Source: Hygrophila difformis
Taxonomy: Eukaryota > Streptophyta > Magnoliopsida > Lamiales > Acanthaceae
Assembly: GCA_030278955.1 (NCBI GenBank)
Contig: JAOANR010000014.1
Coordinates: 22,384,068-22,448,067 of the forward strand
Reading direction: 5' to 3'
DNA length: 64,000 bases
How positions within the stretch are numbered: the first letter of the stretch is position 1; each line of letters opens with the position of its first letter. A program made the translations under genes and the position numbers. A model generated the notes under the pieces. The model was not told where the DNA came from, made no database searches, and saw only the letters and a list, made by a program, of their open reading frames with translations. Shown here piece after piece: positions 1 to 64,000 of the stretch.

Positions 1-336
1 AAACTCAAAACCCACAACCATGGCGGAATCTACCACTGCCAAACCCCAGCCATCATGGAATCAAAATTTATACAACCCCTACACTTCTATCTGTGCCCCT
101 GCATCAACCCACCAAAGTACCAAACCCCAACACCACACTCGGCCATTAACGATAAAAACAGGGAATCGAAATCCATACATGCCCAATACACAGAACCACT
201 AAAATTGAAAATCAACTAGGTGAAAACAACCAAGAGGGGGCCCATTAGCACATTATCGAGAGTAACAACGCAAGAATCCCCAAAATCACAAAAACAGAGC
301 AGTGGTTCGTGTACGAAAAGGGTGGGCAATGCTTAC

Positions 337-389
337 CAAGGTTCGGTTTGCTTCGGAGAAGACGAAGATGAAGGTTCTGATGGCTCCAT
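337..389 (-). other. Candidate captured first exon (start codon to splice donor)
   Basis: On the minus strand an ATG at 389 opens a 53-nt frame encoding a Ser/Pro-rich N-terminus (MEPSEPSSSSSPKQTEP) that stops at a good donor, G|GTAAGC, at 337/336. T-rich intron-like sequence follows down to the window edge. This looks like the 5' end of a host gene carried inside the retroelement. It could equally be a chance frame: no second exon can be tested because the window ends. Confidence 0.25.
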
Positions 390-564
390 AAGGGTTGCGA
401 AAATTTGGGCAGAGTTTCCCTTGGGTTTGGCGTTCGAAAGGTGCGAAGAACACAGTGGTGTACTTCGGGAGAGGTTTCGAGTACGAGAGGTTTTTCGAAA
501 ATTTTCTAAGTCTGAATGCGTGGGGAAGAAGAGGGAGGCGGAGAGGTTTAAATAGTAATGGGCC

Positions 565-1070
565 GGTCGCGGAACCCTAGCCCATGGTCGCGGAACAGGA
601 TTACGCGACCAGGCTTGGCGACATTAGAGGTGTCGCGGAGTGTGGGACTTTGTCGCGGAGTCACGTACCGCGACAAAGTGTACCGCGACAAAATGGCGAG
701 AAAGAATGGAGTGGTGTGTCCGTGTCGCGGAATAGGAACTCTGTCGCGGAGTCATGCTCCGCGACAAAATGTTCCGCGACAAGGACAAGCAGAGTTTAGG
801 GATGAGTATAACTTTGTCGCGGAATTTGCACATGGGCGCGATGCTGGGCATCGCGACAAAATGATCACTCCGCGACAAAGACAAACAAGGGTTCAGAGGT
901 GAGTGAGATTTTGTCGCGGAATTGCACCTGGTCGCGAAACGTTGTTCCGCGACAAAATGGTCATTCCGCGACAAAGATAAACAAGGGTTGCCGATAAGGG
1001 GTGTTTTGTCGCGGAGTTGTACTTGGTCGCGGAACGTTGTTCCGCGACAAAATGGTCAGTCCGCGACAAA
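565..1070. repeat. Array of two-level palindromes, GTCGCGG alphabet, internal region
   Basis: About five nested inverted repeats built from GTCGCGGA and TCCGCGAC arms are spaced roughly 80-100 bp apart. In the last three units a left outer arm, an inner hairpin and a right outer arm can be followed by eye. This is the same architecture as in the LTR arrays, but here it lies outside an LTR, between the leader and the gene-like segment. Confidence 0.85.
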
Positions 1071-1427
1071 CTTTTTGAATTTTCAAATTTTCAACGGATT
1101 GGGCCCGAGTGTGATATTGGGCCTGTGTCCATTTTATTTGAGTTGGACCTGAATGAATTCAGTCCAAGTAAATTCAAATCATTGGACCATTATTTAAAAT
1201 AATCTACTTGCATAAAATTAGGTCGGGTCAGTTCCATTTATCTGCAAGATTTATTCCGGATCTTAAATTTCTTTAAATTCCGGAAATAATTTCTCAGATT
1301 TGTGGAATTTTCCCAACCAAGAACCTGGTTTTCCTTGCTTTTTCTGCTCCTTGTTTTTGGTTCCGAATTTCCTGCAAGATAGATAAATACCCATTAGGTT
1401 AGGTTTTCTCCTCAGTTCAACATCCTC

Positions 1428-1455
1428 ACATTTAGAGTCTTGGTACTCTAAATGT
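1428..1455. repeat. Leader hairpin
   Basis: A perfect 11-bp inverted repeat (ACATTTAGAGT / ACTCTAAATGT) with a 6-nt loop sits in the leader on the minus strand. The same hairpin recurs three times in the internal region of the element at 15256-29806. Confidence 0.85.
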
Positions 1456-1577
1456 TCAATTAATCTTGAGGGTACTTTTTCTGTTCTGGATTAGATATAT
1501 TACACTAAACTAGACTAACCTAAGCTAATCTAGGAGTAATCAGGAGTGTAATCCTCTTAATAAACGACGCTGCATCC

Positions 1578-1595
1578 TCCCCGGCAACGGCGCCA
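1578..1595 (-). other. Primer-binding site, tRNA-Asp type
   Basis: Minus-strand TGGCGCCGTTGCCGGGGA directly follows the LTR terminus TTTCA. It is complementary to the 3' end of plant tRNA-Asp, the primer used by Athila-type Ty3/gypsy elements. It fixes the LTR boundary and orientation. Confidence 0.9.
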
Positions 1596-1839
1596 TGAAA
1601 CTTTTGACAAGTTTCGTTAACTCGAGCTTTTGCTAAAATTATACCAGGTTAGATTTATTAAATGAAAAGAGTTATGATTCACGGGAAAGGGTTTAGGGAT
1701 ATATCAAGATTATTATTCTTTTTATTACTCAAGTATGGTACTTTGGTTTCAAATGGCGCTGTGGTCCTCTCTGTCATGAAATGCTGACAAATCTCATGGC
1801 ATAGCCGGGATAGGTTGATCTTCAGCCTGTCACACTGAG

Positions 1840-1859
1840 GATCCCCGGCAAATATGCCA
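1840..1859 (-). other. Relic tRNA-Asp primer site inside the LTR
   Basis: On the minus strand this reads TGGCATATTTGCCGGGGATC, a degenerate form of the tRNA-Asp primer site that also extends into the ATC expected from the tRNA. It lies about 245 bp inside the LTR end. The same relic is at 53621-53640. Confidence 0.65.
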
Positions 1860-4297
1860 TGATACTTCTCATCAATTCTTGCCATAAGATTTCCTGCCAT
1901 GGAACTTCTGACTAATTCCCACTACATGAGTATTTTCTGAAAATTCGTGATCCTGGTTTAGGTTCTATTTAATGAAACCAATTTATGATGGCGGTGTTGT
2001 GATTAGGGATATATTTATACGTAGTCATGTTTTTATTGCTCGTAGTTAAGAAACTGTGCTCCCGAAAGCGCACGGTGTCAAAAATTGCAGTAATTTATAG
2101 TAAGACCGGATCGTTCACTGGAGGATGTGCGATAGAAGCAGGTCCCACGTCATTTACTAAGATTTTCCACTCGGTTACTCGAATCAAGTTTGTGAAATGA
2201 CTAGCAACTACTTGACAGAATTTAAACTGAGTTATGAAAGCAATTAAAATAAAGCAGGTGAAATTATTCTAGAAAGCGAATTAAATTTAATCGAAGAAAG
2301 CAATAAAATTATTCTAAGAGAGCGATTAAGATTATTCTAAGAAAGCAGATTTAAAATGGGACAGAAGGGACAGGAAGAAAAGAATAAAGATTGGACAAGA
2401 TTCAGATGAAACATAGTTAAACTTCCATTTTGTTACACAGATCTTAGTTTGGGGTAATTCGTTCAGTTAGCTAATTCTCATGCTCTCTGTACCATGTTCC
2501 CTTTAACAGACAGGTACTTACAGTAAGAGTTTACATGTTCTTAAGAAAATAAATTCTAAGATACCACAGACGCATAACCACCCTTGCAATGCATTGCTAA
2601 GGTATGTTAGTCATTTGTGGTGGACAAGCAACACCTGACAAGTAATTAATTGAGATGTCAAGTACCGTTATCATTCCCCCATGTCACACCCAAAGATTCT
2701 AATTAAGCCCTGAACTATCCCTTAACTCTCAGTCCTAGTAGCAGTTACACAACTCTCAATACAACCGAGTGACCTCTAAAGAAAGCAATTAAAAGAAAGC
2801 AGTAAAGAAAGCATTAAAAACCCTATCACTCGGAGGTTTTTGAAAGTCTGACCCTGGTAGTAAAAGAAAGCCCCCAGTCAGAATGACCGGATGTGGATCA
2901 AGAATTCCCTATTTTCGGTGAACCGCTCGCAGTGTTCACTTCTCGTCAGGTGATTATGAGATACAAACTAATGAAACGAACTAATAAAATTAGTTCGTTT
3001 CGGATGCACTCACTCAGGACTCAAAAATAGGCTTTCGCAGAAGAAGATAGCAGTTGAACGAATACTCAACCCTACCTTGGAAAATAATAAATCTGAAAAT
3101 CATTCCCTATCAGGTACTAGACTCTCAATAAGAACACAGACCCTTTCAGTCTAGGTGAGACCTAATCGCTGACTCTGTTTCTAATTTCCCAAAATCAACC
3201 CCCAGTCGGATATGAATTAGTCATAACTGTCGAATTTACCCCTTACTCAGATCCGGATTTTATAGAGGAATTTTTGTTGGAAATTTATTATGAGACATCT
3301 GATTAAAATCAAGACTTCTATGTCCAAGGGAAGGATCCCAAGATAATTTCGACCACAATATCTACATAATAATATCATGCATAAATTTATAGAGAAGTGT
3401 AAAATAAAATAACCCAAAATATAAGGTGGGTTTAGACAGAATGTGAAACACAGAGATGAAATAGCCGGAGATGAGAAGAATTTATTTGGCTAAAAAGATG
3501 ACAGAAACAATCAGGATGATCCGGACTGCAAACATCTGCTATCCAGGTCCTGATCCTTTCAGGTGGGATGATTTTTAGACAGTGGAATGCCTCAAATGAC
3601 AGTTGCCGCCGTCATCTCAGATTCCATTGTCTGCGAATTTGGATAAAAACCCACATGTTCTATTACTGCAATAATGATTAGATGACATTGGCATATATCA
3701 TCTAATATTACTACAGCTTCAGATTCAGGTAAGAAATTAAAGTAAAGAAAATAAAACTGTATCCGGATAGGAGTCAGCTGAGCAGCTATTATAATCCCGG
3801 ATGGACGAACCGCCAAGGCGTCCTCCAACCACTATCCGGACCATGCAAAATAACATCTAATAATTAATATACAGATCACGAGCTAGTTGTCCGTGTGGGA
3901 ATACCCGCCAACATTAATCTGATATATTCCTTATTAGTTGTTTCACACAACACGGGAAAAGACAAAATAAATAAAAGAAAAATATTTTTGGGTCATCTTG
4001 CATGAGAGACATTGGTTTCTCATGCAAGAGTATGGAATTAAATCCACAATTACTCTTCATGTCTAACTAATCGCTCATTCCATAATTAATTAATTAATTA
4101 CAGTCCAGATTATATACTTAGATCATTAGAGTTTAATCATTTGTAGAAGAATCTTTTTAATGGGAAATTGAACAAAGTTCTTTATATCAATTTAATCATG
4201 GGTTGAGATCATTGGATTTCAACCTCAAAATATTAATATAAAGGTTCAATTAATTAATGGGGTGAGATGAAGAATGAAAGCTTGGCAAAAGGCGCCC

Positions 4298-4772
4298 TCT
4301 TGTCGCGATACAGGGTTCGTGTCGCAGAGCATGGCTCCGCGACAAAGATTTCGCGACAGAGGGGTGGGAAATAAGAAAAAATGGAATTTTGAAAGTTTAG
4401 GGTTTGTTTTGTCGCTAAGTAAAGAAAATTTTGTCGCGGAACGTGGTTCCGCGACAAGGGCATAGCGACAAAAAGGTTGACAATTGGACAAGGCATAATT
4501 CTTGTCGCGGAACAAGAGGTTTTGGCGCGGAACGTGGTTCCGCGACAAGGTTGCTTCGCGACAAAGCCCTTCCAGAATAAAATCACAAGTATTTGGGTCC
4601 TTGGTCGCTAATCAAGATTTTGTCGCGGAACGTGGTTCCGCGCCAAGGGGTGTTTCGCGACCAAGGGTTTTAAAATAGTGGCCAACAATTGTTCTTTGGC
4701 ACCTTTGTCGCCAAAGCACCATTTTGTCGCGGAACGTGGTTCCGCGACAAGAGTTATTCCGCGACAAAGGTG
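4298..4772. repeat. LTR palindrome array 2 (five units), GTCGCGG alphabet
   Basis: Five units of about 60-75 bp, each an outer inverted repeat enclosing a hairpin with stem GTCGCGGAAC / GTTCCGCGAC and loop GTG. The unit at about 4701-4772 has outer arms CACCTTTGTCGC and GCGACAAAGGTG, a perfect 12-bp pair. The array is downstream of the TATA box at 5391-5398 in the direction of transcription, so it would be in the RNA leader. Confidence 0.9.
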
Positions 4773-5390
4773 TGTCCAGGACACATGTCAGAAAAGTAAA
4801 GTGGAACAGTGACATGCATTATGTGTGATCTCACCCTTTTCAGATTCAAAAGCTAAACTAAGCTCAAAATAACAAAACAGAATTTGAATCTAGTTAGAAC
4901 ATGCTTGAACAAAATAGAAATAAAGCAAACTTAAAACTTAAGAAACCCTAATCTAGGCTTAACCATCCATAAGCATGCAACATTATCCAACGAAAAAGTT
5001 ACCAAGCAGTAACATTAAAGTGCAAAATAAGGATCAAATGACCCAAGGAAGATGAAAACAGTAAGATCCATGGGGTGTGAGACCCATTTCATGATTTTGG
5101 GACACAAATGGAGAATGTTTTCCCATATTATTAAAAGGTGTTGTTCATACCCATGGTTTGAGTACCACAAACCCTTAAACAAAAGCTTAGAACAAAAACA
5201 AGGTATAAAACTGGCTATTTAATCAACGTGCAGTAAACTATTTCTAACTAGTGCATGAAGTAAATAATACAAGAAAAATCTAACTAAACTACCCTAAACT
5301 AAACTAAACTACTGAACTCCCCAACTTGTCTTCAAGAAGGTGTAGTTTTTCTAAGATTCTTCCAACCTTTAGCTCAAAGGAAACACCTCA

Positions 5391-5398
5391 TATTTATA
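5391..5398 (-). promoter_or_regulatory. LTR TATA box
   Basis: TATAAATA on the minus strand, in a GC-richer context (CCCTCTATAAATATGAGG) that is conserved at the same place in the LTRs at 42262 and 49327. It lies between the two palindrome arrays and is the best candidate core promoter. Confidence 0.7.
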
Positions 5399-5468
5399 GA
5401 GGGGAAACCCTAAGCTTATGGGCCTTGATTTGAGCCCATTGTGTCTCAAGACATCACACACATCACAG

Positions 5469-5717
5469 CTTTGTCTCGGAGTACCACGTTTGGTCGCGGA
5501 ACACACTGCATGTGGCAAAGCTTCTCGACTGGGTCTTGTGTCTCTAAAAGTGTATCTTGGTCGCGGAATGGACCTTTGTCGCGGAACAGCACATCGCGAC
5601 AAAGGTATCGCGCCAAGGGGCTTTGGCTGGTCTCTTCTTCATCTGGGCCACTTGGTCGCGGAGTGTTCCTTTGTCGCGGAACCATGCATCGCGCCAAGGG
5701 GCTTCCGCGACAAAGGT
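5469..5717. repeat. LTR palindrome array 1, upstream of TATA
   Basis: Two to three partly degenerate two-level inverted repeats with GTCGCGG / CCGCGAC arms lie immediately upstream of the predicted core promoter on the minus strand. Confidence 0.85.
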
Positions 5718-6245
5718 CTTCCTGGGCCTGCTGGATTGGGCCAGATGGGCCGAAAATATTCTTTTTGTGGGCTTTTCTCTCTTTTTCCCATCTTTTTCAT
5801 TCCTTTTTCTTTTTTCTCATGTTTTTGGATTTTTCTAACATAAATATGTAATATAATTACATATTTATGCCTTTTTCACACCAGCTTATTATTTTTACAA
5901 TTATGCATAAATTAGTCCAATTCGACTGCTTTCTTACTTAATGTAAGACCGGAATGCGATCAAATGCCCGTTTAAGACACGGAAATGGATTGAAAATAAT
6001 GGTCATTTTTGGCCATTATCATGGCAATATCGATAATCCAATTCAATGAAGCCTTGCGACAAGTATACTCGGAGAAAGCATGAAGAGGTGTTCGGCCCAT
6101 GAAAAAGCCGATCCATTGAGGGATAGATTTATTTGGGAGAGGAGTCCTGATTAAGCCAATACAGATGGGGAGGTCGAAGTTATGGGATTCAGCTTAAAGC
6201 CAGATATTTCACGGAAATGCCAAACAAGCCATAAGTGGAAGAACC

Positions 6246-6905
6246 TTATAGGACCACGAGCTTTAATTTATCCGTAAAGCCTTTTTCCCAGACAGCAGTT
6301 TGAGCTGACATACCTGCATAAAAGTGAGCTAAGAAGAAGTCGGCCAAAAATAAGTGAGTATCTTTTAAGATTTCTTTGGTCAGCAAATATCGGCTAAGCA
6401 CATACATCACAAAAGCAAGAGGTTCATACGCCTCACGCTCGGCCGAATCTGAACTACTTTGGTAACTCATAATCCAACTGTGGTATGTGGATTTGGAGGA
6501 GAAGCCAGTATTATCATGTGTCGGCCGAGGATAGTGGTAGACTCATAAGTTGCTTCCAAGAACCGGGAAACCTATGAGGAGTTTGATATCTTGAAGTGTG
6601 GGGGTCATAATACCCCAAGGGAAGCAGAAACAATTCACCTTAGAGTACCAAAAGCACAATAGTGCCTGGATTGGACGATTGTTATAAGGAAGAGGTTCGA
6701 CGCTCGGCTGAAAAAGCTTATTAAGGCCTGATTTTGACCAAGCTTCTTCGTAATGAGGCAGGAGATGCTGGTACCAAGCCACATTGTCTGAAGTGACAGT
6801 AGGCGAAGTGTGACGTAGGAACGAAGAGGGAAGAAAAAAAGCATTTTTCATACAGCGGGATAGTTTTCTTGTCAAAGAGCCGTGTGGTACATTAGTTGAT
6901 ATCTT
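6246..6905 (-). pseudogene. Plant mobile domain (PMD, aminotransferase-like) protein remnant
   Basis: The minus-strand translation contains a block typical of the plant mobile domain found in MAIN/MAIL-type proteins and many transposon-linked genes: LCFWYSKVNCFCFPWGIMTP followed by TLQDIKLLIGFPV, then, after an in-frame TGA near 6543, EPLAFVMYVLSRYLLTKE in the same frame. The upstream frame is broken near 6900. A possible original start (MAPKAVTSSS) is at 7024 in another frame. The 3' part was removed or displaced where the large-LTR element begins at 6021. PMD proteins occur both as host genes in silencing and development and as passengers of transposons; which this was cannot be decided. 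It is not functional as it stands. Confidence 0.65.
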
Positions 6906-7024
6906 CTGGGATCCCTAGTGGTCCCGCCATATTAAGTGACGCACATGGCTGTACGCTTGGCAGCTGTGCCTTTGATGTGTATAATCTTGGTGGAAGAGGA
7001 AGATGTGACAGCTTTCGGGGCCAT

Positions 7025-7890
7025 TGTTGAGAGCAAAGGCAAAGATCGCAATGGAACACAGAAAGCTTGGAAAGTGTGGGAAGGAGAAGAAGGGTTTTTG
7101 AATTTTAAAAGTTGAGGCAAGTAAACAAGCGAAGGGTGATTTGATGGCGTAATGATGACAACGCAAACCACCGGATACGAGAAGTAATGATGACCGGATA
7201 TCTAGAAACTGCATTGGAAGGAAACCGGCGCCGAAAACGTCGTGGATCTGGTTGCTTGGGCCAATTCAGAATGAAGATGGGCCCAAGCATGGGGGGCAAG
7301 GGCGGCCGAATAGAAGTCTCATAAGCCCAATACATTGAACCGAGCCTTGGGTTAGAAAGTGCGACCGAAGAGTACTGGGACAATTTCGGCCGAAGAGAGG
7401 CGGTGGTTCAGTTGAAAAGTGGTTATTGAGCGGTTACACGGCTGCTACTATATAATAGAGACATATGGCAAGTGGAAAGGACAACCAATCAACACCAATA
7501 CGGTTACTCTGCCAATTTATTTTCAGAAATTTACTGCTTTCAATTCTTTTATCGCTTTCCAATTTATTGCTTTCAGTTACATTCCGTTGTTCCTAGATAT
7601 TTTCCTAGCTTAGTTGGCTCATCTTATTTGAATTAGCCGCTTTCCTTTTGGATTAGTCGGTAAATTCGTTGATCCTATATATTGATTGTATCGCCGAAGA
7701 ATCCAACCTAGATATTAGTCCGTATATTGATTTAGTTTCCCAAATTACAATATTGTACATATATATAAAGAAAAATACATTATGTTTTATTCTATTTATT
7801 TACGAGAGTTATTAATATATCGATTATCACCATCAATAGCATAATCAGTGAAGAAAAAAATAGATCAGTGTAGGGGCATAAAAAGCTAAC
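7025..7890. other. Non-coding stretch, unassigned
   Basis: I see no convincing gene. The short frames are not supported by domains. A TATATAATA at about 7450 and CTTTC/ATTTATT-rich sequence after it could belong to a decayed LTR, but no terminal pair is visible. Confidence 0.4.
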
Positions 7891-7971
7891 CTGAATGCAG
7901 CTACCAGAAATAAGAGGATTGGCTAGAAAACCAGCAACACATCTACACCTCCATTGAAGGGTTAATATCGT
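7891..7971 (-). pseudogene. PPC exon C0, 5'-truncated
   Basis: The C-type exon end is recognisable with a GT donor just below 7891, but its upstream half is replaced at about 7972 by sequence resembling the 3' part of the SINE at about 10485-10675. Confidence 0.55.
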
Positions 7972-8086
7972 TTGGGCCTCCTTTTATCCCCTTTGTAATT
8001 TATGTGGCTTGGTTCCCACACACTTTTTCCGACACATCAATGTCAATGTTTACCATAAAAAAATATCGTTTGGGACTCGTTATTAC

Positions 8087-8247
8087 CTCAAACTTGTTAT
8101 TTTTACACCACCAATTACTTCTAGTCGTGGTTTTGATACATGACCAAATGCAGAGAGTACGATTCCATCTAAGGACAATGTTTCATTGTTACCCCTCAGC
8201 AAATGTGTTTGCTCACCAAAAAAGCGTCGTATTGCTTCTATGATTTC
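8087..8247 (-). pseudogene. PPC exon B1
   Basis: B-type exon with AG acceptor and GT donor; encodes a variant of IIEAIRRFFGEQTHLLRG. It is 161 nt instead of 162: one base is missing near the 3' end, breaking the frame into the next exon. Confidence 0.6.
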
Positions 8248-8387
8248 CTACATAAAAGATTATAAATTGGATCATGACATCAATAATACATAGTTTAAAC
8301 GCAAACTCAATATGTATGATTAAATGGTTAAAAATTCTAAGTTTGGATGCAGAATAGAAATTAATAAAATAAAAACAAAGTAAGCAC

Positions 8388-8486
8388 CTGTCCTTCATCA
8401 ATGTTGAGAATTGTTGGAGAAGGACGAAATCGCGGTTGGGGTTGAAGGTTTTGGGCTCCAACTGGCCTAGGAAAAAGGATTCGCCT
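8388..8486 (-). pseudogene. PPC exon A1
   Basis: 99-nt A-type exon with donor GTGCTT; encodes RRILFPRPVGAQ followed by a Pro/Arg-rich linker and PTILNIDEGQ, the entry to the PPC fold. Confidence 0.6.
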
Positions 8487-8642
8487 CTGCATATATGCGA
8501 AAAAAAATATATTGTATTATGTTTTATTCTATTTATTTATGATAGTTTATCTTTACTCAATGTGCTCTAATATATGGATCATCGGCGGTTCGATCTAGAA
8601 AAAAATAAATCAATGAAGGACACCAAAAAAAAAATACCTAAC

Positions 8643-8778
8643 CTGAATTTCAATACCAGAAATAAGAGGACCAACTACGAAACCAGCAATGCATCTAGAC
8701 TCCAGTTGAAGGGTTAATATTATTTGATCGAGTTGTAATGATGAAGTACCCGGAGAGGTTAAGAATTGCATGTTCACC
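8643..8778 (-). pseudogene. PPC exon C1, frameshifted
   Basis: C-type exon with acceptor TTGCAG|G and donor GTTAGG. It is 136 nt against 153 in C2; a 17-bp deletion relative to C2 breaks the frame. The exit motif VVGPLISG is retained. Confidence 0.6.
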
Positions 8779-8899
8779 CTGCAATTGTTATGTCGCTTTC
8801 TAAATTACTCTCTACATTAAAAGATACTGCTGAATGTAGCACTAAATTCAGGACAAAAAAATAATTTTAAGGCTGAGGTTTTCAAAAGCATAACCATGA

Positions 8900-8967
8900 A
8901 GTGTCCCTAAAATTTATGCATTTTGGGAAGTGTAGTGTCCCTAAAATTTATGCATTTTGGGAAGTGT
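8900..8967. repeat. 34-bp tandem duplication
   Basis: Two exact head-to-tail copies of a 34-bp unit beginning AGTGTCCCTAAAATTTATGC lie in the intron-like sequence between PPC exons B2 and C1. A single related copy is near 10378. Confidence 0.95.
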
Positions 8968-9544
8968 ATATAACCACAACAACATGAAATATAGTGATAA
9001 ATAATTGTCTCTAGTAAGCAGTAATTATAGTGATTAGTTATAATAGGGCATTATTGCTGAAAAGTAAAAACAAAAAGAGGCATTTGGTATGAGCTAATCT
9101 AGCAATCCACGTTGCTGGTGATACACATTCTAAGTAAGATTGCATACACTTATCAAATTAACAATGTAATTAGCATTCCAAATAATTTAAAAAATTAATT
9201 TGTCTTCTAGTAATGTACATTTCTAGTAACTTAAAAAGTAGTAATCCACCAAATACTCTTATAGAAAAAAGAAAAAAAAAAAAGGTTTTGAACGAGCCAA
9301 GTGATTTTAATTTATTAGAATTCTTGGAGGCCCAAGATTAACCTTTGTTAATTATACACGGAAAGTTTTAATGATGAAACTGAGAGTAGGTAACCAATAA
9401 TAGTTTACTACTCTAGTCACTTAACAATTACTATAATTTTGCTTGATTTCATATAAAAACTCAAATCATAATATAAGTATATGATTAGGGGAGTTGAAAA
9501 CATCACATTCATATAGCAAGCTAAGGTTTGGGAGTCCTTATTAC

Positions 9545-9706
9545 CTCAAACGTTGTTGTTGTTACACCACCAAGTACTTGTAGTCGTGGGTTTGATACAT
9601 GACCAAATGCAGATAGCACGACTCCAGCTAAGGACAACATTTCATTGTTACCCCTCAGCAAATGTGTCTGCTCACCCAAAAAGCGTCGTATTGCTTCTAC
9701 AATATC
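9545..9706 (-). pseudogene. PPC exon B2, open
   Basis: Best-preserved B exon: 54 codons, open, acceptor AATAG|G and donor GTAATA. It encodes DIVEAIRRFLGEQTHLLRG, then AGVVLSAFGHVSNPRL. It aligns with the AHL PPC segment EDIVEKI...VCILSANGAVSNVTLRQP as I know that family. Confidence 0.65.
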
Positions 9707-9838
9707 CTATTATAAATTGGATCGTGACATCAATAGTGCATAGTTTAAATGCAAACTCAATATGTATAATTGAATAGTTTAAAATTCTAAGTTTGGATGC
9801 AGAATAGAAATTAATAAAAATAAAAACAAAGTAAGAAC

Positions 9839-9937
9839 CTGTCTTTCATCAACGTTGAGAATTGTTGGAGAAGGACGAAATCGTGGTTGGGGCTGAAGGT
9901 TTTGGGCTCCAACCGGCCTAGGAAAAAGGATTCGCCT
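9839..9937 (-). pseudogene. PPC exon A2, open
   Basis: 33 codons, open, donor GTTCTT. It has the same linker-plus-entry-strand composition as A1, ending PTILNVDERQ. An intron of about 132 bp separates it from B2. Confidence 0.6.
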
Positions 9938-10100
9938 CTGCATATATGCAAAGAAAAATATACTGTATTATGTTTTATTCTATTTTTTATGAGAGTTTAT
10001 CTTTACTCAATGTGCTCTAATATATCGATCATCAACATCGATAACATAATCTGTGTAGAGAGAAATAGATCAAGGGAAGGACGACATAGAAAAAGCAAAT

Positions 10101-10253
10101 CTGAATTTCACTACCAGAAATAAGAGGACCAGCGACGAAACCAGCAACACATCTAGACCCCAGTTGAAGGGTTAATATCATTAGATCGAGTTGTACTGGC
10201 TGATCAAAATGAATGATGAAGCGCCTGGAGAGGTTAATAATTGAATGTTCACC
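10101..10253 (-). pseudogene. PPC exon C2, donor lost
   Basis: Open 51-codon C exon encoding GEHSIINLSRRF and ending AGFVAGPLISGSEIQ, which matches the exit strands of the PPC domain. The acceptor is good (TTGCAG|G) but the donor reads AT instead of GT, so splicing to A2 would fail. Confidence 0.6.
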
Positions 10254-10484
10254 CTGCAATTGTTATGTTGCTGTTTAATTACTCTCTAAATAAAAATATA
10301 GTATAATGTTACATGTAGCATTAATTTATGGATAAAAAAGTAATTTTAAGGGTAAGGTTGTCAAAATCATAAGCATGAAGTGTTCCTACAATTTATGCAT
10401 TTTGGAAGTGTATACTGTATATAACAAGAAAAAAATGCTTAGTACTTAAAAAATAAGCCACACTAATAAATTGTCTCTGGTTTG

Positions 10485-10675
10485 TAGATGAGGATTCCAC
10501 CAATTGCTTAAGTCATCTGACTTCCAATTACCTTAAGGTTGGAGGTTCGATTCTCCACCCGACCCACTATCCCTCCGCTTTGTTCCTTTGTAATTTGTGT
10601 GGCATGGACTCCCACACCCACCCATTTTCTGGCCTGAATAGGCTGTTCAGCAAAAAAAAAAAAAAAAAAAAAAAA
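10485..10675 (+). mobile_element. tRNA-derived SINE with poly(A) tail
   Basis: A pol III B-box-like GGTTCGATTCT at 10544-10554 lies in a tRNA-like head. A non-tRNA body (TTTGTAATTTGTGTGGCATG) follows, ending in a run of 24 A at 10652-10675. The body recurs in part near 7990-8030. It is inserted in the intron between PPC exons B3 and C2. The left end is approximate, because no clear target duplication was found. Confidence 0.65.
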
Positions 10676-10913
10676 GGTTGTTTCTGGTTAGCAATGAACA
10701 TAGTGAATATTTTTGGGGCATGCTAAACACAATATGAGTCATTTGGTATACTGTAACAATTCCATGGACACATTTTAAAAAAAAATGTTCCATATGCGGT
10801 GATTTACACTAATGAGAATCATAAGATTCCCACTACTAATTGGGAATTTAGATGGCCACTTATCAAAAGTTTCCCCATGATACTAAGTGTCCCTATGCAT
10901 TTTTTAAATTTTA

Positions 10914-11200
10914 TGGGTCTGTTTGGGAGTTAAGATATCAATTTGACCTGCAGATTTGATTAGCATATATGAGGAGTAAATTTGACTAGCAGTAATAATA
11001 GCAGATTTGATTAAAAGTGTTTGGTAGATCAACATATAGCAACAATTAACATATACAATTAGCAAATCAGTTTGAGCAGATTGAGTGCGTTCTGCTCCTC
11101 AAATGGGTTGGTTATCAAACAACAAAAATTAGCATATCCCTCGGTCAAATCTGCTAAACTTCAATCTGCTCCCTTTTCTACTCCCTTGCAAACAACCCTA
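10914..11200. mobile_element. hAT-like MITE
   Basis: Imperfect terminal inverted repeats TGGGTCTGTTTGGGAG and, inverted from the right end, TAGGGTTGTTTGCAAG bound a 287-bp AT-rich non-coding unit with internal GCAGATTTGATT-type subrepeats. The TIR consensus resembles hAT MITEs. I could not see a convincing 8-bp target duplication. Confidence 0.5.
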
Positions 11201-11597
11201 TGTTAATATGGCCATGGGAACAATAAAATGTCGAATATCCAAAAACAATTTGCTAAAATTTTCTAGACATAGCAAGGAATATAATGGATATTTTTAATTA
11301 GGATATCACTAGTAGGACATTTTAAAAAATGAGGCTATAAAGTGAAACTTAGAGTGGCAATGCTCTTAATTAGATATGTTACAAATTAATTAATAGTTTT
11401 ATTCATAAAATTAAAATCTAATTCATTTGTTAGATGAGGAGTCACTTTAATCATAAAAAATATTATAAAGAGCTCAAGCATTAACACGAGCATTATATAT
11501 AATTTTCTTGATTTTAAAAAATTATTTAAGAAGTTACAAAAATCACATTGATATAACAAGATATGAGATTATTATTATTAATGAAAAAAAAAGTTAC

Positions 11598-11753
11598 CTC
11601 TAATGTTGTTGTGACAGCACCAATGTCTACTTGTGGTTTTGATATATTTTCAAACCCACAAAGTACAATTCCATTTTCATGCGGCATTTCATTGTTTAAC
11701 CTCAGCGAACATTTTTGCTCAATAAAAAACCTTCGTAGTACTTCAACTACATC
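11598..11753 (-). pseudogene. PPC exon B3, divergent but open
   Basis: 52 codons with acceptor TGTAG|G and donor GTAACT; encodes DVVEVLRRFFIEQKCSLRLN and ends GAVTTTLE. It is clearly homologous to B1 and B2 but the most divergent. An A exon expected about 135 bp upstream is not seen; a CACTA-like relic occupies that place. Confidence 0.55.
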
Positions 11754-11887
11754 CTACAGCGAAAAAAAAAGTTAAATATATAAAACATATCAAGATGTCA
11801 ATATAACATAAAATTATAAATGTGTAATCAAGTTAATTGTATATAGTATATATTACATTAATAAAATAATTTAAAAGATAAAAACGC

Positions 11888-12005
11888 CACAAGAATTTCG
11901 CGGGTAAGTGTCGAAAGGATTTTGTCGCCTTGTTTGTTGCCTAGCGCTAGGCGATGAAATCCCCTAGGCGACGACTTCAGTAAAATTCACGAATTTCTTG
12001 TAGTG
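11888..12005. mobile_element. CACTA-like mini-element
   Basis: The right end, inverted, reads CACTACAAGAAATTCGTGAA, the classic CACTA terminus; the left end reads CACAAGAATTTCGCGG. The interior has inverted GTCGCC/GGCGAC and CCTAGCGCTAGG palindromes. It is too short for a transposase. Confidence 0.55.
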
Positions 12006-12450
12006 AAAGGTGAACACAGAAATTAAGACCAATAAGTTGCATGAATTAGAAATACCCAAAAGCAAAAATATCATTAATTACATTAATTAATTTATGGTGA
12101 AACTGTCGGAAAATTCGTCGGTGATTCATAATTTTAATTTACTTTTATTATTTTAAATATGACCAGTCACACTGACTATATACATTGATCTGTCAGTAAT
12201 ATTAAAGAATAAATAATTAAATCCTTAATACTTTTCCTGATAGAAGGTATCGTCGGTAATTACCCACAAACCTTAATTACTTGTGCCCGAGAAAAATTAA
12301 TGTAGCAATCATGTTTGATTTTCTGCCTATTTTATACACACGACATTTGCCCATGAAATAATGAAGTATCGTAGTTTTTGTCTTACTTTTTCGACTAAAT
12401 GAGAATTAGAGGTAAGTTATAGAAGTAGAATCTTTGGGGAATATATTCCA
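12006..12450. other. AT-rich non-coding stretch
   Basis: No gene is seen. Two GTCGG(T/A)-type motifs (GTCGGAAAATTCGTCGGTG near 12105 and ATCGTCGGTAATTAC near 12250) resemble CACTA subterminal repeats, so this may be a decayed DNA transposon. The far end of the copia LTR may also extend into it. Confidence 0.35.
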
Positions 12451-13410
12451 TTATTTTGGTGTTGAAAGTAGTAGCAATTAATATGATAATAGAATAGTAT
12501 TATCATATTATTTTGGTGTTGAAAGTAGTAGCAATCAAATATTAGTAGGTTAGTTAACCAAAGTAAATAAGTGCAGTAAAGAAATAAGAACAAACAAAGA
12601 TTTGTTGACTCAGTTCGGCCCAAGGCCTACGTCTGGGGGATACCAATCCAGGAGTGTTCCACTATGTGTTCGAACACCACGTTACAACACGAACAATAGT
12701 GAACTAGTAATCTTTTACTCCAACACCCAAGCAGATGATCGATGGTACCAGAAACTCCCCTTTCTGGTGAGAATACTCCGATTCTGCTTCGATCCCGTGA
12801 AGACACCTCCTCCAAGTTTCTCTTGAGTGAACCTGTAAAAGATCATCCCTTTGATGTAGCAATGTATGGGCAGTATCTTTTTGACACGAACTTGAGTGTT
12901 GCCCTTGATTGAAAGTGTCGAAATCAATCAAGGGTGCTTAAGTGCTCGATAAGACGAATGACCACTCAAGTGACAATCTCCTTCACAAGTGATGAACCTT
13001 GCGGATGAGGTGAAGAGATTGAATGGGGATTTCTCACACGATTTGCTGTTTGCTTTTCAAGAATAATGGAATCGGGTGATTGATCCACAGCTAATCGTTC
13101 TTCTTAAAAGGATGTTCGAAATCCCTGTTGCTATGGAAGGGAATACGTTATCCCATAAGTTCTTCCGCCTTCCATAGCCAATTCATTCCTTACTCGGTTG
13201 GGAGGATTCGCTTGCCATAACTCGAACGCTCATCATAAGGAAATGATAGAAGACCGTTGGAAGGACGCTCCTTACCAAGCTGCAATGGCCTTATCCGATT
13301 TGCAGAGATATCTTGCCAAGAATACTACGCGGATAAGACTAAGGGGTGGGGACCTATCTAGTGTTCATCATTGGGTTGGAACACATTATCTCAAAATATG
13401 GGTACTAACA
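12450..13410 (-). mobile_element. 3' LTR of SIRE/Maximus-type copia element
   Basis: On the minus strand the LTR starts TGTTAGTACC at 13410, immediately after a polypurine tract. It contains the segment CCCCCAGACGTAGGCC (about 12640) common in SIRE-type LTRs. The far end is not resolved: the 28-bp 5' LTR stub at 35881-35908 is too short to define it. I place it near 12450, beside a 29-bp direct repeat (ATTATTTTGGTGTTGAAAGT..., at about 12451 and 12508). There is no coding sequence. Confidence 0.65.
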
Positions 13411-13424
13411 ATCTCCCCCTTTTT
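13411..13424 (-). other. Polypurine tract of copia element
   Basis: Minus-strand AAAAAGGGGGAGAT abuts the 3' LTR start. It is the plus-strand DNA primer site and typical of SIRE-type elements. Confidence 0.85.
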
Positions 13425-13773
13425 GACATAATGTGAGCCAGAAAGATCAAAGATCTCCCAATGATAAATCAATACAAGAGAAACAAATTACAGAGCCCCA
13501 ACCACCAATACATAGCAACAAACATCCCAGCCAACCTATCTAATGCTCCGTACAAATAAATAAGCTAAAGCAGAGGAGCATGTACAATAAAACCAGCAGA
13601 ACATCCGAAAAGGAATAAACCAGTCCAAAACAAAACAATACTAAGAAGAGTTCAATAACAGAGTTCCAACATAACAAACGGACATAAAACAAAAGCACTT
13701 ACCAGAGGCAGGCATCTTTGATCACACGCACATCTTCTCCCCCTCTGGATCACAATGTGGCAAAAAATGCCAA
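13425..13773. other. Copia 3' untranslated spacer
   Basis: Between the env-position ORF stop and the polypurine tract; A-rich on the plus strand, no features seen. Confidence 0.6.
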
Positions 13774-15255
13774 TTACTCCTGGGAGGAGTCATCCTCATC
13801 TGTGGTGGCATAGAAGTCTGCAGCAGCATTAGTTACCTCATCCTGTAGATCAGAGTCCCAGACGTCAGGAAGAAGTCTTGCCATCTCAGCTAGGGCACGT
13901 TCCTCTTCATCCAGCTCCTCTCGCTTCCTTCTAATTGCATCCTGGCGTTCAGCAATCATGTCTAGGAGTTGGTCGAGTGCCGTCTGGGGAATAGGAGGGC
14001 CATTCGGGCCTGGAATGTCTTGAACCTTATTTTGAAGCTTGGCAGTGAATTTGAACACTTTTGTGATGTCCATCAATTCCTTGGGGTGTCCACCAATGCC
14101 CACAGATTCCAAATACCCATAGACTAGGGCTGGAAAAGGGATGAGGGAGGAGCTATCCTCTTTCAAGTTTTCTGCCAGATCCACCATTTGATTGAGAACA
14201 AGCTTTCCATAATTGATCTCATTCTTGTTTTCATCAATGGCAAACAACAACTGACACATCTCCTTTGAGACAACTGAGTGGTTGGCTGTAGGCATCACAT
14301 TCGAGGATATGAACTTGTATAGCAGAAAGAACTTCTGGGTAAGATTGCCTGATTTTAAACCTCTGCCTTTGATGTTCTTCTCCTTATCCTTAGTGAGCAA
14401 TTTAGCAATCTGAATATTGTTGAACTGAGTGCCTGGTCGGAATACAGTGTCAAAATCACACTGTGGAACACCAAGAAAATCACAAATGACCTTATCTGTG
14501 AGAGGAACAAGCTGTCTCTTGACATACACACGACCAAACCAGCTGCTTCCAGGAACAATCACTGATTTTCTGAGGTTGGCATAGAACATCTTCACAATGG
14601 ATTGTTTGCTTCCTGGAAGATCGGATGCCCATCGAAGTAGATGTCTCTTCTCAAGGTAGCTTGTCCAACCAATCTCATCACATTTAGGACCTCGAAAAGC
14701 AACCTCAGGTTTGAGCGTCCTCTCAAGTAGCACAGTCTCGAAGAATGTCTGAGAGCTTAGTGAGTAGAACTTGGAGCTGTAGGCAAGATTGGTATCCACA
14801 ATCTCAGGAATTTCATCAACATCTTCATCCTGAGCAACATCCTTCTCAACATCAACAGTGGGAACCTTCTTCTTCTTCTGAGGTTGAGAGGTAGAAGGAA
14901 TCTCATCAGCTTTCCTTTTAGCTCTGTTGGCAGCAGCCTTCTTGCGGGCAAGAGCTCTGAGAGGTACACCATCCGATGAAGAAGATTTCTCCCCCTCACG
15001 TCCAGCCTCAGTGTTAGCAACGACTTGCGCTTCATCATCACTCCTCAGCTCATCCTCAGTGAGTCCTTCACGCCTCAGAAACTCTTCAGCAGAGATAGTA
15101 GTGCGGTTGCCTTCTGGTTCCTCCTCATCTCCCGATTCTCCACTGGTTTCTTCCTCGTCAGGATTAATCTCAACGTTCTTGTCCGATTCATCAGATAACT
15201 CGGTGGACTCAGATGTGTGTTCAAAGGCATCATCTGAACTCCCAGAACTCCCACC
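13774..15255 (-). pseudogene. Copia env-position ORF, C-terminal part (split by insertion)
   Basis: Open on the minus strand from the insertion point to a stop at 13774. Starting at the insertion it encodes an acidic Ser/Glu-rich stretch, a basic cluster (about 14945-14860, KKAANRAKRKAD and QKKKKV), then a globular region with FYANLRKSVIVPG, VYVKRQLVPLTDKVICDFLG and later QLLFAIDENKNEINYGK. This matches the domain I know as the putative plant transposon protein domain. It ends with a short coiled-coil-like segment and an acidic tail. There is no transmembrane segment or signal peptide, so an envelope role is not supported; the basic cluster suggests nuclear entry. The ATG at 14799 is internal. 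The true start is on the other side of the insertion (30459). Phase is preserved across the break: counting one copy of the CCACC duplication, the two halves would form about 709 codons. Confidence 0.75.
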
Positions 15256-15489
15256 TGATAATGGCCAAAATTGACCATTATTTTCAATCTATTTCCGTAT
15301 CTAATACGGACATTTGATCGCATTCCGGTCTTATTTAAATAAGAAAGCAGTCGAATTTGACAGATATGTGCAAGTTTGTATAAATAATAAGCTGGTATTG
15401 AAAAATACAAAAATATTGTTATTTTATGTTAAAAAATCCAAAAACATGATAAAAATATTAAAAATCCCACGTTTGATAATTATGGTTTG

Positions 15490-16890
15490 TAATGTCTGTT
15501 CGGTGGAACACGGATCCATTAAACGGAACACAAACAAATATCAAATGGAGCAAAATTTCCTTAAATATTATATTTTTATATTTTATACTTTGATGTACAT
15601 ATTTTTAGTTCTTATGTTTATTTATTTTTATTTATGTTTTCTGCAATAATTTAATAATTAATTGGTCCACTAATCCATTTATTTGATTAAATGCAGGTAA
15701 TTTGGTGATTTGGACCCAATAAAAATTATTAATCCAGTCCAGCAAGTTCAAGGCCCAATCTGGAAGCCCAATTGATCAAATTCCTCTAACCCATTACACA
15801 ACACTCCTTTAGCCCAACACAACCTCAAGCCCATCTACACCAAAGCCCAACCCTAATCCAAACCCAAACCCTAACCCTAACCCCTGCCCTAGCCGCCACC
15901 GCCGCGCCGCTGCCGCCGGCCGCCGCCATCCGTCACCAACACCATCCATCCATCTCCTCCACCTCGCGCCACCACCGGAGCGCCGCCATCGCCATCTCAT
16001 CTCCAACCTCAACCTCCGCCATCTCCGCCCTCATTATTTTTCCGACCAGATAACCCCAAACTGCCACCATCCTCTCCGCCGCCGCCGGCAACCTCCACCA
16101 CCACCACCAATAAAAACCCCAAAAATTAAATCAAAACCGAGGCTCCCAATTCCGACCACCCTCCCATCACCGTCATCCTTTTTCCGATTGCTCCACCCCA
16201 AGTTCAAACCATAGCCGCCAGCCACCACTTATTCCACCACCATTTCCATCCCATTTCCGACAGCATCCCATCGCCGCCGCCGCCGATTCTCTGCCACAGC
16301 CACACCACCATCTCAGTCGACCCCTCGATCTCCACCCTCATCCTCCATCTCCGTCCGCAGTCACTGCTCGCTCGGACCAACCGCACCACCACCGTCGCTC
16401 ATCTCGGCCGCCACCGCTTCACCTCCATCTCCGTTCATCCAGCCTCCACCGCCGCATCCTCGCCTCCGCCATCGCCCATCCAGATCCACCTCCTCACCAA
16501 CACTCATCTCCGACCAGAATTAGAGCACCACACAGAAAGAAAATGGGGAATCCGGAAGAGAAAAGAAAAAATGGAGGAAGGAAAACTGGAGACAAGAAAA
16601 TGGAGAGCAAAGAATCTATGAAGAAGAAAGATGGGGAAAACAAAAAGAAGAAAAAAGGAAGAAAGAGAACAAAAAAACAGAGAAGAAACGAAATGGAGGG
16701 GGAAAGGAAAGAAACTGGAAAGAAGAAATAAAGAAGAACAAAGAAGAAAGAAATCTGGAAGAAGAAAATGGCGAAGAGAGATCGAGACAGAAAAGAAGGA
16801 ATGAGAGGATGAGAAAATAAATGGAGGAGAGAGGAATTAGAGAAAAGAGAAAAGAAAAAGAGAGATAAAATATATCCGGACTTCGGGACC
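15490..16890. other. Acquired GC-rich gene-like segment within LTR
   Basis: Absent from the other LTRs of this family in the window. It begins near the LTR head, passes through telomere-like CCCTAA repeats (AAACCCTAA at 15866-15874), a Pro/Arg-type GC-rich tract with many CCGCCGCC and CCACC runs, and ends in an AG-rich tract. Such a gradient resembles a captured host promoter, 5' UTR and N-terminus. The long frames on both strands here are low-complexity and I do not call a protein. A second copy is in the 3' LTR at about 23909-25305. Confidence 0.55.
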
Positions 16891-16911
16891 CCGGTGGCGC
16901 TAAACAAAATC

Positions 16912-17160
16912 CGTGTCGCGAGACCATGTCTAGCGACTGTGAGAGGAGTCCCGCGACAGGAAAAAAATGGTCTAGGGACAGGGAGAGAAATTGCTTAGAG
17001 ACTGTGAGAGGGGCTCAAGACACAAATCCCTGTCGCGAGGCCACGCTTAGCGACAGGAGCCTAGGGACAGAAAAAATAGCTTAAGGACTGGGGAGTTTAG
17101 AGACAGATAAAATTGAGTATCACGACAGCTCTCATGTCGCGAGACACAGTCCCGCGACAC
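16912..17160. repeat. LTR palindrome array 1 (upstream of TATA), degenerate
   Basis: Repeated GTCGCGAG / CTAGCGAC / CCGCGAC arms form loose two-level inverted repeats just upstream of the core promoter. They are more degenerate than in the other LTRs. Confidence 0.75.
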
Positions 17161-17434
17161 GGAGCTCTCTCACGCCACAGAAGCAGCTCGCGCCAGACAA
17201 AGAAAGAACAAGCAGAGAAAGCGACAGCTCACGTGACCACTCACGTGACATGTTCTTTTTAATTTCCCACATGCAAAAAGACTCGGGAGGTCCAGGGACT
17301 TCAACTCCCGCCCCCTCCTGCGCGCCATCTTGGAGCTAAAAAGTGTGTCCTGAACCAGATTTTGCTCCGCGACAGGCATAATTGTTTAGCGACTGGTGGG
17401 CCTTGAATGGGCCTAGGGCTCGATTCCACTATTC

Positions 17435-17442
17435 TATAAATA
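17435..17442 (+). promoter_or_regulatory. LTR TATA box
   Basis: TATAAATA in a pyrimidine-rich context between the two palindrome arrays, about 0.47 kb upstream of array 2. The homologous box is at 25902-25909 in the 3' LTR. Confidence 0.7.
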
Positions 17443-17910
17443 TATCCTCCCACCCCCTTGAATAGTAACCTAGCTACACTCTAGTTTTTCTTACTCTTGG
17501 AGGCACCACTGTGCTCTCCAAGAATTTATTAGAATAGGTAGTTTAGTCTATTTTAATTTTATGCAATGTAGAAATAGACTCTAGTCTGTTCTTGTTTTGT
17601 TTAGTTATAGCATAGTATCCTGTTTTGTTTAAGTTTTAGGAAGTGTAGTTTATTTAGTATGTTGTTTTTGTTTCATTACTATTATTTTATTTCAGTTTTA
17701 GTTTTAATACACTAGATCTTATATTGGATGATGTTTGAGTGTTTGTGCATATTTATTTAAAATTGCGTCTCCTATATTGTATTGCATCACGTTGTAACCC
17801 CACGGGTTGCAACGTAATTTTCCCGTTGTGATCCCACGGATCACAACGCACTCCCATGCATGCAAGTTAAGGTGTTATGCTGCCCAAATTTTTATAAAAT
17901 TTTTAAAATC

Positions 17911-18266
17911 CCTCTGTCGCTAAACCCCTGTCGCGGACCCATGGTCCGCGACAGACTCCTTGATTAGCGACAGAGGACCCAAATACTTGTAATTTTATTC
18001 TGGAAGGGCTCTGTCGCGAAACCCCTGTCGCGGACCCACGGTCCGCGACACACTCCTTGTTCCGCGACAGGAATTATGCCCTTATTGGATTTTTGACCCC
18101 TGTGTCGCTAAACCCCTGTCGCTAGGCCTAGCGACACGGATTTTTGTTTAGCGACACAACAACCCTAATTTTCAAAATATCCATTTTCTCTTATTACCCA
18201 CCTCTCTGTTGCGAAACCCCTGTCGCGGACCCATGGTCCGCGACACAAACTCTGTTCCGCGACAGG
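17911..18266. repeat. LTR palindrome array 2 (four units)
   Basis: Four two-level units. The first has perfect 12-bp outer arms CCTCTGTCGCTA (17911-17922) and TAGCGACAGAGG (17965-17976) around an inner hairpin GTCGCGGACC / GGTCCGCGAC. The third unit has inner arms GTCGCTAGG / CCTAGCGAC instead, so both arms changed together. Confidence 0.9.
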
Positions 18267-20764
18267 CTTGGCACCTTTTTGCTAAATTTTTATTCTCCAC
18301 CTCACCCCATTAATTAATTGAACCTTTATATTAATATTTTGAGGTTGAAACCCAATGATCTCAACCCATGATTAATTTGATATAAAGAACTTTGTTCAAT
18401 TTTCCATTAAAAGATTCTTCTACATAAATTAAAAACTCTAATGATCTAAGTATATAATCCGGACTGTAATTAATTAATTAATTATGGAATGAGTGATTAT
18501 TTAGACATAAAGAGTAATTATGGATTTATTTCCATACCCTTGCATGAGAAACCAATGTCTCTCATACAAGATGGACCAAAAATATTTTCTTTTATTTATT
18601 TTGTCTTTCCCGTGTTGTGTGAAACAGCTAGTAAAAAATATAACAGACTAATGTTGGCGGGTATTCCCACACGGATAAACTAGCTCGTGGTCTGTATATT
18701 AATTACTAGATGTTATTTTGCATGGTCCGGATAGTGGTCGGTGGAAGCCTTGGCGGTTCGTCCATCCGGGATTATAATAGCTGCTCAGCTGACTCCTATC
18801 CGGATACAGTTTTCTTTTCTTTATTTTAATTTCAAACCCGATTTTTGAGCTGTGATACTATCAAATTGTGTCGATCAACACTGTTTGAATAGTATCACAG
18901 TAAGAAAACATGTAGGTTTTTCTCTCATTTCACAGATAGTAGAAGTCTTGACGACAGCGATCACTGTCGTTTAAGGTCTTCTGCTATCTAAAATCATTCC
19001 ACCCAAATGAGAGGGAAATTGGATAGCAGATGTTTGCAGTCCACCCAATCGTTTTGCCATCTTTTTAGCCAAATAAATTCTTCTCATCTCCGGCTATTTC
19101 ATCTTTGTGTATCAACTTCTGTCTAAACCCGCCTTATATTTTGGGTTATTTTATTTTACACTTCTTTATAAATTTATGCATGATATTATTATGTAGATAT
19201 CGTGGTCAATATTATTTTGGGATCCTTCCCTTGGACATAGAAGTCTTGATTTAAATCAGATGTCTCACAATAAATTTCCAACAAAAATTCATTTATAAAA
19301 TCCGGATCTGAGTAAGGGATAAATTCCACAGTTATGACTAATTTATATCCGACTGGGGGTTGATTTTGGGAAATTAGAAGCAGAGTCAGCGATTAGGTAT
19401 CACCTAGACTGAAAGGGTCTGTGTTCTTATTGGGAGTCTAGTACCTGTTTAGGGAATGATTTTCAAATCTATTATTTTCCAAAATTGCTTTGTATTGGAA
19501 ATCTGGTATTAAATATCACACTGAGATGGGGTCCACTTGGATTCAAATACGGTGTGATAGATAATTCTAGAGGAACAATACATAGGCCTTGGTTATTTTC
19601 TAAGATAGGGTTGAGTATTCTTTCAACTGCTATCCTCTTCTGCCAAAGCCTATTTTTGAGTCCTAAGTGAGTGCATCCGGAACGAACTAATTCATTAGTT
19701 CGTTTCATTAGTTTGTATCTCATAACCACCCGGAAGGAAGTGAACACTGTGAGCGGTTCACCGAGAGCCGGGAATTCTTGATCCACATCCGGTCATTCTG
19801 ACTGGGGGCTTTCTTTTACTACCAGGGTCAGACTTTCAAAAAACCTCCGAGTGATAGGATTTTAAATGCTTTCTTTATCGCTTTCTTTTAAACGCTTTCG
19901 TTAGAGGTCACTCGGTTGTATTGAGGGTTGTGTAACTGCTACTAGGACTGATAGTTAAGTGATATTTCAGGGCTTGATTAGAATCTTAGGGTGTGACATG
20001 GGGGAATGATAGCGGTACTTGCCACTTCAATAAATGATTTGTCAGGTGTTGCTTGTCCACCACAGATGATTAACATGCCTCTACACGGCCGTGTAAGGGC
20101 AGTTGTGAGTCTGTGGTATCTTAGATTTTGCTGTCTTAAGAGCATGTAAATCCTTACTATTAGTACCTGTCTGTTAAAGGGAACATAGTATAGGAAGCAT
20201 GAGAGTTAGCTAACTGATGAATTATCCCAAGCTAAGATCTGTGTATTAAAATGGAAGTTTAACTGTGTTTCATTTGAATCCTGTCCAATTTTTATTCTTT
20301 TCTTCCTGTCCCTTCTGTCTCATTTTAAATCTGCTTTCTTAGCTTAATTTAACCGCTTCCTTAGAATAATTTTATGGCTTTCTTAGATTAAATTTAATTC
20401 GCTTTCTAGAATAATTTTATATGCTTGATTTTAATTGCTTTCATAGCTTAGTTTAAATTCTGTCAAGTAGTTGATAGTCAAACACAAACTTGAATCGAGT
20501 AACCGAGTGGAAAATCTTAGTAAACGACGTGGGCCCTGCTTCCATCGCACATCCTCCAGTGAACGATTCGGTACTTACTATAAATACTGCAATTTTTGAC
20601 TCCGTGCGCTTTCGGGGGCACAGTTTCTTAACACGAGTAAATAAAAACGTGACAACCTATAAATATATCCCTAATCCCAACTCCGCCTTCATAAATCGAT
20701 TTTCATTAAATAAAATCAAAACCAGGATTATTATGTTTCAGAAAATATTCATGTAACGGGAACT

Positions 20765-20829
20765 TGTCAAAAGTTTCATGGCAAGGATCTTCTTGGCAGG
20801 AAATTGTCAAAAGTTTCATGCCGGGGAGG
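20765..20829 (+). repeat. Iterated LTR-border modules inside the LTR
   Basis: TGTCAAAAGTTTCATGGC at 20765-20782 and TGTCAAAAGTTTCATGCC at 20805-20822, the latter running into a primer-site-like TGCCGGGGAGG, repeat the real LTR/primer junction found at 20982-21013. Homologous modules are at about 29575-29641. Confidence 0.8.
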
Positions 20830-20995
20830 TCCATAACGCCGTTTGAACTCAAAGTTTCCCCTCATGAGTAATAAAAAGTGAAATATATCCTTAAACCCCT
20901 TTCCCATGAATCATAATTCCTTTCATTTAATAAATTCAATCCTGATATATTTTATTGAAGAATACTCGTGTTAGTGAAATTTGTCAAAAGTTTCA

Positions 20996-21013
20996 TGGCG
21001 CTGTTGCCGGGGA
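20996..21013 (+). other. Primer-binding site, tRNA-Asp type
   Basis: TGGCGCTGTTGCCGGGGA directly after the LTR end, with one mismatch to the tRNA-Asp 3' end complement. Confidence 0.9.
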
Positions 21014-21123
21014 GGATGTAGCGTCGTTTATTAAGAGAATTACACTCCTGATTACGCATAGTTAGTTTAGTGTTAGTTCAGTGTACTTATTTCAGAACAA
21101 AGAAGTACCCTCAAATCAATTAA

Positions 21124-22210
21124 ACATTTAGAGTACCAAGACTCTAAATGTGAGGATGTTGATTTGAGGGGAAAACCTAACCAAATGGGTATTTTTGCTT
21201 GCACGAATCATGGAGCCACAAAAATTGGTGTAAGGAGTTAAATGTGGAAGTGTAGCAGTGGGGCTGCACTAATTTGCAATTGTGAATTGCACAACACGTG
21301 AAACTCACGTGTTTGTCATCTCCACCATCTCCGCACTACGAAGCTCCACCACTGCTCCATCGCCCATCCACCTCATTACCACCACTGCGCTGAGGAAACC
21401 CTCATCACTGGTGAAACAACAAATGGAGCAGCAGACCTTCGGACTACAGGTTCCCGGTTAGATTAGTTCTGTAATTGACCGAAGATTATATCCGGAATTC
21501 AAAGAAATTTAAAATCCGGAATAATTTTCACAAGCACAGAATTAATCCAACCTAAATTTCTGCAAGTCAAAATCATATTTATATATATATAAACCTTCTT
21601 GTGCATACTATATTAAATAATTCGGGTATTAATCAATTAACTCACATTTAGAGTACTAAGACTCTAAATGTGAGGATGTTGATAATTTTTGAGAAAATTC
21701 GATAACTTATTTTATGTTTGCTTTGCAGGAATTTGTGGAACCACCAAAAAGAAAATTAAAGCTTCAAAACAGGTTCCCGGTTGGATCGATTCTGTGATTA
21801 ATTGAAAGTATTCCTGGAATTTAAAGCAATTTCAAATTCAGAATAACTTTTATAAGAACAGAATTAATCCGACCTAATTTATGCAAGTAAATATAGTAGA
21901 TTAAATTTTAGAAAATCCAAAAATGTGATCGAACAATTTTGATGAAAATCAGAATTTTTCTAAGTGTTGGGCATCGAACAATTGCTTTGTTTGATGATCC
22001 AAACGATCACACATAGCCAAAATCGTCGAACACTTAATTGGGTTGACGAAAAAGGCTATCGGAATTATGCTCCTAGCTTTTGTGTAAATATTTTTCCCCT
22101 CCCTCCCTCCCTCCTCTTTTATTTTATTTTATTTTGATTTTGATAATTTGTTTAAGTGGGAATTGATTTACTCACATTTCGAGCAAGGCTCAAAATGTGA
22201 GGATGTTGAT
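21124..22210 (+). repeat. Three hairpin-plus-polypurine-like modules
   Basis: Hairpins at 21124-21151 (11-bp stem), 21641-21674 (14-bp perfect stem CTCACATTTAGAGT / ACTCTAAATGTGAG) and 22171-22201 are each followed by GGATGTTGAT. The true 3' LTR start is preceded by the same AAATGTGAGGATGT at 23661-23674, so each module mimics the polypurine/LTR border. Confidence 0.85.
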
Positions 22211-23660
22211 TCTTCACTTAAAAATATTAAAAAAAAAAATTGTGTATTGTTTCTATTTTGTTTATTATTATATTTATATCCAGTAAAAAGCATGCATAGC
22301 TCTGTCAATAAATTCGCATATTTGATTTTGGTTTATGATTAAATTTCAAACTTTTAAATTGGGATAAGATAATTGAAGACATGCATGATATGAATTTTTG
22401 AGGTTTTGAGCTATAAAAATTTAATAATATCATCATCTTGTTGGGTAATGAGTCCTCATGTTGAGAATTTCATTGAATAGATTGTAAGAATTTTTCAAAG
22501 ATTATATTTAAGAATATTGTATGACATGAATGAACCATTCCATGTGAGATTTGAGCCATTAGTCACTTTTACTCATTCTTTTCTTTGATTGTGTGAAAAC
22601 CATTTTAATTAAAAGAAACTAGAACTTGCGATTGGAACCGATTCAAGACCATGCCATATTCCAAAAATCGAGCATATGATCGAGGCACCTAGAAAACCAA
22701 AATTTTGGCCTTCTTTTGAATCCAAACCCAAAAATATTTTCCCTTTAGGATTAACCAATTTGAGACTTAAGCCTAATTTTTCTTTGAAGCCCTCTATATT
22801 ATTCCTATCCTTACAAAAAGACCAAAAAATTCAAACCCAAGTGTGCAAGAATGAATTTTATCAAGGCATTATAATTTTTGATCATCAACAAAAATTTCAA
22901 TCGGTATTCAAAAACCCAAAAAAAAAAAAGAGAAAGAGAGAAAAGAAAAGAAAAAAGAAGAAAGAAGAAAGGAGAAAAATGTTGAATTCAATTCAACAAA
23001 AATAAATTGCAAATGACAAAGCAAATTAGACATAGTCTAATGTCATGCAATATGAAAAGAAAAGCAAAAGGAAGAAAAATATTGATGATCGTAAATTTTT
23101 TAAATAAAAATAATGCCATGTTAGATAATATTAATTCTTGCCACTTATTAGCCCAATAATTCCCTTCCATACCAAATGTTACAACCGTATGCCCCATTAT
23201 AACCCTTAAATAAGACCTCATGATCTCGATTTGAAGAAATGAGCCGGTGGCGAGTTGGTCCACTCGCAAGCTTATGGGATAATTTAATTAAATTTGATTA
23301 TGAGCGTTCGTGATTAAAACCCAAATTTGAGAGTGAGTGAAATTTCCGCTTCTACTATATGTGAGGCTCATTTCTAATTAATATTCATGTCATACTTTAA
23401 TTCTAGAATTAAATCAATGATTATTTCTAAACATGATGTTCATGAAGAATTATCAATAATGACTGATTTGTAGGCCTGATTAAGTGAGAAGTATCATTTC
23501 ATTAAACACTGCAATCAAGAGAATTCAATACTTGTAGTTTTTTATTGTCTTATCCCAATCTAAAAAGAATGCAATTTTTGAAGCCACGAAAATAGATTGA
23601 ATATGCAGCGTCTATGCTCTTAGGAGCACTGACTCTGACTGCTCGGGGACGATCAGTATT

Positions 23661-23674
23661 AAATGTGAGGATGT
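23661..23674 (+). other. Polypurine-like tract before 3' LTR
   Basis: AAATGTGAGGATGT immediately precedes the LTR start TGATAATGG. It is less purine-pure than usual, but the same sequence precedes the LTR at 49327. Confidence 0.6.
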
Positions 23675-25334
23675 TGATAATGGCCAAAATTGACCATTAT
23701 TTTCAATCTATTTCCGTATCTAATACGGACATTTGATCGCATTCCGGTCTTATTTAAATAAGAAAGCAGTCGAATTTGACAGATATGTGCAAGTTTGTAT
23801 AAATAATAAGCTGGTATTGAAAAACACAAAAATATTGTTATTTTATGTTAAAAAATCCAAAAACATGATAAAAATATTAAAAATCCCACGTTTGATAATT
23901 ATGGTTTGTAATGTCTGTTCGGTGGAACACGGATCCATTAAACGGAACACAAACAAATATCAAATGGAGCAAAATTTCCTTAAATATTATATTTTTATAT
24001 TTTATACTTTGATGTACATATTTTTAGTTCTTATGTTTATTTATTTTTATTTATGTTTTCTGCAATAATTTAATAATTAATTGGTCCACTAATTCATTTA
24101 TTTGATTAAATGCAGGTAATTTGGTGATTTGGATCCAATAAAAATTATTAATCCAGTCCAGCAAGTTCAAAGGCCCAATCTGGAAGCCCAATTGATCCAA
24201 TTCCTCTAACCCATTACACAACACTCCTTTAGCCCAACACAACCTCAAGCCCATCTACACCAAAGCCCAACCCTAATCCAAACCCAAACCCTAACCCTAA
24301 CCCCTGCCCTAGCCACCACCGCCGGCGGCTCCGCTGCCGCCGGCCGCCGCCATCCGTCACCAACACCATCCCTCCATCTCCTCCACCTCGCGCCACCACC
24401 GGAGCGCCACCATCGCCATCTCATCTCCACCCTCAACCTCCGCCATCTCCGCCCTCATTATTTTTCCGACCAGATAACCCCAAACTGCCACCATCCTCTC
24501 CGCCGCCGCCGGCGACCTCCACCACCACAACCAATAAAAACCTCAAAAATTAAATCAAAACCGAGGCTCCCAATTCCGACCACCCTCCCATCACCGTCAT
24601 CCTTTTTCCGATTGCTCCACCCCAAGTTCAAACCATAGCCGCCAGCCACCACTTATTCCACCACCATTTCCATCCCATTTCCGACAGCATCCCATCGCCG
24701 CCGCCGCCGATTCTCTGCCACAGCCACACCACCATCTCAGTCGACCCCTCGATCTCCACCCTCATCCTCCATCTCCGTCCGCAGTCACTGCTCGCTTGGA
24801 CCAACCGCACCACCACCGTCGCTCATCTCGGCCGCCACCGCTTCACCTCCATCTCCGTTCATCCAGCCTCCACCGCCGCATCCTCGCCTCCGCCATCGCC
24901 CATCCAGATCCACCTCCTCACCAACACTCATCTCCGACCAGAATTAGAGCACCACACAGAAAGAAAATGGGGAATCCGGTCGAGAAAACAAAAAATGGAG
25001 GAAAGAAAACTGGAGACAAGAAAATGGAGAGCAAAAAATCTGTGAAGAAGAAAGATGGGGAAAACAAAAAGAAGAAAAAAGGAAGAAAGAGAACAAAAAA
25101 ACAGAGAAGAAACGAAATGGAGGGGGAAAGGAAAGAAACTGGAAAGAAGAAATAAAGAAGAACAAAGAAGAAAGAAATCTGGAAGAAGAAAATGGCGAAG
25201 AGAGATCGAGACAGAAAAGAAGGAATGAGAGGATGAGAAAATAAATGGAGGAGAGAGGAATTAGAGAAAAGAGAAAAGAAAAAGAGAGATAAAATATATC
25301 CGGACCTCGGGACCCTGGTGGCGCTAAACAAAAT

Positions 25335-25582
25335 CCGTGTCGCGAGACCATGTCTAGCGACTGTGAGAGGAGTCCCGCGACAGGAAAAAAAATGGTGGGA
25401 CAGGGAGAGAAATTGCTTAGAGACTGTGAGAGGGGCTCAAGACACAAATCCCTGTCGCGAGGCCACGCTTAGCGACAGGAGCCTAGGGACAGAAAAAATA
25501 GCTTAAGGACTGGGGAGTTTAGAGACAGATAAAATTGAGTATCACGACAGCTCTCATGTCCCGAGACACAGTCCCGCGACAC
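25335..25582. repeat. Palindrome array 1 in 3' LTR
   Basis: Copy of the array at 16912-17160, with one arm altered (CCCGAGAC for CGCGAGAC near 25560). Confidence 0.75.
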
Positions 25583-26768
25583 GGAGCTCTCTCACGCCAC
25601 AGAAGCAGCTCGCGCCAGACAAAGAAAGAACAAGCAGAGAAAGCGACAGCTCACGTGACCACTCACGTGACATGTTCTTTTTAATTTCCCACATGCAAAA
25701 AGACTCGGGAGGTCCAGGGACTTCAAGTCCCGTAGCACAAAGGAGTTTTGTCCTTTCCCTTGGGACTTCAACTCCCGCCCCCTCCTGCGCGCCATCTTGG
25801 AGCTAAAAAGTGTGTCCTGAACCAGATTTTGCTCCGCGACAGGCATAATTTTTTAGCGACTGGTGGGCCTTGAATGGGCCTAGGGCTCGATTCCACTACT
25901 TTATAAATATATCCTCCCACCCACTTGAACAGTAACCTAGCTACACTCTAGTTTTTCTTACTCTTGGAGGCACCACTGTGCTCTCCAAGAATTTATTAGA
26001 ATAGGTAGTTTAGTCTATTTTAATTTTATGCAATGTAGAAATAGACTCTAGCTTAGTGTTAATTTATGTTTTGTAATAAATAAGTGTAGCTAGTGTTCAA
26101 TTTATTTTCCCAGTTTATATTTTTTTGGATTTTGGGTTTGAAACACTTAATTAATGGGTGTGTTTAAACCATTTTTGGTCTTCTATGTTATATGAGAAAA
26201 TGTTCCACAAAAATGTGTTATGGATCTCCCATAATATTTATTGCTTTATTTTTACATTTTTGATCACTTGACCATTTTTATTATTTTTAGTTAGGTTTAA
26301 TGCTTTATTTAGATCTAATAAATGCATAAATACTTTATATTCATCCTTTAATAGATTAGTGTAGGTTTTATTTTTAGTTTGGTTAGTCAGCATGTTTGGA
26401 TTTGATGTTGCTGCCTGTTGCTAGTTTTTTTTATTATTATTTATATTTAGTATCCTGTTCTTGTTTTGTTTAGTTATAGCATAGTATCCTGTTTTGTTTA
26501 AGTTTTAGGAAGTGTAGTTTATTTAGTATGCTGTTTTTGTTTCATTACTATTATTTTATTTTAGTTTTAGTTTTAATACACTAGATCTTATATTGGATGA
26601 TGTTTGAGTGTTTGTGCATATTTATTTAAAATTGCATCTCCTATATTGTATTGCATCACGTTGTAACCCCACGGGTTGCAACGTAATTTTCCCGTGGGAT
26701 CACAACGCACTCCCATGCATGCAAGTTAAGGCGTTATGCTGCCCAAATTTTTATAAAATTTTTAAAAT

Positions 26769-27078
26769 CCCTCTGTCGCTAAACCCCCCAAATACTAGTA
26801 ATTTCATTCTGGAAGGGCTCTGTCGCGAAACCCCTGTCGCGGACCCACGGTCCGCGACACACTCCTTGTTCCGACAGGAATTATGCCCTTATTGGATTTT
26901 TGACCCCTGTGTCGCTAAACCCCTGTCGCTAGGCCATGCCTAGCGACACGGATTTTTGTTTAGCGACACAACAACCCTAATTTTCAAAATATCCATTTTC
27001 TCTTATTACCCACCTCTCTGTCGCGAAACCCCTGTCGCGGACCCATGGTCCGCGACACAAACTCTGTTCCGCGACAGG
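26769..27078. repeat. Palindrome array 2 in 3' LTR, one unit collapsed
   Basis: The first unit keeps only its left outer arm CCTCTGTCGCTA and then jumps into the following spacer; the remaining three units match those at 18009-18266. Confidence 0.85.
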
Positions 27079-29806
27079 CTTGGCACCTTTTTGCCAAATT
27101 TTTATTCTCCACCTCTCCCCATTAATTAATTGAACCTTTATATTAATATTTTGAGGTTGAAACCCAATGATCTCAACCCATGATTAATTTGATATAAAGA
27201 ACTTTGTTCAATTTTTCATTAAAAGATTCTTCTACATAAATTAAAAACTCTAATGATCTAAGTATATAATCCGGACTGTAATTAATTAATTAATTATGGA
27301 ATGAGTGATTATTTAGACATAAAGAGTAATTATGGATTTATTTCCATACCCTTGCATGAGAAACCAATGTCTCTCATACAAGATGGACCAAAAATATTTT
27401 CTTTTATTTATTTTGTCTTTCCCGTGTTGTGTGAAACAGCTAGTAAGAAATATAACAGACTAATGTTGGCGGGTATTCCCACACGGATAAACTAGCTCGT
27501 GGTCTGTATATTAATTACTAGATGTTATTTTGCATGGTCCGGATAGTGGTCGGTGGAAGCCTTGGCGGTTCGTCCATCCGGGATTATAATAGCTGCTCAG
27601 CTGACTCCTATCCGGATACAGTTTTCTTTTCTTTATTTTAATTTCAAACCCGAATTTTGAGCTGTGATACTATCAAATTGTGTCGATCAACACTGTTTGA
27701 ATAGTATCACAGTAAGAAAACATGTAGGTTTTTCTCCCATTTCACAGATAGTAGAAGTCTTGACGACAGCGATCACTGTCGTTTAAGGTCTTCTGCTATC
27801 TAAAATCATTCCACCCAAATGAGAGGGAAATTGGATAGCAGATGTTTGCAGTCCACCCAATCGTTTTGCCATCTTTTTAGCCAAATAAATTCTTCTCATC
27901 TCCGGCTATTTCATCTTTGTGTATCAACTTCTGTCTAAACCCGCCTTATATTTTGGGTTATTTTATTTTACACTTCTTTATAAATTTATGCATGATATTA
28001 TTATGTAGATATCGTGGTCAATATTATTTTGGGATCCTTCCCTTGGACATAGAAGTCTTGATTTAAATCAGATGCCTCACAATAAATTTCCAACAAAAAT
28101 TCATTTATAAAATCCGGATCTGAGTAAGGGATAAATTCCACAGTTATGACTAATTTATATCCGACTGGGGGTTGATTTTGGGAAATTAGAAGCAGAGTCA
28201 GCGATTAGGTCTCACCTAGACTGAAAGGGTCTGTGTTCATATTGAGAGTCTAGTACCTGTTTAGGGAATGATTTTCAAATCTATTATTTTCCAAAATTGC
28301 TTTGTATTGGAAATCTGGTATTAAATATCACACTGAAATGGGGTCCACTTGGATTCAAATACGGTGTGATAGATAATTCTAGAGGAACAATACATAGGCC
28401 TTGGTTATTTTCTAAGATAGGGTTGAGTATTCTTTCAACTGCTATCCTCTTCTGCCAAAGCCTATTTTTGAGTCCTGAGTGAGTGCATCCGGAACGAACT
28501 AATTCATTAGTTCGTTTCATTAGTTTGTATCTCATAACCACCCGGAAGGAAGTGAACACTGTGAGCGGTTCACCGAGAGCCGGGAATTCTTGATCCACAT
28601 CCGGTCATTCTGACTGGGGGCTTTCTTTTACTACCAGGGTCAGACTTTCAATAAACCTCCGAGTGATAGGATTTTAAATGCTTTCTTTATCGCTTTCTTT
28701 TAAACGCTTTCGTTAGAGGTCACTCGGTTGTATTGAGGGTTGTGTAACTGCTACTAGGACTGATAGTTAAGGGATAGTTCAGGGCTTGATTAGAATCTTA
28801 GGGTGTGACATGGGGGAATGATAGCGGTACTTGCCACTTCAATAAATGATTTGTCAGGTGTTGCTTGTCCACCACAGATGATTAACATGCCTCTACACGG
28901 CCGCGTAAGGGCAGTTGTGAGTCTGTGATATATTAGATTTTGCTGTCTTAAGAGCATGTAAATCCTTACTATTAGTACCTGTCTGTTAAAGGGAACATAG
29001 TATAGGAAGCATGAGAGTTAGCTAACTGATGAATTATCCCAAGCTAAGATCTGTGTATTAAAATGGAAGTTTAACTGTGTTTCATTTGAATCCTGTCCAA
29101 TTTTTATTCTTTTCTTCCTGTCCCTTCTGTCTCATTTTAAATCTGCTTTCTTAGCTTAATTTAACCGCTTCCTTAGAATAATTTTATGGCTTTCTTAGAT
29201 TAAATTTAATTCGCTTTCTACAATAATTTTATCTGCTTTATTTTAATTGCTTTCATAGCTTAGTTTAAATTCTGTCAAGTAGTTGATAGTCAAACACAAA
29301 CTTGAATCGAGTAACCGAGTAGAAAATCTTAGTAAACGACGTGGGCCCTGCTTCCATCGCACATCCTCCAGTGAACGATCCGGTACTTACTATAAATACT
29401 GCAATTTTTGACTCCGTGCGCTTTCGGGGGCACAGTTTCTTAACACGAGTAAATAAAAATGTGACAACCTATAAATATATCCCTATTCCCAACTCCGCCT
29501 TCATAAATCGATTTTCATTAAATAAAATCAAAACCATGATTATTATGTTTCAAAAAATATTCATGTAACGGGAACTTGTCAAAAGTTTCATGGCAAGGAT
29601 CTTCGTGGCAGGAAATTGTCAAAAGTTTCATGCCGGGGAGGTCCATAACGCCGTTTGAACTCAAAGTTTCCCCTCATGAGTAATAAAAAGTGAAATATAT
29701 CCTTAAACCCCTTCCCATGAATCATAATTCCTTTCATTTAATAAATTCAATCCTGATATATTTTATTGAAGAATACTCGTGTTAGTGAAATTTGTCAAAA
29801 GTTTCA

Positions 29807-30459
29807 CCACCTCCAGCATTTTTAATCGCGACCTTGGGAGCAAGTACAGAGGCAGTTTCTCCAGAAGCCCTAGAGGACGTTTGAGCGCCAGTGCCAGAAA
29901 CAGGGGTGTCGGATTGAGGGCCAGGCTGAGTGCCTCCTTGGTGCTCAGATACAGGATTCGAACTCCCTGCATCAACATTGTCAGTCGTAGCAGATTTGAG
30001 CAAAGCCATTTTACCTTTCCTTTTGGGAGTGCCTTGGATATGAGTCGCAGCATCCGCTAGGGTAGATAAGGGAACTTGAACAGTTGGCACTGGAAGTTGA
30101 GATGGTGGCGACGTGGTAGGAGCAGTTTCTTCTTGGTGGGATGAGGGCTGAACCGCCGATTGAGGATCCTTCAGTTGCGAGGGGGTTAGGGCTTCCCCTG
30201 TAGCAGTTTCCCCGATCGCGGAACCCATTTCCACTCGAATGTCGAGCGGGTCAGAAATTGGTGCTGCTGGAGGCGTAATGGTGATCGGAGCATCAATTTC
30301 AGGAGCTATTTCCGCCTGGTTACGACCACGACCTCGTCCACCCCTTCCGCGTCCGCCTCCTCGATTGCCACCGTGATTCCCGCCTCTGGTGCGTGGGCTT
30401 CCACGAGCTGGGAGAGGCGCGGCTTCAGTGTTGGAACTCCTGGTTCTTGTCGTCACCAT
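29807..30459 (-). pseudogene. Copia env-position ORF, N-terminal part (split by insertion)
   Basis: The minus-strand ATG at 30459 opens the ORF downstream of pol. It encodes an Arg/Gly-rich N-terminus (RGGNHGGNRGGGRGRGGRGR), like RGG RNA-binding tails, then Pro/Ser/Thr-rich low-complexity sequence, and is cut at 29807 by the LTR of the inserted element. Reading on into the LTR adds only a few residues before a stop. The rest of the gene lies at 13774-15255 in a compatible phase. No signal peptide is seen. Confidence 0.75.
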
Positions 30460-30844
30460 GATTTCTACACAAGAGAATGAGAACGATGCAGGATTAATGG
30501 ATTCTCAGAGAAGTAGAAATTGCGAGAGCAAAGGGGCTGGAGAAGGAGAGGGAAGCGGGGAAAGATTAAAAGAAACGAGTGCAGGATGAAAAAGAAACTT
30601 CCCTTTCTTGAGGCAAGAGATCGTCCAAAATCCCACCAAGGTAGCCGGTTACCAAGAAAAAATAATAACTTCCCTTATTTAGACACATGGCTGAAGGGAA
30701 ATAAAGATAGAATTTCCTGCAATAAAAAATTAGTTAAGTATGGGATCTCTTTATAATACGGCTAGTACAATATTTAAGGAAAACTTAGGAAAACTTAGCC
30801 ATTTTAAATATTGTCGAGTGAGATCCCCTAGACCCTTTTGGAAC
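30460..30844. other. Spacer between copia pol and env-position ORF
   Basis: About 385 bp without a convincing frame. It precedes the ATG of the downstream ORF and may hold signals for its expression; none is recognisable. Confidence 0.5.
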
Positions 30845-31594
30845 TTAGACTATGGTGCATAGACGAAGTTCCCGCCTCAGCTTCTCAAATTGTTCTCCAT
30901 CAAGAGCTTTGGTGAAGATGTCCGCGTTCTGTTCTTGTGTTCCAACATACTCCAGGGACACTACTTCATCTTCCACGAGTTCACGGATAAAGTGGTGCCT
31001 AACATCAATGTGCTTGGTTCGACTGTGTTGTACTGGATTTTTTGAAATACTTATCGCACTCATATTGTCACAGAGAACCACTAGCTTGTCTTGTTCGATG
31101 CCATAGTCACTAATCATTTGTCTCATCCATAAGAGCTGTGCACAACAACTTCCTGCTGCAATGTACTCCGCTTCTGCCGTGGACAGGGATATAGAATTCT
31201 GTTTTTTGCTGTACCAACTAACCAAGTTGGTTCCAACATAGAAACATCCTCCTGTGGTGCTTTTCCTGTCATCGGCATTACCAGCCCAATCTGCATCAGT
31301 GTATCCTATCAATTGAAGGTTGGATTCCTTGGAGTACCATATGCCCAAATCAGGTGTTCCAGCAATGTATCGGATCACCCTTTTTGCTGCCTTGAGGTGA
31401 GACTCCTTTGGGTCTGCTTGATATCGGGCACATACCCCAACTGCATAACTGATGTCGGGTCTACTTGCTGAGAGATAGAGTAGACTTCCAATGATCCCTC
31501 TATACATCTTTTGATCAACACTCTTTCCTGTTGGATCCTTGTGCAATTTATCAGATGTCCCAATCGGTGTTCGAACAGGCTTGCTGGATTCCAG
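30845..31594 (-). pseudogene. Copia pol, RT end and RNase H (after nonsense codon)
   Basis: Same frame as the polyprotein upstream but separated from it by a TAG at 31597-31595 (after NIVKKF). It contains the copia GxxSLLYLSASRPDISYAVG-type segment, the RNase H motifs DADWAGNADDRKSTTGG and STAEAEYIAA, and the closing DIFTKAL motif. The product would be separate from the rest of pol unless the amber codon is read through. The single stop suggests recent inactivation. Confidence 0.9.
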
Positions 31595-34500
31595 CTAAAA
31601 TTTTTTGACAATGTTTTTTGCATACTTCGATTGATTGAGGAAGGTCCCTTCCTTTTTCTGAGTAACCTGCATGCCAAGAAAAAATGTTAATTCACCTACC
31701 ATACTCATCTCAAACTCCTTACCCATAGTCTCGATGAACTTGTCCTTGAGCACATGGGAGGTTGATCCGAACACAATATCATCCACATAGACTTGAGCCA
31801 CTATGATTCCTTTGGAGTCTTCCTTGATGAACATGATCTTGTCTGTACTCCCCCTTCTATATCCATTTTCCAATAGATATTTCGAAAGCCTCTCGTACCA
31901 TGCCCTTGGTGCTTGTTTAAGCCCGTAGAGAGCTTTGTTCAGTCGAAAGACATGGTCTGGAAGGTCAGCATCTTCGAAGCCCTTAGGTTGCTCCACATAT
32001 ACTTCTTCTTTCAACCATCCATTTAGGAAAGCGCTTTTCACGTCCATTTGGTAGAGTTTGAAACCCATTGAGCATGCGATGGCAAGGAGTAATCTCACAG
32101 CTTCGAGTCTTGCTACGGGTGCAAAGGTCTCACTGTAGTCTACTCCCTCCACTTGGGTGTATCCTTGAGCTACGAGCCTGGCTTTGTTGCGAATCACATT
32201 TCCATTCTCGTCACTCTTGTTCTTGAAGACCCATTCAATGACGTTGGTGTGTTCTGGACGCTCGACCAAGGTCCACACTTCATTCCTCTTGAACTGGGCA
32301 AACTCTTCTTGCATGGCATTGATCCAGTTTTCATCTTGTAGAGCTTCTTCAACTCTTGTAGGTTCAATCCTGGAGGTGAAGCAATGCAACCCAGCAAACT
32401 CTCTATAGTCGATTTTCTTCTTAACTCGAGTTCTCCGATCTTCAAGAACATCCCCAATCACATCCTCTGGATTGTGATTACGGTGGATTCTGACTTGGGG
32501 GGCAGCCACCTCTGACTGTGACGGTGTTCCGACTGGTGTTTGAACACCGGGTTGGATCTCCTCACTTTCAGTAGTAGTTTCCAGCTTGTCTCCTGATAAA
32601 GATCGAGCTTGTCCAGAGCTTTGGGTGTCTTTCTCTGCATCCTCCTCTTGGGATTCGACTGGTGTTCCTCTGTTGGGCGCATCTTCCACAATGACATTCG
32701 TGGATTCGATTACCTTCCTGGTTCTAGAGTTGTATACTCGAAAAGCCTTGCTAGAGGTTGAATACCCAACAAAGATGCCTTCGTCACCCTCCTTGAACTT
32801 CCCGGTATGTTCCCTGTCATTAAGCACAAAACACTTGCAACCAAAGATGTGAAAATATGATATTGAAGTCTTTTTACCCTTCCATAATTCATATGGAGTC
32901 ATGAGTGTTTTAGGCCTGATGTACACTCGATTTATCATATAACACGCCGTGTTTATTGCTTCTGCCCAGAGAAACTCAGGAACCTTCTTGGAGTTGATCA
33001 TGACTCGTGCCATTTCTTGCAGGGTGCGATTCTTTCTTTCTACAACTCCGTTCTGCTGGGGAGTTTTGGGTGCTGAAAATTGGTGTTTGATTCCAAGGCT
33101 GGAACAGTAATCATCAAATGCCTGATTTTCGAATTCCTTTCCATGATCACTGCGAATCCTTTTCACTTTGCAGTCCTTTTCGTTCATAATTTGGTTGCAC
33201 AGTTTCATAAAGACCTTGAAGGCTTCGCTCTTTTCCCTGAGAAAATCAACCCACGTATATCTGGAAAAATCATCTACACAAACAAATATATACCGTTTAC
33301 CTCCCAGACTAGGAATTTCAGTTGGTCCGATGAGGTCCATGTGTAAGAGTTCCAGACAATGTGTTGTTGCATTGTGTTCCGTCACGGGATTGGACACACG
33401 TGTATGTTTGTTTTTGGCACAGTCTTCACAGAAATCCGAGGCATGCTTCTTGAGGTCTGGAAGTCCACGAACGGCTCCTGTTCTGCTTAGCTTGATTAGA
33501 TCCCTGAAGTTCAGATGACCTAATTTCTCATGCCAAATTAGGTTCCGGGAACCCCCTGCATCCTTCACAAAATTACAGGTTTGCACAAGCAAATAGCAGT
33601 CATTTCGAGATCTTAGACCCCTCATGACACACACATTGTTAGAATCAAGAACTTCACAGTATTTTTTGTTAAAGGATACAGTCAAGTCCTCATCGCATAG
33701 TTGACTTATGCTTATAAGATTGGCATGCAGTCCTTCCACATAGTAGACATTGTTGAGCTTGGGCAGACCAGTTCCGTGGAGGGTTCCTTGTCTAGAGAGA
33801 CGACCTTTCTTACCATCTCCAAAGACCACGGATCCACCATCAATATCTTTGAATGGTTTAAGAACACCTTTGTCTCCAGTCATGTGCCTCGAGCAACCAC
33901 TATCGAAGTACCACGTCGCACTCTTATCCTTTTGTCGAGAGGATAGGAAAGCAACGTTACACCTTGCTGAAATTTTGGTTACCCATTCTCGCCTTATGGA
34001 GATCCTCTTCTTGAGTTCTTCATTAGGCCAGCTCACAGGTCTTCCCTCAAGAAGATCCTTGATAATCCTCCGACAGTGTTCGGTCCTGTGCCCTCTGAAC
34101 TTGCAATAGTCGCATATGAGAGGTCCTTTGAAGGAGTTCCTCCTTTTGCTGTGGCCCTTGGAACCTTTGGGAGAGGTTCTAGTGGTCTGCCTTGGTGTTC
34201 GATCATCTAGTTGACCTCCTGCAACGAACTTGATTTTCCCTTTGGAGGTAGAGGCGGAGTTAAAGTTGCTGTACCCAAGACCTTGCTTGTTCCCATGAGA
34301 TTTCCCAGCTGCTAGAGCATCATCAAGTTTAGCCTTGCCTTTATTCATGTCCGACAGAATCTTTTCAGATTTGCTGAGCTTCTCCCTGAGTTCAGTAATT
34401 TCCACAGTGAGAAGATCATGCTTGGAAGAAGCCTTTTCCTTTTCCTCTTTCTCGTAGAGTATTCCAGCTTCGAGTTCCGTCACATGGATGGACACCACTT

Positions 34501-35833
34501 CAGCTTTAGACAATAAGTCTTTGTTCACGTCTATGAGCCTCTCAATCTCATTCCTAAGATCCTGATTGGTTCTTTGGAGGTCTTCTATCTCAGTCATCGA
34601 AGCTTCAAGCCTTTCGAATACTTCATTGCAGAGATCCGTGAGACGTTCTATTTTATCTGCCTCCTTGCTGCTAAGAGAAGCACAATCATGGTCAGAGAAA
34701 TAATTATTCACTGGGTTAGAAGTGGTACCGTGTTGTGACTCAGTGTCCGAACATGAGTCTGAATCCCATGTTCCTGGTGCCATAAGAGCAATCCCATGCT
34801 CAGATTCTCCTTCACTGCATTCTGGTTCCTCATCATGATCACTGAAGGTGATGTGATAGGTCTTCTTCTCCTTCTTCTTTAGGTTTCCACAGTCTGCCCT
34901 AATGTGACCAAAACCCCTGCATTCAAAGCATTCTGGTCCCTTGGGCCTTTCTTCAGTTTGATGATCCTTGCCATAGGATTTGGATCTCCTTTTGGGATCT
35001 CTCCTGGAGTTCGATCCATCGCCCTTACCACTAGGAAACCCTTCCTTCCCTTTCTTATTCTTGAGAAGTCTGGCAAGTCTCTTTGTGAGAAGAGAGATCT
35101 CGTCATCATCACTGTGATCACTGTCAATCTTGACTTCCTTGTCATTTACCAACTTTGACTCAGCCTTGAAGGCAATACTTTTGTTTCCGACTTCCTTGCA
35201 ATGGTCCATCTCCCATGATTGAAGTATTCCCATTAGTTCGTCCACTTGCATAGTGGAGTAGTCCTTGTAGAGTTCAAGGGCTACAATCTTTGGATTGAAC
35301 CTGTCCGGAATAGTTCCAACGATCTTCCTTACCAACTCTTGTTGGGAATAAATTTTTCCCAGTTGATGTGCCTGATTGGTTAGGTCACGAATTCTACCAA
35401 CATAGCTAACAATACTCTCATTTTCATCCATAACAAGTTCGTGAAATTGAGTTTCTATGGAGATTAACTTGGAAGATCTAACAGAAGCCATACCTTCATG
35501 GGAGTTTACCAGTACTACCCATGCATCATAGGCAGTGTCACACGAGGAGATGAGCTTGTATTGTTCTTCAGTAACCCCGTTGAAAATAGCATTGAGAGCC
35601 TTAGAGTTCATGGAGGATAGGGTCTTTCCTTCCGCAGTCCATTTGTCCTTGGGTTTGGGTGTTTTGGCACCTTCCTCGTCCTCAACAGTGGGACGTTCGA
35701 ACTTGGTTTCAACAGCATCCCAAACACCTTCATCAATGGCCATGAGAAAAGCCCTCATCCTGGTCTTCCAATAGGAGAAATTTGTCCCGTCTAGCAAAGG
35801 TGGCCTGGAAATGTTTCCTCCTTCACGACTCAT
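31595..35833 (-). CDS. Copia gag-pol polyprotein (gag, protease, integrase, RT), 1412 aa
   Basis: The minus-strand ATG at 35833 lies 35 bp inside the primer site. Domains in order: UBN2-type gag (about residues 10-215); Cys-His box [14 protein letters not shown] (about 300); coiled-coil-like Glu/Lys region; second zinc box [14 protein letters not shown] (about 575); aspartic protease [11 protein letters not shown] (about 640); pre-integrase zinc finger with [10 protein letters not shown] (about 767); integrase core with [16 protein letters not shown] and VVERKNR for the D-D-E triad (about 830-935); reverse transcriptase from [10 protein letters not shown] (about 1180) to YVDDIVFG (about 1347). 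Everything needed for copia replication is present. It ends at the TAG at 31597-31595, within the RT/RNase H connection. Confidence 0.92.
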
Positions 35834-35866
35834 CTTGACGTTTGGATCTCACCCGAGGGTGTGTGT

Positions 35867-35878
35867 GCTCTGATACCA
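35867..35878 (-). other. Primer-binding site, initiator tRNA-Met
   Basis: Minus-strand TGGTATCAGAGC lies two bases from the LTR terminus CAACA. It is the usual primer site for plant copia elements. Confidence 0.9.
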
Positions 35879-35880
35879 CT

Positions 35881-35908
35881 TGTTGGTCCACTATTCGTCA
35901 AGACTAAG
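35881..35908 (-). mobile_element. 28-bp stub of copia 5' LTR
   Basis: Only the U5 end (TGTTGGTCCACTATTCGTCA on the plus strand) remains before the Athila-type LTR begins at 35909. CTAAG (35904-35908) should be the left target duplication; its partner lies beyond the window. Confidence 0.75.
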
Positions 35909-36195
35909 TGATAATGGCCAGAAATGACCATTATTTTCAATCCATTTCCGTGTCTGAAACGGGCATTTGATCGCATTCTGGTCTTATATTGAATAAGAAA
36001 GCAGTAGAATTGGACTGATTTATGCATAATTGTAAAAATAATAAGCTGGTATGAAAAATGCAGAAATGTGTAATTTTATTACATATTTATGTTAGAAAAA
36101 TCCAAAAACATGAGAAAAAGAAAAGAAAAGAAAAAGGAAACAAAAAGATGGGAAAAGAAATGAAAACCCACAAAAAGTTGAATTTTTCAGGATGT

Positions 36196-36462
36196 TACGA
36201 CGCTAGACACAACTACGACGCTAAGCACGGATAGCGCCGTAGCTTGGTCTAGCGCCGTAGGAGGAGATCAAAGCTGACATCTGAAGAAGAGTGAACGACG
36301 CTAAGCATGGATAGCGCCGTAGGCAAGCATAGCGCCGTAATGAAAGATAGCGCCGTAGGCTGTCCATTCAGAAGCAAGAGTGTCTTTGGGATGGAAGACT
36401 ACGACGCTACACCTATAGCGCCGTAGCAAGGATAGCGCCGTAAGTTACCTATAGCGTCGTAA
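36196..36462. repeat. LTR palindrome array 1, TACGACGCTA alphabet
   Basis: About three two-level units, e.g. outer TACGACGCTAGA / TCTAGCGCCGTA around inner CTACGACGCTA / TAGCGCCGTAG, ending roughly 60 bp before the TATA box. This is the position where the other LTRs carry GTCGCGG palindromes. Confidence 0.9.
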
Positions 36463-36519
36463 GCCTTGCTAGAATTCAAATTTCAGGCCTGGGGGGCCAT
36501 GGGCCTAGGGTTTCTCGCC

Positions 36520-36528
36520 TATATAAAG
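36520..36528 (+). promoter_or_regulatory. LTR TATA box
   Basis: TATATAAAG after CCTAGGGTTTCTCGCC, between the two palindrome arrays. It is in the same place as TATAAATA in the sister LTRs. Confidence 0.7.
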
Positions 36529-37181
36529 GGTGTTGACTCCCTGGTCTTGTCACTTCACCACATTCCAACTTGAAGGCAAGGAGCAGTTCTTGAGCAGTGT
36601 GTAGTTAGGTTAATAGTTAGGTTTATTTTCTTGTATTATTTACATTATGCATGTAATTAGCTTAGTTTAGTTTGTATTCTGTTAGATTAGTGTTATTTTG
36701 TGACTTTCAGTTTAGGATAGCCACTGTTTTCCTTATTTACAGTCTTGTTAAACCTCTATTTAGGTTTGAAGTATCCAAATAATGGGTATTATCAAACCAT
36801 TTGATATAAAATGGGAAGTTAATCATGAAAGTGTCCCAAAAACATGAAATAGAAATGATTCCATAGATTTACTTGCTTTATTTTTGGTGTAATGACCATT
36901 TGGTTATTTTATTCTTCTCTTACAATGTGGGTTTGCTGTCTTCTTCTTCTTTTTGGGTTTCTATGCATGTTCTTATGGTTGAAAACCCTCATTTGGGTTT
37001 GTGGTTCATGAGTGTGTAGTTTAGCATAGTCTTATTTACTGTTTTGCAATTCTTGCATTTTACTTTCACTGTTCTTAGCTTGTAATTTCGTTTTTCTTCC
37101 ATTTGTGAACCATGACCTCGAAAATAGGGCTTGCAATCGCAGAGATTGCATTACCCGAACAACAACATGTTTCTGGGCTAG

Positions 37182-37649
37182 CTACGACGCTAACCGCCCT
37201 ACGGCGCTATCCTTGGATAGCGTCGTAGGTGAGGTATAGCGCCGTAGTTGCCCAGAACTTAAACAAAATTTTGCCCTACGGCACTAAACCAACGGCGCTA
37301 TCCTCAGATAGCGTCGTAATTTTTGTTTAGAGCCGTAGGTCCTCAAAAATCTTCTTTCTTACAGAACCCACCTACGGCACTATTCTCACGACGCTATCCT
37401 AGGATAGCACCGTCATTTAACGTTTAGCGCCGTAATATCTCCTCTTTTTCCAAAAACTTCTTATTTCTCAAACCACGTACGACGCTACACCTACGATGCT
37501 ATACTAGTATAGCGCCGTAGTTTAGTGTATAGCGTCGTACTTACCCTTTTTAATCCAAAATCTACTCTCTCTTGCACCAACCCATGACGACACTACCCTC
37601 ACGGCGCTATCCTAGGATAGCGCCGTAACATCTGTTTAGCGCCGTAATC
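37182..37649. repeat. LTR palindrome array 2 (five units), TACGRCGCTA alphabet
   Basis: Five units about 95-105 bp apart. Unit 1 has outer arms CTACGACGCTA (37182-37192) and TAGCGCCGTAG, and inner arms CTACGGCGCTATCC / GGATAGCGTCGTAG. Mismatches are mostly A/G against C/T, giving G-U type pairs in RNA. The architecture and number of units equal those at 50580-51052, although the arm sequences are unrelated. Confidence 0.9.
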
Positions 37650-40442
37650 AGCATTTTCATGCAGATTTTCCATTCTCCATTTCCATCATTAATTAATTGA
37701 ACCCTCTAGTCATTAATGATTTATGATTCTAATTAGCAATAATTAAATCACTAATTGTTATGATTAGAGGACCTTTGTTCAATTGCCATTAAAACATTCT
37801 TCTATAAACAAAATCATGATGTCTTAAACAGATAATCCGGACTGTAATTAATTATGGTAAGAGGGATTATTTAAGTCATCAATTATGGATTAATTCCATT
37901 ACCTTGTATGAGAAACCAATGTCTCTCATGCAAGTTCTTCTCTTTATTTCATTTTATTTTGTCTTTTGTGTATTGTGTGTAACAATTAGTAAAGAATACA
38001 TCAGACTAATGTTGGCGGGTATTCCCTCACGGATAACTAGCTCGTATTCTGGGTATTAGTTACTAAGTGTTATTTTGCATGGTCTGGATGGCAGTCAGTA
38101 GAAGCCTTGGCGGTTCGTCCATCCGGGGCTATAATAGCTGCTCAACTGATTCCCATCCGGATACAGTTTTATTTTATTTACCTTAATTTCCAACCCAAAG
38201 TCCAATCTGCAACAAAACTCTGCTAATGTCTGTCAACATTAGCTGATAAGTGTTGCAGAGAGGAAGCATGTAGGTTTTTCTCTGAATTCACAGACAGTAG
38301 GGGCCCAACTGGTAGCGACACTGCCATTTTAGGGTTTCACCTGTCTAAATTCGCTTCATCCGAGTAATTGGGAAATTGGACAGTAGATGTTTACAGTCCA
38401 CCCGATTATTCTGACAGTATTTTGGTCTCCCGACCACTTCATCTCTATGTTCCACCTTCTGTCTAGACCCGCATCTATATTTTGGGTCAATTAATTTTAC
38501 ACTTCCATATATCCTTATGCATGATAATATTATGTACTATTGTGGTCTATAATATTTTGGGATCCTTCCCTTGGACAATAGAAGCATAGGATTAAAACAG
38601 ATATTGCATATTAAATTTCCAACAAAAATCTCTTTATAAAATCCGGATCTGAGTAAGGGATAAATTCTTCAGTTATGACTAATTCATATTCTATCAAGGG
38701 TTGATTTCGGGAAATTAGAAGCAGAGTCAGCGATTAGGTCTTATCTAGGCTGAAAGGATCTGTGTTTTAAATTGAGAGTCTAGTACCTGTTTAGGGAATG
38801 ATTTTCAAATCTTTTATTTTCCAAAACTGCTTTGTCTTGGAAATCTGGTATTAAATATCACACTGAGATGGGGTCCACTTGGATTCAAATACGGTGTGAT
38901 ATATAATTCTAGAGGAACAATACACAGACCTTGGTTATTTTCTAAGATAGGGTTGAGTTTTCTTTCAACTGCTATCCTCTCTTGCCAAAGCCTACTTTTG
39001 AGTCCTGAGTGAGTGCATCCGGAACGAACTAACTAGTTAGTTCGTTTCATTAGTTTGTATCTCATAACCACCCGGAAGGAAGTGAACGCACGAGTAGTCT
39101 ACCAAGAGCCGGGAATTCTTGATCCATACCCCTTCATTCTGATGGGGAGCTGTCTTTTACTACAAGGGTCAGATCTTCAAAGCCTCCGAGTGATAGGTTT
39201 TAAATGCTTTCTATACTGTTTTCTTTACCGCTTTCTTTTAACTGCTTTCTTTCGAGGTCACTCGGTTGTATCGATGATTGTGTAACTGCTACTAGGACTG
39301 ATAGTTAAGGGATAGTTTAGGGCTTGATTAGAATCTTTGGGTGTGACATGGGAGAATGATAGTAGTACTTGGCATGTCAATAAATGATTTGTCAGGTGTT
39401 GCTTATCCACCACAGATGAAGTAACATACCCAGGCCAGGGCAGTTACAAATCTGTGGTATCTTAGAATGTGCGGTCTTAAGAACATGTAAACTCACGCTG
39501 TAAGTACCTGTCTGTTAAAGGGGACGCAGTATTGAGGGCATGAGAATTAGCTATCTGATAGAATTATCCCAAGCAAAGGTCTGTGTATAAAAATGGAAGT
39601 TTAATATTGCCTTATCTAAATCTTGTCCAATTTTCACTCTTTTCTTTCTGTCCATTCTGTCCACATTATGATTCAGCTTCACGGCTGGCATAATGTAATT
39701 TCTTCCTTGCTTTCATAGATAGTATTTATTGTATTTTTAGAATAACTTTACCCGCTTTCTAGAATAGACTTATTTGCTTTGTAGAATAAATTTAAACGCT
39801 TTCATAGTTTAGTTTAAATTCATGCCAGTAGTTGTTAATCACTTTTCAAACCCATTGGAGCAATACGAATGGAAAATCTAGTACAACGACGTGGGCCCTG
39901 CTTCTATCGCACATCCTCCAGTGAACGATCCGGTCTTACTATAAATTACTGCAATTTTTGACACCGTGCGCTTTCGGGTCACAGTTTCTTAACACGAGTA
40001 ATAAAAACGTGACAACCTATAAATATATCCCTAATCCCAACTCTGCCTTCATAAATTGGTTTCACTAAATAAAATCGAAAACCAGGATTATGATCTTTCA
40101 GAAAATGCTCATATAACGGGAATGTGATAAAAGTTTCATGGCGCGGATTTTCATGACATGGAACTATGATAAGTTACATGATGCAAATTGCCAGGAACCT
40201 TCAGTGTGACAGACTGAAGGTTAAGATTGAACTATCTATCCCGGCTGCACCGTGAAAGTTGTCAAAAGTTTCATGCCAGGGAGGTTCACAGCGCCGTTTG
40301 AAATCAGAGTACCTCATATGAGTAATAAAAAGTGGAATATATCCTTAAACCCCTTTCCCACGACTCATAACTCTTTTCATTTAATAATTTAACCTGGGAT
40401 ATTTTAGAAAATACTCGTGTGGCGAAATTGTCAAAAGTTTCA

Positions 40443-40460
40443 TGGTGCCGTTGCCGGGGA
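40443..40460 (+). other. Primer-binding site, tRNA-Asp type
   Basis: TGGTGCCGTTGCCGGGGA follows the LTR end, with one mismatch to the tRNA-Asp complement. Confidence 0.9.
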
Positions 40461-40600
40461 GGATGCAGCGCCGTTTTATTAGAGAATTACATTCCTCATT
40501 GCTCCTAGTTAGCTTATACATATAAATATAAATATTCACCCCGAAACCGATTCTAACCCGGGGAATGTGCAGGTACTGTCATAGCTAAGACCTCTGTTCT

Positions 40601-41356
40601 ATGCAAAAGAGAAAGGAGACTCCAGCCGAGATCCCGTTCAATGCAGAGATCGAGAAAACAGCTCGTCGTCTGAGGGCGGAAGCTAGACAAAGAAAGGAAC
40701 GGGAAAGACAAGCTCTACTCTCTCCAAGCACAAGCAGTGACATCTCAGACATGGCGGATAACCATGGCAATCCCCCAAACATTCCACTTAACCCACCACT
40801 CCAAAACATCCAAGAGGACCCAGAAGACGTTGATGATGAGAACTTGGAGGATCTCCCCCCTCAGGTCATTCAGGGAGGTGAGAACCCCCCAAATCTCGAG
40901 CAGCAACCCTTCGAGGTGCCTCCACCCAACCCAAACCCCCCAAACAACCCACTTAACCAGAATAATCCAAATAACCAAAATTTTCAGAATCCTCAATTTC
41001 CAGACCCTCAGTTTGACCAAAACCAGAATCATCCTAACCCTAACGATTTCAATGATCCCAGAAATTACTATCCGAATCAGAACTTTTACCCACAGCAATA
41101 CCAAGGGGGGCCAGGGAACAATCAACAGGCAGCCGCAGCTGACTATATGCAGCCCATTCTGGAACCGTATTTGAACATTCATGGACAAGCTCCATTCTTG
41201 GCCAGGAATTTCGAATTAAAGCCGGCCCTCATCAATCTTGTTCAGAGCAACCAGTTCGCAGGAGCAAATTATGAAGATCCCCATGATCATTTGCAGACTT
41301 TCCTAGAATTGTGTGATACGATCAAAAACCAGAATGTATCTGCTAACACCATTTGA
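40601..41356 (+). pseudogene. Athila-type gag, N-terminal part
   Basis: ATG at 40601, 158 bp after the primer site. A basic helical start is followed by an Asn/Pro-rich stretch, then the start of the retrotransposon gag domain (LARNFELKPALINLVQSNQF, DPHDHLQTFLELCDTI). It ends at a TGA (41354-41356) exactly where the family has an Arg before LRLFPFSL; CGA to TGA at a CpG explains it. The frame continues without shift. Confidence 0.88.
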
Positions 41357-42261
41357 TTGAGGCTGTTTCCTTTCTCTCTGACTAGCGGGGCGAGAACATG
41401 GTACAAATCACTACCCGTGAATCAGAAGTCTGCATGGGAAGACGTGATCAGAAATTTCTTGACAAAGTACTTCCCGGAGTCCAAGGTGGATGAATGCCGC
41501 TCTAAGATTGCGGAATTCAAGATGAAACCAGACGAGTCCCTGTATGATGCAAAGGAACGGTTCTTCAACTTGCTCAGGAAATGCCCCCAGCATGGTTTCC
41601 ATGATTGGGAGAAATTGAGAAAGTTCTATAGCGGTTTGACCCCAGCATGGAAGAACATGCTTGATGCTGCTGGTGGTCAACACCTGCTATACATTCCCAT
41701 GGATCAAGCTTGGGCCAAGATTGAAGCGATGAGCGTAAATAGATCTGTTCTTTCTGATGATGTTAATTCCCCTCCCCCTCGTGGTTTATGTGCTGTAGGT
41801 ACAGTAGGGAAATCCGAACTGGACAAACTGAAAGACCAAGTGGTCGTCTTGGCCTTGAATCAGGAAGCTGGGAGCTCTACACAGGCTCAAAATGCTGAAG
41901 CTGTTTGCGGGACTTGCCAAGGCCCGCATCCCACTGACTCCTGTCAGCAAGTGGCGAATGAAAGCTGTAACTATGCAGGAGGATTCCAAAACCGGCACCC
42001 GAACCTTTCATATTCCAACAACAATGCTTTGAATTCCCACCTGTTGACCCAGCCACAACAGTTCAACCAACCAAGGCCCCAGCACTTTAACCCAGGTTTT
42101 CAGCCTCAGATTCTAGCTAGGCCACCTCAAAACCAAAATTTCCAAAACTTTCAGCAGCCACAGAATCAGTTTGTCCCAAATCAGAATCAGTTTGGTCAGA
42201 ACCAAGGTCAGAACCAGAATTGGAACCAGAACCAGCAGAAACCCCCTTCCAGATTAGAGAC
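41357..42261 (+). pseudogene. Athila-type gag, middle part
   Basis: In frame with the preceding part. It contains the core gag domain (LTSGARTWYKSLP, DVIRNFLTKYFPESK, ERFFNLLRKCPQHGFHDW) and a Cys/His-poor linker rich in Gln, Asn and Pro. It is cut at 42261 by the insertion; the duplicated target is GAGAC (42257-42261). The gene resumes at 53881. Confidence 0.9.
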
Positions 42262-42565
42262 TGATAATGGCCAGAAATGACCATTATTTTCAATCCATTT
42301 CCGTGTCTTAAACGGGCATTTGATCGCATTCCGGTCTTACATTAAGTAAGAAAGCAGTCGAATTGGACTGATTTATGCATAATTGTAAAAATAATAAGCT
42401 GGTGTGAAAAAGGCATAAATATGTAATTTTATTACATAATTATGTTAGTAAAATCCAAAAACATGAGAAAAAGAAAAGGAAACAAAAAGATGGGAAAAAG
42501 AGAGAAAAAGCCCACAAAAAGAACAGTTTCGGCCCACCTGGCCCAATCCAGCAGGCCCAGGAACA

Positions 42566-42816
42566 CCTTTGTCGCGGAAGCTCCTTTGTCGCGATGCATG
42601 GTTCCGCGACAAAGGAACGCTCCGCGACCAAGCAAGCCCACAGGAAGGGGAAGACCAGCCAGAGCCCTCTGTCGCGATACCTTTGTCGCGATGCCCTGTT
42701 CCGCGACAAAGGTCCATTCCGTGACAAAGATGCATCTTTAGAGACACAAGACCCAGTCGAGAAGCTTTGCCACATGCAGTGTGTTCCGCGACCAAACTTG
42801 GTGCTCCGAGACAAAG
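42566..42816. repeat. LTR palindrome array 1
   Basis: Two to three two-level GTCGCGG / CCGCGAC units just upstream of the TATA box; copy at 49631-49880. Confidence 0.88.
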
Positions 42817-42886
42817 CTGTGATGTGTGTGATGTCTTGAGACACAATGGGCTCAAATCAAGGCCCATGAGCTTAGGGTTTCCCCTC

Positions 42887-42894
42887 TATAAATA
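42887..42894 (+). promoter_or_regulatory. LTR TATA box
   Basis: TATAAATA in CCCTCTATAAATATGAGG; the only visible promoter for the ORF starting at about 43652. Confidence 0.65.
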
Positions 42895-43512
42895 TGAGGT
42901 GTTTCCTTTGAGCTAGAAGTTGGAAGAATTGTAGAGAAAAATACTCATTCTTGAAGACAAGTGGGAAGTTCAGTAGTTTAGCTTAGTTTAGGGTAGTTTA
43001 GTTAGATTTTTCTTGTATTATTTAATTCATGCACTAGTTAGAAGTAGTTTACTGCACTTTGGTTAGATAGCCAGTTTTACTCCTTATTTCTTGTTCTAAA
43101 CTTTTGTTTAAGGGTTTGTGGTACCCAAATCATGGGTATGAACAACACCGTTTAATAAATATGGGAAAACATTCTCTATTTGTGTCCCAAAATCATGAAA
43201 TGGGTCTCACACCCCATGGATCGTACTGCGTTCGTTTTCCTTGGGTCATTTGATCCTTGTTTTGCATTTTAATGTCACTGCTTGGTGACTTTTTCTTGGG
43301 ATAATGTTGCATGCTTATGGATGATCAAGCTTAGATTAGGGTTTCTTAAGTTTTAAGTTTGTTTTATTTCCTTATTGTTCAAGCATGTTCTAGCTATATT
43401 CAAATTCTGTTTTGTCATTTTTAGCTTAGTTTGGCTTTTGAATCTGAAATGGGTGAGATCACACATAATGCATGCCACTGTTCCACTTTACTTTTCTGAC
43501 ATGTGTACTGGA

Positions 43513-43650
43513 CACCTTTGTCGCGGAACAACTCTTGTCGCGGAACCACGTTCCGCGACAAAATGATGCTTTGGCGACAAAGGTGCCAAAGAACATTTGT
43601 TAATCACTATTTTAAATCCCTTGGTCGCGAAACAACCCTTGGCGCGGAAC
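43513..43650. repeat. LTR palindrome array 2, truncated after 1.5 units
   Basis: Unit 1 is complete (CACCTTTGTCGC ... GCGACAAAGGTG). Unit 2 ends within its inner left arm at the deletion junction. Confidence 0.88.
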
Positions 43651-43651
43651 A

Positions 43652-46600
43652 GTGGGAATCGATATCTCAAACTACGATATACTCATTCCCGACCAGCCCA
43701 TAGACCCACAAGTGCGATTGCAGTTCGTGGAAAGACCTTTACCGGTAAGCCTGATACTGTCAAAGGGAGCCATTTCAATGCATGAAGCTTTCCCTTGCAT
43801 TTGGAACCCAAGGTTATTTGATAACATGGGAAGAGAAGAGCAGAGATGGGTGGCCAGGCAGGCTAAGCTAAGGCATCGGGAGATGAGTTACAACCTGCGC
43901 CACAAACTAAGGAGAATTGAGGAGTTCAACACAGAAAGGAACTCCACCATGATAAACAAGTTTAGAGAAGCAATCAATGCAGCTCGAAAAGAATGGCACG
44001 AAATGGCACTTCTGTGGGGACAAGGCAAGGGTTTCATAACACAAGAAAGATTGGATGAAGGATTGATCTTGCCAGATGAGGATAATTTTGAGACAATTTT
44101 CATAAACAAGCGGTTTGGCCAGACAAGACCAGTGGAAAGGGGAACTCAGGTGGATCCTGGATTTCCCGAGCACATCAGAGAACTAAGGGAAAAAGCCCTT
44201 TATGAGGTGCAACACCACAATTGGTCAGTACTGACCAAAAAGAAGGTGCAGCTCAGATTAATGACCGAGGCTGAAGCAAAGGAATATCTGACGTTTGACA
44301 AAGCACAGATGATGACTTATGTGACAGAAGAGCTAGAAAGAGACATGATCAACACCATGATGGAGCAATATAGAACCTCATATCTTGAACTCCTCATGGA
44401 AATGGATAGAGAAGCCTTGAGGTATGGGAAGGAAGGAAATAAGACAAAGGTCATGCACTATGACCACAAAGTCAGGCGCCTGTTTTGCACACGGATTAAG
44501 GAGGCTTGGGAACTTAAACTGGTCCGGGTGACAAGTCAGACATTTGTGCATGATTATCTGAGATTTGCACACAAACTGTTTGGAACTCAAGAAGCTCAGG
44601 AAGATCCGGAAGACCCAGATGCTGAGATTGATGCTTATTTTTCCACCCCTCCTGAGGCCAACCCACAGCCTACCCAGCCAGCAGTACAAGCTTCGGCTTT
44701 GCCGCCAAGAGGGCAGACTGACATGCAAGAACTTGCTACGTCCGAGCCAGTGGTGCAACAAGAAGCAACTCGGACTCCAACGCAGCCAGCTCAATCTGAA
44801 ATGCCAGCACCTGCCACCACTAAGGCACCCATACCGCCCGAGCAGACATCCAGTACTATTGTCGCATCTGAAGGTCAGCCAGCACCTCAACCGGGAACGA
44901 GGAGAAGATTGATAAAATCCGCTGACAAAGATAAACCAGCAAGAGCTCCGGAAAAGAAAGTGGAGATCAAGGAACCTGAACCAACTGTTAGGAAAGTGGC
45001 AGCGCCCACAGATCCCAAGGACAGGGGTAAGAAGCTAATGCCACCACCACCTCCGAAAAAGAGGCATCAAGTGGCATTCGATGCTGAGCTAGCCAGAAAG
45101 ATGCAAAATGATGAATTTGCATTAGCTGGTTTGCTGGATCAAGTAACAGGTGGTTCGGGAGTAGAGAAGGTGACGGAAGAAGAACGCTTGGCAATGGAAA
45201 AGAAAGCTGCAGAGGAAGAGCAGATCAGAAAGAACATCCAGCAGACGAAGGATGAAGAAACTGCCAGAAAGATGCAAGCTGATCTGGAAAGCAGGAAATC
45301 TGGAGAGGCTGAGCGGGGTGACGAGGAAGACTTCGAGCTGAAGATCACTGGAGAAGTGCAGGGGTGTGGATTGAAAATTAAAGAAGAACAACCTCCTGCA
45401 TGGACTGGCCCCACTGCACATGATGCTGAGACTATCCGGGGAGATATAAGGAAAAGGCTTAACGAACAGATCGAAGCAAGGATTGATAGAGGAGAAGGGC
45501 CTGAACAAATTCGTCATCACACAGAAGCATCACGAATCATTGATCCTCTTGTTGGCTCGGCCAGAATTGAGGCAGTCATCACTAAAGAAGGATCATCGCA
45601 TCAAGCTGAACAACCCCAAGGCTCGCATGAGTCCATTGATCCAGCAGCATTGGCAAAAACATTGGAAGAACAGCCAAACGACCATCTCATGGCCTCTGCG
45701 CTTAAGGAAAAGGTTCAAGGAATTGTGAATGAAGCTGCAGGTGGGGAGAATGTTGAACCTGAGGATGGAGCAGATCCCATTTCGCTTTCTGATTTGGTAA
45801 AAGAGAGAGTTGTTGAACTGCAAGAAGTTGAGAAAAAGCGAAAGGCTAGAGAGGAAGAGGATGCCACTGAACACGAGGAAGCTCGGCAGGAGGAGCAAGA
45901 ATTCATGAACCAGATGGCGCCTATTTTGCAACGTCCAGTTGGACGAGCTGCGAGAATTAGGGAGGAGGAGGAGGTATCAACTGATGTTGATAACCGTAAT
46001 TTGCATGTAACTACATCTTCTTTGCCTGTAAATTGTGAACTCAATACAATGAAAAATGTAATTAAACAGGTTGAGGAGGAATTCGGAGATGAAACAGCTC
46101 ATGGAGAAGGAGAGCCAAGTCAGAGGGGAGATGAGGCTAAACCAAGGGATGATCAGCCACAGGAAGGGGACGATCAAACAGACTGGCACACGAGCGACGA
46201 CGAATCTGTCGGATCCATTCGACCAGTCGAGTTCTGGTCTGAGAATACTGTGAGGCAAAGAATGGGCGTTTCAAAGGAATATGAGAAGAAAAAGCTGAGT
46301 GAAGAACAGGTTCAGATCAAGTTCAATGGCAACAAAGAGAATGCAGAAAAGTATAAGAAGTTGCAGAAGATGATAGTGCCAGATAAAGGGTTCAGACCCG
46401 ATGCGTTGTCGCACCCCATTGTTGCGACTTTCTACAGAAATCAAGAGTGGGGTAACTTCATGCTGCATCACGACGAAGATGGCTTCGTGGAGCTGACAAA
46501 GGAATTCTTCTTCAACATTGATAAAGATGCCAGAACAACATGGATCCGTGGACAAGTGATTAACATTGCACCTGACTGGCTGAATCAGTTCTTCGGGACT

Positions 46601-47725
46601 CCAGATATCCAAAGCGAATTTCCCCCTGATGAGATCATGACAAAGAGAGCCAAAACGAGTGAATATGCGAGGTATGCAACCTTGGCCAACAGCATGACAA
46701 GCGTGACCGCCCCAGGACATACATTCAATGCAAAATGGCTGCGAATACAGTTCATGCCAACTTATGAGTTCTACATGTCCAAGATCCGGCCCAATTTGCA
46801 TCCGCACACCACATCCGGGAATGTACTAATGGGATTTGCAAGAATGTGGAGCGGAGCAAAATTGAATGTGGGGAGGCATGTATTCGAGGTGATGATAACC
46901 CGGATAAAGGATAGACAGGTGCTATGCTATCCAAATCTGATTAGGAGAATCTGCATAGCTCAGGAAGTTGATTTGAGCGCTTTTGAGGGTGACACAGTGG
47001 TGAAAGTAAACCCACCTATCAGTGTGCCGAGACTTCCCCTGTGTGAGAGTATTAAATATTCCCTTCCCCAACTGTTCATCAGAGGAGATTCAGACGCTCA
47101 ATCCTCTTTCATATCAAGTGGGCAGACATCAAGAAAACGAAAAAGGCAGCCCAAGACAAAGAAGGGAACACAGAAAACCTGTGCTGATGCAGGACCTTCA
47201 AATGTCCAAGAAGAGCCCCCTGCGGACCAAGAACGGACAGAGATTCCAATTCCACCTCCTACTCAACCTCAACCTCAGATGCCTCCTCAAAGCCAGAACA
47301 TATCTCAGTTCCCTGCTGATTCCCAAACAATTGAGATGGTGAGCAGGATGAGTCAATCTATGCTCGAGGGAATGAAGTCCATGACTGACATAGTCATGGC
47401 AAGCCAAGAGGAACAGCGGAAAAGGGCCGAAGAGGAGCGTGAAGAGCGAAGGAGGGAGAGAGAAGAAGAACGCCAAGAGCGTAGGAGAGAAAAGGAAGAG
47501 AAGCGAAAGGAAAAGCAGGAGAAGGAAAAGAAAGAGGCGGAATTCAGGCAAATGATGATGGAAAGAGAAGAGCGCATGCACAGAGAAAGGGTGGAGAGTG
47601 AAGAGAGGCAGCGCAGAATGATGGAAACACTAATGCAAGCACTCATCAGTCAACTTCCCAAGCCACCCCCACCTCCATCAGATGCAGCAGGACCATCGAG
47701 TCAGCCAGGGGAGAAAACAGATTAA
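43652..47725 (+). CDS. Giant env-position ORF with putative plant transposon protein domain, 1357 codons, N-terminally truncated
   Basis: Open from the deletion junction to TAA at 47725; the first start-like codon is GTG at 43652, so the native start is probably lost. N-terminal third: charged and helical (IRELREKALYEVQHHN, ELERDMINTMMEQYR). Then a Pro/Thr/Gln-rich linker, two AELARKMQNDE / ETARKMQADLE motifs (about 476 and 533) in Glu-rich helices, and a globular part at about 905-1130 with ATFYRNQEWGNFML, TTWIRGQVINIAPDWLNQFF and NVLMGFARMWSGAKLNVG, resembling the putative plant transposon protein domain. A basic NLS-like SRKRKRQPKTKKG is near 1159 and a very charged coiled coil (about 1245-1330) lies near the C-terminus. 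No transmembrane span or zinc knuckle is visible. It lies where Athila elements carry their third ORF. The function is unknown. Confidence 0.75.
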   Translation: MGIDISNYDILIPDQPIDPQVRLQFVERPLPVSLILSKGAISMHEAFPCIWNPRLFDNMGREEQRWVARQAKLRHREMSYNLRHKLRRIEEFNTERNSTMINKFREAINAARKEWHEMALLWGQGKGFITQERLDEGLILPDEDNFETIFINKRFGQTRPVERGTQVDPGFPEHIRELREKALYEVQHHNWSVLTKKKVQLRLMTEAEAKEYLTFDKAQMMTYVTEELERDMINTMMEQYRTSYLELLMEMDREALRYGKEGNKTKVMHYDHKVRRLFCTRIKEAWELKLVRVTSQTFVHDYLRFAHKLFGTQEAQEDPEDPDAEIDAYFSTPPEANPQPTQPAVQASALPPRGQTDMQELATSEPVVQQEATRTPTQPAQSEMPAPATTKAPIPPEQTSSTIVASEGQPAPQPGTRRRLIKSADKDKPARAPEKKVEIKEPEPTVRKVAAPTDPKDRGKKLMPPPPPKKRHQVAFDAELARKMQNDEFALAGLLDQVTGGSGVEKVTEEERLAMEKKAAEEEQIRKNIQQTKDEETARKMQADLESRKSGEAERGDEEDFELKITGEVQGCGLKIKEEQPPAWTGPTAHDAETIRGDIRKRLNEQIEARIDRGEGPEQIRHHTEASRIIDPLVGSARIEAVITKEGSSHQAEQPQGSHESIDPAALAKTLEEQPNDHLMASALKEKVQGIVNEAAGGENVEPEDGADPISLSDLVKERVVELQEVEKKRKAREEEDATEHEEARQEEQEFMNQMAPILQRPVGRAARIREEEEVSTDVDNRNLHVTTSSLPVNCELNTMKNVIKQVEEEFGDETAHGEGEPSQRGDEAKPRDDQPQEGDDQTDWHTSDDESVGSIRPVEFWSENTVRQRMGVSKEYEKKKLSEEQVQIKFNGNKENAEKYKKLQKMIVPDKGFRPDALSHPIVATFYRNQEWGNFMLHHDEDGFVELTKEFFFNIDKDARTTWIRGQVINIAPDWLNQFFGTPDIQSEFPPDEIMTKRAKTSEYARYATLANSMTSVTAPGHTFNAKWLRIQFMPTYEFYMSKIRPNLHPHTTSGNVLMGFARMWSGAKLNVGRHVFEVMITRIKDRQVLCYPNLIRRICIAQEVDLSAFEGDTVVKVNPPISVPRLPLCESIKYSLPQLFIRGDSDAQSSFISSGQTSRKRKRQPKTKKGTQKTCADAGPSNVQEEPPADQERTEIPIPPPTQPQPQMPPQSQNISQFPADSQTIEMVSRMSQSMLEGMKSMTDIVMASQEEQRKRAEEEREERRREREEERQERRREKEEKRKEKQEKEKKEAEFRQMMMEREERMHRERVESEERQRRMMETLMQALISQLPKPPPPPSDAAGPSSQPGEKTD

Positions 47726-49326
47726 GTATGTAATTGTCATTTCAATCGAGCATAATTGTAAATATCATATAAGAGAATTTCATTTCCTTTGTGCAAAATC
47801 GTTCTGATTGCAATGGAATCTCTTGTAATTGATATCATTCATTGTTTTAATTTTGGAATTTTGCAGTCCAAACAATTTTATTCTTGAAAAGATGTCTGCA
47901 CAGTCCAAGATGAATAAGTGACTGTCAGGCCAAAAATATGCTGTGGACATACTCTGTATGTCAGCAGTGCCTCTTTACTGCTTTAAATTAAATAACCAGC
48001 AGAAATATGCATAAACCTGCTCTAAATTCACATGTTGAATTTAGGCTTGTGATTAAATTCTCAAACTTTTAAATTGGGATAATATAATTAAAGACATGCA
48101 TGACATGAATTCCTGAGGTTTTGAGCTATAAAAATTTAATGATGCGATCAGCTTATTGGGTAATAAATCTGCATGTTAGAGATTTCGATTGAATAAATTG
48201 TTAAAATTAAGCTTTGATTGAATTTGAGAACATTGTATGACATGAATCAACCCAACCTTGTGAGATCTGAGCCATGAGTCACTTTTACTCATTTATTTTC
48301 TTCGATGTGTGAATCATTTTGATTAAAGGAAAACAGGACTTGCAATTGGGACCGATTCAAGACCATGCCACATTCCCGAAATCGAGCATATGATCGAGGC
48401 ACCTAGAAAACCCAAATTTTTGGCCTTCTTTTGAAATCCAAACCCAAAAATATTTTCCCTTTAGGATTAACCCCTTTGAGCCTTAAGCCTAATTTTTCTT
48501 TGAAGCCCTTTATATTATTCCTAGCCTTATAAAAAGACCAAGAAATTCAAACCCAAGTGTGCAAGGATGAATTCTATCAAAGGCATTAAAACTATGATCA
48601 TCAAATTCATCAAATCGGTATTCAATAAACCGATTTAAAAAAAAAAAAAAAGGGATGTTGAGTTTCATTCAACAACAATGAATTGCAAATGACAAGCAAT
48701 TAGACAATAGTCTAATGTCATGCAATAGAAAAGAAAAACATTGATGCTCATAAATTTTAAATAAAAATGCCAAGTTATGATAGATTAATTCTTGCCACTT
48801 CGTAGCCCAATAATTTCCCTTTCCTACCTAATGTTACAACCGTACGCCCCGTTATAACCCTTAAATAAGACCTCGTGATCTCGATTTGAGGAAATGAGCC
48901 GGTGGCGAGTTGGTCTGATTGCAAGCATATGGGACAATTTAATTAAATTTGATTTTGAATGTTCATGATAAACCCGATTGAGAGTGAGTGATCTTTCCGA
49001 TTCTCTTATAAGTAAGGCTTTGTTTCATTAAAATGTTCATGTCATCCTCTAATTCTCATCCGTAATCTTTGCATCTTTCAAACATGATATTCATGAAGAA
49101 TTGATAATAATGTTTGATTTGTAGGCCCGATACAGTGAGCAAGTATCATTTCATTAAACACTGCAATCAAGGGAATTTAATACTTGTAGTTTTTTATTGT
49201 CTTATCCCAATCCAAAAAGGATGTGATTTATGAAGCCACGTAAATGAATTGAATATGTAGAGTCCGTGTTCTTACGAACATTGACTCTGACTGCTCGGGG
49301 ACGATCAGTATTAAATGTGAGGATGT
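47726..49326. other. 3' non-coding region of the element
   Basis: No genes. From about 48045 it is homologous to 22340-23674 of the LARD-like element, including GCTCGGGGACGATCAG and the polypurine-like AAATGTGAGGATGT (49313-49326) before the LTR. A poly(A) run interrupts it near 48640. Confidence 0.75.
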
Positions 49327-49630
49327 TGATAATGGCCAGAAATGACCATTATTTTCAATCCATTTCCGTGTCTTAAACGGGCATTTGATCACATTCCGGT
49401 CTTACATTAAGTAAGAAAGCAGTCGAATTGGACTGATTTATGCATAATTGTAAAAATAATAAGCTGGTGTGAAAAAGGCATAAATATGTAATTTTATTAC
49501 ATAATTATGTTAGAAAAATCCAAAAACATGAGAAAAAGAAAAGGAAACAAAAAGATGGGAAAAAGAGAGAAAAAGCCCACAAAAAGAACAGTTTCGGCCC
49601 ACCTGGCCCAATCCAGCAGGCCCAGGGACA

Positions 49631-49880
49631 CCTTTGTCGCGGAAGCTCCTTTGTCGCGATGCATGGTTCCGCGACAAAGGAACGCTCCGCGACCAAGCAA
49701 GCCCACAGGAAGGGGAAGACCAGCCAGAGCCCTCTGTCGCGATACCTTTGTCGCGATGCCCTGTTCCGCGACAAAGGTCCATTCCGCGACAAAGATGCAT
49801 CTTTAGAGACACAAGACCCAGTCGAGAAGCTTTGCCACATGCAGTGTGTTCCGCGACCAAACTTGGTGCTCCGAGACAAA
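49631..49880. repeat. LTR palindrome array 1
   Basis: Copy of 42566-42816, with one arm more perfect (TTCCGCGACAAAG where the other has TTCCGTGACAAAG). Confidence 0.88.
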
Positions 49881-49951
49881 GCTGTGATGTGTGTGATGTC
49901 TTGAGACACAATGGGCTCAAATCAAGGCCCATGAGCTTAGGGTTTCCCCTC

Positions 49952-49959
49952 TATAAATA
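49952..49959 (+). promoter_or_regulatory. LTR TATA box
   Basis: TATAAATA between palindrome arrays 1 and 2. If active in the 3' LTR it would read outward into Athila gag/pol at 53881. Confidence 0.6.
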
Positions 49960-50579
49960 TGAGGTGTTTCCTTTGAGCTAGAAGTTGGAAGAATTGTAGA
50001 GAAAAATACTCATTCTTGAAGACAAGTGGGAAGTTCAGTAGTTTAGCTTAGTTTAGGGTAGTTTAGTTAGATTTTTCTTGTATTATTTAATTCATGCACT
50101 AGTTAGAAGTAGTTTACTGCACTTTGGTTAGATAGCCAGTTTTACTCCTTATTTCTTGTTCTAAACTTTTGTTTAAGGGTTTGTGGTACCCAAATCATGG
50201 GTATGAACAACACCGTTTAATAAATATGGGAAAACATTCTCTATTTGTGTCCCAAAATCATGAAATGGGTCTCACACCCCATGGATCGTACTGCGTTCGT
50301 TTTCCTTGGGTCATTTGATCCTTGTTTTGCATTTTAATGTCACTGCTTGGTGACTTTTTCTTGGGATAATGTTGCATGCTTATGGATGATCAAGCTTAGA
50401 TTAGGGTTTCTTAAGTTTTAAGTTTGTTTTATTTCCTTATTGTTCAAGCATGTTCTAGCTAGATTCAAATTATGTTTTGTCATTTTTAGCTTAGTTTGGC
50501 TTTTGAATCTGAAATGGGTGAGATCACACATAATGCATGCCACTGTTCCACTTTACTTTTCTGACATGTGTACTGGACA

Positions 50580-51052
50580 CACCTTTGTCGCGGAACAACT
50601 CTTGTCGCGGAACCACGTTCCGCGACAAAATGATGCTTTGGCGACAAAGGTGCCAAAGAACATTTGTTAATCACTATTTTAAATCCCTTGGTCGCGAAAC
50701 AACCCTTGGCGCGGAACCACGTTCCGCGCCAAAATCCTGATTAGCGACCAAGGACCCAAATACTTGTGATTTTATTCTGGAAGGGCTTTGTCGCGGGGTT
50801 ACCTTGTCGCGGAACCACGTTCCGCGCCAAAACTTCTTGTTCCGCGACAAGAATTATGCCTTGTCCAATTTTCAACCCCCTTGTCGCTATGCCCCCTTGT
50901 CGCGGAACCACGTTCCGCGACAAAATTTTTACTTAGCGACAAAGCAAACCCTAAGTTTTCAAAATTCCATTCCTCTTATTTCCCACCCCTTTGTCGCGGA
51001 ACCTTTGTCGCGGAACCATGCTCCGCGACACAAACTCTATTCCGCGACAAAG
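50580..51052. repeat. LTR palindrome array 2 (five units), reference copy
   Basis: Unit 1 outer arms 50580-50591 / 50641-50652 (perfect 12 bp) with inner stem 50602-50613 / 50617-50628 and loop CAC. Unit 2 outer CCTTGGTCGC / GCGACCAAGG. Unit 3 outer TTGTCGCGG / CCGCGACAA. Unit 4 outer TTGTCGCTA / TAGCGACAA. Unit 5 outer CTTTGTCGCGGAA (50989-51001) / TTCCGCGACAAAG (51040-51052). The arms differ between units but remain complementary within each unit. Confidence 0.95.
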
Positions 51053-53620
51053 TGGCACCTTTTTGCCAAATTTTTATTCTCCATCTCACTCCATTAATTA
51101 ATTGAACCTTTATATTAATATTTTGAGGTTGAAATCCAATGATTTCAACCCATGATTAATTTGATATAAAGAACTTTATTCAATTCCCCATTAAAAGATT
51201 CTTCTACAAATGATTAAACTCTAATGATCTAAGTATATAATCCGGACTGTGATTAATTAATTATGGAATGAGTGATTATTTAGACCATGAAGAGTAATTA
51301 TGGAATCATTTCCATACCTTGCATGAGAAACCAATGTCTCTCATGCAAGATGACCCAAAAATATTTTCTTTTATTTATTTTGTCTTTTCCGTGTTGTGTG
51401 AAACAGCTAGTGAGAGATATAACAGACTAATGTTGGCGGGTATTCCCACACGGATAACTAGCTCGTGGTCTGTATATCAATTATTAGATGTTATTTTGCA
51501 TGGTCCGGATAGTGGTCGGTGGAAGCCTTGGCGGTTTGTCCATTCGGAAATATAATAGCTGCTCAGCTGACTCCTATCCGGATACAGTTTTCTTTTCTTT
51601 ATTTTAATCTCAAACCCGAATCTGGAGCTGTAGTAATATTAGACGATATTTGCCAGTGTCATCTAACAATTATTGCAGTAATAGAACATGTGGGTTTTTA
51701 TCCAAATTCACAGATAGTGGAGTCTAAGATGACGGCGGCAACTGTCATTTGAGGCATTCCACTGTCTAAAAATCATTCCACCTTAATGATTAGGGAATTG
51801 GACCACAGATAACTGCAATCCAATTAACCCTAATTATTTCGCCACCGTTTTAGCCTCAATAAATTCTTCCCATCTCCGGCTATTTCATCTCTGTGTTTCA
51901 CATTCTGTCTAAACCCACCTTATATTTTGGGTTATTTTATTTTACACTTCTCTATAAATTTATGCATGATATTATTATGTAGATATCGTGGTCATATTAT
52001 TTTGGGATCCTTCCCTTGGACATAGAAGTCTTGATTTTATAATCAGATGATTCATAATAAATTTCCAACAAAAATTCATTTATAAAATCCGGATCTGAGT
52101 AAGGGATAAATTCGACAGTTATGACTAATTCATATCCGACTGGGGGTTGATTTTGGGAAATTAGAAGCAGAGTCAGCGATTAGGTCTCACCTAGACTGAA
52201 AGGATCTGTGTTTTAATTGAGAGTCTAGTACCTGATAGGGAATGATTTTCAGATTTATTATTTTCCAAAATTGCTGTTTGTTGGAAATCTTGTATTAAAT
52301 ATTGCACTTGGTCAGATTCCACTTGGATTCCGATAAGGTGTGACAGATAATACTAGAGGAACAACATTCGGGCCTTGGTTATTTTCTAAGGTAGGGTTGA
52401 GTATTCTTTCAACTGCTATCTTCTTCTGCCAAAGCCCATTTTTGAGTCCTGAGTGAGTGCATCCGGAACGAACTAATTTATTAGTTCGTTTCATTAGTTT
52501 GTATCTCACAACCACCCGACGAGAAGTGAACACTGCGAGCGGTTCACCGAGAATAGGGAATTCTTGATCCACATCCGGTCATTCTGACTGGGGGCTTTCT
52601 TTTACTACCAGGGTCAGACTTTCAAAAACCTCCGAGTGATAGGATTTTAAATGCTTTCTTTACCGCTTTCTTTTAAATGCTTTCGTTAGAGGTCACTCGG
52701 TTGTATTGAGAGTTGTGTAACTGCTACTAGGACTGAGAGTTAAGGGATAATTCAGGCTTGATTAGAATCTTTGGGTGTGACATGGGGGAATGATAACGGT
52801 ACTTGACACTTCAATAAATGATTTGTCAGGTGTTGCTTGTCCACCACAGATAAATAACATGCCTCTACACGGCCGTGTGAGGGCAGTTGTGAGTCTGTGG
52901 TATCTTAGATTTTGCTGTCTTAAGAGCATGTAAACTCATACTGCAAGTACCTGTCTGTTAAAGGGAAAGCATTACTGAGAGCATGAGAATTAGCTATCTG
53001 ATAGAATTATCCCCACACAAAGATCTGCGTATAAAAATGGAAGTTTATTACTGCTTTATCTCAATCTTGTCCAATTTTCATTCTTTTCTTCCTGTCCCTT
53101 CTGTCTACATTGTGATTCACCTTAACGGTTGGCACAATGTGATTTTCCCTTGCTTTCATCGATAATGTTTATCGCATTCTTAGAATAAATTTTCCCCGCA
53201 TCCTAGAATAGATTTATTCGCTTTGTAGAGTAATTTAAATGCTTTTGTAACCTGGTTTAAATTCATGTCAGTAGTTGTTAATCACCTTTTAAACCTATTG
53301 AGCAATACGAATGGAAAATCTAGTAAAACGACATGGGCCCTGCTTCTATCGCACATCCTCCAGTGAACGATCCGGTCTTACTATAAATTACTGCAATTTT
53401 TGACACCGTGCGCTTTCGGGCCACAATTTCTTAAACACGAGCAATAAAAGCATGACTACTTATAAATATATCCCTAATCACAACCCCGCCATCATAAATT
53501 GGTTTCGTTAAATAAAATCTAAACCAGGATTATGATTTTTCGGAAAATACTCATGTCGTGGAAATCTGTCAAAAGTTTCATGGCAGGAAATCTTATGGCA
53601 AGAATTGATGAGAAGTATCA

Positions 53621-53640
53621 TGGCATATTTGCCGGGGATC
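53621..53640 (+). other. Relic tRNA-Asp primer site inside the LTR
   Basis: TGGCATATTTGCCGGGGATC, about 240 bp before the LTR end and preceded by border-like GTCAAAAGTTTCATGGC at about 53568. It is the counterpart of 1840-1859. Confidence 0.65.
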
Positions 53641-53880
53641 CTCAGTGTGACAGGCTGAAGATCAACCTATCCCGGCTGTGCCATGAGATTTGTCAACATT
53701 TCATGACAGAGAGGACCACAGCGCCATTTGAAACCAAGCACCACACTTGAGTAATAAAAAGAGTAACAATCTTGATATATCCCTAAACCCATTCCATAAA
53801 TCATAACGGTTTTCATTTAATAAATCTAACCTGGTATATTTTGGAAAAAGCTCGTGTGGACGAAATTGTCAAAAGTTTCA

Positions 53881-54668
53881 GAGACCCTCATGACTGACTT
53901 CATCACCAGTCAAAAGGAAATCAACACTCAGTTGCAGTCCTCTATCCGGAATGTGGAGACGCAGGTTACACAAATGGCCAAGGAAATGCAGAAAAGAGAC
54001 CAAGGAACTCTACCCAGCACAGCTGAGAAAAATCCTCAGTGTAAGGCCATCACACTAAAATCTGGAAAAATTTTGGAAGGACCCAAGGGCAAGGAGAAAC
54101 TGATACAAGAAAATGAACTGGAAAGTGATATTGAGGAGAATGAAAAGGAAGCCGAGAAAGAGACAGCCAATCTGCAGACTGACGCTGCACCTGAAGCGGC
54201 TGAAACAGATAAGGGTACAGGTGGAGGTACAACTTCCTTCCCTTTACCACAAAAACAAGTAGATAATAACAAGTACATGCCTAGGATTCCTTATCCTGCA
54301 CGTCTTAAAAATAAGGAACATGATCTTAAATTCAAGAAATTTCTGGAACGATTAAAGTCTGTAGAGATAACCATTCCTCTCACAGAAATGATTTCCGAAA
54401 TGGCCATCTATGCTAAGTTCTTGAAAGAATTGATTTCAGGAAAAAGGCGGGTCGAGCAAGAGGAGGTGATTATTCTCAACAGCACATGCAGTGCCATAGT
54501 TCAGAGGAGATTGCCCGAAAAAAAAGAGGACATCGGATGCTGCACACTTCCAGTACAATTCGGAAAGGCCAAAGTGAGTATGGGGCTTTGTGATTTAGGA
54601 TCGAGCATCAATGTGATGCCACTAGCTATGGGAATCCGCCTTAAGCTTGAGAGATTCAACCAATCAAG
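53881..54668 (+). pseudogene. Athila-type gag C-terminus and start of protease
   Basis: Resumes the gag frame after the target duplication (MTDFITSQKEINTQLQSS, helical VETQVTQMAKEMQKRD). A Glu-rich linker, the conserved YMPRIPYPARLK motif and the protease region follow, with LCDLGSSINVMPLAMG, the Athila-type form of the aspartic protease loop (DLGSS in place of DTGA/DSGA). A 1-bp deletion near 54668 shifts the frame. Confidence 0.88.
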
Positions 54669-55139
54669 ATGAGACTGCAGCTCGCAGACAGATCAATCAC
54701 TCAGCCCGTAGGAATCCTCAAGGATGTTGTGGTCAAAACCGGCCAGGTTCTCTTCCCGGTTGACTTCATTATCCTTGACATTGAAGAAGATTCTGAAATG
54801 CCACTTATCCTTGGACGCCCATTCCTGGCCACTGGTGGTGCACTAATTGACGCTAAATCTGGAAAGGTCACATTGAGGGTCGATGGCGAGGAAATCACCT
54901 TTGATATGGAACAGCTGCAGAAGTTTCCGAATGAGGGAGCTTGCTCCATGTTTTCTGTAATAGATAGTGGAGAGAAAACTGATCTTCTCCCATCTAGTTC
55001 TCGCAAATTACTCCCTTCCGTTGAATGCCCACCAGAGCTTGAACTTAAAACATTACCCGATCATCTCAAGTACGCGTTTCTCGCAGAACATAAAAAATTA
55101 CCTGTGATTGTTTCGGCTAAGCTCTCCCAAGAGCAATAA
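54669..55139 (+). pseudogene. Athila-type pol: protease end and linker
   Basis: Continues after the frameshift: MRLQLADRSITQPVGILKDV, then MPLILGRPFLATGGALIDAK, the second half of the retropepsin-like domain, then a linker toward RT. It ends at TAA 55137-55139, within a segment that continues open in the same frame. Confidence 0.85.
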
Positions 55140-55640
55140 AATGCTCTGGTGGTCGTTCTTAAAAATTATGTGCGTGCAATCGGTTGGACCATTTTTGATA
55201 TCAAAGGAATAAGCCCTTCTGTTTGTATGCACAGGATTTTAATGGAGGAGAATTTCAAGGCCTCTTGCCAGCCCCAACGAAGATTGAACCCACCCATGCA
55301 AGAAGTGGTAAGAAAGGAAGTGATCAAGCTGTTAGACGCCGGTATTATATACCCGATTTCTGATAGCAAATGGTTCAGTCCTGTGCAGGTTGTTCCGAAG
55401 CGGGGTGGGATGTGCATTACGCAGAATGAACAAGGGGAGGAAATCTCCACACGCCCAGTCACCGGATGGAGAGTCTGCATAGACTACCGGAAGTTGAACG
55501 AGGCAACTCGCAAGGACCATTTCCCTTTACCTTTTATCGATCAAATGTTGGAACGATTGGCGGGAAGGGCGTTTTATTGTTTTTTTGATGGTTATTCTGG
55601 ATACAATCAAATAGTGATCGCCAGTGAGGATCACGAAAAA
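55140..55640 (+). pseudogene. Athila-type reverse transcriptase, fingers
   Basis: Same frame as before the stop: HRILMEENFKASCQPQRRLN, VVRKEVIKLLDAGIIYPISD, SPVQVVPKRGGM and WRVCIDYRKLNEATRKDHFP. A 1-bp insertion in an A run near 55636-55644 ends this frame. Confidence 0.88.
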
Positions 55641-56419
55641 AAACTACTTTTACTTGCCCTTATGGCACTTTTGCCTATAGGCGCATGCCATTTGGATTAT
55701 GCAATGCACCTGCTACTTTTCAAAGATGCATGATGTCTATATTCTCTGAATTTATCGAAAAATGCATTGAGGTCTTCATGGATGACTTCTCTGTATATGG
55801 AGATACGCTTGATGAATGCTTGACTAATCTTGCCAAGATTTTAAAGAGGTGTGAGGACACTAACTTGGTTTTAAATTGGGAAAAGTGCCATTTTATGGTC
55901 ACTGAGGGCATAGTGTTAGGTCATCGCATTTCTCGTGCAGGTATTGAAGTTGATCCAGCCAAAGTTTCCATCATTTCCAATCTCCATCTCCCTAACTCGA
56001 TCAAATCAGTTAGGAGCTTCTTAGGGCATGCCGGTTTTTATCGGAGATTCATTAAGGATTTCTATAAAATTGCCAAGCCGCTCACTAATCTGCTTTGTAA
56101 AGAAAATCCTTTCTTAATAAATGAAGCGTGTGTCCAAGCCTTTGACACGCTCAAGAAGATGTTGGTTTCTGCACCGATAGTGCAACCACCCGATTGGTCA
56201 ATACCTTTTGAGGTAATGTGTGATGCTAGTGGTCTCGCCGTGGGCGCAGTTCTTGGACAACATAAGGATGGGAGACACTGCGTAATTCATTACGCAAGTC
56301 ATGCCCTGAATGAAGCCCAAATTAACTACAACACAACGGAGAAAGAGATGTATGCTGTAATCTTCGCATTTGATAAATTCAGACAGTATCTTATAGGTAC
56401 GAAGACTATAGTATACACC
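55641..56419 (+). pseudogene. Athila-type reverse transcriptase palm and RNase H start
   Basis: In the shifted frame: RRMPFGLCNAPATFQRCM, the catalytic VFMDDFSVYG, GHRISRAGIEVDPAK, and the RNase H entry PFEVMCDASGLAVGAVLGQ with later NTTEKEMYAVIFAFDKFR. It is cut at 56419 (IVYT) by the chromovirus-like LTR, so the last RNase H strands and integrase are displaced beyond the window. Confidence 0.88.
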
Positions 56420-59033
56420 TGTAATACCCGTGAATTTTCCATCATAAAATAAAACAATAATTAAATAAATAAATAATAAATAAAATAAATACCATAAATA
56501 AATAAATGAATCCATCAAATAAAGAAATAAATAAAGATAAGGAAATGAGAAATGAGATTTTTACTTAAAAAGGAATTAAAGGAATTAAATTAAATAAAAG
56601 GATGGATTAAAGGTAAATAAATTATACACCGAAACCCGACACTAATGAACTCGAGGATTCGAGTCCAAAACATCCAATTAGACCCGAGAATAAATTTAGA
56701 GAGAAAGTAGAAACCCGAAGATACCCCGGAAATCGGAATTCGGGAGCATAGAGGGATAGAAACCCGAAAGAGAGGCGGAAAAGCACGACGGATCGCACGA
56801 CCAGCCCGGACCGAAGTCCAGGCGAGTTCGGCGCAGTGGCCGCGCGGTCACAAGGGGAAGGGCGCGCCACGACCGCGCCAAGCGACACATTCGCCCGTTG
56901 CGTGAATCTCTCACCCGAACGCGGATTTTTCGACTTTCAGTTGAACGTCTCTCGACCCAAGACCCTTAGGTCAGATGTTGGACGCCCTAGGACCTGGAAA
57001 TCTATAAATAAGACCTCCTAGGAGCTCCAAATACTTTTACGAAACCCTACAACCTTCTACACATTCGAAACCCTAAATCCGGAGTCGTCGGAGGCACGAA
57101 ACCAAAGGCGAGACCTGTTGGACGAAATTTCTACAGATCTCCATAGTCGTGGTAAGTCTCGATCCAATCTTTGTTCCATAAACGATTCGAAAACGAATCC
57201 TAATCATCTTCTTTTCTCTTCTACACCTTGTATTGGATCTAGATCGTAGAACCCGACGAAACGGAGAGGAGAAACGGTGGACTGGAAGCCACGCCTTCGA
57301 ATAGACGATCCCGGACGTTCATAAACTCTGTAAGTTAACTCTTACATGGTTTTGGGATGAATTAAAACATTCAAAACTAAAAGATTAACAAGAAATCGAA
57401 AATCTGTCAATTTAAACTTTCTATCGACGCAACAGATTTGATGAATTTTTCCGAACCTTAAAACAAATTCAAACGGAGAAACTTAAAACATGAAAAACGT
57501 TCCTAAGACTTAGATCTAGCTACTGTAAATTTTTGAGAATGTTTGGAGTCGATTTGATATGTGAAAACCCACCGAAACCGAACTGTTTGAATCTAGATCT
57601 TGAAATCTTGGACAGAACTTAGGAATGATCTTGATTACGTTTTTGACATAGGATCTAGACTGTTTTAGATCTTTGGCCGAACATGAAAGTCGTAGATAAT
57701 TGTCTTGAGATGATCTCTGTAAAATTTCATCAAATTTGGAATTGAATTGCTATGGTAGAATTCGAAATCTTTAAACTGTGATACATTAAACTCGGACAGA
57801 ATTATTCTTATGGGAAAATTGGTGATTTTGACCTATTTGGTAACTCGGATTGAAAACGTTAAAACACGAAAGTTGTAGATCTTAATGTTTCTGAGTCAGA
57901 TATGAAATTTTGGAATTTTTGGAATTAAATCTGATTTTAGACGAATTTTAGAGTAAACTGTGGTTTATCGGAAACAAAATCTTGAAATGTTGTTGAAACA
58001 TGGAATTAACCTTTAGGGTTGAAACGAGTTGAGATATTATTTTTAAATAAATACAAGTGAAGTCAGATTTTTTAAAAATTAATCCCCTTACAAACTTGAT
58101 AAATTAAAATTAGGGGTGAGTGCTCTGCAGGGTGCCCCCTAACGATTCACTTCGTGCCGTAATGGACGATGGTGACCCCGCGCGCTAAACTTGAAATGTG
58201 ATATTGCCAAAATGGCGAAATATAGAGCCTACACTCTCGTGAATATCCGTATGGGTTTCCCGAGGCTCCGGAGTGGTACTGGGTATGGCTGATACGGTTG
58301 CGGCCGCCGGGCTACCGGCTAAACTTGTTGACATCGCGATACTATCGTGAAACTTTGAGATACCAAATCGGGAATGTAATGGGGATATTAAACTAAATTA
58401 AATTAGATTAAATTATGTTGATGTCCAATTAATTTATTTAAATGCTTTCTTTAAACTATGGCTATTATTCTAAACCATGCGATATGTGTTATTAAATAGA
58501 GCCATGAAATAAATTATGCTATTGAATAGTTGATTAGATTAAAATGAATATTATGTTATTATCATGCTTTCAGTTATTTGTTAAATTAATGGCTTTTAAA
58601 CCTACGATCATGCATGTGTTAGCTTACTCAGCAAGTTTGCTGACCAAAACCATTTTTATTACTTTTCTTTCAGAATATGTGGAATGAGCATGTGTGAGCA
58701 CGAATCATGCATGGGATTTTGGGAACTTTGTTTTGCTTTTAAATTCGTACTTTAGACTATGTTATGAACGGGCCTGTTTAACCCGTGTTTTGGCCATGTC
58801 GGCCCTATTTAAATTTTCCGCTGCGATACTATACTAAAACAATTATTTCCGCTGCGCTATACTATTATTATTTTCCAATTATATTGTATGGGCTATCTTG
58901 AATGATTTAAATACTTTTAAATACTGCAATACCTAGCCTTGCATCTCTTTAGTAAGCTCGGAGAAACCGTGTCTTATTAGGGGGATGTGGCGGTGACATC
59001 CCGACCTGGGTGACCAAAAACCGGGGTGTTACA
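56420..59033 (+). repeat. Chromovirus-like 5' LTR (2.61 kb)
   Basis: Bounded by TGTAATACCCG and GGTGTTACA. It contains no frame with a domain and has no GTCGCGG array. A TATA-like TATAAATAAG at about 57003 follows GACCTGGAAATC and could be the core promoter. Confidence 0.85.
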
Positions 59034-59036
59034 AGT

Positions 59037-59048
59037 TGGTATCAGAGC
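59037..59048 (+). other. Primer-binding site, initiator tRNA-Met
   Basis: TGGTATCAGAGC three bases after the LTR end. Confidence 0.9.
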
Positions 59049-59393
59049 CCGGCTATTTTTAAACTATTATTTTTAAACCATTATTATTTTTAAACCATTA
59101 TTAATATTTTGACTATTATTAAAGTATTATTTCCATGGAAAATTTTTATTTTAAAACCCATGGAAAAAAATATATATATATTGCATCAAATTATTTTTTT
59201 GGGGGGGGGGGGGGGAATCATCATTAGCATTTGCATATTGCATCTCTCCTATGAACTTAGGATCTTGGCGAACTTGAACTTAGAATCTTGGCGAATTTGA
59301 ACCTAGAATCTTGGCGAAATTCGAACTTAGAATCTTGGTGAATTGAACCTAGAATCTTGGCGAATATTAACTTAGATCTATTGCTTGCGCTAG

Positions 59394-59729
59394 ATGGCTA
59401 GTCAAGACGTGATGCAGTTGATGGTCAGGATGATGAGCGTTCATCTCGATTCCCACCAAACCCTAGAGCAAATGAAGTACCGCATGGCTCAATTGGAGGC
59501 CAATTTACATCACATGGGCAACTTGAGAGAGGCGGATCATCACCGCATAAACCAACTCGAACGCCAAGTCCAGACCCTCACTACACAAAACTTAATACTA
59601 AAGGAATACATCGATGCCCACGGGCAAAACTTAAACACTATCTTTGACGACCTACTGCCGCCGAGTTCGGAGGAGGAAGATCCGGAGGAAGATCCTGCTA
59701 CCCCGCCGGAGGACGTCATGAGACACTAG
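59394..59729 (+). CDS. Small coiled-coil ORF upstream of gag, 111 aa
   Basis: ATG at 59394 in the leader between the primer site and gag. Residues about 15-75 are heptad-rich (QTLEQMKYRMAQLEANLHHM, INQLERQVQTLTTQNLILKE), predicting a coiled coil. The tail is acidic and Pro-rich (SSEEEDPEEDPATPPED). It is complete and open, unlike the gag-pol that follows, and separated from gag by about 0.3 kb. I do not recognise a family; it could be an accessory structural protein or simply part of the leader. Confidence 0.55.
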   Translation: MASQDVMQLMVRMMSVHLDSHQTLEQMKYRMAQLEANLHHMGNLREADHHRINQLERQVQTLTTQNLILKEYIDAHGQNLNTIFDDLLPPSSEEEDPEEDPATPPEDVMRH

Positions 59730-60027
59730 AGATCCTATTGTTAGATACTATTTTGCTAGGAAAATATTTCTACTTTTGTACTAAAAATTTCTTTTTAGGA
59801 AATAAAATTTTTAATAAATCGAAAACAAAAAAAATGGACAGATCTGTCCGAACAGCTAAAAAAAAATAAAAAAAAAATTTGAAACAAAATAAAACCCCGA
59901 AGCGTACGACGCTTCTTAGTTTGAACAAAGCACCACGTGCTAAAGTGCGACACACATATACATTATATAAATCGCTTAGACTATATGCTAAATTCACAAA
60001 GTCCTAATCTATCCTATTTGTACCAGA

Positions 60028-62103
60028 ATGGCACCCAGAGGAAGAGGAAGGACTCAAACCGCTCCCCAGACCACCACTGAGATACCTACTGAGACACCAC
60101 CGAACGTCACTGAACCAATTCAACCTGAGATGGAACAACCCCAAGGTGCGCAGGACGCCCCCGCACCGAACAATGTGGGCGATCGTCTTAGGACGATAGA
60201 GGAAGTGTTGATTGCGCTCGGAAACGCGCAAGTCAACCAGGGTCAAGCTGCGGCGGTACCTCCGCCCCAAGCTCGCCCTAACTACCTGGCGATGGTGAAT
60301 CCTTACCAGCCGCCCCACTATGCTGGTGAGGAGGATCCAGCTAAACTGGAGGAATGGATCCGTACTTTTGACAAGCTGCTGGGAGCGGTCAAATGTCCGG
60401 AAGGAGAGAGGGTGCATGTCGCTTCATACTACTTGGGAGGCGAAGCTGACGACTGGTGGCAGGCGACGCAAGCCAAACTGACGGAAGATGACGAGCCTTA
60501 CTCGTGGATGGAGATGATGGAACTACTCAGGGATCGATTCTATCCCTTGAGTACTAAAGCTGCCATGTACGAAGAGTTCCTGTCGCTGAAGCAAGGAGGC
60601 CAAACGGTGCAGGAATACTACACACGCTTCAAGGAGCTGGTGAGGTTCGCACCAAGGCTAGTGCCTACTGATGCAGAAAAGGCACAGAAGTTCGAGATGG
60701 GACTGAACCTGTCCGTACGCGAGGTGATCGTGGGGGTACACTACCCCGATTTGCAAGCTGTATATGACCGCGCCGTGGCGGTAGCACGCGTGCAGCAGCT
60801 GAAAAGAAGGCTGAGTGGGGAGTCCAGCAGGGGTCCCCAAGACAAGAGAAGCCGAGACTCAAGAAACGAGAACAACACTGGAAGGAACGAGCAGCGCAGA
60901 GGGTCGAATAGGCCCCAACAAAACAACACTGGGAGGAGGTTCAACCAGGAAGATCCGGTACCACCTTGCCCGAGATGTGGACGACCCCATCTGGCGAGGG
61001 GATGCCCGCAACAAGGCGCCTATTACCGATGTGGTCGAATGGGTCACGTTCGACGGGATTGCCGGACTAGGCTCGAGAACATAACGAAGAGGGACGATTT
61101 GGTCGCGGGGCAAGAACAGCCTCAAAATCAAAACGGGCGAAACGGGAATAACCAAGGGTACATACCCCCTCAAAATAGGCCGCAAAACCAGAACCAGAAC
61201 CAACGACCTCCGCCCCCTCAGAATCAAAACCAGCAACAAAATCAGCAGTCGAATGCGAATCAGCAGGGCAATCAGGGACGCCCTATGGGGAGGCTGAACG
61301 TGGTGAACCAAGCGGACGTGCCTGCGCAAGGAGAAGTGATGGCAGGTACATTTTATGTGTTGAATACGCCCCGTAGAATTCTATTTGATTCTGGAGCTAG
61401 TTGCTCAATTATAGCATCAAGGATAGTGCCTGAGTTAGATCTACCTAAGTGCGAGAGAATTAGCTTAGGAATTCAATTGCCTTCTGGAGAAGTAGTTTCT
61501 TGCTCTAAACGATATAACGGAATTCCTACAGTGATAAAGAACGTAGAATTCTTCGCGAACTTAGTAGAATTTAACTTAAGAGACTTTGACATCATACTGG
61601 GGATGGATTGGTTATCCCAGTATAAGGCGGTGATCGAATGCCAAAAGCAAAAGGTCACCTTGTCAAAAAGTAGGGGAAAGAGAGTTATCTTTTACTCTCA
61701 GCCCCCTAAGAAAAGTAACAAAATCGTTAGTGCACTTAAACTAAGTAACTTGATGCATAAGGGGTACGAACTATATGCGTGCTATGTGCACAACCTTGAG
61801 GCGGAAGAGAACAAGGTTGATAGCATACCAGTGGTAAGAGAATACCCGGACGTGTTCCCTGAGGACGTTCCGGGCATGCCACCTGAGAGAGATCTTGAAT
61901 TCACTATAGATCTCATTCCGGGCACAGAACCTGTCTCAAAAGCTCCGTACCGGATGGCACCACTGGAAATGAAGGAGTTAAAAGAACAACTCGAGGAGCT
62001 GTTAGGAAAGGGTTACATAAGACCGAGTACGTCCCCTTGGGGAGCACCGGTTTTATTTGTCAAGAAGAAAGACGGAGGACTACGTCTTTGCATAGATTAC
62101 TGA
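60028..62103 (+). CDS. Chromovirus-like gag, protease and start of RT
   Basis: ATG at 60028. Basic N-terminus; gag core (ADDWWQATQAKLTEDDEPYS, DRFYPLSTKAAMYEEFLSLK); two zinc knuckles, CPRCGRPHLARGC and one reading YRCGRMGHVRRDC in which the first Cys appears replaced by Tyr; Gln/Asn-rich linker; retropepsin ILFDSGASCSIIAS and DIILGMDWLSQY; RT start SPWGAPVLFVKKKDGGLRLC. It ends at TGA 62101-62103 where CIDYRGLNQ is expected (CGA to TGA). The knuckle change and the stop are both transitions typical of methylated cytosine. Confidence 0.88.
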   Translation: MAPRGRGRTQTAPQTTTEIPTETPPNVTEPIQPEMEQPQGAQDAPAPNNVGDRLRTIEEVLIALGNAQVNQGQAAAVPPPQARPNYLAMVNPYQPPHYAGEEDPAKLEEWIRTFDKLLGAVKCPEGERVHVASYYLGGEADDWWQATQAKLTEDDEPYSWMEMMELLRDRFYPLSTKAAMYEEFLSLKQGGQTVQEYYTRFKELVRFAPRLVPTDAEKAQKFEMGLNLSVREVIVGVHYPDLQAVYDRAVAVARVQQLKRRLSGESSRGPQDKRSRDSRNENNTGRNEQRRGSNRPQQNNTGRRFNQEDPVPPCPRCGRPHLARGCPQQGAYYRCGRMGHVRRDCRTRLENITKRDDLVAGQEQPQNQNGRNGNNQGYIPPQNRPQNQNQNQRPPPPQNQNQQQNQQSNANQQGNQGRPMGRLNVVNQADVPAQGEVMAGTFYVLNTPRRILFDSGASCSIIASRIVPELDLPKCERISLGIQLPSGEVVSCSKRYNGIPTVIKNVEFFANLVEFNLRDFDIILGMDWLSQYKAVIECQKQKVTLSKSRGKRVIFYSQPPKKSNKIVSALKLSNLMHKGYELYACYVHNLEAEENKVDSIPVVREYPDVFPEDVPGMPPERDLEFTIDLIPGTEPVSKAPYRMAPLEMKELKEQLEELLGKGYIRPSTSPWGAPVLFVKKKDGGLRLCIDY

Positions 62104-62909
62104 GGACTAAACCAAGTGACCATTAAGAATAAATACCCCCTACCGAGAATAGAGGATCTGTTTGATCAACTGAAGGGAGCTTCAGTATTCTTGAAGATCG
62201 ATTTGCGATCTGGGTATCATCAATTGAGGATCGCCGAGAAGGACATTCCGAAGACGGCATTTCGAACGCGATATGGCCATTACGAGTTCACAGTGTTATC
62301 CTTCGGGTTAACAAATGCTCCGGCCATGTTCATGAATCTCATGAACAACGTGTTCCGAGAATTGTTAGATCAGTGCGTCGTAGTGTTCATCGACGACATC
62401 CTGATCTACTCAAAGAGCGAGGAAGAGCATGCAAAACACTTACATCAAGTGTTAGGAATCTTGCGTAGAAACCAGCTATACGGCAAGCTGTCCAAATGCG
62501 ATTTCTGGTTGAAAGAAGTGGCATTTCTCGGACACATAGTATCCGCTGACGGAGTATCAGTGGATCCGGCAAAAGTTTCTGCCGTGACTGAATGGACAAC
62601 TTTGAAGAGTCCAACGGAAATAAGGAGTTTCCTTGGATTAGCCGGGTATTATAGACGGTTTGTGAAGGACTTTTCAAGGATTGCACGTCGTTTGACCCAG
62701 CTACTGAAGAAAGGAGCAAAATACGAGTGGACCGAAGCGTATGAGACTGCGTTTCAAGAGCTGAAGAAACGACTCACAACCACACCCGTATTAACCCTAC
62801 CATCAGAGAATGGCGACTTCGAAGTATATAGCGATGCTTCGAAGGAAGGTTTAGGTTGTGTATTGATGCAAGACTCGAGAGTCGTAGCCTATGCATCACG
62901 CCAACTAAA
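62104..62909 (+). pseudogene. Chromovirus-like RT palm and RNase H start
   Basis: Same frame after the [39 protein letters not shown], catalytic [30 protein letters not shown], and RNase [19 protein letters not shown]. Near 62909 a 1-bp deletion throws the frame after RQL. Confidence 0.88.
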
Positions 62910-63632
62910 CTTCACGAGGAAAATTATCCGACCCACGACCTGGAGTTGGCAGCGGTCGTTTTCGCTCTAAAGATATGGAGACATTATCTTTATGGGCGGA
63001 AGTGTCGAATGTTCACCGACCACAAGAGCTTGAAATATATATTCACTCAGAAGGAGTTGAATTTGAGACAGCGAAGGTGGTTGGAGCTTATTAAAGACTA
63101 CGATTTAGAGATAGCATACCACGAGGGGAAGGCGAATGTGGTAGCCGATGCCCTAATTCGGAAAACCCAACACGTGACAAACTCGTTGATAATTCCGCCG
63201 GCATTGTATATGGAATTGGCAAGATTGGAGCTAGAACTTGTGCATCCTGGCACAGTGAGAGAAACGATCAACGCCATGATCGTAGAAACTCCAATATTGG
63301 ACGAGATTCGACTCGCTCAACCGGGCGACCCGAAACTCGAAAAGATAAGAGGGTATATTGCCGAAGGAAAGGCAATAGGATTTGCTGTCCACGAGGATGG
63401 AAGCATCCGTTTTAAAGGGAGATGGTGTGTGCCCCTTAAATTTGCCGAGTTGAAACAAAGGTTGATGGAGGAAGGGCACAACACGCCATATTCCGTACAT
63501 CCCGGAGGTGACAAGCTATACAAAGATCTGAAGAAGATCTATTGGTGGCCTGGAATGAAGAAGGAAGTGGCGAACTTCGTAGCGAGATGTCTCACCTGCC
63601 AAAAGGTTAAGGCAGTGCGACATAAACCCTAA
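62910..63632 (+). pseudogene. Chromovirus-like RNase H end and integrase zinc domain
   Basis: In the shifted frame: [53 protein letters not shown], then the integrase HHCC finger ([10 protein letters not shown] ... CLTCQKVK). It ends in two adjacent stops, TAA TGA (63630-63635), where the frame then remains open. Confidence 0.85.
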
Positions 63633-63638
63633 TGATTG

Positions 63639-64000
63639 ATGCAACCACTAGAGATTCCAAGTTGGAAGTGGGATAGCATCTCAATGGACTTTGTCTCGGG
63701 ATTACCCCGATCACCTAAAGGCATGAACAAGATTTGGGTGATTGTGGATAGGCTAACGAAGACAGCCATATTTATCCCAATGAAAGACACGTGGACTATG
63801 GACCAATTGGCCCGAGCCTACATTGATAATGTGGTACGACGACATGGAGTACCACATGATATTATTTCCGATAGAGACATTAGATTTGTCTCTCATTTCT
63901 GGACGGAGTTACAAAAAGCTCTCGGTACTCAAATCAAAATGAGCACCGCATTCCACCCGATGACGGATGGTCAAACCGAGAGAACAATCCAAACACTGGA
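63639..64000 (+). pseudogene. Chromovirus-like integrase core, partial
   Basis: Same frame as the zinc domain, open to the window end: SMDFVSGLPRSPKGMNKIWV supplies the first catalytic Asp, IISDRDIRFVSHFW the second, and MSTAFHPMTDGQTERTIQ leads to the Glu. The C-terminal part and any chromodomain lie beyond the window. Confidence 0.85.

Follow-up and report, generated by a model that had tools for sequence, protein, structure and literature searches.

When related long terminal repeats (LTRs) carry inverted-repeat arrays at the same positions, each written in a different short word, is it the structure or the word that is maintained, and what could read it? The question was raised by a 64,000-nucleotide stretch of the Hygrophila difformis genome (hereafter, the window), in which a sequence-only reading had recognized two colinear LTRs, LTR A (35909..40442) and LTR B (49327..53880), each with an array 1 immediately 5' of a TATA box and, about 0.65 kb 3' of that box, an array 2 of five units. 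These coordinates, the colinearity, and the placement of both arrays were borne out, and so were the arms, TACGRCGCTA in LTR A and TTGTCGCGGAA in LTR B, which define the word sets that we call M2 and M1, respectively. In LTR A, array 1 (36196..36461) lies shortly 5' of TATATAAA at 36520, and array 2 occupies 37183..37646; in LTR B, array 1 (49634..49879) lies shortly 5' of TATAAATA at 49952, and array 2 occupies 50585..51050, both LTRs and all four arrays being on the plus strand. The distance from the TATA box to array 2 is 663 bp in LTR A and 633 bp in LTR B. The arms form F-F-R-R (FFRR) units of about 60 bp. A unit architecture common to both LTRs had been proposed, which holds for array 2, built of five FFRR units in each, and less strictly for array 1 of LTR A, which is less regular (FFRR FRRR FRRR); the proposed unit length of 60 to 75 bp had to be corrected to 56 to 67 bp, with one unit of 78 bp. 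Between about positions 270 and 1754, a region including both arrays, LTRs A and B share a single aligning piece of 142 columns with 73% identity. The remaining family LTRs in the window carry like arrays.

LTR A is followed by a primer binding site (PBS)-like stretch and by gag pieces of the Ty3 type (Retrotrans_gag, PF03732; E value of 6.2e-18). The PBS-like TGGYGCCGTTGCCGGGGA stands directly after the LTR at 40443, and again at 1595 on the minus strand; it may be complementary to tRNA-Asp. The array-bearing family belongs to the Ty3/gypsy LTR retrotransposons and is likely of the Athila type. An accessory-type M1 element on the minus strand begins with a 5' LTR at 1596..6021 (99.3% identity to its partner LTR over 870 bp), with its M1 arrays 1 and 2 within 4300..5713. 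At 15256..20995 on the plus strand lies an LTR of the long type whose M1 word set has diverged, and the second LTR of the same element, also of the long type, is at 23675..29806 on that strand (98.9% identity over 5,231 aligned positions). LTRs L066, L044, and L068 are also diverged, with words of the CTGTCGC or GTCGCTA type, which look like M1 relatives and not like a third set. The 5' LTR of element B, a piece at 42262..43650 on the plus strand matching LTR B at 99.4%, breaks off inside array 2 and joins an accessory open frame directly; the break is a deletion with one end within the inverted-repeat array. The window also contains a Ty1/copia gag-pol open frame of 1416 codons (31595-35845, minus strand; RVT_2 E value of 4.6e-69) and fragments of a further Ty3-type element (59992-63629, plus strand) with RVP_2, RVT_1, RNase H, and integrase zinc-binding matches.

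Both words are far more abundant than chance accounts for. In the window, TACGRCGCTA occurs 34 times with at most one mismatch (1.8 expected from dinucleotide shuffles), and TTGTCGCGGAA occurs 109 times with at most two mismatches (12.0 expected); for neither word did any of 100 shuffles reach the observed count. In the 915-Mb genome, there are 58,519 exact M1 sites versus 76 for the reversed word and 37,907 exact M2 sites versus 714 for the reversed control, and a pattern for the LTR start has 11,035 occurrences with at most two mismatches (control, 0). Among the first 100 M1 sites listed, 87 stand at known array distances from listed LTR starts, a few of which may take their label from a neighboring LTR. 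The 13 others form two clusters, one resembling an array 2 whose LTR is not in the list and one resembling the extra-gene array in the element at 481 kb.

For comparison across copies, we assembled 76 LTR starts: 40 from a listing of 100, 30 ranked by likeness to LTR A, a sampling that favors M2, and 6 from the window. The 40 comprise 20 taken by list order and 20 picked by hand, in most cases a single shorter-type LTR from each element; LTR L078 was added to the hand-picked set since M2 had already been seen there. The 76 are not independent, because L009 is the LTR at window position 35909, so that one LTR is present twice, and because several rows pair the LTRs of one element. When these 76 starts and two accessory promoters were parsed, 421 FFRR units (237 M1 and 184 M2) were recovered, from 76 of the 78 sequences. 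Their geometry is rigid: inner-arm centers are separated by 16 bp in 218 of the 237 M1 units and by 18 bp in 181 of the 184 M2 units. Counting distinct arms only, the M1 core GTCGC is 86 to 100% conserved across all four arm classes, and every M2 column reaches at least 92% conservation, the exceptions being column 5 (R), column 1 in three of the four arm classes, and column 7 in one class. The number of units in M2 array 2 is four or five depending on the copy.

Every LTR that could be typed at both arrays uses a single word set. Array 2 carried the word set of array 1 in each of the 70 callable starts (37 M1 and 33 M2) of this nonindependent sample, with no discordant case; the other 6 had too few words at one array to be called. 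Genome-wide, we counted 19,128 M1-M1 and 10,228 M2-M2 head-to-head pairs 3 to 30 bp apart (reversed controls, 0), and no mixed M1/M2 pair of exact words in head-to-head order; the two mixed-pair searches are reverse complements of each other and count as a single test. The earlier suggestion that whole cassettes are swapped found support in L078, which has an M1-type long backbone with M2 words at both arrays. The sequence 3' of its array 2 shares 89.7% identity with the LTR at 15256, a repeat with M1-like words, and array 2 itself can be aligned to that of LTR A with 81% identity; this array looks to have been exchanged through recombination. The flanks of its array 1 align best with M1-type long LTRs, and the matches between array 1 itself and its counterpart in LTR A come in pieces no longer than 50 columns. 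The same element has an internal M2 pair about 4.3 kb 5' of the 3' LTR start (G000:C1:12174200-12174239), perhaps a further internal promoter array with the matching word set.

We then asked what is conserved within the units, using alignments of 30 M2 and 26 M1 sequences from which truncated, long-type, and duplicate copies were excluded. The sequence-only reading had held that the structure, not the sequence, is maintained. For M2 this failed: both sides had changed in 4 of 100 pairs versus 2.6 in shuffled data, and 94 of 500 shuffles were as high. For M1 it stood to a limited extent: 24 of 110 pairs had changed on both sides versus 13.2, a value reached by 0 of 500 shuffles and compared with at most 9 in slid controls, mostly outside the GTCGC core, and even here single-arm changes outnumbered double ones. 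Counted in cells, single-arm versus Watson-Crick double changes were 564 versus 194 in the outer and 341 versus 38 in the inner arms of M1, and 84 versus 1 and 147 versus 1, respectively, in M2. When outer arms were compared at nonconsensus columns, the true partner beat a partner from another unit in 30 of 39 M1 sequences and in 1 of 35 M2 sequences. M2 array 2 (30 sequences) has several fixed mismatches; its paired cells amount to 90.1% versus 89.8% in shuffles, a small difference that no shuffle reached. Its both-side-changed cells (10 versus 3.2 shuffled) and covariation score (0.028 versus 0.026) show small excesses of a kind that relatedness alone can produce. In the degenerate R/Y column of M2, the two arms vary independently, with 137 A-C and 78 G-T combinations among 368 cells. 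Total G-U versus A-C counts were 87 versus 138 in M2 and 111 versus 146 in M1; in the rare states, they were 18 versus 32 in M2 and 31 versus 14 in M1. Folded as RNA, array 2 is more stable than its shuffles (z scores of -12.2 and -13.3); the M1 fold tracks the units, and the minimum-energy M2 fold pairs arms largely between units. From the covariation, partner-swap, and folding results taken together, we therefore conclude that the thing conserved is a motif at rigid spacing, and that pairing is mostly a by-product of inverted repetition. The structure-first reading was thus rejected for M2, by the partner swaps within LTRs and the controlled pair counts, and is minor for M1, where the changes outside the core leave room for selection or for templated correction. 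Of the roles that had been listed for the arrays, CpG-rich protein-binding sites fit the evidence best.

The same words recur at a third place, in front of accessory genes. In the minus-strand element starting at 6021, M1 FFRR units (array 3, 564..1070) stand 5' of a predicted internal promoter at 336..554, also on the minus strand, with TATTTAAA at 554-547, a putative ATG at 389, and a short predicted first exon ending at a GT at 336. All 40 scored copies (of 731 candidates) match this promoter and exon stretch at 95 to 100%. This element has three long open reading frames (ORFs); none matched gag or pol, and one has a PF20167 domain. Two matches to PF20167 had E values of 3.4e-12 and 6.7e-14. 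The accessory open frame of element B (43616..47722, plus strand; 1369 codons stop to stop), which is N-terminally truncated, has PF20167 at residues 944 to 1119. A further PF20167 open frame, of 503 residues (13774-15288, minus strand; E value of 1.1e-21), abuts and overlaps the start of the LTR at 15256 and shows almost no relation to the element B accessory protein (blastp E value of 0.19).

We had predicted beforehand that the accessory gene of M2 elements in this length class would have M2 words at the corresponding place, and an M2 array does stand 5' of its predicted internal promoter: in the one element read, M2 units run directly up to TTTTAAATA, after which come an ATG and a short exon terminating in GT. 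The array was spanned by all 40 scored copies (of 903 candidates) with 87 to 100% identity. Six of these 40 lie within 16 kb of one of 40 listed M2 LTR starts; the strand is shared in 5 cases, and in 3 the offset is +4.80 to +4.87 kb. Gag-bearing elements may have an extra gene of their own. In one M1 element with gag, a further M1 array lies 3.65 to 4.04 kb 5' of the 3' LTR; next come TATTTATA, an ATG, and a short exon that has a GT, and this extra-gene stretch was matched at 94 to 100% by all 40 scored copies (of 1,775 candidates). M1 sites at this distance upstream were found at 3 of the 12 LTR starts compared, one start with an overlapping neighbor LTR being excluded. The agreement of the two arrays in all 70 callable starts, the lack of exact mixed pairs, and the M2 array at the M2 accessory gene point to a DNA address that is read by a trans-acting factor.

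The accessory proteins of the two lineages are homologous. Over 228 residues, M1 and M2 are 51% identical, with an excess of silent changes (pN of 0.31 and a saturated pS of 0.76); the M2 piece is from a single copy with a stop inside, in the same element as the promoter letters. The gag pieces of M1 and M2 elements are 70 to 85% identical (about 79% in DNA), and therefore the split of the accessory genes, judged from the one M2 copy, looks older than that of gag. Two M1 accessory proteins are only 51.5% identical in the N-terminal third, and a single word set therefore accompanies unlike N termini. A four-row fold model of PF20167 had a pLDDT of 41, too low for any DNA-binding fold to be read from it, and none of 239 candidate homologues of the accessory domain reached an E value of 0.001 or lower.

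We propose that the words mark where a promoter-switching protein docks, one that the family would itself encode, in a VANC-like self-recognition within an LTR retrotransposon, and we put the chance that this is correct at about even. The inverted words at fixed spacing beside each predicted promoter read would be the docking address. The accessory gene with PF20167, whose predicted promoter shares its word set with the LTRs of the element, would encode the switch protein. Docked on words in pairs or tetrads, the protein would activate its own gene, either by relieving silencing or by initiating transcription, and would act likewise in trans on the LTRs of gag-bearing partners with the matching word set. 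A lineage could then change its address only by shifting all sites together, through recombination or regrowth of arrays. Tentatively, and with somewhat less confidence, we extend this to two orthogonal and mutually exclusive address codes, each read by its own accessory protein, with helpers free of gag and pol serving gag-bearing partners in trans, as a retrotransposon counterpart of VANC. That the arrays mark promoters, that a protein binds them, that the accessory protein is the binder, and that binding would relieve silencing or activate transcription are all inferred; escape from silencing is a plausible role. Protection of the words from CpG decay was considered and is unsupported: in a small test on 10 elements, comparison of the two LTRs of each gave equal decay inside the words (8 of 608) and outside them (8 of 756; Fisher P value of 0.80). 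This equal decay speaks against a switch protein, as do the unlike N termini of the M1 proteins, the reading of the M2 promoter and its stop-holding protein from one copy, and the low pLDDT; the covariation in M1 leaves open a structural or RNA role.

Other readers of the words are conceivable. Host proteins could bind the words, be they two different transcription factors or a silencing factor, and two lineages would have gathered the sites, the accessory gene merely having the same type of promoter. The position of the words beside TATA boxes at fixed spacing agrees with this, and an element-encoded binder rests on inference. With both factors present, however, mixed arrays are not obviously forbidden, yet no exact mixed pair was found, and each element has a single word set at all array positions read; we consider a host factor unlikely. 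A folded RNA in the leader and 3' end, serving in packaging, dimerization, or translation control, or a hairpin as small-RNA source or decoy, would mean that pairing itself is selected. The folding of array-2 RNAs far beyond shuffles (z scores of -12.2 and -13.3), the M1 covariation above both shuffles and slid controls, and the lean of rare M1 states to G-U (31 versus 14) agree with this. RNA folding is nevertheless disfavored because M2 is without covariation and the G-U total does not exceed A-C in either set. The fixed M2 mismatches, the pairing between units in the minimum-energy M2 fold, and the position of array 1 and the internal arrays 5' of TATA boxes also count against it, and we hold an RNA role to be rather improbable.

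It could also be that the arrays have no function at all and are selfish satellites, inverted repeats that expand and are homogenized within lineages. Templated correction in palindromes during reverse transcription would restore their pairing. The varying number of units in M2 array 2 and the apparent recombinational exchange of array 2 in L078 are in line with such a satellite. Free drift does not readily account for one word set at separate sites with unrelated flanks and at several kinds of predicted promoters, for spacing that nearly all units hold within 1 to 2 bp, or for the lack of exact mixed pairs, and we regard this explanation as very improbable.

If the words are indeed an address read by the family's own protein, such a code, in a family whose LTR starts number about 11,000, may go some way to explaining how families of this kind outrun silencing, why word sets have split into exclusive lineages, and how an element without gag and pol can be kept as a helper. 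Two proteins set against two words within one genome would be a direct test of a lock-and-key change.

PF20167 connects the family to known elements. The excerpted report on sunflower Athila 14 describes an extra ORF with this domain, predicts a nuclear signal in it, and connects the domain with ORF1 of Athila (PMC11728184). The likeness is a PF20167 protein within a Ty3/gypsy element. Here, in contrast, the domain is found in elements without a gag or pol domain in their three long ORFs, and the accessory gene stands behind its own predicted promoter with the LTR word set, an array of which the excerpt of PMC11728184 makes no mention. Grande gene23 (PMC7264820) and the extra genes of Retand (PMC11963269) are alike in being accessory genes close to the 3' end, and gene23 has its own promoter. 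In Retand, the stretch from pol to the 3' LTR often holds tandem repeats particular to the family, and DNA binding has been suggested for the extra protein. Unlike the genes here, those of Grande and Retand are antisense, and their repeats, as far as the excerpts of these papers go, are not tied to an LTR motif or to two exclusive sets (PMC7264820, PMC11963269). The extra ORF of sunflower Tekay, likened to double-stranded-RNA-binding proteins, is another LTR-retrotransposon protein discussed alongside VANC-type systems (PMC12844716); it differs in lineage and protein, and motif arrays are not mentioned in the excerpt. The Athila ORF with its predicted nuclear signal and the Grande gene23 promoter, as given in these partial sources, fit with nuclear accessory proteins in related elements. 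Among the matches listed from the open-licence literature, none had an LTR word array common to an accessory promoter, and the matches listed for six words of 10 to 11 letters included no plant-retrotransposon title.

Motif-addressed antisilencing in plants has been described, in the excerpted sources, for VANDAL DNA transposons (PMC5735166, PMC10398659). The targets of VANC proteins are repeated noncoding motifs, including the introns of VANC21 and VANB21 and the region upstream of VANA21 (PMC5735166); RNA-directed DNA methylation acts on the same regions (PMC10398659), and a meeting report refers to unpublished structures of VANC with its target DNA (PMC12859917). Membership of the present family in VANDAL/VANC was ruled out, as both the element class and the domains differ. 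VANDAL is a Mutator-like DNA transposon, whereas here there are LTRs, a PBS-like site, and gag; VANDAL motifs are reported as tandem repeats, whereas the FFRR units are inverted; and VANC has DUF1985 and DUF287, whereas the accessory protein has PF20167, with no match to either domain in protein P0001 and the L079 ORF with PF20167 (E value of 0.1 or lower) or in the other two L079 ORFs (E value of 0.01 or lower). Binding and demethylation are reported for VANC, and the binder here is a prediction from sequence. The likeness lies in the arrangement. In Arabidopsis VANDAL, as far as the partial sources tell, a short motif is repeated in noncoding regions and also near the genes of the element, as are arrays 1 to 4 here, the protein of the element reads its own motif set, and the sets differ between relatives (PMC5735166, PMC10398659).
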